A stretch of 64,000 bases of DNA, from the NCBI GenBank assembly GCA_025558095.1, contig JAIVFI010000013.1, positions 310,001 through 374,000 on the forward strand. Reading direction: 5' to 3'. Every line of letters begins with the position of its first letter. Within the stretch, counting starts at the first letter, position 1. Of the stretch, positions 1-64,000 are shown one piece after another. A program made the translations under genes and the position numbers. The notes beneath the pieces are model-generated. The model searched no databases, had not been told where the DNA came from, and worked only from the letters and a program-made list of their open reading frames with translations. This DNA comes from Hyaloraphidium curvatum. Taxonomy: Eukaryota > Monoblepharomycota > Hyaloraphidiomycetes > Hyaloraphidiales > Hyaloraphidiaceae.

Positions 1-88
1 GTTCTCCATGTGGGACACCTCTTTGCTACCCAGTAATCGCGGACATATTCGTGCGCGCAAAGTGCTCGACCACCAAGGATTGAATTTT

Positions 89-1209
89 CTACACGGATCG
101 TATCCGATCTGCTATCTCGGCCCACTTCCGCTCGGCGGTTTCAAACCACTGCAGGTGGGCGTCACCGAACTGCTTGCCAAGCTCCATGAGCCTAAGGTTT
201 TGTTCCGAGAACCCATCCAGGGCACTCCTCATCTGCCCTTTCGTCGGTTTCTCGCCGATGATCGCCGCGAACTCGTCGATCCCCTCGGAAAGCGCGCGGC
301 AACAGTCTGCCACCTCATCGACAAGCGCGATCTCGGCCTCGGATTCCTCGTCACTCTCGACCAGGCAGCGCTTCTTTAGTTTCTGAAACACCATCCTAAT
401 CAGCTTCAAGAGATTGGTCCCTTGCTGGGCGACCTGGCTGCGCTCTTCCGGCCCGTACGGTTCATCCTCCAATCCCAGGTCGGCAACAGCGTCGGCGACG
501 GAGTCCGTCGAAGAAGGACCTTCATGGTCGTCTTCGTCGCTGTCCGAATCGTCCTCCCCATCTCCTTCGACGTCGTTCGATTCGACCTCGGCGATCGCAT
601 CGTCCAAAAGTTCCAGCAAATCCGAAAGCTCCTTCGCGGCCAGGGCCTTGCCAGAGAGCGGCGTCGACTTCAGCTTCGCCGCAAGGTCCCACACCTGACC
701 CGTGGTAGCAAAGGAAGGCTTCCGGTGGCCCGCCTTGATCTGCTCGATGTGGCCGTGGACCAGCGCAGCCAGCGCGGCGAGCAGGTCAAAGGTGATTTCC
801 TTTAGCGTCCTCGAGAGCTGGCGCCCCCGGGAAGCTGGAATGGCATCAACGATGCAAAAGGTCCGTTCAACGATGCCGTAGAGATCGTTGCAGAGCACGG
901 CCGCCGACCTCCGGTCGTAAGGCGGTTCGTTCAAGAAGATGCCTAGTTTCGTTGTGTTGTGGGCGAGCAGGGAAGCCTCGCGATCTGAAATCAGCCGTCA
1001 GAATGCCAGAGCCTAGTGAAGGAAGAGCTCGGGAACACACCGAGCTGCCTTCGCACGTCCGTGGGGTCGAAGCTGTCGAACGCCGTGGAGGGCTGTGGGG
1101 CGTCGGACTTCATGGCCAAAGCCACGGCTGCCAGCTTGTCGAGCAAATCCTGCAGCTCGTCTACGATCTCGCTCGGCGGCGAAGACGCCGCTGGTTTCCG
1201 AGGCGGCAT
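89..1209 (-). CDS. GCIP/CCNDBP1-like protein (Grap2 and cyclin-D-interacting type)
   Basis: Two exons, complement(89..942, 1041..1209). The intron (1040-943) has GTGTGT at its donor and CTAG at its acceptor and joins the frames exactly. The protein of about 340 residues is mainly helical, with a Ser/Asp/Glu-rich acidic stretch in its middle. The segment beginning VWDLAAKLKSTPLSGK, followed by a helix of hydrophobic and acidic residues, resembles the GCIP domain of cyclin-D-interacting proteins, which act as helical protein-protein adaptors; that assignment rests on family resemblance alone. The ATG at 1209 was chosen because it opens a continuous spliced frame. The gene is divergent from RPF2, with about 92 bp between the two starts, so they probably share a promoter region. 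It could instead be an unrelated helical acidic protein. Confidence 0.6.
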
Positions 1210-1301
1210 CGTTTGCGTTGTTTGCCTTTGTTTACGGCTTACGAACATCTCTCCCCAAAACCTTTCACGTCGTCCCCGTTTGCAGGCGCCTGATCGGCTC
1301 G

Positions 1302-2359
1302 ATGATCCGGGTCGCGAAGCCCAAGAATGCGCGCTCGAAGCGGGCGCTGGAAAAGAGGGAGCCCAAGCTAGTGGAAAATGCCAAGAACGCACTGTTCGTA
1401 CGAGGAACGACAACCAACGGCGTGGTGAACGAGGCTCTCCGGGACCTGGTGGGACTCGCGGCCTTGCTTCTCTGCCTCGGAGCCTCCGTCCTTACCCTTC
1501 GCCCGGCCAGTGCTCGCTCAAGAAACCGCACGGCTTGCTCTTCTCGAAGCGGAACGACGTGCACCCCTTCGACGACGTCACACCCCTCCATTTCCTGTCT
1601 GAAAAGAACGATGCCTCCCTTGTGGTCGTCGGGACACACTCGAAGAAACGGCCATCGAACCTCGTCTTTGCCCGCATGTTCAACCACGAGGTTTTGGACT
1701 TGATCGAGCTCGGCGTCCTGAACTGGAAGCCCATGAGCGCCTTTGCCGCCGTCAAGGCCGCGGTCGGTCTGAAGCCGCTGATGGTGTTCAGCGGGGACAT
1801 TTTCGACCAGCGCGAGGACTACGCGAAGCTAAAGAACATGCTTCTGGACTTTTTCCGCGGCGAGGAGGTGGACAAAATCAGCCTCAGCGGGCTGGAGTAC
1901 GTCATCTCCATCACGGCCGAAGCGCACGAGCCGCCGCGGCTGCTCGGGAGGGTGTTTTTCCGCGTGTACACGGTGACGCTAAAGAAGTCGGGAGTACGGT
2001 TGCCGCGGGTGGAACTGCAGGAGATGGGGCCTGCCATAGACTTTGCGATCAGGAGGACGCGGTTCGCCAACCCGGAGCTCGCGAAGCAGGCGACAAGGGT
2101 GCCGAAGGAGCTAAAGGTTTGTTCGCACCTTTCGCTGCGCCGGGCCAATTCGCTGATCGCTGTCCAGCCGACCAAGACAAAGAACATCTCGAAGGATGCC
2201 ATCGGAGACAAGTTCGGACGGATACACATGAAGCAACAGCCGTTGAAGGAGCTGCAGTTGCGAAAAATGAAGGGCTTGAAGCGGAAGCCCGAGGAGCAGG
2301 ACGGCGACGGCGGTCCGGTGGCGAAGAAGCGGGCAGGCAAGGGGAAGAAGGCGGTCTGA
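1302..2359 (+). CDS. RPF2: Ribosome biogenesis factor Rpf2 (Brix domain)
   Basis: Exons 1302..1448, 1511..2116 and 2168..2359 splice to one open frame. Rpf2 works with Rrs1 in the nucleolus to load the 5S RNP (5S rRNA, uL18, uL5) onto the pre-60S particle. The N-terminus reads MIRVAKPKNARSKRALEKRE, a near match to the family start, followed by the Brix core with NDASLVVVGTHSKKRP and the segment ending in GRIHMKQQ. The C-terminal KMKGLKR and lysine-rich tail are typical. The 51-bp second intron is a multiple of three without a stop, so it could be missed; removing it gives KELKPTKTKN as in other Rpf2 proteins. The gene is convergent with MMS19, with only 18 bp between the two stop codons. Confidence 0.93.
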
Positions 2360-2377
2360 TAGCTTTGTTCTTTGTCT

Positions 2378-5300
2378 TCAAGAGCCAATGTTGGCCCACC
2401 GTGCCCTCGTCACCGTGGCCTCCCGCCTGATGGCCTTGCGCCGGTCGTCCGATGCCCTGTCCAGGGCCCGCAGCACAGAAGGCTTGAGAGGGTGCAGCCG
2501 ATCGTACGGCATTACCAACGCAATCGCGGCCAGTGCACGCAGCGCCTCGCTTCGCACGGATTCGGTGTTGGTGGGCGTCGGTTCTAGCAGCGCAAGAAGC
2601 TTCGCAACGGCCGACGGCGCGTGGCCCGCAATGATCTCGCTGGAATCGCTAAAGCTTCGAACAAATCCGACGGCGTGCGCCTTGAGCCGCGAGTTCGGGA
2701 CCGCGAGTGCATCGAGGAGCAAGGGGAAGATTTTGGCCAGGTTCTGCGCGATGAGTGCTGGCGGAACATCGGCAAGTATGTTCACGAGAGCTGTCAGGCT
2801 GTTAGCCTTGGCAACTGTGTCTATGGTTAGTAGGTAATCACCCGCAAAGACTCGGTCGGCCGCACCGTCGTTCGAAGATCCGCAGCCTGCAAGCAACAGC
2901 GGAAATACGAGGCCAAAGAACTTTTGCCTATAGAGCGGCTTGACCACTGCGTGGTTCGCCTTGCTAATGGCTTGCTCACTATCGGAGATGTATATCGTGA
3001 ACGATTCCGCTGCCTGACCGCCCAACGTCGCATCTCCGAGCAGGGCGACAACACGCTGGACATGCTCGGGAGCGGAGCGCAGGACAACGGCACGCAAGAC
3101 CTAAGGGTAATGACCGTCAATGCAGATCGGGCGACACTTCGCGCAGGGTCCCACCCAAATGAGCAGGATCAGCACACGCCGCCGCTCGGTTTCGGCCGTG
3201 CCCATGTCCTGCAGCTGCGGCCCTGCAGTGCCCACGAACTCTTGAACAAAGCTCCGAACGGGGGCATCTGGCCATCGATCGCTATGAGCAACGCTGGGAC
3301 CGCACCGACGCCATACCTTACCATCGTAAAGCTTATTGATCAATGAAGATGCCGCCTTGGCAAGCGAGATCGTCAGCACAGGGGACTCGCTAGCTGCTGC
3401 TTCCTGGAACAGCGTCCTAAGGAACCCAGCGGCGTCCGGAACGGGCAGGGGGGTCTACATCAACGAGATTAGTGGAAGGAGTGGTGCGAACACACTAGAC
3501 AAACCTCGCGGCGCAGCGCGATGATGGATGAAGCAAAGAGAACGGACAGCATTGTAACCTCCTGTTTCGAGTCGTGCACCAAGGGAGCCATCCGTCCAAG
3601 TACGCCAATGGGTGAGGGATCTGCGTCCACAAACACCTTGAATGCCTCGGCAACGAGGGACTGCTGCGCAACCACGGAAAGGCTGCGGACGACCGTGGTA
3701 GTAATGTTCGAAACCGGAGGTAGTGTGGTTTGAGCAAACGAAGCTCCCTTGGAAACCGAGCGGAAGCACTCGGCCCAGAGAGGAAGCACCACCAGCGAAA
3801 CCAACGCATCGGCAAAGTCCGTAGATTGAGCGCCCAGTTTTTCCGCGATCGCAAGCACGGTTCCGAGGACGAGTTGCGCTTCCTCGTCACCTTCCTCACT
3901 GGTGGTCGAGTCCAAGCGCTCGCGAACGGCCGCAACTCTTCGTATCAATGCGGAAAGAACGCTTGGTGCGGACTCAGTGTGCAAAAGCGTCACTTCCTTG
4001 AGGCAATGGAGGTGCCACTCCAGGTCTTTCGCCGCGTCGAGATTGTCCAAGAGCCTCGGGATTGTGAGCAGTATCGTCAGCGAAGGATCGTCCGCTTCGA
4101 GCCGAAGCACATCAGCAAGGCACTCCTCTCGGACTTTCGGGTCCTCCGATGCCAACATGGCGTCCAGAACCCTCGCGAAGCAATCCTCTGCCTCTTCCGA
4201 TCCAACTAGCCGCGACTGAATTGCGGCGCGCAGTCCACGAGCTCCCGGGACCGCGACGGCCGCGAGGTGCCGATCCTCGCCAGCAGCTTTCCTAAAAGTG
4301 GCAAGCAGGGCGTCCTTAAACTGCAGCAAAGGATTGGACAAGTCGTCGGAATGATTCACGCCGCCATCGTTGTCCGTGGGTCCATAGAGGGCAATCCCGG
4401 CAACAGCAAGATCAGCCAAGACGTCTAAAGATGTCTTCCGACGCTTTGGCTCGGGTTCCGAGTCGGCAAACGACAGCAGCTTGGGAACGGCAACCTGGGC
4501 GGCGTAGGAAAAGGCCGAATCCGACGAGGATGCTGCTGCGACGACGAGTCGGCCACCAGTTCGGGCGAGCTTCGACTCTGGTTCCTTCATGTGAGAGAGG
4601 CAGTCGGTAACGATCAGCTTCAGCAGCTTCTCCAGGGGGTTCATGCTGTTCTGGGCAGGGCTCGACGAGAGGGTCGCCAAGATGGAACGCACGCAGAATA
4701 GAGCGTTCTTCTGCTCAGCGGAATCCTCCTGGGCCTTTTCGACGTCGTCCTTCAGCAGCTCCCAGATGTTTTCGATGTGCGGGGCGACGGCTGCAATGCC
4801 GTACACAGGAGCACAAGCCGCAATCAGCTCCACTGCATCACGCTGGTGGCCAAACTTGAGCAAGAGCGTTCCGATCAGTCGCGCCGGAATGAAACACACC
4901 TTGGCTGCACCTGACGTGGTGCCAAGTTTCTCGACCAGTGCCGGCATCGCGTACTCTGCAAAGGCGGACGTGGAGCGCAGGCACTCGCTGGTCGCCTCGC
5001 TGGTCAGCGAACCGGTCGCCCTTGTGCTTGACGTGAACCCACCTCAAAGAATTCTTGAGATGCTCCGCCGTGATTCCGTAGACATCATCCGGCGGAGGCC
5101 GGAACGTGATTGGGAAGTAGGAGAAAAGCAGCTCGAACAGTTCCTTCGCGGAGAGTCAATCATTGCCGTATGGTGACCAATACGAATCAAATACCTCAGC
5201 GTAGGGCTGGATATCAAGCGCGTCAATCAAATCGCGCGTGAGCTTGAAACCCAGTAGCAGGTTCCGAGGATCCTTTTCCCCTTCGAGAGCGTTGATGAAG

Positions 5301-5983
5301 CCCGGCAGAAACTGCGGCTCTTTCCGGAGCTCCGGAGTGTACTTGTCCAAGGAATGCTGGACGATCTGGAAGACCTTGTGCCGCACCGACTGCTGGTAGC
5401 CCTGAACGTTGAAGTTCTCCACCAAGCTGTAACGCGCTTAAGGAACATAGCCGACACGGCAACCCAAGAGGCACCAACTGGACCGGAATAGTGACCGCCT
5501 GCGACTTTGCGATCTTGTCCGACTTCAGAATGCTCTCGAGCCCGTCGAGCAGCGCGGGGACGCTCTGGTGGTCGTGCAGCCGCGACAGGTAGAACTGGGT
5601 CAGGTTCGGGACTGGGACAGCATGATGGCATGGTGAGCACCGCCAAGAAGTACGCGAACGCCCGGGAATGGCAACCTACTCGTCCGGTTGGGAATCGCAG
5701 TCTGCTTCAGAACGGCGCTCAGCAGTTCGGTCCCCCGAGCGCGAACGGCCGCGTCCTCGTTCGTCAGAGTTGGTCCTAGAGCCTCCACAATCCCGAGTAG
5801 CGACGTCGTTCCATCCTGAATGACTGGAAAGCCGCGTTGTCTCCCTCAGCGGAGGACGGATCCGTGAGCCGTCGAGGCCTCACGTGAAACGATCTCGTGC
5901 ACGGCCCCCTCCTTCGCGCTGTCTTGCTCCCCGGCGCCTAGATAGACGTGTATGCTCCCCAGGACGTCCTCTGCCGCGGCCAT
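2378..5983 (-). CDS. MMS19: MMS19-like HEAT-repeat protein of cytosolic iron-sulfur assembly
   Basis: A multi-exon gene. The first exons, complement(5043..5143, 5195..5426, 5479..5611, 5680..5823, 5884..5983), join in frame, and the long exon beginning at 4987 runs to about 3500. The joins between about 3500 and 3100 are not resolved. Mms19 is the adaptor that hands Fe-S clusters to DNA polymerases, helicases (XPD/Rad3) and other nuclear enzymes as part of the CIA targeting complex. Visible family signatures are the N-terminal VEALGPTLTNEDAAVRARGT, then GEKDPRNLLLGF, then FSYFPITFRPPPDD. The C-terminal HEAT repeats end in DDRRKAIRREA before the final GS. The start (5983) is divergent from the CorA gene at 120 bp. 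Confidence 0.88.
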
Positions 5984-6103
5984 CGCGGTCAAGTTGCGAT
6001 CCGATGTTATTGTTTGTCTCAGCCGCTCGATCTAATCCATCGCTTTCGCCCTCTTGCTGTGGTTGACTCTTTGCGCGTGTTGACCGCCTGATCGTGCCGG
6101 GAA

Positions 6104-7710
6104 ATGTCCGACGGAGCGAGGCAGCCCCTTCTCCGGGACGATGAGGTCGACGAGGAAGACGTGGAGCAAGCCCGACCTTTAGACCGTGTTTCGACGGCGG
6201 CGCGTGCCTCCAAGTGGGCAAACGTCCGCGCACGCGTCAACACGTTGAGCGCGGTCAAGAGACCCCGTGGCGGTGTCCTTCCGAGGGTTATCGGTGCCGA
6301 ACCTTCTGGTCCCACGCGAGATGCTTTGCGGAACATGGCTGTCAATGTTCCTGCGGTGGCCACGATCGTGGAGTTTGGCTCGAGCGCCTTTAAAGAGTCG
6401 GGGAACCTGAGCAACGCTGCGTTCCTTGCCGCGCTTGAGGAGCTCGGTCCCCTGGAAGCCCCCTTTCGCGCGCGGTGGATCAACATCTCGGGCCTCTCGT
6501 TCGACGTGCTGGAGGCGCTCGGCGAAAAGTACAAGCTCCACCCGCTTGCCCTTGAGGACATGGCGCACGTACCACAGCGCACGAAAGTGGACTATTACCA
6601 GAATTTCGTCTACGTTTCGTGCTCCCTCATCCTGAAGGAATCGAACAGCGACGTGTCGCGGCTGCAGCGCGCGGCCACAGCCTTGGATTCCCGAGCGCGA
6701 GTCGGGGATGCAAACTCGACTCGGGCCCCGCTTCTCAAGGCAGGGAAGCAGAGCGGGAAAATGAGCTGGCTCTCTGTTGAGAACATGCTGGCTGCGGTGG
6801 ACGCAATTCAATGCAGCCTTCTGCTCCTGAAGGATGGGACGGTGGTTTCTGTGTTCCAACGCGGCGGTGACGGAGTGCGCGAGCCCGTGGACGAGAAACT
6901 GCGCACTTCGGGGACCATGCTGCGGGAGAGCGAGGACCCGAGCTTTCTCCTGCACGCTCTGATGGATGCCATCATCGATTTGGCATCCGAGGTCGTGGAA
7001 GCGTACGAAGAAGATGTTGCGCTGTCGGAAGCAGCCGTGTTGAGGGACCCCAACGTCGATTCCTCGGCGGAGGTGCACTTGATTCAGGGCGAACTCGTCG
7101 CTTTACGGCGTGCAATCGCACCCCTCAGATCGGTGATTGCTTCTCTGAAATCAAATCGCACGGAGAACCGCGATTGGGACCCGATTTCGGACACGACTCG
7201 AGTTTTTCTGGGTGATCTCCACGATCACGTTTCGCAGGCCGTGGACAACCTCGATTCGCTCGAGCGGCAAGCCGCGAGCCTCATTGAGTTTATTTTCAAC
7301 CTCATGAGCATCAGAACGAACGAGAGCATGCGTTCGTTGGCCGTGGTGTCGATCGTCTTTCTCCCGGTCACCGTAGGGCCTTTTCTGTGCTCTCCAGTTC
7401 TCCACCGCGGGCTCCTAACCTCCCGAGGACCCTCCCAGTTCCTTGCGTCAGTCTACGGTACAAATTTCCAAGGCGGGATCGACGATGCTTGCATTCTCCG
7501 CGCAGCGTGACTTACAATTGTTGGCAGACTTCCCTGACATCCATGAGCGTTCGATTTACTAGCAAGTACGCTCCGATGAGTATACGCCGCTTCTAATGGA
7601 CCTTTTGCAGCTTCTGGGCTCTCTGCGCTGTGATAACGGCCGCCGTTCTCATCTTGCTCAGGGTTACGAACTTTGTGACGTGGCCACGGAACCCGTTCAG
7701 GCGATTCTGA
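6104..7710 (+). CDS. CorA-type magnesium transporter (Mnr2/Alr family)
   Basis: Exons 6104..7372, 7439..7472, 7528..7561 and 7611..7710 give about 478 residues. CorA/Alr/Mnr2 proteins are pentameric Mg2+ channels of the plasma or vacuolar membrane. A long soluble N-terminal domain includes YKLHPLALEDMAHVPQRTK and the long helix with RTNESMRSLAVVSIVFLPVT, followed by TM1, the loop DFPDIHERSIYYFW and TM2, and a short basic tail. Oddities: the selectivity-loop motif, normally GMN, reads GTN (residues encoded at 7457-7465). Introns 2 and 3 appear to start with GC: at 7473 the donor is GCGGGA, and at 7562 it is GCAAGT, with an in-frame TAG directly across the donor that rules out read-through. The spliced product matches the family across both joins. 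Fungal family members are often longer at the N-terminus. Confidence 0.88.
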
Positions 7711-7926
7711 ATCTGCGAGGGACACTTATGCACGGAGACACTATTTCGGTGTTTGATGGTGCGATTTTGAGCAGCCGATACGGACGGATGGGCGCCTGAT
7801 GGAATCATCTTACTCGCGGTGACGATCTTCGTATATCATTGGTCATACAGGTCTTTTGTCAACAAAGCAGTCATCAAGAACACTCAAGCTAACACGTATC
7901 GTCCAGCCTCCACAACTCCTCCAAAC

Positions 7927-10900
7927 TCAATGCGTCCTCGCGTTCGTGAACGCCGTCGAACTGATGGGCCCCATCGAGTTCTCGTTGATGAGCCCGTCCA
8001 GATCGCTGTAGGACATGATGCCCCCGATCCCCTGCGAACGGAGGAACTGGAGGTAGAGCGCATTGCTCGCCGTCGGCAGGCCGTCAGACGCCGGCGCGGC
8101 GGCTGGGGGGTGCATTGCCGCGTCCGATCTCGTGCCTGCGGCCGCTTCCGTCGGCGGCAGCTCGCTCCTTGCCGTCTGCGGGGGCGACAAAGGCGTCGAC
8201 GGCCCGTTCGCCACGAGAGACACGGTGGAACGCGAAGATTGGGCGTCCACGGCGTGCCCGGGGGAAGACTTGGACTTGACCGTGAGCGACGAGTCGATCA
8301 GCTCGTCCGCGTAAGCCTTGCGGTACGGATTGGTGCGTTCCATTTCCTGCAAAAACTCTGCAGACGCGGCGCATGAGCCGAGGGTGAAGCACGCTGGCCC
8401 ATCACTCCGCGCTCACCGAACTTGCGCTGCTCCATCCGATCAATGAGGTCCACCGCCGGAAACTGCCCGTTGAACTCCCCGACATCCTCGAGGAGCTTGG
8501 CAAGATGGCTCGCCAGCCGGTTCCCGCTGCGGTTGGTCTTGCCCTGCTTCTGCAGGGTCCACACCAGCGTCTCCACGCAGCCCTTGATAAAGTCGGCGGA
8601 GTACTCGGGGCCGATGAGGCCCAGGCTGGCCGCGCGCATCCCCACGAGGCCGACCATGCCCAGCTGGAACGTGCAGTAGGGCAGGAAGGGCTGCGAGCAC
8701 TACTTTAGCGCCAGAGCAACCGAAGAAAGGGAAAAGCCCACCCCGCCAAACTCCAGCACGTCAGGATCCTCGCTCCGGTCCCGCACGAATGCCATCATCC
8801 TGCTGACGCGCTTCACGCTGTCCAGGCACTTGACCATGAGCGAAGACGCGACCCAGAGGAGCCCTGCTTCCTCGGAAAAGAACTGCCGAAAGACACATCA
8901 GCTGGCGCGACCTTGTCACATCGGAGGAACCCACTTTCTCGCCGACCCAATCTCGGAACTCGCCCGGTCCGAACAGAAGACTGAGCAGGTAGTGGTACTT
9001 GATGAGCACCGAGTAGCCCCACCGCACGTCCTCCCCCAGCTTGGGGATACCCGGCCGCCCCGAGTCGTCGAGCTCGATGACCCATGCCGGGAGCTGGCTC
9101 CTCCAGCCGTGCAGCGCTGCCGAAATCTCGGGATCCGCGAGGTGCGACACGTTGCGGCAGCGGCAGCGGCAGCGGTGGTCCACCAGCTTTCCGAAGGCGA
9201 GGTAGAGCTTGGCCGTGTGCGCAAACGGGCCCAGAGGCTGGGTGACGCCCGACGTGTACGGGATCACCGAGTCCCCGACGCGGCCGAATGCCGACTGCGC
9301 CGGTTCCTCCGGCGTCTGGGGCTGGGCGAGCTCGGGCGCGTGGTCGTTCAAGAGAACCGAGATGGGGATGCCCGTGGGATCCACCCCGGAGTCGGCGGGC
9401 AAGTCGGCGTTCCAAATCAGGTCGTGGCAGGGCAGCGCCACGAAAATATCCTCCTCCTTGATCCCGCAGAAGACGCTGACGGCCGTCGCGTGAAGCCGGT
9501 CCACCATGACCGCGGCCCAAAAGGTCCTGCGCTCCGTCTCCTTCTCGATCCAGCTCATGTTGCTGCGGTCCTGGAACGAGACGAAGCCCCGCGGGACCGA
9601 GCGGCGGGCTTGCAGGTCGGGATCGGCGAAGAGGTGGAGGTGTTTGGCCATGCTCTGGCACAGGGCGGACCAGAAGACGGCCTGCGACCCAACACCAATC
9701 CGCACGGTGGTCATGATGAGCAGAAGCTGTAGCAAGACCGCATCAGCTACGCCAGCTACGTCAGCGGAGCGCACGGTTTAACCCACAATTGCCTGCACCG
9801 TGGTGATGTTAGATGGTCGGTCCATTTCCATCTTGTACTGGGCCTTGGCGCGGTTGTAGAGGTTCATGGGCGACACCCTCGAGTCCTTGCTGAAGCAGGA
9901 TGCGGCGGCGTAAACCGAAAGCTGAAGCAAAGGAGGCAGCGTGCTGAAGGTGCGCAGAATGGTCGGCTTGTGGAGGAATGGCTGGTAGTGGTGGATGTTG
10001 TTGAAGTAGAGACCGACCAGCTCGTTGAGGCACTCTTGTGGAGGCATCGGAGGCAGCGCGTCAAACACGCTGAGCGAGTCCGGGACGGAGGTGGAGCGAG
10101 CGCCGCTGGTTTCCGCCCCTTCGGCAGCCTTGGACGCCGGGGGATCCTGCGGCTGCGGGGTGCTCGGGGCCGCAGATCCACCACGCGATGCTGCCGGGTT
10201 CTCGATCCGAGGAAGCATCGCCGCGGTGCCGGCAAAGGCCGACAGGGAGGCATGGGCTGGCTCGGGCGGCGGGTGGGGCGACAAGGCCGCGTATCCGAAT
10301 GCAGGAAAGAACGAGGTGTTGTACGAGGCCTGGATACCGTACGTCGACTGGCCTCCGGGGCTGTGCGGGTACATGGTGGCCAAACCCGGGTCGGGGAACC
10401 CCGGCGCCGTCGGCGTGGTGGCCGATCCCCAGCTGGGGGCATAGGAGGGCGGAATGGAGATGGCGGGGACTTCGGGGTAGTACGGGCTCCGCGGCGGCGA
10501 GGCCCGCGACGAGTAAGCCGAGGGCGAAGGCATGTGCATGTCCCGGGAGGGTGCCGGTACGTTCAGGCCGGCAAAGATGGGCTCGGGGAAGGTGGGCACC
10601 CCGAAGTGGCCCGCGGCAGAGAAGTCAGGCCCATAGTCCTGAACAGCGTACTCGAAATCCGACCGCCCTGCGCGGCCGTTGGCGCCGCCGCTGCGGGGGG
10701 CGGGAGAGCCATGGGTTGAGGCGCCCTTGCTCGGCGGCCCGCCATCGGTCTTGACGCGCTTTGCGCCGCCGTGGACGGAGCCCTTCTGCGGGCCGCGCTT
10801 CTTGACTGCGGGCGAGGGCAGCGGCCGCCGAGTGGGTTCCGGTGCGGGCGGAGGTGGGCGTGGGTGGCAAATAGGGATCGGCGGGCGGGGGGCCGGGGGC

Positions 10901-11263
10901 CGGCATCGGCGGCACGACGCGTCGCGGGGCAAGAGCGGCGATCGACGGGCGACGGGCGGGCGGCGTCAGGGCGGGCGATCGGCGGCGGCGTGCGAACGCA
11001 CCCTTCCGCGTGTAGATGCAGTCCAGCCCGGTGCGCAGGCAGCGCGAGCACGTTGTGCCGGGGCCCGACCCGTCGCACTTCGAGCGGCGCTTCGAGCAGT
11101 GGTCGCACGCGGTCGTCGCGCGGATTCTCTCGCCCGGCGGCCGCTTCTTCTTGCGGCGCGGCGGTTGCGTCTGGTCGGCGTGTCCGGCCAGCGGCGCGCC
11201 GTATTCGCCGTCGCTCGGCTCGCTGCCGCTCTCGCCGGACGACCCCGAGCCGCCGTCGGACAT
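7927..11263 (-). CDS. Fungal Zn(II)2Cys6 transcription factor
   Basis: Complement(7927..8346, 8406..8690, 8742..8882, 8935..9726, 9787..10805, 11002..11263) keeps one frame for 972 residues. After an acidic, Ser/Gly-rich start comes the binuclear zinc cluster (about residues 50-84) with Cys spacing C-X2-C-X6-C-X8-C-X2-C-X6-C, starting CDHCSKRRSKC, then the linker VKKRGPQKGS. A Pro/Ser/Tyr-rich middle precedes the fungal-specific middle homology domain (LNELVGLYFNNIHHYQPFLH onward, with SNMSWIEKETERRTFWAAVM). Such proteins bind paired CGG half-sites as dimers. The target genes cannot be inferred. The 5' end lies about 110 bp from a transposase open frame, so the gene marks the left edge of the accessory island. 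Confidence 0.9.
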
Positions 11264-11433
11264 GGCGGCGTCGGCACGTAGAGCGGAATGACTCGGGGGG
11301 CAGTCCCGGTGGGTTTCCGGGTGAAAGCTGAGGGCAGAGGATCATCTCGCCAGACTTTTACTCGCGCAAGGTGCGACTAAATCGCAGGCAACCATCATTG
11401 AAGATCAAACAAACATTCTTACCAGCCGTTGCG

Positions 11434-12672
11434 ATGTCCCAGCAGCATCTCGTCGACCGCCGGGACGTCGCCCAGAAGCTGTGGCGGGGCGGGATGTGCC
11501 AGACGAGTTGGATATGCCGCGTGTTCGGGGTGGACCGCAGTACCTTCTGGCGATGGATGAAGGTCGACTTTTCCGCCGATGCACCTGCTCGAAAGCGCGG
11601 CGGCCGACCCTGTAAGGTGACGCCGGAGCGGGCCAGGTGGCTCGCCGAGCTCGCCGTCTCCCGGGTGACCTGCAACCAGCGGGAGATGGCACGGGAGTTC
11701 GAGCGCGAGTTCGGGGTAGCCATCTCGCAGCAGACCGTGTCGCGTATTCTGGGCGAGCAGGGCATCGTGAGGAAGAAGCTAAAGTTCGTCAGCCCCGAAG
11801 CCATGGCCAAGCCGGAGCGTCAGGTTACCTTCCATGAGCGCATCGCCGGCGTGGAGCCCGAAAACCTCGCCGCCCTCGACGAGTCGAGCTTCCACATCAA
11901 CGAGGGGCCCACGCACGGCTACGCTCGCAGGGGCCAGGAAGCCGTCGTCGAGAGGAGCGGCGACCGCGGCACCAAGCTCACCCTGGCTCTCTGCGTGTCC
12001 ATGGTGCCCAGGCCGAGCAACTACGGCGGCTGCGTCGTGTCGTACGAGCTCTATGAGGGCAACATGAACGGCGACCGCTTTGTACGCTTTCTCGGAACCA
12101 TAGGAGCAGGCCGGCGCGCCCAGCAGCACGGAGACGGCGACAGGCAGAGCGGGGAACGGACATCCGAGGAGCTCGTAGTCATCCCCGACAATGCTGGCTA
12201 CCACGGCTCGCCGGTGCGGAAGACCAAGGACGCGGACGGCCAGACTGTTTACCGGGACTCGTCGGCCACGAAGTCGCACCGCGCGGTGCACGATGCCGCC
12301 AAGGCGAACGGGCTGCGGATGACTTACATGCGCCCGCGCTCACCGCAGTTCAATCCGACGGAGCCCACGTTTTCCGTCATCAAGCGACGGGTGAGGAAAG
12401 ACTGCCTGACCACGATGGAGGAGCTCATCGCCTCCATCCGCAGCGCCATCGACTACGTCGCTACCATGGACCTGTCGAAGATGTTTCGGCACTGTCTGAA
12501 GGCGAGCAAGACCGAGTACGATCGGATCAACGGCGCTGCGGGCTTGCTTGCTTTGTCGGGCGGTTCCGCGGCGAGGGAGGAATCTCCCTTTCGTGCTTCT
12601 TTTCAACCCCTACACATATCGCACCGGGATCACTCGCTGGCGGCCGTCTTCCCGGTAGCAGCTGAGCCTTAG
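11434..12672 (+). mobile_element. DDE transposase of IS630/Tc1-mariner type
   Basis: An uninterrupted intronless frame of 412 residues from ATG 11434; an upstream in-frame ATG at 11371 is possible. The N-terminus has the helix-turn-helix order of IS630 transposases (LVDRRDVAQKLWRGG, then a second helical unit with AISQQTVSRIL). The catalytic domain shows D149 in LDESSFHINEG, D252 in IPDNAGYH and E310 in SPQFNPTE, so the triad is complete. The second Asp and the Glu are 57 residues apart instead of the usual 34-39, owing to an insertion after DNAGYH. It sits between the Zn2Cys6 gene and a small zinc-finger gene. No terminal inverted repeats or TA duplication were visible by eye. The lack of stops suggests recent activity or domestication. 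Confidence 0.85.
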
Positions 12673-12688
12673 GTGTGAGTTCATGACA

Positions 12689-13231
12689 TTAGCACGGCAC
12701 AGCAACCTTCTTACCATTCTGGTTGTTCTCCAGCTCAACCGTGCTCTTCTTGACGCCGTCGATCGTCCACCCGTGCGTGCTGGTGTGATGATTGGCGGTC
12801 TTGAAGTGGTCGCGAGCCGCCGCCACGGTGGTCACTTCTTTGTTGCATGTGATGCAGATCAGGTGCTTGTTGCCGCACATGGCATGCTGCTTCAGGTTGC
12901 CCTTTTTGGAGAACGTCTTGGGGCAGCCATTGCACTTGAGGGATCCGTCTGCCGGAATGAGGTCCTTCTGCAGCTGCTCCCCTTTGTCGCAGAGCACCGT
13001 GACGTGGTCGAGGGGCATGCCGGTCGTCGTTGCGGTTTTCCACGGTTTCTCGAGCTTGGCACTTCGGACCTGCAGGATCCACTTGTTGTCGGTGCCCTGC
13101 TCCCATTCGCCGTAGCAATGCTGCTTGGGGCACGAGTCGTCGGGCGGGTGGCACTCCTCCTTTGCTGCTGCCTTTCCGGCGCGTGGCGTGCCGTCTTTCT
13201 TCAGCGAGCCGGAGGCTTGAGCTTTTGGCAT
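12689..13231 (-). CDS. Small zinc-finger protein, function unknown
   Basis: A single open frame of 180 residues from the ATG at 13231; the frame stays open upstream to 13399, so an N-terminal extension or upstream exon is possible. One C2H2-like finger is visible: CNGCPKTFSKKGNLKQHAMC followed by GNKH. A second Cys pair follows in CITCNKEV, with HFKTANHH after it. The N-terminus has CHPPDDSCPKQHC, another possible metal site. This looks like a DNA- or RNA-binding protein of the kind that accompanies mobile elements. It is convergent with the transposase, with 16 bp between their stops, so both may belong to the same inserted segment. I recognise no orthologue. Confidence 0.5.
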   Translation of the reverse strand: MPKAQASGSLKKDGTPRAGKAAAKEECHPPDDSCPKQHCYGEWEQGTDNKWILQVRSAKLEKPWKTATTTGMPLDHVTVLCDKGEQLQKDLIPADGSLKCNGCPKTFSKKGNLKQHAMCGNKHLICITCNKEVTTVAAARDHFKTANHHTSTHGWTIDGVKKSTVELENNQNGKKVAVPC

Positions 13232-14214
13232 CCTGAATTTGGAGCGACGGACTGGTCGGTACTCAGTGTGCAGCAAGTTGGAGCGATAGAGACGAACGCA
13301 CCGTGTGGCACCGTAGTCTGCCTCTTCTTGCCCGTGGTCCTCGAACGGGTTGGCGGCGGGAGTCAGATCTGGGCGGGGAAGCGCTAAGCATGGATCCATG
13401 AAGCAGCCCGTGACCCGCCCACCGGGAGATCTGTAAGGCGCACTTGTTTGAGAGCTCGAAAACGATCGTATCCGAGACCGCCGAGGGGCGCGCGAACGCC
13501 TGCGATCTGGGAGATCCGGTGATGAGCGGTGTACGGCGTGGCCGATAAATCGAGGCGCGCAGGCCCGTGCAACGTCTCGCAGAACTTATACTCACCTCGT
13601 CGGCCACGTCCGGAGGGTGCGGAGCGCAGCGGTCGGCGTGCGGGAGCGTCGGGATTCCTGGAAGCAGGTAGCTCTCGCCGCTCGGGGGGGGGGGGGGCGC
13701 GTCGGTCCTCCGGCACCACGCGGGCAATGCACGTGGTCCAAAAAAGGCGGTGAAGTGCGTTTCGGCCGCGGCAGGGGATTGCCGGTGCCGGGGAACGCGT
13801 GTGCTTTGAGAGTGTCGGCGATTGTGACGGTTCGTCGCAACTCCGCGCGCGACACGTCATGAACACCTACTCGAGGTTCCGCCGGAGCACCATTTTCTGG
13901 GCAACCCAGTGCCCTCTGCACCGTGCTCTGTATTATATGCGGAGGAGGGCGGGTTTTCGCGGGCTAGGCGTCTACGGGCCGGTTCTGAAGAGTGCGCCTT
14001 CAGGAGCGTCTTACGCTTTATCCCTGCATACTCCGCATCTTGGTTGCCGCAAGCGCCGCGTGTCTTGCCGGGGGATGGACCGGAAGACTCCAGACGTGCC
14101 CGGGCCGAGCCCATCGCGTCTCCCGCTGGATCCTCGGCAACTTCACCGTCGCCAAGCAGCCTTCAGAGCGAGTGGCTTCACGAGGACCTGAAGAGCGATT
14201 GGTCCGACATTGGT
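13232..14214 (+). other. Stretch without a recognised gene
   Basis: About 1 kb with only short, arginine/proline-rich overlapping frames on both strands and no recognisable domain. It contains a 14-base G homopolymer at 13684-13697 and a TATATG-like AT patch near 13931-13940. It may include the promoter of the small zinc-finger gene, which reads leftward from 13231. Confidence 0.5.
13684..13697 (+). repeat. G14 homopolymer
   Basis: Fourteen consecutive G bases are read directly. Such tracts are prone to slippage, can form quadruplex structures, and their length is uncertain in most assemblies. Confidence 0.8.
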
Positions 14215-14322
14215 CAGAAGCGCACGGACCTCATCAAGCTCCGGGGCGAGTTCCAGCTTCGCCACCGCCTGCTGGAAAGGTCGCTTCTCCAGTCCCTGAA
14301 CGACAGCAAGGGCAACATCCTG
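14215..14322 (+). pseudogene. Orphan fragment of cytoplasmic dynein heavy chain
   Basis: Thirty-six codons read QKRTDLIKL, then RGEFQLR, then [16 protein letters not shown]. This is the conserved stretch that follows the stalk in cytoplasmic dynein heavy chain, where family members have KR.DLLKLQGEFQ.RL..LEKSLL.ALN.SKG.IL. The next codons of a true dynein (a DDD-containing segment) are replaced immediately by unrelated sequence, no donor site follows, and upstream codons do not match dynein. It is therefore read as a captured or left-over exon piece, not a gene. The match is from memory of the family and needs a search. Confidence 0.55.
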
Positions 14323-14461
14323 CCGCCCCGCCGCCTCGGCCGAGGATGAAGGCGACACCGACGCCATGGACGCGGACGGCGAAACGGACAGGGCGCCCGA
14401 GCCTGGCCTTTGCTCACATGGGGGTCGCCGGCGGGGAGGGGGCGCTCGCGGCCAAATCCAT

Positions 14462-17400
14462 CTATTCGTCCCCCTCCTCCTCCATCTCCTCCGTCGGATC
14501 GAACGCCTCGCCCACGGTCGCGGCGCCGTTGGCCGCCTTCTTGCGGCTCCGCGTTCCGCCTTTGCCCCTCGCCCGCTTGATTACGATCTTGCGGTCCTTC
14601 CCCATCGCCGTGTCGAGCCGCAGGAACTTGCAGAGTAAGTGCTCCCAGTAGAGCAGATCCAGAAAGACCTGTTCGAACGACGGCCTCCCCGACTTTTGTA
14701 GACGGAAACCCCACCCATCCAGGATCCGCTCGATGTCCCCATACACCTCGCTCGGCCGCCACCCGCGGGACCGGAAGAACTCGGCCACATGCTCTGACCC
14801 GAGCCCGAGGGTGAAGTCCTCGACTGGCCCGCCCGGCATCTCGAACCAGCAGTCGGGGCTGAAGTAGAAGACGTCCCCAAGCGCGAGAAGGATCATGAGC
14901 TTGCCGGCGTAGGTTTTGCGGCACGGAGGCGGGATCGTGTGAAGCTCGTTCTTGTCTTCCAGTTCTTCCAGCAGGGTATCCAGCTTCTTCTCGAGCTTCT
15001 TTTTCAGCGGCCACTCGCGAACGTCCGTGCCGGCCCGAATAAAGTCCTCCCAGACCAGCTTGCAGTTGACACCCCTTGTAGCAAAGGCAAGCTGTACACA
15101 TTGCTCGAAAGCATAAAGCAGCAGGTCGAAAAGTCGTCCGCAGTGCTTGGCAAAGGGCTCCGTGCCGAGACCAATGACCTTGTTGAACGGTGTCTGGTAC
15201 GCCGTGGGGGCGCACTTGCCGCCGGTTGGGCGGATGGCTTGCTCCCATCCCTCTGCCGTCTTTGGGAGCGTCCCTTTGGGAACTTGGTGCCGGGGGTGAG
15301 ACCGTGCATTCCGGTGAGGCTTCCCGAACGCATCTAACTCACAAAGCGTCTTTGAAAGCTCGAGCTGCTTGTCCCCCCAGTCGAGCGCACGCCGCAGAAG
15401 GCATCCGGCAAAGCATCTGCCAAGCTCCTTCAAGGGGACTTTGCCCCTGGGCCAGGTCTTTTCCAGGTAGGTGAAGTAGGACCGGGCCGTGGAGGTGAGC
15501 TGACGGTTGGGCGAGATCCAAGCTTCCCGTGCTTGCCCCACGAGTGCAGCTTCTTGTCCAGGACGCTCCTGTACTCTTCGAGCGACGGCATCCCTGGGGT
15601 GACAAACTTGACGGATAGGATCTGTTTCTTGAGATTCGCCATCTTGGCCGAGACGTCCCTGAGTTCGGACGGGGGCAGGCCAGGCCTTCGCATTGCAGCA
15701 TCCAAGTGTGCAATTGCTGCTTCCATCGCAAGAACCGTTGCTACCTCCCCTGCCGGTCGAGGTCGATGAGCTCGCGTAGGCATGAACGCGACTCTGATCA
15801 GCTCACATCGTTGCGGCACAAACGCGGGCTTCGGCGGCTGCTTCTCCTCCTGCGGCTTGTCCTTGATAACAGCGTGCTTGCGCTTCTTTAAGTCGGCCGC
15901 CGTAAGAGTTGGAGGGCGGATCTGCCAGACCGCGCGGAGCGCGCTGAGCAGCTTGTTCACCAGCTCGTTTGCCGACCGCGGGGGCCTATCTGTCTTGAAT
16001 AGGAGGTCCTCCAGCTTTCCGAACGCATCTGCAAGGAGGCCCGAGGTCAGCCAGCGGTGGATGAGATAACGATGCGCCGCCCACATACCGTGTAGGCGGA
16101 TCGCGCGCTCGTCGACATACGCATGCAGCCGGCCCTCGTTCTCCTTAGATAAAAGATCGCCTGCCCTCGCGCCGCTGAATGACACGAGCTTCGAGTGGTA
16201 GGTCCCAACGAAAAGGAGGGCTGGCGATCCGTGCTTGACTAGGATGCGGTACAGCTCGCGGATGCCTCGGTTGTAATGGTATTTCAGCCAATGGGCAGGG
16301 CCGCAGTCATCGTCTCGATAAACAAGACTTCTCAATCGCATGTCCAGAGGATAAATCATGAAGAGTGCAAAGAAGAGCGCGAAAAAGTCCTTCTCGCGCT
16401 CCCCGCTGGCCTCGTTGCGCAGCGAGTTCGCCCCCTTGAACGTCTCCGCGGCATGTAGCTCCGCGGATTCATTGAAGAGAAACAGGTCCGGGAAAGTTCG
16501 CTGCAGGCGGTTCAGGTGCGGCTTAAAGTCTCTGGATAAGCGAAAGCACGCCACCGCCGATCGGGTTTCTTCGACCAGAATAGCGAGATTCCTGCCGGAG
16601 AAGCGCCAGTCTGTGGCGGCCGGTGCCTCCGCCAGCTTCGATGCGTCCGTACTTGCGACCAGCGTCGCCAATCGATCCCTGCACGAGCACACACGCAACG
16701 AAAGCACGCCCAAGGTGGCCCACCGCAGCTACAGAAGCGAAGGCGTCGGTGGTCCCGCGAACCTTGCTCGAAAGGTCGAAAAACTCCGCCAATACCGCAC
16801 CGATGTCCTTTGCAATCCCGCGTCCCGAGCCGGCGGCCCTCTCCCCGCCGGGGAGGCGAGGGATGGATACGGTGGCCGGGAACCGGATTCCTCCTATCTC
16901 GTGCATCTGCTCCTCGGAGTCCCGCGCCGGATACAGTTGGGTGGCAATGTCGTCGCACACTTGGCGTGCCGCGTCCTCGCTGATTAGCGGGACCAAGCCA
17001 AGCAGGCCAAAGTTACGCGTAGTCATCTCTGCCGCGCGCTGTTTCCGCAGGTCCTGCGCCGTCATGGCCGGAGCAGAAGGCGCCGCCGCAGACGGTGCCG
17101 CTGCGCTGACCGGCACCGACCCGGCAGCGGGTGCCTTCTCCACGACCGGCTCCCCAGAGGGTTCATCCTCGGCATCCGTGGCAGCAGCACCGCCTTGAGA
17201 AGCGGCGTCCTCGTCCTCGTCCTCGTCGGTGTCCTCCAGCAAGTACCCTCCCTCCGAGGGCATGTACTCGGATCCCGCGTCAAGGTCCTTGTCCCCCTCC
17301 ACCGCATCATCCTCTGCGCCAACCCCCCCCGCATCCCCGTGTTGCACTGAGTCGTCCGCGCCATCGTGCACCACGAAATTCATCGCGGCCGGCTGCTCGC

Positions 17401-18695
17401 CTGCGCCCTCGTCGTCGGCGTGTGCGGAGCCTCCATCCTCAGCATCTTCCGTCACCGGTGGGTCCTCGCCCGCGCCCTCCCCGTTGACATTGTCGCCCGC
17501 ACGCTCCGCGCCGTCGAGCACACTGCCGGCCGCGTCCTCGTCCTCGAGGGGCTCGCCGCCGGCGCCCTCGTCCGCGCCGGCTGCCTCATCTGCGCCGACC
17601 GCTGCGGATCCCTCGCGCTCGTCGCGCGCGTCCTGCTCCGAGCCTGTCGCACCCCCGTCGTCGGGGCCGCCACGAAGCTGGTGGAAATTGTCGTCGAAGG
17701 CGCTGATACCGAGCGGGGCATCGAAAAGCTGGTTGCTGGCCTGGGCCGTGCTGCGGGTCTGATGACAGGGACGGTGGCTGAGAGCGAACGATCCCGCACA
17801 ACGCTCGCAAACCCAACCAACCTGCGCGGCATCCTTGATCCTCTGGCTCTTTTCGGCACCCGGTGCGTAAATTTTGAGGGTTTCTATCGCGATCGCAGTC
17901 TCCTCGAAGTAGGCCTTGTCGAGGAGCTCTGCGGTGGATGCAGTCAGCGGAGCTGACCCAACGGCCCGTTTGCCTGCCCATTGCTTCAGCTCACCACGCG
18001 TGTTGCTGGTGGTGTTCTTGATGTCCTGGAGCACCGCGCCCTGCACCCAGGTGCAGTCCTCCTCAATCGCGGCCTTGAGCTTGTCGGCATCCCGGGCGGG
18101 ATCCGCGAGCGACCTAGGCGCGTAGATGACCATAAGGTCCTCGGACCGCTCGCCGAACAGAACGCGCCCTTTGGGCGCCTCGCCCGGTTCGTGGAATCTG
18201 ATGTAGGACGACTTCGTCGGCCGCCAGCGCACGGGCCCGGGATCACCTGTCTCCGGATCGCACTCGAGGGAAACGTGAGGATCGGGAAGCACGGCGCCCT
18301 TGACCGCAACGTGGCGCAGCATTCCGGGTATGTCAAACACGGCCTCTTCCCATGCGTCCATGTTGTAGGTCCTGAACTCCTCCCCGAAGGCCTTCTTGAT
18401 CCTCAGCATGGTCTGCGACGCCAGCCCCGAATCCATCGGCACTGTCCTGCATGCAAAACGTCGGAGGTCAGGCATGCTCATGGCCTCAAAAAGGATGCAC
18501 CCGCCAGCCGTAGTTCAGAGCAGACTCCATCACCACCCTGTGTTTCTCGAGATACGTCTGCTGCCTGTAGGAGATCAACGTCGAGCGAAACAGGTCCTCG
18601 GAGCGCTCAACGTCGCCCCAGATGGACTCGTCCAGCTCCCACATGGGGATGTGGTAGAATCTCCCGTGGAAGAGGACGAAGCCGCCTGGGGGCAC
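14462..18695 (-). CDS. Large unrecognised multi-exon gene (accessory island)
   Basis: Minus-strand open segments follow each other: 18695-18486, 18481-16523, 16713-15430 and 15541-14462, with frame changes where introns would fall. The joins near 18490, 16700 and 15530 are not settled and could be introns or frameshifts. For the join near 15530, GTCCTG...CGTCAG would give an in-frame intron. The product would exceed 1,200 residues. It has an N-terminal globular part (MDSGLASQTMLRIKKAFGEEF), an acidic Asp/Glu/Ala-rich low-complexity middle, then helical domains (LFLFNESAELHAAETFKG; LLYAFEQCVQLAFATRG). It ends in a lysine-rich, then acidic tail with KKAANGA and EEEGDE. I recognise no family, and no catalytic motif stands out. 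Long conserved-looking helical blocks argue that it is, or recently was, a real gene. Confidence 0.5.
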
Positions 18696-20425
18696 GACAG
18701 CGTAGCTGCGAGAAAGCCCAGATCAGAGCCGGTCACCCTTCGGGATCCGGCACAGGAACGCACGCGTTGAGCTCCGGGAAGTATAACACGCTGTTCACGT
18801 TCCTTACGAGTTCCCGACGGGAAGGAAGTGAGCTGGCGGCTGTCGCGTGGTTCACGGGGGGCACATTGGTCGGTCTGCTCGCTGCTGCACGCCAGCATGC
18901 ACTGATTGCATCATCTCCACCAGAAGCACGGTGATTCGGGGGATGGGTTTGGGGCGCATTTGATGCCGGACACGGTTTCCGCGGGCATGGGTTCGGGGCA
19001 TGGGTTCCCGGCGACGCTGGGATTCGCTTTAGCACGTCTTTTTGCTCATCGCGGTTGCAAACTAGATCTTTTCTGCGTTGCCAGTCGTCCGGATCTTTCG
19101 TCCGAGGCACTTCCAGGTCAGCTGTCGCACGAGGTGCGGTCTCACCGCTACGGAGCGGCTTTCGGCCGATCGGGCGGCGGTTCTGCGCTCCCGGTGCGAA
19201 CCTTCATCTTCACCAATGAATTGGAGAAAGGCGCAGGTCCGAAGGCGGGCAACAACCCCGTTGACGAGGGCATACCGGACCGCGAGGCGTGGTGAACGGG
19301 CCGGTGCGCTTCCGCGGCAATCATTGCGATTGCATCAGGTTGAGGATACCTCTACGGCCTTCTCTCCGAGCGCAGCGGCGTAGGCGTCGTGTGTAGACTT
19401 CTTTCATTTGATCTTTTCCCCTTAAAGCGCTGGCTCGGGGTCTGGTGACCGCACCGTGAAGAGATCGGGGCATCCGACGATCTGGAATGTTTGCAATGTA
19501 TGTGGAGCAGGTCCCCTGTCCCTCGTGCGCCCGCGAGAACCGGTGCTGGGCGCTGGAAGAGATGAAACGTGGTCAAATTTGGTGAAAAATGAATGTGGAG
19601 CGGTGGTGGAAGCTCGGAGCCCTTCCAGACCCTCCAAGCCCGCCGAAACAATTTGAACCGTTTTGCCGATGGATGAAAGGGGCGGTTCCCGACGACCACC
19701 GCGGCGACACGCGGCACCGGAGCGCTTATAAAGTAGAAGATGGGAAAAGAAATGGAGATGGTAAGCGATGAGCGCAAACGACGGAGAAAGGTGCGGAGAC
19801 CCACGAAAAAGAGCATCGCGAGATATAATAGGGAAATTTGGGAGGGAGCGCCGTCGAGGGGACGGGGAGTCAGAAACGGTTCGGGCCGGCTGCTGACCTC
19901 GCCGACGCCGAAAGTCGAGCTTGGACGCACCCGGCCGATGAAGAATCAGTGCAAAAGCGCCGCCGGCCCCGCGAATGCCCGCCTGCATCAACGGTGGGGT
20001 TTGTGCGCGGGAGATTCGATTCCGTGGCTTGACCGGCGACATGGTCTATAGGAAACACGAGTCGAAATGGGAACTGCCAACAAGCGGGCGCAACGGCAAG
20101 ATACGGTGTCAGAGCAGCGCGAAGAAAGCTCGGATTGAACCTACATTGTTTTGCGCGCGGGGGGGGATGGGGGTGTTGGAGTCGGTCATCTGAGCGGGGC
20201 TCGTGTGAGGTTTCTTCCTCGTCCTGTGCCGATCCGACGCTACCGACGCGTTCCATGGGGACGTATCCCGCTGAATGCAATCTTTCTTCCGGCCTCTACG
20301 GAGCCGGATGTGCACGGATGAGGATGAGGTTCGGTGTTTACGGTTGTTGCCGGCCCGCCGCTCGCACACTCTTCCCGGGCGTGACAGGCCAGTCGGGTGC
20401 GGCAGACTGTCTGTTGCATTATCCG

Positions 20426-20745
20426 ATGGACCACTCGCAGCGGCCGTGGACCGCTTGCTTTGCCCGTGGACCAATCTTGGCGGCCGTGGACCGCTTTCCC
20501 GTGGCGTGACAGGGCCAGTCGGGTGAAACGCGGGCCTGAACCACATGAGCCGTGGACCACATGAGAATCCGGGAACCAGTTGCGCAGACCGCCGAGTTCC
20601 CCTGTGAACCGTCGCAAGGCTCTATATGAGATTCTTGCCCACGACGGACCACTCGCGGCGGCCGTGGACCAATCGTGGCGGCCATGGACCAATCGCGGCT
20701 GCCGTGGACCGCTCGGGCGGCCGTGGACCACTTGCGGCGACACGG
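20426..20745 (+). repeat. GC-rich tandem repeat, unit about 20 bp
   Basis: Two clusters (about 20426-20510 and 20644-20745) contain repeated units close to GGCGGCCGTGGACCAATCGT, with related GTGGACCAC(A)TGAG units between them. Units differ at a few positions, mainly in the last six bases. Each carries the near-palindromic GCGGCCG core. Nothing comparable is seen elsewhere in the window. Confidence 0.75.
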
Positions 20746-20840
20746 CATTCAACGGCACGATGCCCTTCTGGCTCACCTACCAAAGGTGGGGAGCTCCGGT
20801 GATCGGAGAGGAAGGTGAGAAACTGACTTTACTTTTCCAG

Positions 20841-21208
20841 GCAACGAGTCGTGCGCGAGATCCGCAAGATCGCGTCGCTAGCGGACGACGGGGTCGTATA
20901 CACCAACCTGTCCGCCCAAGAGGGCTCCGCCGTGCCGTCGTCGAGCGGTGGCTGGCCACTCTGCCTGAGGTGCGTGCGTGCTTCCGTGCTCGTGGGTGCT
21001 CTCTTGACCTTGCGACCCAGACTCTCGCCCGGCTTGCGGCTTCGGAGGACTCGGCAAAGGACTCGCTGCCGCGGTTCTTTCCCCGCGAGAACGCAACGGC
21101 GCGGCGCCTGCTCAACGACTACATCCAAGACGTCGCGGAGGGGTACCAGTCTAGTAGTTTCCGTTGGCCCTCGTGGTGTGGCCGACAGTCCGATAGTACT
21201 GAGTGAGT
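20841..21208 (+). other. Possible two-exon gene remnant
   Basis: A polypyrimidine acceptor (ending TTTTCCAG at 20840) precedes a segment reading RRAVVERWLATLPE. A GTGCGTGCG donor at 20969 and an acceptor ending ACCCAG at 21021 would join it in frame to TLARLAASEDSAKDSLPRFF and LLNDYIQDVAEGYQ. The amphipathic character and in-phase sites are suggestive, but the upstream part of the first exon does not read well, no start is clear and no family is recognised. Confidence 0.22.
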
Positions 21209-24200
21209 TGAGTGTGATGATCAGTCCGCTTGCTATGCGCAGGGTTATCTTCCCGTGCCTGCTGGCATTCAGCTTCTCTCTCTCGCTGATGTAATGGACG
21301 TAGATGGTGTAGGGTGATCAGCGGTGGAGGAGTGAATAGCCCCGGGAGTAGAGAGCTGATCAGTCCGAACCGCAAGACACACTCCCGAATTCCGGCGCCG
21401 CCGGGCCACAATTTCCCACTCGAAGGAAGCAGCAGTCCCTTGAGCGACACGGAAACACAAGGCTTTGCTCTGGTGTGGTCGGACACGGCTGCCGGGACGG
21501 CCCAACTTGGACTGCCACGCTCATCCGTCGCGCGCTCTCCTCCCTTTCCAGCACACGAATCCCGCAGACAGCGGACCTCATGCGACACAGCTACCGCTCG
21601 ACATGTACGTGCTGCTGTCGGTCGTGCCGTTTGCCGGAGATTTCCGGGCCGTCTGACCCGTTTGCCCTTGCGTCCCCGCCTGCGCCGTCGAGTCAGGTCG
21701 GACCGCACGCCGTGCCCAATGGAAGCATCTCCAATTGCCGAGTACGTGGCGAGGCGCTTTCGCTGCTCGCGTCTCTCACATTCCTTTCCATTCAGACTCG
21801 TGCTCCTACCCACCGCCCACGGGCTACCCACGTCGGACCGGCCGGCGAGCTCGGGGCAGGTGGACTCGGGGAAGCGGACTCGGCGAGGGGAGGCGGGTTC
21901 GGCCGGAGTTCGTGATCCGTCGTGCGCGACAGGAAATCGCTCCCCGGTCGACGATGCCGACCGTAAGCCTTGTCCTGGCGGACGGGACGGTCATGGCCAC
22001 CGCGGGCGATCGCGGCTACCTACGCAGGCAAGCGTGGATTCGCTTCTCGTCGTGCGCGACAGGGGAGTGCTTCCGCGCCTGCTATGCTAGCTAGCTGCCC
22101 GATCGTCCGCGGTCCGTGGTGGAAGTTTGCAGACGGTCCTGGACAGCCATTCGCGCCGCCGATACGCACCTCCCCTGCCTCTCCGAGCGCATCGTCGACC
22201 TCCACCCGGTGCACGTTCTTGTCCCCTTTGATCTGTTTCCAGGAAAACTTGGCGCCCTTCGAGACTTTCTTCCCCTCGCCAGGCCGCACGGTGAAGAACC
22301 GGCAGCCGGCGAGCGCGGGCTGGACGCCGTTGGGGACGCCCGGCCGGAGGTTCTCGGACGCGTGCAGGTGCACCATTGATGTGCGCGAGCGGAGGAGTGG
22401 CTGATGGGCGGGATTCGGTGTTGCGGGTCGCCGGTCCGGTGCGCCTGGAAGGAAGTTCGTGGACAGGCAGCAGCAGGACCCTGGCACTGACACCCCCGCA
22501 AACGCCGCCCGCTCTTCCCGCGCGAGCGGGTGATCGATCGACCATCAAGGGCGAATTCTCGAAGGTGTGATAAGAGATCCGGCCGGTCCGCATGGCATCA
22601 TCCACAGGGACGCCGCCCAGCGGACCCCGCCGCGCCCGTCCTCCGTCCGGCGTCGCTGCATGCGGGAATCACGGGAGTATGAGACTCAAACGGGGCCCGA
22701 ACGATGGGGCAAAGGTCCATCCCCAAGGATCTCGGCCGATCGGGGCTCGAGTTATCGGGATCGCAGCAGTGCGAGGCAATTTCCTGGGTTCCCGTAGGAG
22801 GTTTGTTAGTGGTCGCACGGAGCGCAGAGCTGGACCCTTGCGCGTCGAGCCGACAAGTCAAACCTCCCTTTTGACGGCGCTCCCCGGCGCATACCGCGCC
22901 CGCGGCTGTGCGGATCCCCGCCGGACGCAGCCCGCGTGGAAAGGAGTTCAAGAGGCACGCACTGGTTGCCTGTCACCGGCCGCCGCGGGCTCTCTGCGCG
23001 ACCAGGACCATGCCTGCGCGGACCGGCGACGGCCGAGTAGACCAACATCCCACCTCATCAACCTGCGGGGCCCGACCATGCGAAAGGCCAGGGGTTGTGC
23101 GATGCGCGACGTTTGGCGATGGATCTTGGGCAAATCGCGGATTCTTTTCGCAGGCGGCGCTGCTCACACGCGAGGACGGTCCCCAGTACCCGGAACGCGC
23201 CGAAGCCGGCCAATCTCGGCGGATGATGGACGCGGAAAGCTAGAACGGTGAAGCGATGGGCGATTGGAGGCCTTCCTACACAGCACAGCAATAGGCTCCA
23301 GTTCACACTCGTCAGCAACTTCGAGCTTCCGGCTCTCCAGACGCCAAGTCCACAGGCCCGCCCTATAGAAAATACGTAATAAAGTCGTGCGATGACGATC
23401 TGGAGCAAAGGAGGATGATTCTTGCCACGCTCGACCTGGTATCGAGAGGTCAGGTCAAGGCAATGGGGGATGGCACCAGTATCTGATCATGGTCCAACCG
23501 TTCGCCCCATCCTGCCGCGTTCTCACCGCGCGTGTTAGGGCACGTTAGGGCACCGTGAAAACTCCTCGGATCATGAACGTCTCCGGTTCCAACCGCGGGC
23601 ACACGATCCACGACGATCCGGCACGCGCGGAAAGGGGCGCGGTCTCGCCGAACACCACGGCCATCCAGCGGCCGCAGTCGCCCGACCCGCACGGCAAAAG
23701 GAGGCGCATAATGGGCAGAGTTTGCGCTACAGGCGCCAGCGCTGCGGCGGCGGCCGCCGTCGCGCACAGGCGGCGTTGCCCGCTGCGCGCCGCCACTCCG
23801 CAGCAGGGGTGACCTCCCATCGCTCCGAACCCGCCGAAGACCGTCTGAACGGAGCCTCTTCCGCGTGTTGTCGGACCTTTCCTTCGGGCGCAGGAGGATT
23901 CGTTTCGGAGCGCTTCGGTGTGCGCGCGAGAGCCGGCTTGGCCCCGAAAGGTACCCCGCGGCAACCTCGACACAGAAACGCGATATGGCGACCGAGGGAA
24001 CGCGGAGCACGCCGGAGAATTCCTCGGGAATGGAGCGCGCGCGCCGGTCCGACGCGTTGCGGCACCGACGAGGGGCGTCGGCCCCGGTGGTGCTAAGGCC
24101 AACCGACCCCCGGTCGCCGTCATGGCTGAACTTGACCCCCGGTCAAATCGCGCGCGCCGATCGGGGCCCAGGCCGGGCGGAGCTCGGAGTCGGAGCAGGC

Positions 24201-24436
24201 GCAGCAGCTCGTTCAACTGTGCAGCATGCACGGGGCTACCGGCGGCTCGACGCGGCCGACGGGGCAGCGACGCGTTCGAAACGAATGAGAATGCAGCTGA
24301 CATGAATTTCGGGAGCACTGCAGCGCGTTCACGGCGCGCGACGAGCGCACTCTGTCGTGGGGGAGCGGAGCCGGGTGATTGACTCCACGCGCCCGCGGCG
24401 CGGCAGAAGCAAAAGTTCGAGCCCCAGAACCTCGCA

Positions 24437-26545
24437 ATGCCGCCCAAGAAGAGCACCAAGTCGCGCGGAAAACAACCGGCGGCACCTCCGGCAACTCCCG
24501 CGCAGGGTCCCGCGGCGGCGGGCGCGGCGGGTGCGCCGGGCGTCCCGACGACACCTGCACCGGCCCCCGCGCCACCAGTGGCTCCTCACGGGGACGCACC
24601 AACCGGCTCTGCACATCTTCCAGCTCAGCCGGGCACAGGTGGCCCTCAGGTAGGGTCGGACATGCTGCCGGGCGCCTTCCCATCGGAACGCCCTCGGACG
24701 CCCTGATGCCCACCTGTCGCCCCCCCAGATCAACGTCATTCCCGCGTTCGTCCCAGATCCGACGAGACTAGCGCATCCTCAGCTGACGGAGGCGCTCGCG
24801 GAAGCCAACCGGCGATCCATCGACGAGTACAAGTCGTTTTTGTCCACCAGCGTCAAGGATGCGCTCAAGACCAAGTTTGCCCGGGCCGCTTTTCAAGCCG
24901 TCGGACCTCTGGACGTCTTGTATCGCTGGCTTCGGAGCGTACCCAACCCCCGCGGCGCTTTTCTGGATTTCGTGGACAACCTGGAAGCAGCAAGGCTGCT
25001 CGACAGCGACGACCTCAAGGGTGCGAAAGGCCTCAAGGAGCTCATGGAGAAGGATCCGAAAGACCCTCTGCATACTAAGTTCACCAAGAAGGTTTTCCAG
25101 GTGCGGGAGCAGCAGCAAGCGGCTTGCCCCGCTTGCAATCTAACGCACATCGGATGCCAGGCCGCAATCGCCCGGCAAATGAACGTGCAGGCGGCACCAG
25201 CACCCGCTGCCACTGCGCAGGCCGGCCCTGCTGCTGCGGAACCGCAGCGCGAGGTTGCAGCTTCTGTGGTTACCAGGCCCCTTGCAGCGTTGAAGCCGCT
25301 CACGGACAAGGACGCCAAGTCCCTGTTCGGCGAATCGGCGCCCACGTTCCTGGAGCCGGCCGTCGACGCGGCCAAGCAGCGCAGCGTCAGGGTCCCGATA
25401 GCAACCGCCTTCTTCAAGTGGGCCGCTCGGGGTGCCTCGATTCCGTCGGTCGAGGGCGCATCCGGGCCAACGTGGTCCGAGTTTCGGGAGGTGATGGAGG
25501 AGCGGAGGCGGACGTGGAGTGAGGCGGGCATGACTTTCGGGGAGGGACTGTACCATAGGTTCCTGGACGCCATGCGGGCCGAGGGCTTTGATGCCAAGTC
25601 TGGTCACCTGGACGAGCTCAGGCGCTTTCTGACGATCGCCAAGGACGAGGGCACGGGGCGCGACAAGGTTGGCGGCTACCCTGGACAGCTCGCACGGGCC
25701 TGCTGATCACGTCCACCTCTGTTGCAGACCAAGTCTGAATTCGAGTTCCTCCTCGAGGTGGGCTCCCGCGGCAACGCAAACGGTTCGACGCTTCAGCTGA
25801 CTTTACCGCACTTCCTCTGCCGAATCAGAACGAGGAGCTCGAATCGGGCGTGACAATCACGTCCGGCTTTGTCCGGAAGCTCAACGACCTGCTCCAGGAC
25901 GACGGTAGCGCGGGAGCCCAGGTCGGGCAGGAGCAGACGCTGCCGCTAGCCAAGGTTGGCACTGTTCCCATACTGCGAACCGCATGCTGCGAAACTGACC
26001 GGGCGTTCGCCTCCTACAGACCATCTCGGACCTGATCGAGTCGGTCGTCTCGAACGACGACGGGGTCCGGACGGACCTCATCTTCTGCCTGGACTTTGCC
26101 TACAGCAAGGACCTCACGACGTTGTTGGAGCACTTCCAGAGGGAGCGCATCGAAGGAATCCGCAAACGGGTCGTGTCGAGCACCCGGAACGGCAAGGTCA
26201 GGCCCGCGGTCCTGGAACGGCTCAAGGAGGGTTCCCAGGTCGATCGGCACCTGAGGCGCTACATCGTGAGCTCCACCTACCTGCGCGTGCGAAACAGCGG
26301 CCTGACGGGCCCGCCTTCCCCAGAAGCAGCACGCTACCGCCGCGGCCCAGAGCACGACCCGGCGGGAGCGAGGAACACGCCGCCAGGCGGTTGGTTTCCA
26401 GGTGCGCGAGTCGCATGCGTACTTTCGCCTCGCGCCGGGCACGAGCTCGATCCAGACCCACGTGAGTGCATACGGCGACGGCGATCATGCCGCGGTGCTC
26501 ACCGTGCTTTCGCGGCCGGAACCAGGAATCCCGCAAATCGGATAG
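24437..26545 (+). CDS. Unrecognised 598-residue protein directly upstream of the Fanzor gene
   Basis: Exons 24437..24649, 24729..25667, 25728..25757, 25829..25954, 26020..26286 and 26324..26545 all join in phase 0 with GT-AG borders and give 598 residues. The N-terminus (MPPKKSTKSRGKQ) is basic, then Ala/Pro-rich. The rest is helical and charged, with a possible metal-binding patch CPACNLTHIGC near residue 210 and a block LIFCLDFAYSKDLTTLLEHF. I know no matching family. The gene reads toward the Fanzor gene, whose chosen ATG is only 70 bp beyond this stop. A GTGAGT donor at 26462 could instead splice this gene into the next one in frame, so the two may form a single transcript. Confidence 0.6.
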
Positions 26546-26615
26546 AGAGCTGCAGGTCGCCGAAGGCCGCCGCACCTCGCGGAGGCAGCCGGAACCACGG
26601 GCAGTGCACTCGGCC

Positions 26616-29600
26616 ATGTCTTCGGCACCCGGGTCTCGGGGCCATTCACCCAAGCGCCGCCGAGTAGCTTCGGGAGGGCCGGAGTATCTGGTCACGGACG
26701 ACGGTTCGTCGCCGGGACGGATGCTGATGGAGGCGGAGCAGACGGCGCAACCGGCTCGTCCGGATTCGGGACTCCTTGAGCAGGCGGAACGACGCTTCCG
26801 AAGGGAAGGAGCAGCTGTTGAGAACGACCTCAACGTGAGCATCCACCAGTGGCTCGGAGAGCATCCCTGACGCGCTTGCCGGCCGCACAGTACAACGCAC
26901 CGGCCGCCCCTCCCGGTCACGTCCTCGTGCTGACACCGGCGGATCTGCTCGAGCGCGGATTCGGTGTCCGCGACCCGGCCTTGATCAAGGACTACAGGAC
27001 AAACCTCGCCGCCTGGCGTTTTCTGGAGAGGAGCGGCGGCACCACCTCTCGCCGCCCGACCAAGAAGGAACCGTCGTGGACCGTATCGGAAGACTTTGAC
27101 GAGCGCTTCCAGATGCAAATGCTTTACGGTTCGAAGGACAGCTTCGCTCATGGCATCCTACGCCTTGCCGTGCCACGTTTTGCTACCCCCGAGGACAAGG
27201 AGAAGAAGGAGGCCGAGGTCGCGGCCTCCTGGACCACGGGCTGCGAAGCCGAGGTCATGGAGGCCTGTGGGAAGCCCTGGGAGGACCTGAAGCAGGGAAC
27301 TCGGGAGTGGATGAAGGCGCTCGAGATCAAGCGGCGCTTCAAGAAGCTGAAGGACAAGGCGCTGAAGGAGCTCATCGACGAGGACGCCAAGTTCCGTCGA
27401 CGCGTGCTTTTCGAATTTCGCGCAGACAGTCGGCGGACGGCGGTTCCCCGAGACAAGCGGCGGGCTTCCGCAGGCCGTGCACCCGCCGCGCCGCCCCCGC
27501 CGGATCCCGCCCCGCTGCAGAGGAAGCGCGGTCGGGCGCCGGCGCCGCCTCCCGCCGCAGCTCCTCAAGCCCCGTCGACGGCAGCGCTTTCCCCGCCCCC
27601 GGTGCCCCCGGTCGACCCGCGCAGGCCGGCGGCCCCGGTGCACAACAGCAACGCGACCCCCGTCGTGCAGCCCGAGCCCACCGGATACGGGGATTTCCAG
27701 TCCCTGCACCAGTTGTTCTTTGCGTGCGACCGAGCACTCGAGCACGCCATCCAGGAGGGGCCAGCCGCAGATCGCGCCGCGCTGGAGGAGGAGAGGAAGG
27801 CGCTGGGGACGGCAGTGGATTTACTTCGTATGCGCGTACCCGCACGGGCCTTCCACTCGCTGTCTGTGTTCGCGGACGTTTGCAGCCGTCCTGTGGACAC
27901 GCAGGAACAGGTCTTCAACGTGTGCTCCGTCGGCGGCAGGGCGCTTGACGCTGTGCTCCGTGCGTTCAACTTGCTCAAGTTCCAGCCGGGAGTCAATTTT
28001 GGTAACCGCGTGGTGCTGGACGAAAGCTCAATTTGCGCGTGGGTTGGATCCGACCTGCAGTTTGCCGGTCATGCTGAGCTTCCTCATCGTTTGCAGGTAC
28101 TGTGACGGCCCAATCAAGGAGGTCGTTGCCGCTTGCAAGCACCATTCTCCGGCGAACCTCGAGATGATCAAGGCCCGTCACATGGCGGGGCACTTCTCGG
28201 CCTACGCCAATAAGGACGCACCTCAGCAAGTGGTGGATTTCCCTTCATTACTTCGCCAGATTGCCGAGAGGGACGGGCTGCAGGCGGTCGAGTCCTTCGT
28301 GTACGTGCCGCACCGCCCGCCGTCAAGCGCACGCAGCTGACGAGCTCATTTCCCTCCAGGCTCCGGAACCACGCTCAGAACGGCATCGGTTGCGGGAGCC
28401 TGGGAAAGGTCGTGCCCGCACTTTGGAGTGGGAAGCACTTCATCGACGGCGTCAGGAATGCGTTAGAGATCGGTGAGTGACATTCAGACTGCCTAGGTCG
28501 GCGTTCCTAATCGCGCGACATCACCGCGCCAGGCGCAACCTGGATCGATCCGTTTTGGAGGCAACTGATCGAGTCCGACCCTCGGGCGGTGCCATCCCCT
28601 CCCGGATCTTCATCTGCGGCTCCTTCGCACCCTCCCGCCCGCGCAGCGCCCCCCTCCACTCCCGCACCCAAACCCCACCCCTCAACCAATGCCCCGCCGC
28701 TGACGAAGGAGGCCGCTGCCCTGCCGCCGCGGCCGTCGTGCGTGGTTTGCGGCGGAGCCCCCGGCAAGTGCAAGTCGGACTGTGACCCGCAGCTGCGCGC
28801 CTACTTCGACCAGATCGCGGATGCCTGGGATCCCGAGAGGAAAAGGCATTTCCGCGTATCCGTTGGTGTTTCGTCGCCCGCGTCATTCGAAAGGATGCTC
28901 ACGCTTCGGCTCGCCAGACCGAGTTCCTCACGCGCCCTGCCAAGAACCTCATCTCCTCCCTGCTCCCGCACATCCGCGCGCTTCTCCAGCGGGCGATTGC
29001 CGATCATTCATTCCAGCGGAGACTCCGTCAGGAGCTTCCTGGATTCATCCATCTCGGTCTTGACATGTGGCTCAAGGAGAACGAGCATGGCTCTTTTGTC
29101 GTGGACGACGCCTCGATGTACTACCTCGCTCGCCTTCGTAAGTGGTTTCCTCCCCGCCACGACTCTTCTGACGTTCTGGCAGTGGGCACTCGCAATTCGG
29201 AACGCGAACCCTTCAAGCCCAACACCGCGGACAAGGGGCTGGACGCGGCACGCGTCCGCGTCACCGAGTTTTTCCGGAGAAAGGTCCTTCCCCGGTTCCT
29301 CAAGCTGATCAAGGAGACCGAGCTCATGGGATCCTTCTGGGGCGCGGACGTCGTGGACTCGGTGCGTTTCTGCCTACCGCTCCGTTCCAGCAGTGGATCT
29401 CCTAACCCTCAATGCAGACCGGGCAGTCCATTTCGAGCCAGATCCTTGTCTCTTATTGTAATCAGCTCAAGAGCATTGACCGCCCGCTCGGCAAGCTGAT
29501 CAGGGGCAGGTTCGTGGACGCCGGAATGCCGTCGGGCCTGGTGGGCCGTCTGGCCCAACGCGCGCTTGCCGTGCTCTTTGACAACGTGCCGGCTGAACTC

Positions 29601-32600
29601 ATGGTGGGCACGGACTTTATCGAGGCCATCGCCGCCCCGAGCGATGCCGCGGGGGACGCATCGACGGACGACAAGGACAGCGACGAAGCCAATCTCGCCG
29701 CGGAACTCGAACAGGTGAAGGAGGAGGACGGGGTCGGCAAGGACGACGGGCATAAGGCCGGAGAGCGCGAGCAGAAGCTTTTCCAGACCGTGCTCCGCGA
29801 GTGCCTCGACATCATGCGGCTGCTCCCCCAAGATTCGCGGGATCTCCTGGGGCACCTGCACTCTGAGGTAACTTTGCGCGCCCTTCCGCTGCCTTTGCGC
29901 GTTCTGCGTGTGGCTAATCCATGCCTTGCGATAGAAACGCTTCCCGCCGAGGCCCGAGCTGGGCTGGGAACTCTGGCGCAGGAAGGAGTCTGAGAAGGCG
30001 AGCTTCGACGACGTTTGGTCCAGCTGAGCGCTCACGTCATGCAATCAGGGCGTTGTCGTGCCTGTGAACGAGGCCAAGGAGGCCTTCAACAAGCTCCCGG
30101 ATCCGGTCAAAAAGGCGAGTAGTCGCGGCAATTTTGAAGTCATCGTCCGTGACCGCCGCCCTTCTGCAGCCGTTCGTTGACGTCTTTGAGCGCAACAATG
30201 CGCTCTGGCTCGAGCAGGTGGACCTCATGGCACGCGGCCGTCAGCGCAAGTGCCCCGAGTACGAGGACGCCCCGCCGGAGTACAAGGACCTCTCCGGGCG
30301 GCCGATCGCGGCCAGCTGGATCCCGTACCAGAAGAAGGAGGCCAAGGTGAGCTTTGCCGGCTCCGCAAGCTGACCTCCTCACGTGCCGTCCTTTCAGGGC
30401 CCGCGGGATCCGAAGACGGTACCTGTGGATTTACAGACCATTGCCACCTACGTCGCCGGGCTGCGCGACGGCAACTTCGCCCAGGCGCCGGAGGAGCAGA
30501 AGAAGAAGTCAAAGGCTTTCACCACCTCGTCGGGGGACAAGGCTTGGACTAACGACCCGAAGATCATCACCCCGATAGCCAAGGCTCACCAGGTCGTCCT
30601 GTCCAAGATCGAGGAAATCAACAGGACCCGGATCGAGGCCCGCAAAAAGTTCGATGAGGACGAGAAGGCTGTCGCCAGGGCGTCCGCGCCGCCTGATGCC
30701 GTCGCCAGCGAGCATGCGGCTGAGGGGACGGAGGCCGACGTGGACATGGATGCGGCGGCCGAGGACAAGGATGCGTTGGCGAGCGCTGCGGAAGCAGCTG
30801 CTCCGGACGTCAACCCGTCCACCGGCACCCGGTATCCCGGCGACGGCCGGTCGTCACAGCTCAACCCCGCCTACAAGCAGGCCGGCAAGGCCGTCCTCAA
30901 GGCGGTGGTCGCGGCAGCTGTGGAGGGCAAGGGGACCGGCGCCCACGGCCAGGTGCCGCCTCCGCGGCAGAACGACCTCGACGCCGATGCTGGCCGCGGC
31001 GTGCCTGCGAAGCCCGCACCGAAACCGGCAGCGCAGCCGTCGTCGTCGGGCAGGCGGGCGCCTCCTCGACCAATCAAGGTGGTCGATCTCGGCATGACGT
31101 ACAGCACTTACGCCAAGTCGTTCGAAACGTTCGGCAAGGATGCCATCATCCGGCTCCTGCAAAGGTGCGTTGAGGTCTCCCTCCTCTTCCGCCCTTCGCA
31201 GATTGACGATCTTGGTGCCTTCATCAGCGTGGAGGGGTCTCCGATCACAGGCATCACCAACAAGAGCTTCGAGTCCACCCTCTTCGGCAACGGATACGCG
31301 ACGTTTGCGGCCCATATATGGGATCTGTCGGACTTTGCGCCGGAGCTTGCCGGACGGGGGCCGGAGCTCTGGACGTTCCACAGCGCGCTCACGAACGGAG
31401 AGTCCGTGAACTACGTCTTCGAGAAGCACGTGCTCAAGGAGGTGGACGATAAAGGGCGTCCGATCGGTGCTCGTCGGCCCGCAAGCACCAAGGCGGAGAA
31501 GGAAAAGCGGGCCGAGGAGGCGGAGAAGAAGAAGTGGGAGGATTACAAGAGTGTGTCTCGCTCGCTTCTCGACCCCTTGGCGTCAGATCCGGCTGACTCG
31601 GTCATCGCTTCAGAGTTCCTTGACGAGGGCGTCAAGCTTGCTCAGCTCGACGAGCTGCTGGCGTTAATCATCCCCTCAAACGATCCGGGCGAGCGCAACC
31701 TCCTTTGCGGCACCCGAAACCTGAACAAGCCTCAGTTTCGTGTCGTGAAAAACGCCTGCGACAAGCCGCCCGTCAACCCCAAGACGGGGGAGGTGATTGA
31801 TGTCGCACCGCTGCTGCAGAAGGTCTACGTCCGCAACGAGGACGGCACCTGCACCACCTGGGTCAAGTCGTGCAGGCGTGATCCCATCACAGGGATGCTC
31901 ACCGGAATCGAGCTCCGCGAGGAAGTGACGCTGGCGGACAAGGCGGACAAGGCGGAAAAGTACTGGCAGGAGCACGGCGTCAATCCCGATCAGCTTGAGG
32001 GCCTCAAGAAGCTCAAGCCGCATCGTCCGGCTGAGAACCAGGAACCCAAGGACACGTACGGGTCCACTTGGCAATCGATGCGCGGCCCGCGGCCGCCGAA
32101 GCGCTCGGACGACTCGGTGGGACGGCCGCGTTCCGCCAACGTCGACGACAGCTTCTCTCGCCGCAAGTGGAGCGACAACGAGCTCGTGCTCGAGTGGCTG
32201 CTTTGGACCAAGCGCAACTACCGTTGCCTGCCTCACGACTGGGACGAGGCGGAGCACGGACCGATGGCGCAGAGGGGTCGGGAGGAGCGTGCTCGCGCAA
32301 AGGCCGAGAGGGAGAAGGAGCGCGCCCAGAGGCAGCAGGCCGAGAGCGCGGGGGCGGCGGACACGGGCTCGGACCTCGAGGGCGCGGAAGCCATGGACAC
32401 GGCGTCGGAAGCCGGATCGGCCTCTGGCTCGGCCGGATCCGGAGGTGGCGATGCGGGCGGTGCGGAGCTGGAGAACGTCATGGCCGACGCGGGAGGAGAC
32501 GACGCCCAAGACGAGGGAGCCATGGCCGCAGAATTCGAAGGCGACGTCGACGAGCAGCTGGAAGCCGGACACGAAGCGGCCGAGGAGGAGCTCGATTCCG

Positions 32601-34227
32601 ACTACGAGAGCGACGCTTCCTCGTCGTCTTCCTCGGGCAGTTCCGAGTACAAGCCTGCTGCCGCGAGGAAGCCGAAGCGCGCGCCGAGCAAGCCGGCAAA
32701 GGAGGCGTCGAAAAGCTCTCGAAAGGCGAAGGCTTCGAAGCGGTCTCTCGTGTTCATCGACGAGGACGAGGAGGAGCCCGAGATCCCCCAGCAGGAGATG
32801 CAGCGCAACAAGGAGATGTGGCTTGCTCTGGGAATGCTGCCGCGCAAGAACGCTTTCCGCGCCGAGGCCATCTACAGCCTTTCGAAGCAGGAGCACCGCC
32901 GCCAGTGCGGCTTCATCGAGTACCAGAGGGAGTCGGACAAGTTCAAGAAGGCTCACAAGCTTCCGGTGGGCGTGTCGCTGCTGCCCTCGCTGCTTTGCCT
33001 GACGGTGTATGCTCAGCACTGCTACGTCGTGGACCACGAGGAGGTCGAGAAGCGGAAGCGGGGCGAGTCGGACAGGACGGATCTCCCGATCAAGAAGCTC
33101 GAAGGCGAGATGACGCTCAAGGAGTGGGAATCGGGCCTTCCCACCAAGCGCACGACGGATCCGGACAAACTCGTTCTGTTTTTGGCCTGCCACTTGAACA
33201 CACAGCTGCCCGTTTACGGTACGCTGAAGCGTTTGCCGCGAGCCGCTCTCGTCTGACCCGTGTTCCGCCCCTCCAGAGTTCTACAAGCGTCATCAGCTTA
33301 CGTGGGCATCCTCTCTTTGCGAACACCGGGTCCAGCATCTAACGCGTTGCTTTGCGCAGTGACCTGAAGCGCAGGGTGACGGCCCGGGCGGCGGCCACGG
33401 TCGACCGTTTCGTGGAGGAGTTCGTGAGCCCCTTCTGGATGCGGGTCCCGATCGAGAGGGCCAGGAAGCTCGACGGCATCTGCAAGAACAAGAAGATCAA
33501 GATCGAGATGATGTTTCCCGACGCCTCCCGCTTCTCCGACCCTCCGTACCTCGGCAGGCGGAGGAAGAAGAAGCCTCCCGACAAGGACGACGCCAAGAAG
33601 CAGGAGGAGGCCGACAAGGAGGTCCTCCGCAAGGCGAAGGAGGGCGAGGTGTTCATCCGGATGTTTGTGGCGCCTACTCTTGTCGACGGAGACGCAGTGT
33701 GGCCCCACACTATCCGCGGTTCCACCCACGCCCCTACTTTGCGCGTGAGTCTCTTTGCTGATCCTTTTCCGCGGCAATCCACTGATCGATCACCATCTTG
33801 CAGTACGCGGCGGCCTTTGACCGGCTCCACGCTCGCTGGAATCTCCCTGGCAGCGAACGCAGGATGCTGAAGGCTCCGATGAAGGAGTACCACACTTCGG
33901 CATGCTGCAGCAGCTGCTTGGTGAGCTGGAAATGGCAGTCGCGGCCGTCTCCGTTCTGACACTCCGCCAATCGCAGGAGACGCGCCTGAGGATGGCGGCT
34001 TCCCGCTTCGTTGAACGCAGGAAGCTGATCTGGGGTGTCAAAAGTGAGTTTGAGACTCCTAAACACATCGCCCGACCCGGATTGACACGTCGATCGCGGC
34101 AGAGTGTATCCGATGCCACATCATGTGGAACCGCGATGTCAACGCGGGTCGGAACATGGTGCACCTCTTTGTCTTTGGGTGCCTGACCGGCGGCATGCGG
34201 CCTCCTGCTTTCCGCGTTGGGTATTGA
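26616..34227 (+). CDS. Giant Fanzor-type (eukaryotic TnpB-like) RuvC nuclease
   Basis: Seventeen exons join without a stop to 2,235 residues: 26616..26834, 26891..28038, 28097..28300, 28360..28472, 28533..28855, 28918..29137, 29183..29361, 29418..29867, 29935..30012, 30049..30105, 30170..30346, 30398..33218, 33277..33301, 33360..33744, 33804..33920, 33977..34043, 34103..34227. Fanzors are RNA-guided DNA endonucleases related to TnpB and Cas12. RuvC-I is seen as NDPGERN (D1485). The C-terminus has KEYHTSACCSSC (E2161; Cys 2167, 2168, 2171), then WGVKKCIRCHIMWNRDVNAG (Cys 2196, 2199; RuvC-III D2206), the classic Fanzor/TnpB zinc ribbon and final motif. E2161 may be the relocated active-site Glu described for Fanzors; no canonical RuvC-II Glu stands out. 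A basic KRRR patch near the start may be an NLS. The roughly 1,480 residues before RuvC-I, including an acidic 220-residue block within the RuvC lobe, are far beyond usual Fanzor length. The N-terminal third could be a separate gene. Confidence 0.82.
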
Positions 34228-34240
34228 TGGGGTTTTGGGT

Positions 34241-34278
34241 GGGGCCGTGGCAGAGCGGCGTAACTGCCACGTTGCCCC
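34241..34278 (+). ncRNA. Strong hairpin just after the Fanzor stop (candidate guide-RNA scaffold)
   Basis: GGGGC, C, GTGGCAG, a ten-base loop (34254-34263), CTGCCAC, GTT, GCCCC: twelve perfect pairs broken by one small internal loop. It begins 14 bases after the Fanzor stop codon. Fanzor and TnpB guide RNAs are transcribed from the 3' end of the nuclease gene and its downstream flank, so position and strength fit a scaffold stem. Function is inferred. The hairpin could also be an mRNA 3'-end structure or a transposon end. Confidence 0.4.
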
Positions 34279-34684
34279 TTGTGTGGGGATTACTAGTTGC
34301 ATCTGTATTAAGTCTCAGTACAGAACCAACTCGTCCCCTTGCCAAGCTCCGTCGCTAGGCACCGAGCCAGCGCATACATCATCGTACGCCCCTGTCGTTA
34401 CTGCCTCCACTGGAGTTGGTCAGTTTCCGGCGGATCCGCACCCAGTTGGGCTTCGTCACCCGTTCCCACATGCCAGAGCCATGGAGTTGACGATCGGCTG
34501 CCGGGACGTTGCTTGATCGCATCATCGGAGTCTCGGAATCAAAGCTAAAGGGCGATCAGCGGGATTTGCGACGATTCCGGGCGAGTTGGATTGGACGCCC
34601 CAGCGCACCACTGCGCAGAAAAGTCGTTTCGTTCCTCCCCTCCCCTTCCCGCCCGTCTGCTGACCGCAGCGCGAGGCGACCACC
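34279..34684 (+). other. Gap between the Fanzor hairpin and PRP40
   Basis: About 400 bp without a recognisable gene. It must hold the right boundary of the accessory island and the PRP40 promoter. I saw no clear inverted repeat matching the transposase end, and no tRNA. Confidence 0.5.
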
Positions 34685-37145
34685 ATGGCGTGGCAGCCTC
34701 CACCGGGCATGGGTCCGCCGCCCGGGCTGCCCGGCATGCCGCCCGGCATGCCACCGATGGGCGTCCCGGGCGCGTTTCCCCCCCAGATGCCGCCTTTCCC
34801 GCCGCCACCCGGGTGGGCGCCGGCTCCGGCTTTTGCACCTCGACCAGGGATGCCGGGCCTTCCCGGAATGCCCCCGATGCCGTCGAGGCTGCAGATTTGG
34901 ACCACGCACACGACGTCGGACGGCCGCACCTACTACTTCAACTCGCAGAGCAAAATCACCACGTGGGAGAAGCCGGAGGAGCTCAAGACCCCGTTCGAGG
35001 TGCGTGACGCGTCGTATTGCCCGGCCGCACGAGTCTGACGCGTCCGATGGCCCCAGCGCGCCCTCGCCGCGCTGCCGTGGAAAGAGTTCACCGACAAGGG
35101 CTCCGGAAAAAAGTACTACTACAACGCAAACACAAAGCAGACAGTCTGGGAGATGCCGTTGGAATGGAAGGAGTTGCTGGACAAGAAGGAGAGCGGGGAG
35201 CTGCCGGAGTGGGTGCCACGATTCCGTCTTCCTGCGGCGTCCTCTGACCTGACCGGACCAGCGAGCTGCCCTCGGAGACCAACGGCCTCGGCACGCCCGA
35301 CTCGGCGGCTCGTACCGAGCCCGATCGAGCGGACGTCGTGGTCGAGTTCAAGACGCGCGAGGAAGCCGAGGACGCCTTCATTGAAATGCTCAAGGAGCAT
35401 GTGGGTCCTTCGCCTGTCGCGCCCTGCTCGCTCCCGACCTCTAACGCGCGTGTCGCACCCTGTAGAACATCTCCTCCACCTACACATGGGAACAGGCCAT
35501 GCGGAGCATCGTCGCCGACCCCATGTACCGCGCCCTCAAAACGCTCTCGGAGCGGAAGCAGGCCTTTGTGCGGTACACGGAGGAGCGCCGGCGGCACGAG
35601 CGGGAGGAGCAGCGGAAAAAGTTCGTGCGGGACCGGGAGGCCTACCGCGCCATGCTGGAGTCGATGCCCGAGATCAAGCCGACGACGCGGTGGAGGCGCG
35701 CGCTTTCGCGGATCAAGGACAAGCCCGAGTTCCTGGCCATCGCCAACGACAAGGAGCGCGAGGAGCTGTTCGAGCAGTATGTCGACGAGCTGCGCCGCAA
35801 GGACATCGAGGAACAACGCGCGCTCCGCCGTCGCAACGTCGACAAGCTCAAGGGGCTGCTCGCCAAGCACGGCGTGGGCCTCTTCACCCGGTGGAAGGAA
35901 GCCCAGGCGCTCTACACCGCGGACCCCGAGTTTGCTGAGGACAAGCAGCTGCAGGCGATGGACTCACTTGACTTTTTGGCCACATTCGAGGACTACATCC
36001 GCGGGCTCGAAGCCGAGGACACCGAGGCCAAGCGGCGCGCCGAGACCATGAAGCGCCGTCGGGAGCGCAACAACCGCGAGGCGTTCTGGGGCCTGCTCCA
36101 GGACCTCGTCGAACGCGGGGTCCTCACCACGACGACCAAGTGGAAGCAGATCTTCCCCGTGATCAAGGACGACCCGCGGTACCTCCACATGCTCGGCCAG
36201 GGCGGGTCCAACCCGCTCGAGATGTTCTGGGACATCCAGTACGACATGGAGGAACGGTACCAGACCGAGCGGAGGCTCGTGAGCGACATGATGCGGGTGG
36301 GTGGCCGCCGTTGCGTGCTTCGTGTTGTTGTTGTGCTCATCCTCCGCTCCCCTTTTTCGCAGAACCTCAACATCGTCGTCAACCTGGACACCTCCTTCCC
36401 CCTCTTCCTCGCACAGTTCTCGGACGAGCGCATCAACACGGTAGACAAGTCGATCCTGCGGATGGTTTTCGAGGAGCAGCTGGCCAAGGCGCAGCACCGC
36501 CAGCGGGAGGAGCGCCGCCGCGAGGAGAAGCGGCTTCGCAAGAAGCTCGACGCGCTCAAGCAGGCCCTGAAGCGGCTCGACCCGCCCGTCACTGGCGAAT
36601 CGAGCTGGGACGAAGTGCAGCCCCGCGTGGCGGGGAAAGCCGATGTCGAGGGGGTGCCCGAGGACATGCAGGCCGAGGTGTTCGAGAAGCTGCGGAGGCG
36701 GATCGCGGAGAATCTCCCCGACAGCGAGCCGGAGGAGGACGAGAGGGAAAGGGAGAGGGAGGAGCGCAAGCGGCGCCGGGAGAGGAGCGAGGAGCGGCCG
36801 CGGAAGGAGGCGGCGAGGAGGGACCGCAGCGACGACAGGGCAAAGAGGGACTCGAGGCGCGACCGGAGCGAGGATCGCAGGCGGAGGGATCGCAGCAGCG
36901 ACGAACGGGCGAAGCGGGACCGGGACGAACGGGGCAGGCGCGACGGCAGCCGCGAGCGGCGCTCGGGAACCAAGCACCGGGAGCGGTCACTCGGGAGCGA
37001 CGAGGAGAAGGAGCGGAGGAAGAAGCGGAAGGTGGGAGCCCCCGCTGCCGTCCCGGAGGATCCAGGCTTCATCGTTTCGGCCCCGCTCCGGCATTCCCGC
37101 TCCCCACAGGAGGATGAAGAGATCGAGGAAGGCGAGATCGTGTGA
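34685..37145 (+). CDS. PRP40: Splicing factor Prp40 (WW and FF domains)
   Basis: Exons 34685..34999, 35057..35208, 35262..35400, 35466..36296 and 36363..37145 keep frame for 739 residues. Prp40 is a U1 snRNP component that bridges the 5' splice site and branch-point factors during commitment. A Met/Pro/Gly-rich N-terminus leads to two WW domains (IWTTHTTSDGRTYYFN...TTWEKP and LPWKEFTDKGSGKKYYYN...TVWEMP). FF domains follow (from FKTREEAEDAFIEMLKEH and TYTWEQAMRSIVADP onward). The tail is rich in Arg/Asp/Ser repeats (ERRRRDRS-like) and ends EEIEEGEIV. The last intron (36297-36362) is 66 bp and stop-free, so it would otherwise be read through. The gene is convergent with RTF1 and is the first conserved gene right of the island. 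Confidence 0.93.
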
Positions 37146-37227
37146 GTGCACGGCGTCGTTCCCGAGCGAGCTCGCGCATGGATTGCGGAAACAATATACA
37201 TTACATCGACGAAGCTGGCGCGCAATC

Positions 37228-39313
37228 CTAGATGAGGAGCTCCTCTGTGTCTGGCGGCGGCAGGTCGTCGTCGTCGAACTTGTACGCCGCCATGGCCGTC
37301 TCGAGGGACATCTTGGCCCCCGTGTCGACGACGATCGTCGGGAGCGGCGGCACCTTCTCCTTCTCGGGCTTTTCGTCCTTGACGGGGGGGTCGTCCGCGG
37401 GCGCGGGGGTACCGCTGCCGTTGGCGGCCTCCAGGGCCGGGGTCCCCGGCAGCACGAGGCCGATGCCTATCGGAGGCCCCGGTGCGGCGGCCGGTCTCGG
37501 CGAGGGGCTCATGCCCGGGGAGGGTTGGCGTCCGGGGGACGCCGCGAGGGCAGGGGAAAGCCCCGGGCCGGGTGAGCCGAGCGCGGGCGAGAGGCCTAGG
37601 AGCGATCGATGAGGCGTCGCGGTCGGCAACAACAGCGAGCCGAACCCACCCATGCTCGCGCGCTCCGTGTCCGCGAGCCTATTCCCGCGCACCATGTCCC
37701 GGTCCCTGTTGCGCTTGTTGATCTCCGCCAGCCGGTCCATCTGCGAGCTCTGCGCCGTGCGGCTCCGCGACAGCTCCGTCAGCCGCGCCAGCTCCGCGTC
37801 GATTTTTTCGACCTCGTCCGCCGCGCCCGCCTGCGCGGCCTTTTCGCGCTCCATCGTCAGCTTGGCCCGCGCCTCGGCGAGGTTAGTCGGGACCGTCCGC
37901 AGCTGCTGCTTCTTCTGGAGCATCTCGGACATTTCCTCCTGCAAACACTTGTCACCAGGGTGTCTGCAAGCGCGCCCCCGGGAACCGCACCTTTGTGTTT
38001 GGCCGGTTCCGCTGCTTGCTCAGCTTGTCCAGCTTCTTGTCCACGTAGTCGGCGTCGGGGAACCGGACCTTGTCCGCCATCATCTGCTTCTCCCACCGCC
38101 GGAACTCGTCCTTTCGGCGCGGCAGCCGATCAGCGCCCGAGCTCGGCGGGGCGCGTGTGCGCGCCCTCACCTCCGTGATGGGCGAATTGGACACGTTGTC
38201 CATGGAAAACAGCCGCTTGGCCGCGCCGTGCGCGAGCATCAGCCCGGTGCGGCTCATCTGCCCCGTCTGGTTGTCGAGCTTGTACACCCGGCGGTACTCC
38301 TGCACGTCGTCGACGCGGCAGACGCGGTAGACCTGCTTGTCGTTCGGGCCGGAGCCCTGCAGCAGGTAGCGCACGAAGCAGCCTGGGGGATGAATGAGCC
38401 GGGGGGCCCGCGGAGTCGGCACGGCGACGGCTACCGGTGACGATGTCGGCAAAGTAGGGGAACATGTCCCATTTAGCCAACTCGACGCGCCGCAGCGTGA
38501 TCGACCGCAGCTGCTCCAGGGAAATCTCGAGCTTGGGCTGCCACACAGGACGGCAACGGACGCAGAGGGTCAGGGGACCTCTCGGCGACACCCCGTCCGC
38601 GCGTGACCCACCACGGCCGACTTTTTCTTGTCGTTGTCCGAGTCGCTGTCCCCCCCCGCGTACGCGATGCCCTGCTTCTTGGCGTTCCGCTTGTCCTTGA
38701 GCTCGCCCAGGCCCTTGGACTTTGCCGTCCGGTCGTTTGTCGCCCGCGACGTCCTCCCTGGCAAGGGGAAGGGGGGCGAATCGGCTTCCGGTCCTCCCCG
38801 TCGCGTCTCGGCGAGAAACCCACGCGACTTTGCCGCGCCCTGCTTCTCCTTGAACCTCTGCCGCAGCTCGAGCCGGTCCCTGTAGTCCTGTTTCTTCTGG
38901 TCGCGCTCTGCCAGGATCTGCTGGCGCTCCAGCTCTGTCATGTCCATCAGCCGCCGCCTGTCCCTGTCGTCGATGTACAGGTCGTCGCCGTACGACTCGA
39001 CCTCCTTGCGCAGCCGCTCCAGCTCTGCGTCGCCGTCCGACTCGGCGGCATCGCTCTGCGGGCTGGGCTGGCGGGCGCGGGTTGCGGGGCGCCGCTTGGG
39101 CTTCGCGGCCTCCGACGAGGCCGAGTCCGAGTCCGAGTCCGAGTCCGAGGCGGTCGACGAGGCGGACGACTCGTCCGAGTCCGATCCGCGCCGGCGCTTC
39201 TTCTTTGCGGCCTTCTGCTTCTTCTTCGCGGCGCCCTTCTTTGCGGCGGCGGCGCGCTTCTTGCCCTTTGCGAGCGCGAGGTATTCGTCGTCGGAATCGG
39301 ACTCGGAGGACAT
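37228..39313 (-). CDS. RTF1: Paf1-complex subunit Rtf1 (Plus3 domain)
   Basis: A multi-exon minus-strand gene from ATG 39313 to the stop at 37228. Rtf1 couples elongating RNA polymerase II to histone H2B ubiquitination and binds Spt5 through its Plus3 domain. The N-terminus MSSESDSDDEYLALAKGKKR is followed by Lys- and Ser/Asp-rich stretches, then the histone-modification region (YGDDLYIDDRDRRRLMDMTE). The Plus3 domain follows, spread over several exons: LEQLRSITLRRVELAKW, GCFVRYLLQGSG, YRVCRVDDVQEYRRVYKL. A coiled coil (KLTMEREKAAQAG) and a long Pro/Gly/Ser tail end in DLPPPDTEELLI. Exact internal splice sites were not all fixed. It is divergent from the NUFIP1-domain gene, with about 120 bp between starts. 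Confidence 0.92.
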
Positions 39314-39436
39314 CTCGGTGTGGTGGTGGATGAGCTCGGGAAGTCGCGACTGCGATCAGTCGCGAGTCGGACACGCCTCAACAACTGTCAACAGAGGCAA
39401 GCATATTGGAGGCGACCTCTGGGTCGCGCGGCCGGC

Positions 39437-40651
39437 ATGGCAGGCCGACCTCTTGCGGTGCCGCCGGGCAGCGCGGCGGGGCAGTGGGCGCCCCGCAACG
39501 CGGGCTTCGGATCCCCCGTCCCGCTCGCGCCGTTCGCCCTCGCGGGCAGCCTGCCGGGCATGTTCTCGTCGTCGGTGGCGCCGCGCCCGCTCGGCCTCGT
39601 GCGGCACCCGCCCGCCCCCGCGCTGCGCCCCGCCGCACCGCGCCCCCCCTCGGCCACCCGCTGCGCGCCGTGCGACCGCGACTTTGCGACTCCCGCGCAG
39701 CTGGCTGCCCACGTCGCCACGCACGCAAAGTGCTCGGCGTGCGACTTTCGCGCCGCGAAAAAGGTGGTCTCGCTGCACGAGGAGGAGGTGCACGGCGTCG
39801 TGGACACGGGCGGCGTGGTGGTCGGCCGCATAGAGACCCCAGAGGAGATCGCGCGCTGGATAGAGGAGAGGAAGAAGAACTACCCGACCGAGGAGAACCT
39901 GAGGAGAAAGGCGGAGGAGGCCGCGAAGCGCGCCAGGGAGGCTTCCGAGAGGGGTCACGGCGCCGGGGCGGGAGGCCCGCACGCAAAGCGCGCCCGCACG
40001 GCCGGCCCCGACGGCCGCAACCCGCCGCCCCCCTTCCGCAGCATCTTCAAGCCGTCGCCGCTCGCCGGCCCCGGCGGGAAGCGCAGGCCGCTGCTGGCAT
40101 CGCTGCTGGAGCGGGACGTGAGGCGAGAGCGCGAGCTGCTGCTGCAGTGCGCGCGCTTCTTTGTCGCAAACAACTTTTTCCTCGGCGCGCCGCTGCCGCC
40201 GGAGGAGGAGGGGGAGGAGGAGAGGCCGCTGATCGAGGTCATCGGCGAGGAGGACGCCCCGGAGGACCTCCAAATCGAGACCGAGGCAGACGGACCGGGA
40301 CAGGTCTCGATCGAGGACTCGAGGGGAAAAGGATCGAACGGCAGTGGCCTCGACGTTGCTGGAGTGCCGCCTGAAGGACCTGTCGAGCCTTTGGGTCCCG
40401 CAGCCGAGGCCTCCGAGCCGGCCCCACGCCAGCGCCCCGCCCCTTCCGCCCTCCCCCTCGCCGACTACGCCGGCTCCTCCGACGGCTCCTCCTCCGACAC
40501 CACCGACTCGGAAGCCGATTTTGTCGCGCGCCACGCGTTTGCCCTCGGCAAGCCGCAGCGCCGCCCCCGGCCCGCCCCCGCGGAGGGCGCCGACGACCCC
40601 GGCTGGGGCGCGCCGGATGCCGAGGACGAGGTCGACTTTGAGGTCGAGTAG
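39437..40651 (+). CDS. NUFIP1-domain protein (box C/D snoRNP assembly, Rsa1-like)
   Basis: An intronless frame of 404 residues from ATG 39437. After a Pro/Ala-rich start comes a C2H2-like finger (CAPCDRDFATPAQLAAHVATH and a following CSACDF...H). Then comes the diagnostic NUFIP1 motif TPEEIARWIEERKKNYPTEE, a helical arm with basic residues. NUFIP1 and yeast Rsa1 bind Snu13/15.5K and are platforms on which the R2TP machinery builds box C/D snoRNPs. The C-terminal half has PPFRSIFKPSPLAGPGGKRR, an acidic block and ends DEVDFEVE. Frame and codon use are uniform. An ATG further upstream is unlikely because the RTF1 start is so close. Confidence 0.87.
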   Translation: MAGRPLAVPPGSAAGQWAPRNAGFGSPVPLAPFALAGSLPGMFSSSVAPRPLGLVRHPPAPALRPAAPRPPSATRCAPCDRDFATPAQLAAHVATHAKCSACDFRAAKKVVSLHEEEVHGVVDTGGVVVGRIETPEEIARWIEERKKNYPTEENLRRKAEEAAKRAREASERGHGAGAGGPHAKRARTAGPDGRNPPPPFRSIFKPSPLAGPGGKRRPLLASLLERDVRRERELLLQCARFFVANNFFLGAPLPPEEEGEEERPLIEVIGEEDAPEDLQIETEADGPGQVSIEDSRGKGSNGSGLDVAGVPPEGPVEPLGPAAEASEPAPRQRPAPSALPLADYAGSSDGSSSDTTDSEADFVARHAFALGKPQRRPRPAPAEGADDPGWGAPDAEDEVDFEVE

Positions 40652-40806
40652 CCGCCCGTGCGCGCGAGGCAAGTGAGAGGCAAGAGATGGATAATACATT
40701 CTTGTAACCGACATCGAGACCGAGCCCCAACCAGCACCGTCCGTCCTTCCCCGTCCCGGCCGCCGGCCCGCTGGCGTCGGCGGCACCAGCATCAGAGTCC
40801 AGCAGG

Positions 40807-41705
40807 CTACTTTCCGCTCCGTGCGTGCTTTGTGAGCCACTGTGACGCAGCAGCGAGACAAGGAAAGGTCGACCAGATGGGCACAGGGCAAGCAGGTTCG
40901 GAAGCCACGATGGGATAGCGACGGTCAGCGATGGAGCCACACCGCAGCTCCCGACGCGTACCTGCAAGGTCAGGTCGATGTTGACGTGGTTCTTTGCCGA
41001 GATGGAATAGCACGCGACCTCCCTCCCCTGGATGCCCTTGAGCCCCAGCTGCTCGATGATCTGGTCCGCCGTGAGCGCCCCCGCCAGGTCGTTCTTGTTT
41101 CCCAGCACCAGCACGGGGATCCCGTTCAGCTGCGGCTTCTCCAGCAGCGTCTGGAGCTCCTGCCGCGCGGCGGGGACCTTGGACAGGTCCGCCGAGTCGA
41201 GCACGAAGCTGCGCCGGCCGGGACACGCGGGGCGTCAGCGTCCGTCCCATCTGGACCCGCGATGCGCGCCGCGGACCCACACTATCGCGTTCACGCCGCG
41301 GCAGTAGCGCTCCCACATGCTCCGGAACCGCGCCTGGCCGCCCAGATCCCACAGCTCCATCGGACGTCAGCCGCACCCGAGTGCAGAGCAGGCGGCGCCG
41401 CACCTTCATCGTCACGTTGCCCTTTGTCACCTTGCGCATGTTGAAGCCGACCGTCGGGATCATGTCCTCGCTGAACTGGCCCGACTGCGGGGGGCGTGAG
41501 CGGGGCGCACCCGGGCAGCCCGCCGGCGCACCCACGCAGATCACGTTGACCAGCGTCGTCTTGCCCGAGTTCTGCAGGCCGACCAGCGTGAGCTCCATCT
41601 CCTGCGGGCGCGGGTGAGCGGGGCGGGCGATGGCGCGCGGCCGCCGACCTCCTTGAAGAAGAGCGAGCGCAGCCAGTCGAGGAACCACGACACCCAGGAC
41701 GACAT
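40807..41705 (-). CDS. ARL8: Arf-like small GTPase Arl8
   Basis: Complement(40807..40839, 40962..41208, 41281..41354, 41404..41484, 41536..41601, 41649..41705) gives 185 residues in one frame. Arl8 sits on lysosomes or vacuoles and recruits kinesin adaptors and tethers. All G-box elements are visible: GLQNSGKTT (P-loop), [20 protein letters not shown] (switch I, typical of Arl8), [19 protein letters not shown] (switch II), GNKNDL and SAK. The N-terminus [19 protein letters not shown] is the amphipathic helix, which in Arl8 is acetylated rather than myristoylated, in keeping with the missing Gly2. The last exon codes only ten residues. Confidence 0.95.
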
Positions 41706-41875
41706 GGCGCCGGGGCCGCGGCGCGGCGGGCGGGCGGGGCGAGGAGGCGATAGGCGGGTGTGAGATCGACGCGTCGGTGCGTGCACCCATCACGCGATTC
41801 CGATCGCAGCATCGCCGGACGTGCCGTCGATCGCACTGAAAAGTACACGCCGTGCTACTGCCAGCCCGCCGCCCG

Positions 41876-43246
41876 CTACAGCTTCATCGGCCGCGGGTGC
41901 TCCGACCCGTCCGCGCTGGACGACCGCGCCGACGACGGCCGCCGCGCCATCGGCCGCTCCCCCGGCGTCGCCGCAGCGAGGTTCGTCATGGCCGAGCTGA
42001 ACTGCGCCGCCGCGCCCGCGAACCCGTCCACCGGCTCGGGCACCGGCTTGGGCATGCCCCGCGCGCCGCCGCCGTCCTTGAGGCGCTCCGTCAGGAAGAG
42101 GATCTGCTGCTGCATCACCTGGCACTGCGCCCGCAGGCTCTGCATCTCCTCGCGCGAGCGGAAGCTCTCGTTCATCACCGCCATGTTGTGCCGCAGGTCC
42201 ATCGACGCCATGTCGGCCGTGATGGACTGCACGTCGGCCGTCACGCGCTCGTTGTCGGCCGTCAGCCGGTCGATGTGCGGCAGCAGGTCCACCGGCGGCG
42301 CCAGCGTAGCAATATCGCGCACCAGGTCCGCGCGCACGGTGCCGATCATGTCCCGCAGCTGCGCCACCTCGCCGCGCAGCATCCGGTTCTCGTTGAGCAG
42401 CTGCTCGTACCGCCACTGCTGCAGCTCCACGAAGGGCCGGATGGCCTCGTAGCGGCACTCGGGCAGGTGCTCGGGCTGCAGCCGCTTGCGCTCGCCGGTC
42501 CACGTGCAGCCGACGGGCGCCATGGGGCACTCGGTGACGGCCTCGGCGCACGTCTCGAGGTGCGCGGGCAGGTCGCCCCGGACCACCTCGGCGCCGCACC
42601 ATCGGCAAACGGTGTCCTCGCCGGGGCACTCGGCCGGGTGGGTCTGGCGGGCACGGGGCGGGGTGAGCGATCGCGATCTGCGGGGCAGACTGGGGAAGCC
42701 CACCTCGGCGTCCTTGACCGCCACGGCCTCCTGGCACTTTTCGCACACGTACTCCCTGTACTCGCAGGTGTCCACGTGCGTTTCCAGGTCCGCCTTGGAC
42801 AGCATCTCGCCGCAGCCGCGGAACGGGCACGGCTCCGTGGCGTACTGGCAGTCATCGCGGATGTGCGAGGCCAGGAACTGGCGCTGGCCCGTGTGCGTGC
42901 AGCCTGCGGCGGCGTTGGGACACCGTACCACCAGCTCGTTGATCATGTTGACGATGATCTTGTTGGCGGGCGCGAGGTCGCCGCGGCCGGCCGGCCTGCG
43001 GTCGACGGGGCAGAAGCCGAGGCGGTCGACGGCGGCCTCGATGCACTCGCGGCAGAAGGTGTGGCCGCACGGCGCGACGGTGACGGGGTCGACGAACGGC
43101 GCCTGGCACACGCCGCAGACGAGGTGCGGGTTGACGCGGTCGCCGTCGGTGTATTCGAAGGAGTACGAGACGGGCTGCGGCGACAGAGGCGCAGGCGCAG
43201 CGGGGCCGCCCGCCGCCGCCGCCGCATCAATAGGCTGGGGCGGCAT
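41876..43246 (-). CDS. RING and TRAF-type zinc-finger protein (probable E3 ubiquitin ligase)
   Basis: Complement(41876..42643, 42704..43246). The 60-bp intron (42703-42644) is stop-free and a multiple of three but cuts between two zinc fingers. The protein has 436 residues. An N-terminal RING ([21 protein letters not shown] followed by C...CPVDRRP) is followed by TRAF-type fingers: [52 protein letters not shown] coiled coil follows ([20 protein letters not shown] and further heptads). There is no MATH domain, which separates it from animal TRAFs and resembles fungal and protist RING-TRAF proteins. The C-terminus is low complexity. Substrates are unknown. The frame stays open upstream of the chosen ATG, but the sequence there is a low-complexity GT repeat. 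Confidence 0.85.
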
Positions 43247-43496
43247 CGCTTCCGTGGCGCACTGGCACACTGTGTGTGTGTGTGGGGGAGGGGGCAATGT
43301 GCGGGCACGGGCCGCAACTCCAAACAACCATCTTTTCGCTTTCTTGGCCGCCTCACGTGCACGCCCTGCTGCCTAGGAGAGGGCGCAGAAGGCCGCCTAC
43401 ATCGCTTGAGGCCGTCTAGGCTCCGCAGCGCCCGACGCACGGGCCGCCCGGCGTCCCGCCGCATCTTTTCCACCTCCCCCTTCCCCCGACCCGAAA

Positions 43497-45765
43497 ATGG
43501 CCTCCTTCTACAACCTCAAGGCCATCACGGCCGTGCCGACGGCCGATGCCTTTGTCGACATCACGCTGTCGAAGCTGCAGCGCAAGACACCCACGGTTAT
43601 CCACCCCTGTGCGTGCCCGCCGCGGCAGTCTCCCTCCCGCCTCGCTGACTCCCGGAAACCCGGTCCTGCCCGCCTACCCTGGCGGAAACAGCCTACCAAA
43701 TCACCCGCATCAGGCACTTCTACATGCGCAAGGTCAAGTTTGCCCAGGACGCGTTCGAGGAGCGGCTGGATCAGATCCTGAAGGAGTTTCCCAAGCTCGA
43801 CGTGAGTAGCGCCAGCAGGGAATGGAGCTGGACTCGGCTGGACTCGACTGGGGGCGGCGCTTGCCTCTTCTTTGGCATGATCTTTGGAGAGGCGTCGTGG
43901 ACGGGTTTTCTGTTGAGTCTGTGGGCTAACAGCCACCCCTTCCCTTTTCAGGAGATCCACCCGTTCTACGCGGACCTGCTCAACGTGCTGTATGACCGCG
44001 ACCACTATAAGCTCGCCCTGGCCCAGCTCAGCACGGCCAAGCACCTGATCCAGAACGTCGGCAAGGACTACGCGCGCCTCCTCAAGTTCGGCGACTCGCT
44101 GTACCGCTGCAAGCAGCTCAAGCGCGCCGCGCTCGGCCGCATGTGCACCGTCATGAAGCGCCAGAAGGACTCGCTGGCGTACCTCGAGCAGGTCCGCCAG
44201 CACATGGCCAGGCTGCCGTCCATCGACCCCAACACGCGCACGCTGCTCATCTGCGGCTACCCCAACGTGGGCAAGTCGAGCTTCATGAACAAGGTCACGC
44301 GCGCGCAGGTCGACGTGCAGCCGTACGCGTTCACCACAAAGAGCCTGTTTGTCGGCCACATGGACTACCGGTACCTGAGGTGGCAGGTTGGTTTGGCGTC
44401 GTGCGGCAGTCGGAGCTCCGCTGACGGCTTCCGCCTTCCAGGTCATCGACACGCCCGGCATCCTCGACCACCCGCTCGAGGAGCGCAACACGATCGAGAT
44501 GCAGTCCATCACCGCCCTCGCCCATCTCCGCGCCTGCATCCTCTACTTCGTCGACGCCTCGGAACAGTGCGGATACACGGTCGCGCAGCAGCTCGCGCTC
44601 TACAAGTCGATCCGCCCGCTGTTTGCCAACAAGCCCACCATGCTCGTCTTTAGCAAGATCGACGCGCGCGACCCGTCCACGCTCCCTGCCGAGCAGCTGG
44701 CCGAGATCGACCGGCTCGTGGCCGAGGACAAGCTCGAGGTCCTCAAGATGTCGAGCTACACAGACGAGGGCGTGATGGAGTCGCGCAACCAGGCCTGCGA
44801 CAGGCTGCTGGCCGTGCGCGTGGAGCAGAAGCTCAAGGGGAGCAAGGTCGCGGACCGCATGAACATGCTGCACCTCGCGCTGCCCAAGCCGAGGGACGAC
44901 AGGGAGAGGCCGGCGTTCGTGCCCGAGGCGGTGGCCGGCCGCGTCAAGTACGACCGCGAGGATCCGAACCGGAAGAAGCTGGAGAGGGACATCGAGGTCG
45001 AGGCGGGCGGTGCCGGCGTTTACAACGTGGACCTCAAGAGTGGGTTTCCTTTCCACCCTGTGCCAACGCGTGCTTCTTACCGTTTTGTGCGCTCGTGCAG
45101 AAAACTACCTCCTTGCGGACGACGAGTGGAAGCACGACTCGATCCCCGAGATCATGGATGGCCACAACGTGGCCGACTTTTTCGACCCGGACATTGTCGA
45201 GCGCCTCGACGCGCTCGAGGCTGAGGAGGAGCGCCTCGAGGCGGCCGGTTTCTACGACGAGGCGGACTACGAGCTCGACTCGGACGAGGAGCGCGTGCTG
45301 GCCCAGGCGTCCGAGATCCGCTCCAAGAAGGAGCTCAAGCGGATCGAGGCCAACCTGCGCAAGGTGCGCAACGGGCCCACGGTGTCGCGCATCGCCCGGC
45401 CCCTGGCTCGCAAAGCCCAGGTCGGCAAGGAGCTGGCCGAGATCGGCGTCGAGGTGCGCGGGCGCTCCAGGAGCGTGGTTCGCGGTGCGAGGGACAGGTC
45501 CGAGGGCGCCGTGGCCATGGAGGGCGTGGAGACGGCGCGGTCGGCGAGCCGGGCGAGGAGCCGTAGCGCCGCGGCGAGGGAGCCCAGCGCGGCCGGGCTG
45601 CGCGACGAGGGCATGGTGCGCAAGGCCGAGAAGATGAAGGCCAAGTCGCAGACCAAGCGGAGCCTGCACGGGCGCAAGGGCGAGTCGGACAGGCACATTG
45701 CCGTCAAGCTCCCTAAGCATCTGTTTGCGGGCAAGAGGGGCATGGGCAAGACGGAGCGGCGGTAG
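43497..45765 (+). CDS. NOG1: Nucleolar GTP-binding protein Nog1
   Basis: Exons 43497..43608, 43692..43801, 43952..44386, 44442..45039 and 45101..45765 give 639 residues. Nog1 is an Obg-like GTPase of the pre-60S particle whose C-terminal tail probes the peptide exit tunnel. The N-terminal helical domain reads [14 protein letters not shown]. The G domain has [15 protein letters not shown] (G1), the switch region with [27 protein letters not shown] (G3) and SKID (G4). NOGCT follows with [20 protein letters not shown] and [12 protein letters not shown]. The basic C-terminus ends [11 protein letters not shown]. The last about 100 codons are duplicated in inverted orientation at 50122-50423; this copy is the intact one. 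Confidence 0.96.
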
Positions 45766-46622
45766 TCGGTGCTTTCTGGTGGACTGGTTGACGGATGAGC
45801 TGAATTCAACAATCCATTTCGTGTTCCGCTACGTGGAGAAATGCGAGAAGTGCAGTCCACGAGATTGAAGCAGTCGGCAGTGCAACCACAACCGACCATT
45901 GGCGTGAGATCCATGGGTGACAAACAGCGTTGTTCGTGGGATTAATGAGGCCGATCAGACGCCAGGAGCCATAATCTCCGGATTCCAGCACGGTGATGTC
46001 ACTATGTGCGTTGACTGGTACACACAGAAGCGCTCAACGTCCACGCTTCGATGACACGCCACACAAACAGTATTGAAGCGATCGCGATTAGTTGGCACTC
46101 TGTTGGATCGCCGAGCAGCCTTCCCCTGATGAGCTTGGGAGCTTGGGTCCGCCCAATCGGTTGCACCGATCACGTGGCCACGGTGCCGCTGGAGACCCAG
46201 AGCCAGATCGAGCAAAAGGGGGAAAGGTTCGAGTGTTTGCCTCAATGATGCGACACTGGTGGAGTTGGGGCCGGACCCCATGCAGAGCCAGGGTGGTCCG
46301 CACAGCCCCGTCGTCCCGCCCGTCCTGCCGGTGCAAGATTGCCAACACAGAAAACATCCACAAGCATAAGCATCATCCTCACATTCGAAAGCCATATCCG
46401 CTGGGTAAAGGGGGTGGCGTGCTGTGTGTGAACCTCTTCAGCGCCCCTGAGGCCGCTTCGGAGCACCCGTCCTGTGCTCGCACTCAGTAGCCACCGTAAG
46501 GACCAATCTCCCGCTTAAATCAATCTATGCTATCTTAGTCAAGTGGTTACGACGGTGGATTCAATGAATCTCCGGCGGCCCTGGTCGTTGGGAGTTTTCG
46601 GAGCAGTCCCACTCCCGAAAGG
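45464..46622 (+). repeat. Inverted repeat, arm A (NOG1 3' end plus tRNA-Leu)
   Basis: 1,159 bp that recur as reverse complement at 49266-50423. The arm covers the last 100 NOG1 codons, about 760 bp of intergenic DNA and most of the tRNA. The inner border lies inside the tRNA variable arm (CCCGAAAGG). The outer border is within the NOG1 frame at GCTCCAGGAGCG. Only about four differences were noticed by eye, so the duplication is recent or held identical by gene conversion. This arm is the parental one, because it sits in the intact NOG1 gene and intact tRNA. Confidence 0.93.
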
Positions 46623-46650
46623 GGCGAGAGTTCGAATCTCTCAGATAGCA
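46529..46650 (+). tRNA. tRNA-Leu(CAA), intron-containing (isotype probable)
   Basis: The acceptor stem GCTATCT/AGATAGC pairs perfectly and is followed by discriminator A at 46650. The D arm has GTC/GAC around AAGTGGTTAC (box A region), and the T arm is GAGAG-TTCGAAT-CTCTC (box B). A long variable arm, T-CCC-GAAA-GGG-GC, marks a type II (Leu/Ser) tRNA and lines up with yeast tRNA-Leu(CAA). The anticodon CAA falls at 46562-46564 after TT, with an intron of about 42 bases before the 3' half of the stem (46608-46612). One A-C mismatch closes the anticodon stem, and position 37 would be T, so isotype and intron borders need a covariance-model check. Confidence 0.68.
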
Positions 46651-46659
46651 CAGAGCCGC

Positions 46660-46664
46660 TTTTT
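46660..46664 (+). terminator. RNA polymerase III T-run after the tRNA
   Basis: TTTTT starts ten bases after the tRNA 3' end, the expected Pol III termination signal. Confidence 0.6.
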
Positions 46665-47863
46665 GCACCATCTGTCGCCAAAACCGAATGTTCGGCGACC
46701 GGTTGCATTTGAAGAGGACTTTGGACTCTCTTTTGTGGAGTTGAGCCTGACAAGGACGCCGGCTGTGGGCGCACAATCTCTCGTCGATACCAAAAGCGTG
46801 CGTAAGTCCCAGTCCCAGCCCGACACACTCCACGTGTCACGAGTTCGCGAGTTACGAATCCCATGCGGATAAGAATCCCCCATCGGGATCCGTTCCTGGA
46901 TCCGCTTCACTCGAGTCCTCACTGTGCACACCGTTCCGCCGAGCAATCACGCGCTCCAAACCGCAAGCCTCGACCCCTGCTGACCCCACGAGTAGCGACC
47001 GCGCCATTCCCGAATTGTCCATGGGCTCCAGGCTTTGCCATCGACTGGAAGACTTTTTCCAATAATCGCAGCAGACGTATTTGGCATTCGGACTTGCTCC
47101 ACCACAAGTCCTCGCAGGAGATGATGTGCCTTGCCTCGTGTGAAGGACCGGGCCACCCGGAGGGCCTTGACCAGGGGCCGGCCGCACAGAAGGTTGGTTC
47201 GTCGAGGTCCTGCCGTAGGCCCTGAGGTGATTAGAGGTGAACTTGACCTTGGAATGGCGCTGAATCCGGGGTTGCTTGGGTTGTTTACGGGGACGGGGGA
47301 CTCGGGAGCTCCGTGAGGAGGATCCGAGGACCCAGGCGCTCGGAGAACGGCACGAAGAGGGTAGTTTGATGTCGATTGACGACGGAAGACCTCTACATGG
47401 GCTCTCTGGCCGTTCCTTTTATGGTTTTCCCCTGAATGTCTGGGACATGTCTGGGACACCGTGTCCGGGATATCGTGTCCGGGACATGTCCGAGACCGTC
47501 CTAAAGAGTTGTTCTCGCAGAGGTCCGTGGCCTAGGATTTCCGCCTAGTGAGGCGGCCCCGACCTCCACACTCGTCGTGTCGAGCGATCCGCGGCTACCA
47601 CCCCTCCAGCTCCGGAGCCAGCGAGAGAACAAGGTCACTTCCTCGACGTTCGTATCCGGTATGTCTAGCACGACTGCGCGGCATTCGCGCAGGGGCAAGC
47701 ACCTGACGACGATAGCCCGACGGAGCTCGTCCCATCTTCAGCCTGCTTCACCGCCCTTGTAGGTACTCGCTGCAGGACCGAATAAAAGGAAAGGCAACTT
47801 GTTGCAAACCACAGAAACTACAATTGACCAGCGCTAGTTGGGTTCCGACCGCCAAAACATGTC
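46665..47863 (+). other. Stretch without a clear gene between tRNA and DUF1643 gene
   Basis: Only overlapping short frames. A minus-strand frame at 47459-46947 has a segment reading GKAWSPWTIREWRGR after AAIIGKSLPV, loosely like the C-terminal part of serine recombinases, but the rest does not match. A near-palindrome lies at 47438-47496. Confidence 0.4.
47438..47496 (+). repeat. Near-palindrome built from GGACA/TGTCC units
   Basis: Left arm 47438-47459 and right arm 47475-47496 match as inverted repeats at 19 of 22 positions, with a 15-base spacer. Inside each arm, GGGACATGTC is itself a short palindrome. It could be a dimer-of-dimers binding site, a hairpin or a recombination site. Confidence 0.6.
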
Positions 47864-49084
47864 TCATCGCTGCCACCTCACAATCGCCACCGAGTTGGCC
47901 TGGCGCATTGGATTCCTCGGTTGACCTTCCGCTGTTGTCCCAAAGCAAAGGAGGTCCCTATCGCCAAGGAGCTTGATCACTTGGTCTTCTCGACCCAGCT
48001 GTGCACCCTTGGTTCCCCATGCACAGACGACATGGTCAGCCCAAGATGCTGCAGCTCGCAGAACCTCGTCGTTCGCTGGACCGACGAGGTCAGCGCTACC
48101 CTTTCCCTTCGAAGCAATCAGAGCAAACAGATTGGTGAAAGCGATTGCGCCGTAGCCCTCGTTTCTGGCCCACTTAGCGAATCTCTTGACCGTTTGGTCC
48201 GCAGTTTTCTCGTCCGCCACCGAAGGGGACTGCATGATCATCAGCACCCGAGGGCGCGAGGGGTCCCAAGCGTGCCGGAGAAGGTAACGGTACCGCTCGC
48301 AGGGAGAGAACAGTGCGAGCTTGGAAACCAAGTCCTCCTCGTGGGTGCGCGTGATAGTCTTCTCGATGACCGGATCCTCTTGCACAAGCGCACGAGCCGG
48401 AGAAGGTGTCGCCGAGCTGCCGGCACGATCGGCGCCTTCGTGAACTTCCTGGCGCGCTGACATGCTCTGTGGAGATGTCTCCTCGCTATCGACTCTGGCA
48501 GGTTCCGGCAACTCCCCGCGCCGCGGCCGCAGACCCGAGCCCCTGCGTCTCACTCGCGGCTTCGAGGGCTCATCATCTTCGGAATCATGCAATGTAGCAC
48601 AGGATTGCAGGTCCGGGGATTCAAGGCCCCCGCTCTGTCGGGGGGACACGGGTCCCGCCGACGGCTCGCAGGTTTCCTCGGCGATGTCCTTCGTGCTGAG
48701 GCAGACGCGCTTCGCGTCCAGCTCAATTTTGCACGCTTCTCCGTCTGTTGCCTCCCAGGTTCGCTTGATCCCGTCCGCAAGGGGAAAGGCGGGGTTGCGG
48801 TTCGAACACGACTCGGGAGCTGGTCCTTGCTCGAGTAGTCCGCCATCTCCCGGGCCATTTTCCCGCCTTGCGACAATTGATGCCTCCAAAACGCGCAACT
48901 TGTCCTCAAGCTCTCCGTTCTTCTGCCTCAATTGGGCATTTTCGCGGCGCGCATTTTCCAGGTCCTTTCGGCTCTGCTCCAAGTCCGCCCTCAAACGCTC
49001 TGCTGCAAAGAGCGCGTCCTTAGCGATGTCACGAGTAAGCTGGAGCTCAGCAAGGACAGAGGCCACGTCTGCCTGGTCAGTCAT
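47864..49084 (-). CDS. DUF1643 protein with coiled-coil N-terminus
   Basis: An intronless frame of 406 residues from the ATG at 49084 (MTDQADVASVL); an in-frame ATG at 49147 would add 21 residues. Residues about 1-70 form a coiled coil (LRADLEQSRKDLENARREN), then about 170 residues of low-complexity Ser/Pro/Glu-rich linker. The C-terminal 160 residues are a DUF1643 domain: YRYLLRHAWDPSRPRVLMIM, then QSPSVADEKTADQTVKRFAK, YGAIAFTNLFAL, VVCAWGTKG, and a final GQPRNPM. DUF1643 is known mainly from bacteria and phages; its biochemical role is not established. The gene lies wholly between the arms of a 1.16-kb inverted repeat and has no introns, unlike most neighbours, which fits horizontal transfer or retro-insertion. 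Confidence 0.85.
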   Translation of the reverse strand: MTDQADVASVLAELQLTRDIAKDALFAAERLRADLEQSRKDLENARRENAQLRQKNGELEDKLRVLEASIVARRENGPGDGGLLEQGPAPESCSNRNPAFPLADGIKRTWEATDGEACKIELDAKRVCLSTKDIAEETCEPSAGPVSPRQSGGLESPDLQSCATLHDSEDDEPSKPRVRRRGSGLRPRRGELPEPARVDSEETSPQSMSARQEVHEGADRAGSSATPSPARALVQEDPVIEKTITRTHEEDLVSKLALFSPCERYRYLLRHAWDPSRPRVLMIMQSPSVADEKTADQTVKRFAKWARNEGYGAIAFTNLFALIASKGKGSADLVGPANDEVLRAAASWADHVVCAWGTKGAQLGREDQVIKLLGDRDLLCFGTTAEGQPRNPMRQANSVAIVRWQR

Positions 49085-49265
49085 GGTTCGGTTACGGTTA
49101 GATTCGACGGGAGCCTTCACATCACACGGAGCGAGCAGCCCTGACACAACGACATAATCGCTGACGATTTGAATTTGTTTGTTTCATTGCGCTTTCGATG
49201 CTTCTTAGGCAGATGGATTCCGCACTCGGAGCATCCAGCCGGGAAGACATTTGAGATTCATCTCG

Positions 49266-49358
49266 CCTTTCGGGAGTGGGACTGCTCCGAAAACTCCCAA
49301 CGACCAGGGCCGCCGGAGATTCATTGATCCACCGTCGTAACCACTTGACTAAGATAGC
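49266..49358 (-). pseudogene. Broken tRNA-Leu copy in arm B
   Basis: The 5' acceptor strand (GCTATCT at 49358-49352), D arm and intron are present. One T is missing next to the anticodon, and the copy diverges in the variable arm, so the T arm and 3' acceptor strand are not restored (CGAGATGAATCTC instead of a paired T arm). It cannot fold as a tRNA. Confidence 0.75.
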
Positions 49359-50121
49359 ATAGATCGATTTAAGCGGGAGATTGGTCCTCACGGTGGCTAC
49401 TGAGTGCGAGCACAGGACGGGTGCTCCGAAGCGGCCTCAGGGGCGCTGAAGAGGTTCACACACAGCACGCCACCCCCTTTACCCAGCGGATATGGCTTTC
49501 GAATGTGAGGATGATGCTTATGCTTGTGGATGTTTTCTGTGTTGGCAATCTTGCACCGGCAGGACGGGCGGGACGACGGGGCTGTGCGGACCACCCAGGC
49601 TCTGCATGGGGTCCGGCCCCAACTCCACCAGTGTCGCATCATTGAGGCAAACACTCGAACCTTTCCCCCTTTTGCTCGATCTGGCTCTGGGTCTCCAGCG
49701 GCACCGTGGCCACGTGATCGGTGCAACCGATTGGGCGGACCCAAGCTCCCAAGCTCATCAGGGGAAGGCTGCTCGGCGATCCAACAGAGTGCCAACTAAT
49801 CGCGATCGCTTCAATACTGTTTGTGTGGCGTGTCATCGAAGCGTGGACGTTGAGCGCTTCTGTGTGTACCAGTCAACGCACATAGTGACATCACCGTGCT
49901 GGAATCCGGAGATTATGGCTCCTGGCGTCTGATCGGCCTCATTAATCCCACGAACAACGCTGTTTGTCACCCATGGATCTCACGCCAATGGTCGGTTGTG
50001 GTTGCACTGCCGACTGCTTCAATCTCGTGGACTGCACTTCTCGCATTTCTCCACGTAGCGGAACACGAAATGGATTGTTGAATTCAGCTCATCCGTCAAC
50101 CAGTCCACCAGAAAGCACCGA

Positions 50122-50423
50122 CTACCGCCGCTCCGTCTTGCCCATGCCCCTCTTGCCCGCAAACAGATGCTTAGGGAGCTTGACGGCAATGTGCCTGTCC
50201 GACTCGCCCTTGCGCCCGTGCAGGCTCCGCTTGGTCTGCGACTTGGCCTTCATCTTCTCGGCCTTGCGCACCATGCCCTCGTCGCGCAGCCCGGCCGCGC
50301 TGGGCTCCCTCGCCGCGGCGCTACGGCTCCTCGCCCGGCTCGCCGACCGCGCCGTCTCCACGCCCTCCATGGCCACGGCGCCCTCGGACCTGTCCCTCGC
50401 ACCGCGAACCACGCTCCTGGAGC
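50122..50423 (-). pseudogene. NOG1 C-terminal fragment in arm B
   Basis: About 100 codons identical to the C-terminus of Nog1, including the end [11 protein letters not shown] and stop, but without the GTPase domain. The frame runs into unrelated sequence at 50424. An internal ATG at 50412 would give a 96-residue basic peptide, but nothing suggests expression. Confidence 0.88.
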
Positions 50424-50688
50424 ATTCAGTTCTGTCTGTGTCGCCAGGGACGTCGCGGAGTGGCCCGAGGTGGTCACAACCCTGGTAACCAAGAAACTAA
50501 GTCAAGATCGCAACTCCTCGTCCGATCGGCCGCAGATTCCCGAAGAACGCCACTTTGTCGCCCGGGGATCGCGGCAAAGCGTAGGATCGGACTCCCCCTC
50601 GGGGGGAAGCGCCACCGATCGGAGGAGCGTCCCGAGCCGTCACTGGCTGCCCGGCCAAACACCGCAACCCCGCCCGCGCTGCACGGCG

Positions 50689-51801
50689 ATGGAGGCAGCC
50701 GCGGAGCCGCGGACCAGCGTGACGCACCCGCTGTCGATCTCGTGGGTGCTGCCGGAGGCGCTGGTCGAGCGCGCGGCGGGCCCGCTGGCGACGGCCGAGC
50801 GGGACATCCTGGACGCGCTGATCGAGGCGGGGCCGCGCGCGTGCTCGCCCGCGGCGGCCCTCGCGCACGCCACGCCGCTGCCGCTGCTCGACGCCGGCGG
50901 GAACGTCGTGCGCGGCCCCGCCCGCCCGCTGCTGCCCGGCCGCCGCCGCGGCAACCTCGCGCTGTCGTCGATGCCCGGCAAGCGCGTGCGGGTCGAATCG
51001 GGCCCCGTCAACGGCCGCGCCTCCGTCAAGCGCGACCTGGCATTGGACTTTTGCCGGCTGGCCGCGCTGGGCTTCCGCGCCGTTGTGTGCTGCATCGGCG
51101 CCGAGGAGATGGATTTCCTGGGCGCACCCCTGGCCCGCTACGAAGAGGTCGCCAGGTCAAACGCGATCGAAGTCGTGCGGATACCCCTTGTCGAAGGGAG
51201 CCATCCCGATCGCCCGTCGGACCTGGATCCCGTGCTGGAGCGGATAAGGGAGGTCACGGACGCCGGGGGCAACGTGCTCGTCCACTGCCGTGGGGGACTT
51301 GGCCGAGCCGGCGTCGTCGCCTGCTGCTACCTCTTGCGGACGGGGCTGATACGCTCCAAGCTGCCACCGGACGATCGGGACGACGTCCCGGGACCTTGGA
51401 GCCGCTCGCTGCGCTACGACCAGGCCAGGGCGATGGAGACGCTTGGGGAATCCATGCGGACAGCGCCCGCTTACGCGGCGAAGCAGGGTGCTTCTTCGCC
51501 GCGGCGGATTGCCGGTCGTTGGACGGAGGGGCCGTACGCCGTGCCCGCAGCCGAGCGCAACGCCCGCGAACTGCTCGCCGACGGCGATCTGTGCGGTCGG
51601 ACGCGTGTGGCGGACGGAATCGAGTGGGCGGATGCCGTCGCCTGCGACGGCTCGGGATCGTGCCGCTTCGAGGCCAGCGAGTGCGACGCCTCGGCACGGG
51701 CGATCCAATACGTCCGCCTTCGCCGCAGCCACAAGGCGATAGAGACGCGGCAGCAGGAGGCATTCATCCACGAGTACGCGAGATACCTGAGGCACTGCTA
51801 G
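50689..51801 (+). CDS. Dual-specificity/CDKN3-like protein phosphatase
   Basis: An intronless frame of 370 residues from ATG 50689. The cysteine-phosphatase P-loop is HCRGGLGRAG (C-X5-R). Upstream, the substrate-aspartate loop region reads VVRIPLVEGSHPDRPSDLDP. Downstream, after a long insertion, comes IQYVRLRRSHKAIETRQQEA, the C-terminal motif that follows the P-loop in CDKN3/KAP-like and other dual-specificity phosphatases. The insertion of roughly 130 residues between P-loop and that motif (about 235-345) is unusual and low in similarity to anything I know. The N-terminal 100 residues are Ala/Arg-rich. Arm B of the inverted repeat ends 266 bp upstream and may have displaced the original promoter. 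Confidence 0.8.
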   Translation: MEAAAEPRTSVTHPLSISWVLPEALVERAAGPLATAERDILDALIEAGPRACSPAAALAHATPLPLLDAGGNVVRGPARPLLPGRRRGNLALSSMPGKRVRVESGPVNGRASVKRDLALDFCRLAALGFRAVVCCIGAEEMDFLGAPLARYEEVARSNAIEVVRIPLVEGSHPDRPSDLDPVLERIREVTDAGGNVLVHCRGGLGRAGVVACCYLLRTGLIRSKLPPDDRDDVPGPWSRSLRYDQARAMETLGESMRTAPAYAAKQGASSPRRIAGRWTEGPYAVPAAERNARELLADGDLCGRTRVADGIEWADAVACDGSGSCRFEASECDASARAIQYVRLRRSHKAIETRQQEAFIHEYARYLRHC

Positions 51802-51955
51802 ATTGTTTTGCTTTGTGATTATGCTTCTTTAATATTACTTGATTCCAGAAACGGGGCGGGACGAAGTGACGTGACATGTTGCACCCAGTCCGCAGGCTGC
51901 CGGCAACGTCAAACTCGGAACCCTTTCCCGGGGCTCCCGCCCCTCGTCGGGCGCA

Positions 51956-54824
51956 ATGGAGTTCATAAGGATAACCAAGGTAAACACATGCACGTGCCTC
52001 GGCACCGAGCTGCGGTTTCCGGGGCCTGCGAAGCCCGGAGACGCGTACCTCCGACGCCCGTCAAGTGACCAGGGCACCACGCACCTCTGCCGGGATCCCG
52101 CCTCTCCTCGACCCGCGTCTGACCCACGTACCTCCTCCACACGTACAATCGCGTCGCTGCAGGTCCAGGGCGTGTTCTTTGAGAAGGGCCGGAGCCCGTC
52201 CCGCTCCTGCGGGGCCCTGCACCTCACCTCCCACCACCTGCTGTTCGTGCCGGGAGAGAACGAGCCGGGACAGGAAGTCTGGGTTCGCATGCCTCCGCGG
52301 AACGCTCAATGACCGCGGACGCTCATTCGCGGACCCCGGTAGATCTGCTACTCGACCATCCACTCGGTGGACAAAAAGTCGACGACGCAGGACGGTTTCT
52401 GCCCCCTGTACATTGCTTGCCGCAACTTTACGTTCGTGAGGCTTTTCATTCGGCGGGAGCAGGAGTGCAATGAGGTCTACGCGACGCTGCAGCGCCTCAT
52501 GAACATCAGTGGGGACTCCTTTCTGGCGATCCACGCGCATTCGCGCTGATTGAGCGCGTTGTTAGCCTCCATCGAATCCCTCTTCTCCTTCTACTACTCT
52601 CCTGTCGTGCCCTTCACCTCCACGGGCGGTTGGAAGGTCTACGATCCCGCCAAGGAGTTTGCCCGCCAGGGGCTCGGCACCGCGACCCGGGAGTGGCGGC
52701 TGACCGACATCAACGACGACTACTCCTTTAGCCCGACGTACCCGCGGGTGCTGGCTGTGCCGGCCAAGATCAGCGACGCCGTGCTCAGCTACGCGGTCAA
52801 GTTCAGGAGCAAAGGGAGGCTGCCGGCGCTGAGCTACCTCCACCGCAAGAACATGGTGGGTAGTGTTCGAACCAGGCTCATTTGTGCTGTCGGCTCGCAG
52901 CTCCTGACTTGTGGGGCTGCGCCAGATCTCGATCACGCGCGCCTCCCAACCGCTCAGCGGGCTCTCATCCAAGCGGTCGGTCCAGGACGAGAAGCTGGTC
53001 GAGTGCATCTTCACCTCCGGAATCTCCCCCTCTACAAACAATCTGATCGTCGACGCCCGGCCGACGGTCAACGCCATGGCCAACTCGGTGACCGGCGCGG
53101 GGATCGAGTCCATGGAGAACTACAAGAACTGCCGGCTCAGCTTTTCGGGGATCGACAACATCCACGTGGTGCGGGATAGCTTCAACCGTGTCCTTGACGG
53201 TGGGTGGTGCCGCTCCAGGTGAAACTGGCGTGCTGAAGAGATTCCAGCAATCGAGGACTGCCGCGGACCCCTTCCGATCGACAAGCTGGAGCGATCGGGC
53301 TGGCTGCGGCACATCCGCAACATCCTAGACGCCACGCTCACCATCGTGCAGAGCGTCCACCTGTTCAACTCGCACGTCCTCGTGCACTGCTCGGATGGGT
53401 GGGATCGGACTTCGCAGCTGGCATCCCTGGCCATGCTGTGTCTGGATCCCTATTACCGGACTATGGAAGGCTTCGCCGTCTTGGTGGAGAAGGAGTGGGT
53501 GAGCTTCGGGCACAAGTTTGCCATCCGGTGCGGGCATCTTTCCCGGGACGAAAAGGCCAAGGGCACCGACGACATTGATTCCGCGCTGCCGGATTTTGGG
53601 CCCTCGACGGCCACGGCACTGCGGAGCCAGCTGACGAGCGCCGCCAAATCCGCGGCGAACTTTTTCCGGCAGCAGGCCGGGAACGCCACGGGCACGCCTC
53701 CCCGTGCACCATCGCCGTCTGTCCACCGGGACACGGCCGAAACCGTCCACTCCTCCAGCCCAAATTCCGCCGCACCCAAGGACGTGGCTCCGGTTTTCAC
53801 GCAGTTCCTGGACTGCGTTTACCAGATCTGGCGCCAGTTTCCGACGCACTTTGAGTTCTCGGACCGCTTCCTCGTGCAGCTCAACACCCACCTTTACTCG
53901 TGCCAGTTTGGGAATTTTCTGTTCAACAACGAGCGTGAGCGCTCGTCGTTCCGCGACGCCCATGGGAAGCCGATCGAGGAGTGTACCTACTCGGTCTGGG
54001 ACTGGTTCGCCTCGCAAAAGAAGGACGATTTTGTCAATCCTGCCTACATCATACCGGGGGACAGGGCGGCAACGCAGGGCGCGCAGCTCGGTTCGGGGCA
54101 GTGGAACGTCGCGGAGGACGACCCAGAAATCCTCTTTCCGCTGACGCGGGATTCCAACCAGCGCGATCTGCTCGAGTTTTGGAGGACGCTTTTCTTGCAC
54201 AGCGACACGGTTTTCGACGGCATGGAGCAGGTCGAGATCGACCGAGGCACGGCTGCCCTGGATACGTCCGCGTCTGAGGTCGACGTCAGCGCGGTCCGCG
54301 ACCTTGGTGGTGGCTCCCCGGGGCCACGAAAGCCCAGCATTGGACCAGCGTCAGGGGCGGGGCAAGCGGCTGAATCCCCCGTGCAGCCCGGCTCGCAACG
54401 CCCCGTGGCAATGGATTTGTCCGCCGCTCGTGCGGGTGTCGTGGGCACCGTCGGACCGACATTCGAGAGCAGCGTTGTGGCTCCTATCGCCGGTGCTTTG
54501 GACGTGACAAATCCTTGGGCGTCACCGGATCCGCTTCCACCGCCCGAAGCACCGCGGCCCCTAGCCGTCGGGAACGGCCACTCCCGCATTCTGTCGGGTA
54601 ACGCTCCGTCGGCCGCATTGGGACCTTCGAAGGATGCTCAGTCGTTTTCAACGATCGAGGGACCGCCAAAGACGGCTACAACACCGGACGTTGTACCGAA
54701 AGCCGAGATAGGGGCTTTGCCGGATAAGGTGCTTGGTGGAACGCCTCCGCAGCCCGCCCAATCAGCGCGCGAGAGTGTGCCAGTGCCAGAAGAACGTGAC
54801 GGAAACTGGCATCCATTGCTCTGA
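51956..54824 (+). CDS. Myotubularin-type phosphoinositide 3-phosphatase (Ymr1-like)
   Basis: A multi-exon gene. Exon 1 is 51956..51979 (eight codons), exon 2 begins at 52163, and further exons follow with short introns. The last long exon starts near 53240 and ends at the stop 54822-54824. Myotubularins remove the 3-phosphate of PI3P and PI(3,5)P2 on endosomes. The PH-GRAM part has GALHLTSHHLLFVPGE; the catalytic part has FPSYYSP-like FYYSPVVPFTSTGGWKVYD, LPALSYLHRKN and the P-loop HCSDGWDRTSQLASLAML with the C-X5-R motif. Downstream comes EKEWVSFGHKFAIRCGH, another family block, then an FLFNNERERSSF segment. The C-terminal about 200 residues are Pro/Ser-rich and disordered, with no FYVE domain visible. 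Confidence 0.92.
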
Positions 54825-54885
54825 ATAAACCATTCACGCGAACAAGCTCCCATGCCTCAGCTAGTTGCAAAGTGCCGTAGTCAGA

Positions 54886-55832
54886 TCAGAAACGCTCCTT
54901 CAGCCTCGCCCCAATGGTCCGCAAACGAGAGTATACCTAGTCAGGGCCGGGGTCAGACGTCAATCTCAAGGAGGTACCGAACAGACCGACCTTTCCGGGC
55001 GGAGATCCCATAATAAGGTCAACGACGGCGTCCCTCGCAAGCTTGATGTTGGCGAAGCTGCCCAAGATGTGTATCCGCGTGTCCGCGACCACTATCCTCG
55101 TCCGCGTCGCGTTTTCGATGGCAAAACGGGTCTTGCCATCCTTGCCGGCAATGCGGCCAATGGCCCGCGACAAGTTGTCACCCCGCAACGTCTTGACGTC
55201 CTTGATTTCGAAGGTGTCGATGTACAGGTCGTCCAAACGCAGGAGTGCCACGGCGTCCTGAACGTGGGCATTGCCATGAGCGACGTCCTACCACCGGCTC
55301 AACGCCATGCTCACATCAACATCAAAACCCAAAGCGAATGCCTTGACAAAGTCCGCCCCCTTCTGAACGGCGCCGGTTTCTTCCGTGTGCTGGCTGTTTC
55401 GGATCTCGACGGCTTTTGCCTTCAGGTTCATGCGGACCTGGAGCTTCATGTGCTCCACAAGCGGCACGTAAATCTTCATCCAGCTGTTCTTCAGCGGCGT
55501 CAGCCGGTGAGAGGGTATGGTGATTCGTCGGAAGTCTGCTTTGCCCGACTGACAGACGCGGGTCGGAGAAACGTCACGCCTTAGGTGTCGTTCTTGCCGG
55601 GCACGCCCGACAACAAGCTCACCCAATCGTCCGAGTTCTTCAGTTTCTTGAAGTTGGGCCGTTCCACGTCGTCGTCCTCGTCCATAGGGGCATCGTCGTC
55701 CTCGGCCCTCCGTTTTCCTTTCCGCGACGACCCGCTCTCCTCGGCAAGCTTCGCGGCGGCCTCATCGAGCTCCGCGGTCGTGATAATCTCCTCCTCGACC
55801 GGTAGCGGCGCCAGAACGCCCGCGGAGGCCAT
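54886..55832 (-). CDS. PNO1: RNA-binding protein Pno1/Dim2 (KH domain)
   Basis: A four-exon minus-strand gene. The last exon codes [16 protein letters not shown] and stops at 54888-54886, reached by an intron whose donor follows GSPPGK. Pno1/Dim2 binds the 3' end of 18S rRNA in the pre-40S particle and works with Nob1 and the Dim1 methylase. Family blocks are [60 protein letters not shown] and [17 protein letters not shown]; the last two lie in the KH domain. The acidic N-terminus ([11 protein letters not shown]) is typical. An upstream ATG at 55889 is in frame, but the one at 55832 gives the more usual start. It converges on the myotubularin gene, with 61 bp between stops. Confidence 0.92.
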
Positions 55833-55958
55833 GGCAACGACGGGAAATGATTGTTGTTTTGTTTGGACAGAGACTCCCCTGCTCAGCACCAGTCATCAGT
55901 CTCACTTCATCGAAGTCCATACAGCAGCCATGATCGAGCGGAGATCAGAAAGCAATCC

Positions 55959-58900
55959 TCAACCGCGTCTAACATAGAAAAGAAGATAGGCGCCCTTGGA
56001 CTGCTCGCATCGCAACCGTGTTAGGCACTGTGCCTGCGGAAACGTAGAAAAGCCCACCTTGACCTCGCTCTCCTGAATCATCGACACCCTTGAGTCGTCG
56101 AAATGGTACCATTGCCCGTGCCTGTAGCCGCTGCGCACAAATGCCGTGTAGTGGCCGCCGTTCAGGCCGCCGTAGTGGTTCTTTGACCGGCAGATCAGCG
56201 CCAAGCCACCACAAAGATCCCCGCACGGCCTCACCGAGATCGCATACAGGTCGTACACGTAGTTTAAGCCAGTGTGCGGGTCCTTGTAGCGCAGGCGAGG
56301 TCCCAAATCCAGGTCCCGGAGCGGAAAGTCGACAAACGTATCGACCTTGTTGCGAAAAGGCCCCTGGTAATAGAAGCGCTTGAGGTGCACCATGAGGATG
56401 TGGGGCAATCGGCTCAGCCAGAGCTGTTTCGTGCTCTTGCGAGGGACCTTGCACTTGGTGCACATCCATGCGTCCGAGCCGCTGAGCGACTCCTTCTCCA
56501 GGAACTTGTCGAGGCAATCCGCCAAAGTGACCGTGCGCACCAAGCTGGTGGGAATCGGAAGAGACAGGTACATGAAGGTGTTGAAGGTGATCGAAGTCTG
56601 CAAAGCACATATGAGAAATGGACCAGGACCGGAGCCAAGCTCCACCCACCGTTCCGCAAGTCAGGCACTGCAGCATGGAGCCCAGTTGCCCCTGGAAGTC
56701 CTTGACGACGATGCTGTTGTTGATCTTCGTGTACCGGCTCCATGCTCGGCGCGACTGCTCGATCTCGGGTAGCTTCTCCTCGGCCTCCTCCTCCGCCTTC
56801 GTCAACGGCGGGGGCGCTTTGGCTGATTTGAGCCGCCCCTGGTTTAAATCCTCGTGGACAGCGTCCATTAGGAAGGCGAGGAACTCCTGCGAGTCGTGCT
56901 GCTCGTTCCCACGAAATTGGGGGGCAAACTGGCAGATGGCCTCCCGGAACTCGGCGGGAGACACAAACGGCAGCTGTGCCTGCCACATCGAGCGGATCAA
57001 GTCCGCGAAGCGTTCCGTGACGATTCCACGTGTGCCCATCGAGTTGTCCCTGTTCAGTACGTGCTTGTAGCTCCCGTCGCGGAAGAACCGCGCCAAGCTG
57101 ACAGTCCCGCTCAGACACTGGATGGTGGAGTTCATGAAGCACGTGTTTCCGAGGTTCCGGAGTCCGGTCAGGCCGATCTCGGTCTCCGAGCCGCCTCCCA
57201 TGCTCGAATAAGTCGACGCAGAGAGATAATCCGGTTTCGGCGGGATCGCGGGAATGCCACCGCTCCTCGGCGACATGCCAAAATAGCGCGTGGGGCCGCC
57301 AGTCAGCGACGGGGAGCTTGCCCGAGGAACAAACATCTGCGCTGGGTTCGAAGAGATGCTGGGGGGCTTTGTTGGTATCGGAGGAGGGAACGTGACGCTG
57401 CGCTCAATCTGGTTGCCGCCAAAAGTCCCGCGCTGGTACTGTCCTGCGGGATCCAACGGCATCGGCGGGGCGCTCGGCGCCTGGTTGGGAGGAAAACCCG
57501 CTTTCGCCATTAATGCCGGCGGCTTCGGAGTCAGCGGCGGAGGAAGAGCGGGCCGTTGTCCCGCGTTGGAAGCAGAGGAAGGTGGATTCGGAGGCGTGCC
57601 CGGGGACGTCCCGGGGGGTATATATGCCGGCAAGCTGGAGGTGGCAAAGTTCGTGTCCGTCGGCGACAATGTTCGTGACGCCTCCATGGCTTGGAGTGCG
57701 GGGTAGTTGAAGCCGTAACCATAAAAGGGGTCGTCGAACCGTGCAGCTCCTCCCGAGCCGGCGCGAGAAAGCGTGGGCTTCGGGGCTAGCAAGGGAGCCG
57801 AGTTGACACGATTGAACGCGTTTTCGTTCCCCGATGGAGCGGAGGGGAAGGAGGAAAAGCCTTGGCTCGGCGTCGAAAAGCTTTGGTAGGGCGGTGCTGA
57901 TGGTTGGAACCTGGACCTCGCGGAAGGGTTTCCGATCTGCGCGATGTGTGAGTGAGGCTCCTGTCGCGTCCAAGCTCGAACAGCCTCACATAGTCGTACG
58001 CGCTTCGCACGATGCCCTTGTCGGCGGCGGATTCCGAAAGGTCCGACTTGGGCTTCGCAGCGTCGCCATTCTCTTTGCCGCCCGCGGTCCTGTTGTTCAT
58101 GGATCCATCTGGGCCGCACTTGCCCTCCACGTCGAGGCCTCCCCAGCCGTCTCCCATTTCGATCCAGTTCATCTCGCCCCCCGGCAGCGATCGCACAAAT
58201 TTGATCCAAGCGTCGAAGCCGCCTTCAAGGAGCGCCGGAAGGCGTGCGGTCCGCGTTTGTGGGGAAGCTTCCTCCCACAATACCCTCACCAGGGTCCGAA
58301 ACAGGGGACTCCCTGGATCACTGGAAGACTGGTCCAGGTAGACGACGAGGCTGTAGTTGGCCCGCTTTTTGAAGGCAAACGGGCTAGGAGAAGACAGGAA
58401 AGACGTCGTCCGTAGCCGCTGCTCTAGCAACGGACCAGAGAGTGGACCGTTGCTGGTGTCCCAGTCAGCACAGGTAAGAGAACAGAACGATAGCCTCCCT
58501 CACCTTTGCGAGGAGAACCATTCAGGCTCCATGCAGCACACGGCGCCAGTTTCCCAGACCTCCTGCTCCGCCGTCCCGGTCCGCGCAGCCTCAAGCCACT
58601 TGGGTCTTCTCCACGCAATGTGGCCCTGCGCATAGGGTTCCATGCCCCGTAGATCCAGAAAAAGGATGGAAGCTCGCTCCCCAGAAATATAGCCATGAAC
58701 CTTTTCCGGCGTGATGACCGACGGCGTCGAAGGAACCAATGCCGGGGAGGCCATCGGCCGAGGCACTGCCGCTTGTGCCGCCAAGAACGCAGAAGGCCGG
58801 TTGAGCAGGTCGATGTCTTCCCTGGAGAAAACGCCACCGTGCGGCCTTTCGGGCTTCATGGGTGGCCCAGCATTTGCTGCACCTCCGAGGAAACCAGGGC

Positions 58901-59279
58901 CGTTGGCCCGTTGATCCCCTGGAGCCGGGTTTGACCCCAGCCGACGCTCCTCGTAAGCCTTCCTCTTGTCCTTTAGGTCTTTCTTCAGGCCCTCCAGCTT
59001 CTCGAGGACATCGCTGACAACGAGCCGCTTGAGCTTCAGGTAAGCGAGGTCGTTCTTGTGTTGGCCAAAGTCCCTGAGCTTCGGAATGACATCGAGAACG
59101 ATGCTGTGCCGCGTGAAGGAGATATTGCATCGCATCTGAGCTTGGGCACGGTCGCTGGTTCGGTAGATCACCCACTTTGAGCCCCGCAGGAACTCGACGA
59201 AGGCATCCTCCTTCTTGCCCGCGGCAAAAGATGCCGCCGCCTTGGCGAGCAAATCCGGCCAACACAGCGGAGCAGACAT
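55959..59279 (-). CDS. Ubiquitin-specific protease, USP8/Doa4/Ubp5 type
   Basis: A multi-exon gene from ATG 59279 to the stop at 55959. Doa4/USP8 enzymes recycle ubiquitin from cargo at endosomes. The N-terminus is a helical USP8-dimerisation/MIT-like region (LKRLVVSDVLEKLEGLKKDL). Then comes a rhodanese-like domain (EKVHGYISGERASILFLDLR, GHIAW) without a clear catalytic Cys in the visible loop. A long Pro/Ser-rich linker precedes the USP fold, with the catalytic Cys in GLRNLGNTCFMNSTIQCL and the catalytic His in GGLNGGHYTAF. A zinc-binding pair is seen in WMCTKCKVPRKS and an upstream CLTCG. The C-terminus ends GAYLLFYVRRG. Splice joins near 58440, 57960 and 56610 are inferred from frame changes. 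Confidence 0.9.
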
Positions 59280-59586
59280 CGATTAGCTTTCGTCACAACC
59301 CGTAGCTGGGCTCCGGGTGCCGACCTGGTCCAGGAGCTTCGCAGCGGTCGATGTCCACCGCGGCGCGCTGTGCGGCTCCGACACATCGACGGTCGCGCGC
59401 TCCGCCAGCGCCTGGATCGTCGGCGGCGCGTCGCTCGACATCCCGCGAGTTACGGCAATGCTGCGTGCCTCGATGTCACGCCATAACGAGGTCCCGGAGA
59501 ATGAGGTTTCGTGTGGGTTCGTCACGCGACGCAACCATCAGCACCGTCTTCTCCGTCTCGACCGTCTAACTCTCTCAGGTCCTTTT

Positions 59587-60528
59587 CTATTCGTTTTCCT
59601 TCAAGCCGTCCAGCAACGGCGACAGATTGGAGGGCGAAGTGATCGAACGCGCGCAGTCTTCGCACCTCAGGCCCGACCCGCCGAGTACCTCCCAGATCGC
59701 CGCCTCCGGTCGACACCAGCTGCAAAACAGGCGACAAAGGCAAGCAGTGCAGCGCGCCTTGTTCACGTGCTGCAGGCAGAGGTGCTGCGACCGCCCGCAG
59801 TTTCGGCAGCGCGTCTGCTCCGCGCTGAACGTCAAGACCAGCCGCCGATCGACAACACAGCGTTCGCACATGGGAAATCCGAGATACGGGGGCAAGAGAG
59901 AGGTCCGGAAGGGGTTCTGGAAAAAGACCGCCAGCAATAGAACCCTCCCGGAGAGCCGCGAGAGACTGAGGGGGCCCTCAAACTCCTGGGAAGAGATCTT
60001 GATCCCAATCAACCCGATGCTATTGATGCAAGCACGTTCCGGCCCGCTTACAGGCTTCGTAGCGTGAACGGAGCCGGTGTAGTTCGGGTCCTTCCCAAAC
60101 GCTGTTCGACTGGCAAAAAGGTCCCGCAGTTCGTCCTCAGAGTAGGATATCTCCGCACAACCGTGACATGAGAGGACGGAGAGCGATGTCATCGAATCCA
60201 AAATGCGATCGAGAGATTGGCGGGTGATTCCCGAGTAATCGAGCACGAGCCTCTCGCAGGCGGTCCGTGCAACGCGATCGTCGTCAAGCATCCGAAGAAT
60301 GACCGCGTCGTCCACACGATCGATCTTTGTATTGTCGGTCTCCTGGCTCCGATAGAAGTCGATTTCCCGCCAGAGCGAGGGCGTAGTGAGGACCGCAGCC
60401 CTCCATCGCTTGGAAACACGAGACAATTTGTAGAGGGACGGGAGCCCAGGGGCGAGTGCACTCAGGATCTTGGCGAGGAGCTCGAATGGCAAATCTCCGA
60501 TGCCAGTCGGCACGTCAGATTCGGCCAT
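59587..60528 (-). CDS. F-box protein with Cys-rich C-terminus
   Basis: One open frame of 313 residues. The N-terminal F-box reads IGDLPFELLAKILSALAPGL, then SRVSKRWRAAVLTTPSLWRE, the signature by which such proteins attach to Skp1 in SCF ubiquitin ligases. The C-terminal 90 residues hold about 15 Cys in pairs (MCERCV, CRNCG, CLCRLFCSWC, CEDC), suggesting a zinc-binding module that may select substrate. No leucine-rich repeats or WD repeats are obvious, although LSVLSCHGCAEISYSEDEL has an LRR-like ring. It is divergent from the aminopeptidase gene, with 114 bp between starts. Confidence 0.8.
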   Translation of the reverse strand: MAESDVPTGIGDLPFELLAKILSALAPGLPSLYKLSRVSKRWRAAVLTTPSLWREIDFYRSQETDNTKIDRVDDAVILRMLDDDRVARTACERLVLDYSGITRQSLDRILDSMTSLSVLSCHGCAEISYSEDELRDLFASRTAFGKDPNYTGSVHATKPVSGPERACINSIGLIGIKISSQEFEGPLSLSRLSGRVLLLAVFFQNPFRTSLLPPYLGFPMCERCVVDRRLVLTFSAEQTRCRNCGRSQHLCLQHVNKARCTACLCRLFCSWCRPEAAIWEVLGGSGLRCEDCARSITSPSNLSPLLDGLKENE

Positions 60529-60642
60529 TGCAGTGTGTTGCGCGATCTATCGCGACCGTCGTCCGCGCCGCGCGGCCATCGGTCGCGATCGCGCGCGTTC
60601 TGTCGTGCCCGTATCCAGCACTCACACTGCTCGTGCAAAGCG

Positions 60643-61900
60643 ATGGGACGCGTTCAGAACAGTGTCCTGCTCCTTCTGGGGCTCTGTGCTTGCTTTGCGG
60701 GGATTCATGCCGCGGCGGTCGGCCAGTGGAGTTCAGAAAGGCGCCTCATCCAGCTCGCGGAGGACCGGCAGGCCGAATGGATGGCGGAGGAGCAAATCTT
60801 CGCTCTCATTCGCCAGGGAACGCCCTTCATGGACGTCACGGACAGTGCGGCGTTCCGCGGGGAGTCGCTGCCCCCGGCTCCACTTAGCTCGGTCGCGATT
60901 CCCGAGGCCCCGGCGCACCAGGATCTCGTGAAAGGCTTGATCTCAAAGATCTCTACGTCCGGCATGAAAGAGTTCCTGAAAACCTTCACGGCGTTCAACA
61001 CGCGCTTCTACAAGAGTCCCACGGGCGAGCAGAGCGCAAAGTACCTGCTCCAGAACCTGCAGGAGATCGCTGCGGCGCGCACCAAGCCGGACCTCGTCGA
61101 CGTGCAGGTCACGCCCTTCCGCCACGCCGCCTTCAATCAACCCTCGATCATCGTCCGGATCAGCGCCAAGCAGAACGCCACCGCGCTGCGGCGGCGCGCC
61201 CCGCAGGAGCCGATCCAGCCCGACGAGGACGAGGTCGTGATCGTTGGGTGCCACCAGGACTCGGTCAACGGCTGGTTCCCGTGGGGACGCGCGCCCGGCG
61301 CGGACGACAACGGGTCGGGGACGGCGGCCGTCCGCGAAGTCCTGCGCATCCTGATGTCGGAAGGCTTCGTGCCCAAGCACCCGATTGAGCTGCATTTCAA
61401 TGCCGCCGAGGAAGGCGGCTTGCTCGGGTCGCAGGCCATTTCGGAAGCCTATCGCAAGGAGAACCGCCGCGTGATTGGCTATCTGCAGCAGGACATGAAC
61501 GGTTACCTCGGAGCTACCGGAGGCGAGCGTCGCGAGGTCCTGGGGATCGGGACCGATTTTGTCGACCCGGAGCTTTCCGCATTCCTGCGTAAACTGGTCG
61601 AGGAGTACAACCAGATCAAGGCAGTCGATACCAAGTGCGGCTACGGATGCTCCGACCACGCCTCGTGGAATAAGGCTGGGTATCGTGCTGCGTTCCCGTT
61701 CGAGGCGCCGTTTGGTGGGTTCCGATGCCTCACCTTTCAGCAGCCGTTCGACGCTAATCATCGACCGTCCAGAACAACACAACCCTCACATCCACACCGC
61801 GGACGACACCATCGAATACCTGTCCTTCAAGCACATCGCTCAGTTTGTCGAGCTCATCCTTGCCTTTGTCGTGGAACTGTCGTACGCGCCGTCGGCGTGA
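60643..61900 (+). CDS. Secreted zinc aminopeptidase, family M28
   Basis: Exons 60643..61714 and 61773..61900 give 399 residues. The N-terminus (MGRVQNSVLLLLGLCACFAG) is a signal peptide. M28 leucine aminopeptidases release N-terminal residues using two zinc ions. All five ligand motifs are seen: the His of GCHQDS, the Asp of GADDNGSG, the Glu pair of NAAEEGGLLGS, the Asp of QQDMNG and the His of HTADDTIE, the last one in exon 2. Cys of CGYGCSDH match the family disulphide. Splicing at GTGGGT/GTCCAG restores the HTADD block, while reading through loses it. It resembles fungal leucine aminopeptidase 1, which has a propeptide removed on secretion. Confidence 0.93.
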
Positions 61901-61992
61901 ATGTATCGGTAGACGGAATTCGAATAGCCATTAAAATGCATTCTGTACACGATTCTGGGTTTTCATTCGCCGTCCTGCGACCCCTGCGCAGC

Positions 61993-63115
61993 TTAGTTCA
62001 GCGGAGGCTTGGGCAGCACCGGCACGGGCACCCTCGGGTCCGGCTGCAACGGCGGCGGCTGCAAGGGCGGCGGCTGCATGAGCGGCGGGAGCGCAGGCGG
62101 CGGGGCATCGGTGCCGTAGTACGCGTGCTGCCTCGGCTCTCGCGGGTAGGGCGGGTACATGCTCTGGCCCATGTAAGGATCGTACGGGATCCCCATGCCG
62201 TCGTAGGGCCCCGGCGGCATGGGGGAGGGCCCCGGCGGCGGCGGCATGCGCGGGTAGTAGGCCGCGGGGGGCGGGTACACGGGTGGCGCGGGATGCATCC
62301 ACGCGGGGTCCGGGTACCCCGGGGGCTGCGCGTACAGCGGGCCGAGGGCAGGCGGGTAGCCCGAATACGGCGGCATCATCGGCGCGACGGGCGGGGCAAG
62401 GTAGGGCAAGGGGAGCGGGCTTCGTGTGGTCGGTGGGTTGTTGCGCAGGGGGGGCTCTGCGGGGGGCGTCGGGGTCGAGTGGTTGGACGGGGTGGGGCGG
62501 CGATCTGCCAACGACGGCGGGTCAGGACACCAAAGGCTGGGCGGTAACCCGGGCCCTACCAGCTGGAGCAGTGCTGGTGTGCGAGCCGTGGCCGGACGGC
62601 GTGGCCCCGTCGGGCACGAACTCGGGGTACATCTCGTTCGGGATGGCGATGTCGGCAAACAGGGGCAGCGCCGACGGCGCCTTCAGCAACGCCGGCTCGG
62701 TGGTGTCCTCCTTGGTGTAGTACGACACGAGGTGCTGGCGCCGGTTGTCCGCGGTGCAGATGGAGAGCGCCTTCTTGACCAGGCCATTCTCCTTGAGCAC
62801 AAAGTCCTGCTGCGCCTGGTCGGCGCCCGCCTTGGCCGGCTTGGGCGCGCCCCTGCGCTTGGGCTCGATCTCCTTGTACAGCAGGAAGGAGCCGTGGATG
62901 CGCGACGGCGACCAGCTCTTGCCGTCGGTCCAGCGCTTGATGCCCGACTCGTCCTCGTCCCACACGAAAACCGCGCCCGAGCGCACGGCCTCGCTGCGCT
63001 CCGACTCGGACAGCCGCCGCGGGATGCGCCGCAGCTTGCCGAGCCGGCACGCCTCGAAGAGCAGCAGCGCGTCGTTTGTCGACTCGATGCGGCCGAACCA
63101 CGTCTCGGTGACCAT
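61993..63115 (-). CDS. Gti1/Pac2 (WOPR) family transcriptional regulator
   Basis: Complement(61993..62504, 62560..63115) gives 355 residues. WOPR proteins (Wor1, Ryp1, Mit1, Pac2) are DNA-binding switches found only in fungi, controlling morphology and development. WOPRa begins the protein (TWFGRIESTNDALLLFEACR, then IPRRLSESE and SGAVFVWDEDESGIKRWTDG, then SWSPSRIHGSFLLYKE). WOPRb follows as LVKKALSICTADNRRQHLVS and YYTKEDT. The second exon is Pro/Tyr/Met-rich low complexity (YPPYPREPRQHAYYG), a typical WOPR C-terminus. It is convergent with the aminopeptidase, with 92 bp between stops. Confidence 0.93.
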
Positions 63116-64000
63116 CGCGGCGGCGACGCGGCGCGGACTCGGGGAGGCGGGCCGCGCTCGGTCCGCGTCGGCCGCGGCGCCGGCGTCCGCCGGTCGGGGG
63201 GCTCAGCGATGAATCAGCCGCGAGGATGTGGGGGTGCCCCGCCGCGCTGCTGCCACCGCCGTCCGCTCGCCCGGCCCGGCCCGCGGCAGAAGGCTTCCGG
63301 CGCAACGAACGCCGGGCACGAAGCGGCGCCGCCCGCCGCGGGAGGGAGTGGCCGGGTGACTGGGTAGGGCCGGCAGAACCTTCGCGACTAAAACTCAATT
63401 TTGAACAAGGCTCCGCACTTTCTTGTTCCTTGGCTTCCTTTTCCGACCCCAATGGCCGATCACGATCGCGGCAAGGGGACCGGTCACACAAGCGGACAGC
63501 TCTACTGAACGTCGTTACGGAACGATACCCTGAAAAGCTGGACGGTTGTTCTGTGCTTTCGTTGCACGAGCACCATGACGGGTTGCCCCTTTGGCTGAAG
63601 GGACCCTTTCTGAGGCATCCGAGCTCGCCACGATGCCATACCATCCACGACACCGCGGTGAAAGAGATCGCGGCGGATAGGCTTGGCGCTCGTGGTTGCG
63701 GCCACCAGTTGCAGTCACATGAATGGGTATCGGGTATTGTCTCATTGCCGACACAGAACCAACAGAAGAAAATCAAGCCCGCGGCATTATCGCTCGGGAT
63801 CCACGTTGAACGACGCGAGATCCAGGTCCGTCCACTGGAGAACGGGTTCGGCTCAGCATGGCCACCGATCGGCTGCGACACTGAGGACGCACCTTCTTCT
63901 CGCTCTCGGGGTCGATGTCTGGCCGAAAGAAACGGGAAGAGGCGTTGCGAATCGCAGAAGGGGAGGTTGGAATGAAGCTGGCGCCGAGGCGTGCGGCAAT
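63116..64000 (+). other. No recognised gene to the window end
   Basis: Probable promoter and 5' leader of the WOPR gene, which reads leftward from 63115. A long open frame on the plus strand (63226-63975) shows no domain and an Arg/Pro-rich first half. Confidence 0.4.

Follow-up and report, generated by a model that had tools for sequence, protein, structure and literature searches.

A predicted giant Fanzor-lineage gene in Hyaloraphidium curvatum and its likely place in a transposase-bearing element

Fanzors are under study as RNA-guided nucleases of eukaryotes, and a role for them in their transposons is unproven. A 64,000-nucleotide stretch of the Hyaloraphidium curvatum genome (the window) carries a spliced open frame of unusual length that ends in Fanzor-like motifs. 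The locus raises the questions of whether a gene of this size is intact, whether its product belongs to the Fanzors, and whether it forms part of a transposon.

The window was examined with a splice-aware coding model trained on its own long frames, followed by manual refinement of a proline-rich exon and of the last exons (Table 1). The best chain, with the N terminus MPPKKSTKSRG..., runs from 24437 in a spliced open frame to a stop at 34227; before refinement it scored 584, whereas 20 dinucleotide-preserving shuffles reached no more than 15 and the minus strand 158. The predicted protein of about 2,800 residues would be three to four times the usual Fanzor size. A preliminary description of the locus had read 17 exons and 2,235 residues from an ATG at 26616. 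The open frame to 34227 stands, but the counts do not (16 exons and 2,252 residues are obtained from the same start), and that ATG is internal, at residue 564 of the longer model. Likewise, the approximately 1,480 residues said to precede RuvC-I become about 2,060.

Table 1. Predicted features of the window, with coordinates counted from its first nucleotide.
Feature	Coordinates	Strand	Evidence or remark
Host gene, Zn2Cys6 fungal transcription factor, left border	7593..11263	-	Pfam Zn_clus E 5e-9, Fungal_trans E 4e-21
IS630/Tc1-mariner-type transposase, 412 aa, HTH + DDE	11434..12672	+	Pfam DDE_3 E 3e-11, HTH_32 E 1e-8
Gene X, modelled 1,661 aa, C-terminal C2H2-like zinc finger	12689..18959	-	no other known domain
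Giant Fanzor-lineage gene, 23 exons, 2,815 aa	24437..34227	+	splice-aware coding model
Giant Fanzor exons 1-12	24437-24530, 24624-24649, 24729-25667, 25728-25757, 25829-25954, 26020-26265, 26324-26461, 26526-26834, 26891-28038, 28097-28300, 28360-28472, 28533-28861	+	
Giant Fanzor exons 13-23	28918-29361, 29418-29867, 29935-30012, 30049-30105, 30170-30346, 30398-33218, 33277-33301, 33360-33744, 33804-33920, 33977-34043, 34103-34227	+	
Start codon of the preliminary description, internal	26616..26618	+	conserved flanking frame, shared intron upstream
Cysteine cluster CxxC-x(6)-C-x(3)-C (CVVCGGAPGKCKSDC)	28739..28783	+	comparable cluster at the equivalent place in C3, A, B and C proteins
RuvC-I NDPGERN, predicted catalytic D2065	31679..31699	+	D invariant in six family members
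Acidic, low-complexity insertion between RuvC-I and RuvC-II	32290..32790, limits approximate	+	sequence
E2741 (KEYHTSACC), predicted second catalytic residue	33885..33887	+	invariant in six members; matches the position of the catalytic Glu in solved Fanzors
Split C4 zinc ribbon (CSSC ... CIRC) and RuvC-III WNRD, D2786	33903..34137	+	PF07282, guided_TnpB
Host gene, PRP40-like splicing factor (WW, FF domains), right border	34686..37145	+	Pfam FF E 3e-49, WW E 7e-20

Within the genome, the window Fanzor C terminus has its nearest relative on contig C3 (minus strand, near 874422), where independent modelling yields a protein of 2,816 residues. Profile comparison of the two proteins is colinear across nearly their full length (E 2.9e-49), and nine introns occupy an identical alignment column and phase, as compared to a chance mean of 0.08 and a maximum of 2 in 2,000 trials. 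One shared intron, at residue 405 in phase 0, lies upstream of the ATG at residue 564, and a further upstream intron agrees within three columns. The frame through this ATG is also conserved (RAVHSAMSSAPGSRGHSPKRRR in the window, GPVHSAAPSV-GNSPPPKRPR in C3). Because the conserved frame and shared introns extend upstream to about 24437 in both copies, the start at 26616 is taken to be internal to the coding sequence. A standalone 2,235-residue Fanzor beginning at 26616 could draw on an ATG with a good frame and on the basic patch just downstream of it, but is very improbable given the coding frame, shared intron, and conserved residues that run upstream in both copies; use of the same ATG as an alternative internal start is possible. 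Nor do exons 1 to 11 of the shorter model belong to another gene, the C3 homolog being colinear and sharing introns.

The same comparison bears on whether the model is inflated, i.e., a decayed Fanzor joined to adjoining coding debris by permissive splicing. The splices are those of gene models, a few predicted donors are weak (e.g., 24531 GTGCGC and 30013 GTTTGG), and two exons span merely 25 to 26 nt. However, the score lies far above the shuffles, and separate modelling of the C3 gene arrived at the same length and at nine introns in identical positions, leaving inflation a most unlikely explanation. An intact giant gene of the Fanzor lineage at this locus, with predicted splicing, is supported. 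In the comparison of window and C3, codon-position counts approach saturation, and synonymous sites are saturated; selection for function, which the preliminary description drew from the unbroken frame as a suggestion, is suggested only indirectly, as purifying selection on the giant Fanzor consistent with full-length frames and shared introns at 22 to 43% identity.

Membership in the Fanzors was assessed from the C-terminal nuclease lobe. All three motifs listed in the preliminary description (NDPGERN, HTSACCSSC, and WNRDVNAG) were recovered. The zinc ribbon, described there as CxxC-type, becomes a full C4 ribbon with a second CxxC (CIRC), and the acidic block that the description placed inside the lobe was found, with the most acidic 60-mer beginning at residue 2316. 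Three acidic residues (D2065, E2741, and D2786) and the four ribbon cysteines are invariant among six giant proteins aligned from this genome. The Fanzor1 pattern D ... [TS][TS]xx-C4 zinc finger ... RD is matched by D2065, HTSACCSSC, CIRC, and WNRD, invariant or nearly so in the six. The Gly of DGDAVWPH and E2741 are likewise invariant in the six members and match the conserved Gly and Glu upstream of the ribbon (G500 and E536, Bao and Jurka); the loop before the TNB zinc ribbon carries the catalytic Glu in solved Fanzors (PMC11423790). To call these motifs textbook was nonetheless too strong. The Pfam OrfB/TNB zinc ribbon profile PF07282 matches the window protein at E 7e-4 and 20.1 bits, under its 26.3-bit cut-off, and the published spacing D-X(125-275)-[TS][TS] compares with 678 residues in the window and 331 to 342 in families A, B, and C1 of the related elements described below. 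The stretch from RuvC-I to the zinc ribbon is much shorter in families A, B, and C than in the window.

Further profile searches addressed the C terminus. PF07282 matches sister proteins over its cut-off, the copy L008 at 28.5 bits, and NCBIfam guided_TnpB matches the window protein at E 0.0014. A profile of the six members reached the solved Fanzor1 proteins of Guillardia theta (GtFz1, E 8.5e-5) and Spizellomyces (SpuFz1, E 0.003), weak matches that belong to the profile rather than to the window protein alone. A conventional Fanzor1 on contig C14 of the same genome provides a bridge, with E 1.3e-9 to the giants and 4e-9 to GtFz1. AlphaFold models (pLDDT 34 and 46) were too poor for a RuvC plus WED/REC fold to be read; the top six Foldseek matches were all Cas12, at E 0.08 to 0.28, none significant. 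As judged by the profile matches, the C terminus falls in the TnpB/Fanzor superfamily, in agreement with the preliminary description. The window protein is very probably of Fanzor lineage and transposon derived; that it is an active RNA-guided nuclease is given slightly less than an even chance, and we infer its RNA guidance, splicing, and catalysis.

Two cysteine clusters can be made out in the extra N-terminal sequence, along with a basic patch resembling an NLS and long stretches that are helical or of low complexity. Both clusters have counterparts at equivalent positions in the proteins of families A, B, and C and of C3; profile matches between the cysteine-cluster region of the window and its relatives are weak but colinear (E 0.004-0.04). 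The N-terminal 2,000 residues gave no significant alignment to families A, B, and C, and the body of the protein, searched against the genome, matched only itself. The preliminary description had offered DNA binding, chromatin targeting, or a coupled enzymatic step as functions of additional domains. No recognizable enzyme domain was found in the extra N-terminal sequence, and the N-terminal 2,000 residues are probably an enlarged nucleic acid-binding lobe with zinc clusters rather than a second enzyme.

Genome searches with a sister C terminus and its transposase revealed that an IS630/Tc1-mariner transposase regularly precedes giant Fanzors in the same orientation. At least 17 other giant copies have the transposase directly upstream (family A, n = 10; family B, n = 5; family C, n = 2, the diverged copies L008 and L009). 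Pairs at a longer spacing of 16 to 23 kb, again in the same order and orientation, occur at the window, at C3, and on C15 and C23, the latter two located by the genome searches. The family A and B copies compared are 8.6 to 8.7 kb long and more than 99.6% identical pairwise, with unrelated flanks; because near-identical copies sit in unique flanks, the 15 copies of these two families are taken to have moved recently. Family A ends in short imperfect terminal inverted repeats (GTTTCACACACAG... and ...CTGAGAGTGTAGC), with TA or TC at the 5' junction and TA at the 3' junction, and terminal inverted repeats with TA duplication are also present in family B, with less regular junctions. A block of 36 to 37 nt at the 3' end is conserved in both families, and a genome search with this block for RNA-only ghost copies returned just the 15 known copies. 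Viral contigs searched by A2 patterns yielded no relative. Between copies, two A pairs differ by 13 synonymous and 19 non-synonymous substitutions and two B pairs by eight and five; these changes, some of them common to several pairs, provide only hints of constraint.

The exon holding the family A transposase (L051 871-3186) stays open past it and into the N-terminal part of the Fanzor; the same layout is seen in family B (exon L055 933-3329), and family C gene models likewise read through. The joining segment is 32% identical between A and B, with codon-position differences of 0.53/0.49/0.68, and is considered coding because positions 1 and 2 change less than position 3. By our own estimate, the approximately 420 further codons without a stop at 63% G+C have a chance below 1e-4. 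In these models, transposase and Fanzor thus appear to share one uninterrupted frame in A, B, and apparently C.

At the window locus, the two are separated by 12 kb, with antisense gene X between them and the interval from 19 to 24.4 kb largely non-coding. The window transposase is intact, retains its three acidic residues (D149, D252, and E310), and is 38 to 42% identical to the transposases of families A to C. Its locus termini gave no match to the A or B ends, and no long inverted repeat was found between the flanks. Gene X was compared by profile as a possible Fanzor relative and rejected. The C3 copy keeps only the HTH part of a decayed transposase (residues 4-142) and, at a matching place beside it, 46 residues from the last exon of gene X as a relic, while the Fanzor frame is full length, from which it follows that a Fanzor can outlast its transposase. 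The relics at matching places support a putative element form of transposase, X, and Fanzor. The host neighbors differ (SEN54-like at C3, PRP40 at the window), so the two are not one ancestral locus. The left neighbor at the window, with its Zn2Cys6 and Fungal_trans domains, identifies the host as a fungus.

Three readings of this arrangement were weighed. The one that we consider likely sees in the window a long-form copy of a giant transposon unit of Fanzor1 type, composed of transposase, antisense gene X, and the 2,815-residue Fanzor, over about 23 kb between two host genes. Alternatively, the giant gene may be domesticated or stranded, i.e., transposon derived but now serving the host (e.g., as a guided nuclease or DNA-binding protein), with the nearby transposase a bystander. 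Such a history would fit a protein body that is single copy in the genome, the missing terminal repeats at the window, the full-length Fanzor frame at C3 beside a reduced transposase and gene X, and shared introns, which point to a gene that has carried introns for a long time. It is unlikely in view of the intact window transposase in the same orientation as the Fanzor, the differing host neighbors of C3 and the window, and the recurrence of long-spaced pairs at C3, C15, and C23, which fits one element type over independent capture. Less probable still are two unrelated adjoining insertions, a transposase at 11.4 kb and a standalone Fanzor; the 12-kb gap, antisense gene X, and largely non-coding interval are compatible with this, but at least four long-spaced loci repeat this order and orientation, 17 others have the two directly adjacent, and a gene X relic lies beside the C3 transposase.

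For the favored transposon unit, the transposase would move the element by cut and paste at TA-like sites, an RNA derived from the 3' end of the element would guide the Fanzor, and the guided Fanzor would cut the emptied or homologous site, with repair then restoring the element so that copies are not lost. The idea of transposon preservation by TnpB and Fanzor following excision is discussed in the literature (PMC10432273). A single open frame for both enzymes, as in families A, B, and apparently C, may link excision to guided cutting physically; the window lineage has transposase and Fanzor as separate genes. Beyond the locus, we tentatively propose a recently active class of eukaryotic transposons in which a single encoded polypeptide of about 2,600 residues combines a DDE transposase with a giant RNA-guided nuclease, with the window copy a split, long-form member, a proposal somewhat more likely to fail than to hold.

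The arrangement resembles PGv-1 and PUl-1 (PMC3627910), in which a Fanzor1 and a Mariner-type transposase share one element, with the transposase 5', the Fanzor in the 3' part, and a TA-like target, and which are chimeric, having the transposase end in common and the rest differing. Fanzor1 in Mariner elements was described there as a separately encoded protein, with fusion unmentioned (Bao and Jurka 2013, PMC3627910); in contrast, the proteins here reach about 2,600 to 2,800 residues, and the transposase of A, B, and apparently C is in frame with the Fanzor. The biochemically studied Fanzor1 nucleases SpuFz1, GtFz1, and PpFz1 (PMC10432273, PMC11423790) have in common with the window protein the RuvC Asp, the Glu before the TNB, the C4 ribbon, and WNRD or WNRN, with a profile match for GtFz1 and SpuFz1, but differ from it in that the window protein has about 2,060 residues before RuvC-I and 678 from the first Asp to the zinc ribbon; Fanzor1 proteins are reported at up to approximately 800 residues (PMC10711439). 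TnpB of IS200/IS605 and IS607 is likewise an accessory nuclease of a transposon and shares the zinc ribbon and RuvC-III (the guided_TnpB match), but the window protein falls far below every TnpB family cut-off, its partner is a DDE transposase rather than a Y1 or serine recombinase, and the gene is eukaryotic and intron rich. The Fanzor literature compared, which comprised sources other than the 2023 Science Advances survey, reports no protein above 2,000 residues and no transposase-Fanzor fusion. Transposon-linked Fanzor1 is already known; within that literature, the size and the apparent fusion are the new parts.

If these readings are true, the known size limit of the Fanzor family would be raised severalfold, and the fusion would offer engineered transposase-Cas fusions a precedent from nature. 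A recently mobile, multi-copy transposase-nuclease fusion in a small fungal genome would also make the role of Fanzor in its transposon directly testable.

The two diverged copies that make up family C of the giant Fanzors (L008 and L009, contig C2) are mosaics. Their first ∼960 bp, which encode the transposase, are 92% identical and their 3' ends 70% identical, while the middle is mostly unalignable as DNA, whereas the proteins align at 34%. Residues ∼1490–1660 of the modelled L008 protein contain an OTU cysteine-protease-like motif (KGDCLFESVS ... YWGDHFALQSL ... GYRHYDLL), for which the Pfam OTU match is weak (E 0.13 only), and the cysteine is lost at this motif in the sister copy (GPNHVF).

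The genome also carries Fanzor1 genes of the conventional type, which have zinc fingers at the N-terminus (L077, L078, L079, and L015; contigs C31, C1, C2, and C14). Three of these are almost identical to one another, and their readable frame carries WNRF in place of the RuvC-III motif WNRD, perhaps reflecting a missed intron. A further Fanzor-like gene, on contig C5, exhibits no close relationship to the giant proteins. For gene X, located between the transposase and the giant Fanzor in the window, a C2H2-like finger is the sole known domain, and a diverged relative lies at C11:309901-311743.

Positions of features in the window and in stretches from the same genome
Feature	Location	Strand	Description
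Gene X	window 12689-18959	-	large antisense coding gene
Fanzor-like gene	L010, contig C5:334001-344000		GLDVGTRFW motif; zinc-ribbon model PF07282, E 5e-7
36-37 nt block (GCTTGATCGAGGTGGAGTCCG...GGACCGCCTTTT)	L051 9238-9274; L054 9392-9427		common to families A and B

Insertion junctions in family A are asymmetric. The 3' junction is TA in every copy, but among nine copies six have TC at the 5' junction and three have TA, a pattern that is unusual for simple TA duplication.

Families A and B share a short block at the 3' non-coding end, yet their proteins are only ∼39% identical across the N-terminal half. The 21-nt core of this block occurs exactly 15 times genome-wide, once per copy. The block is a candidate for part of a guide RNA or, alternatively, for a subterminal binding site.
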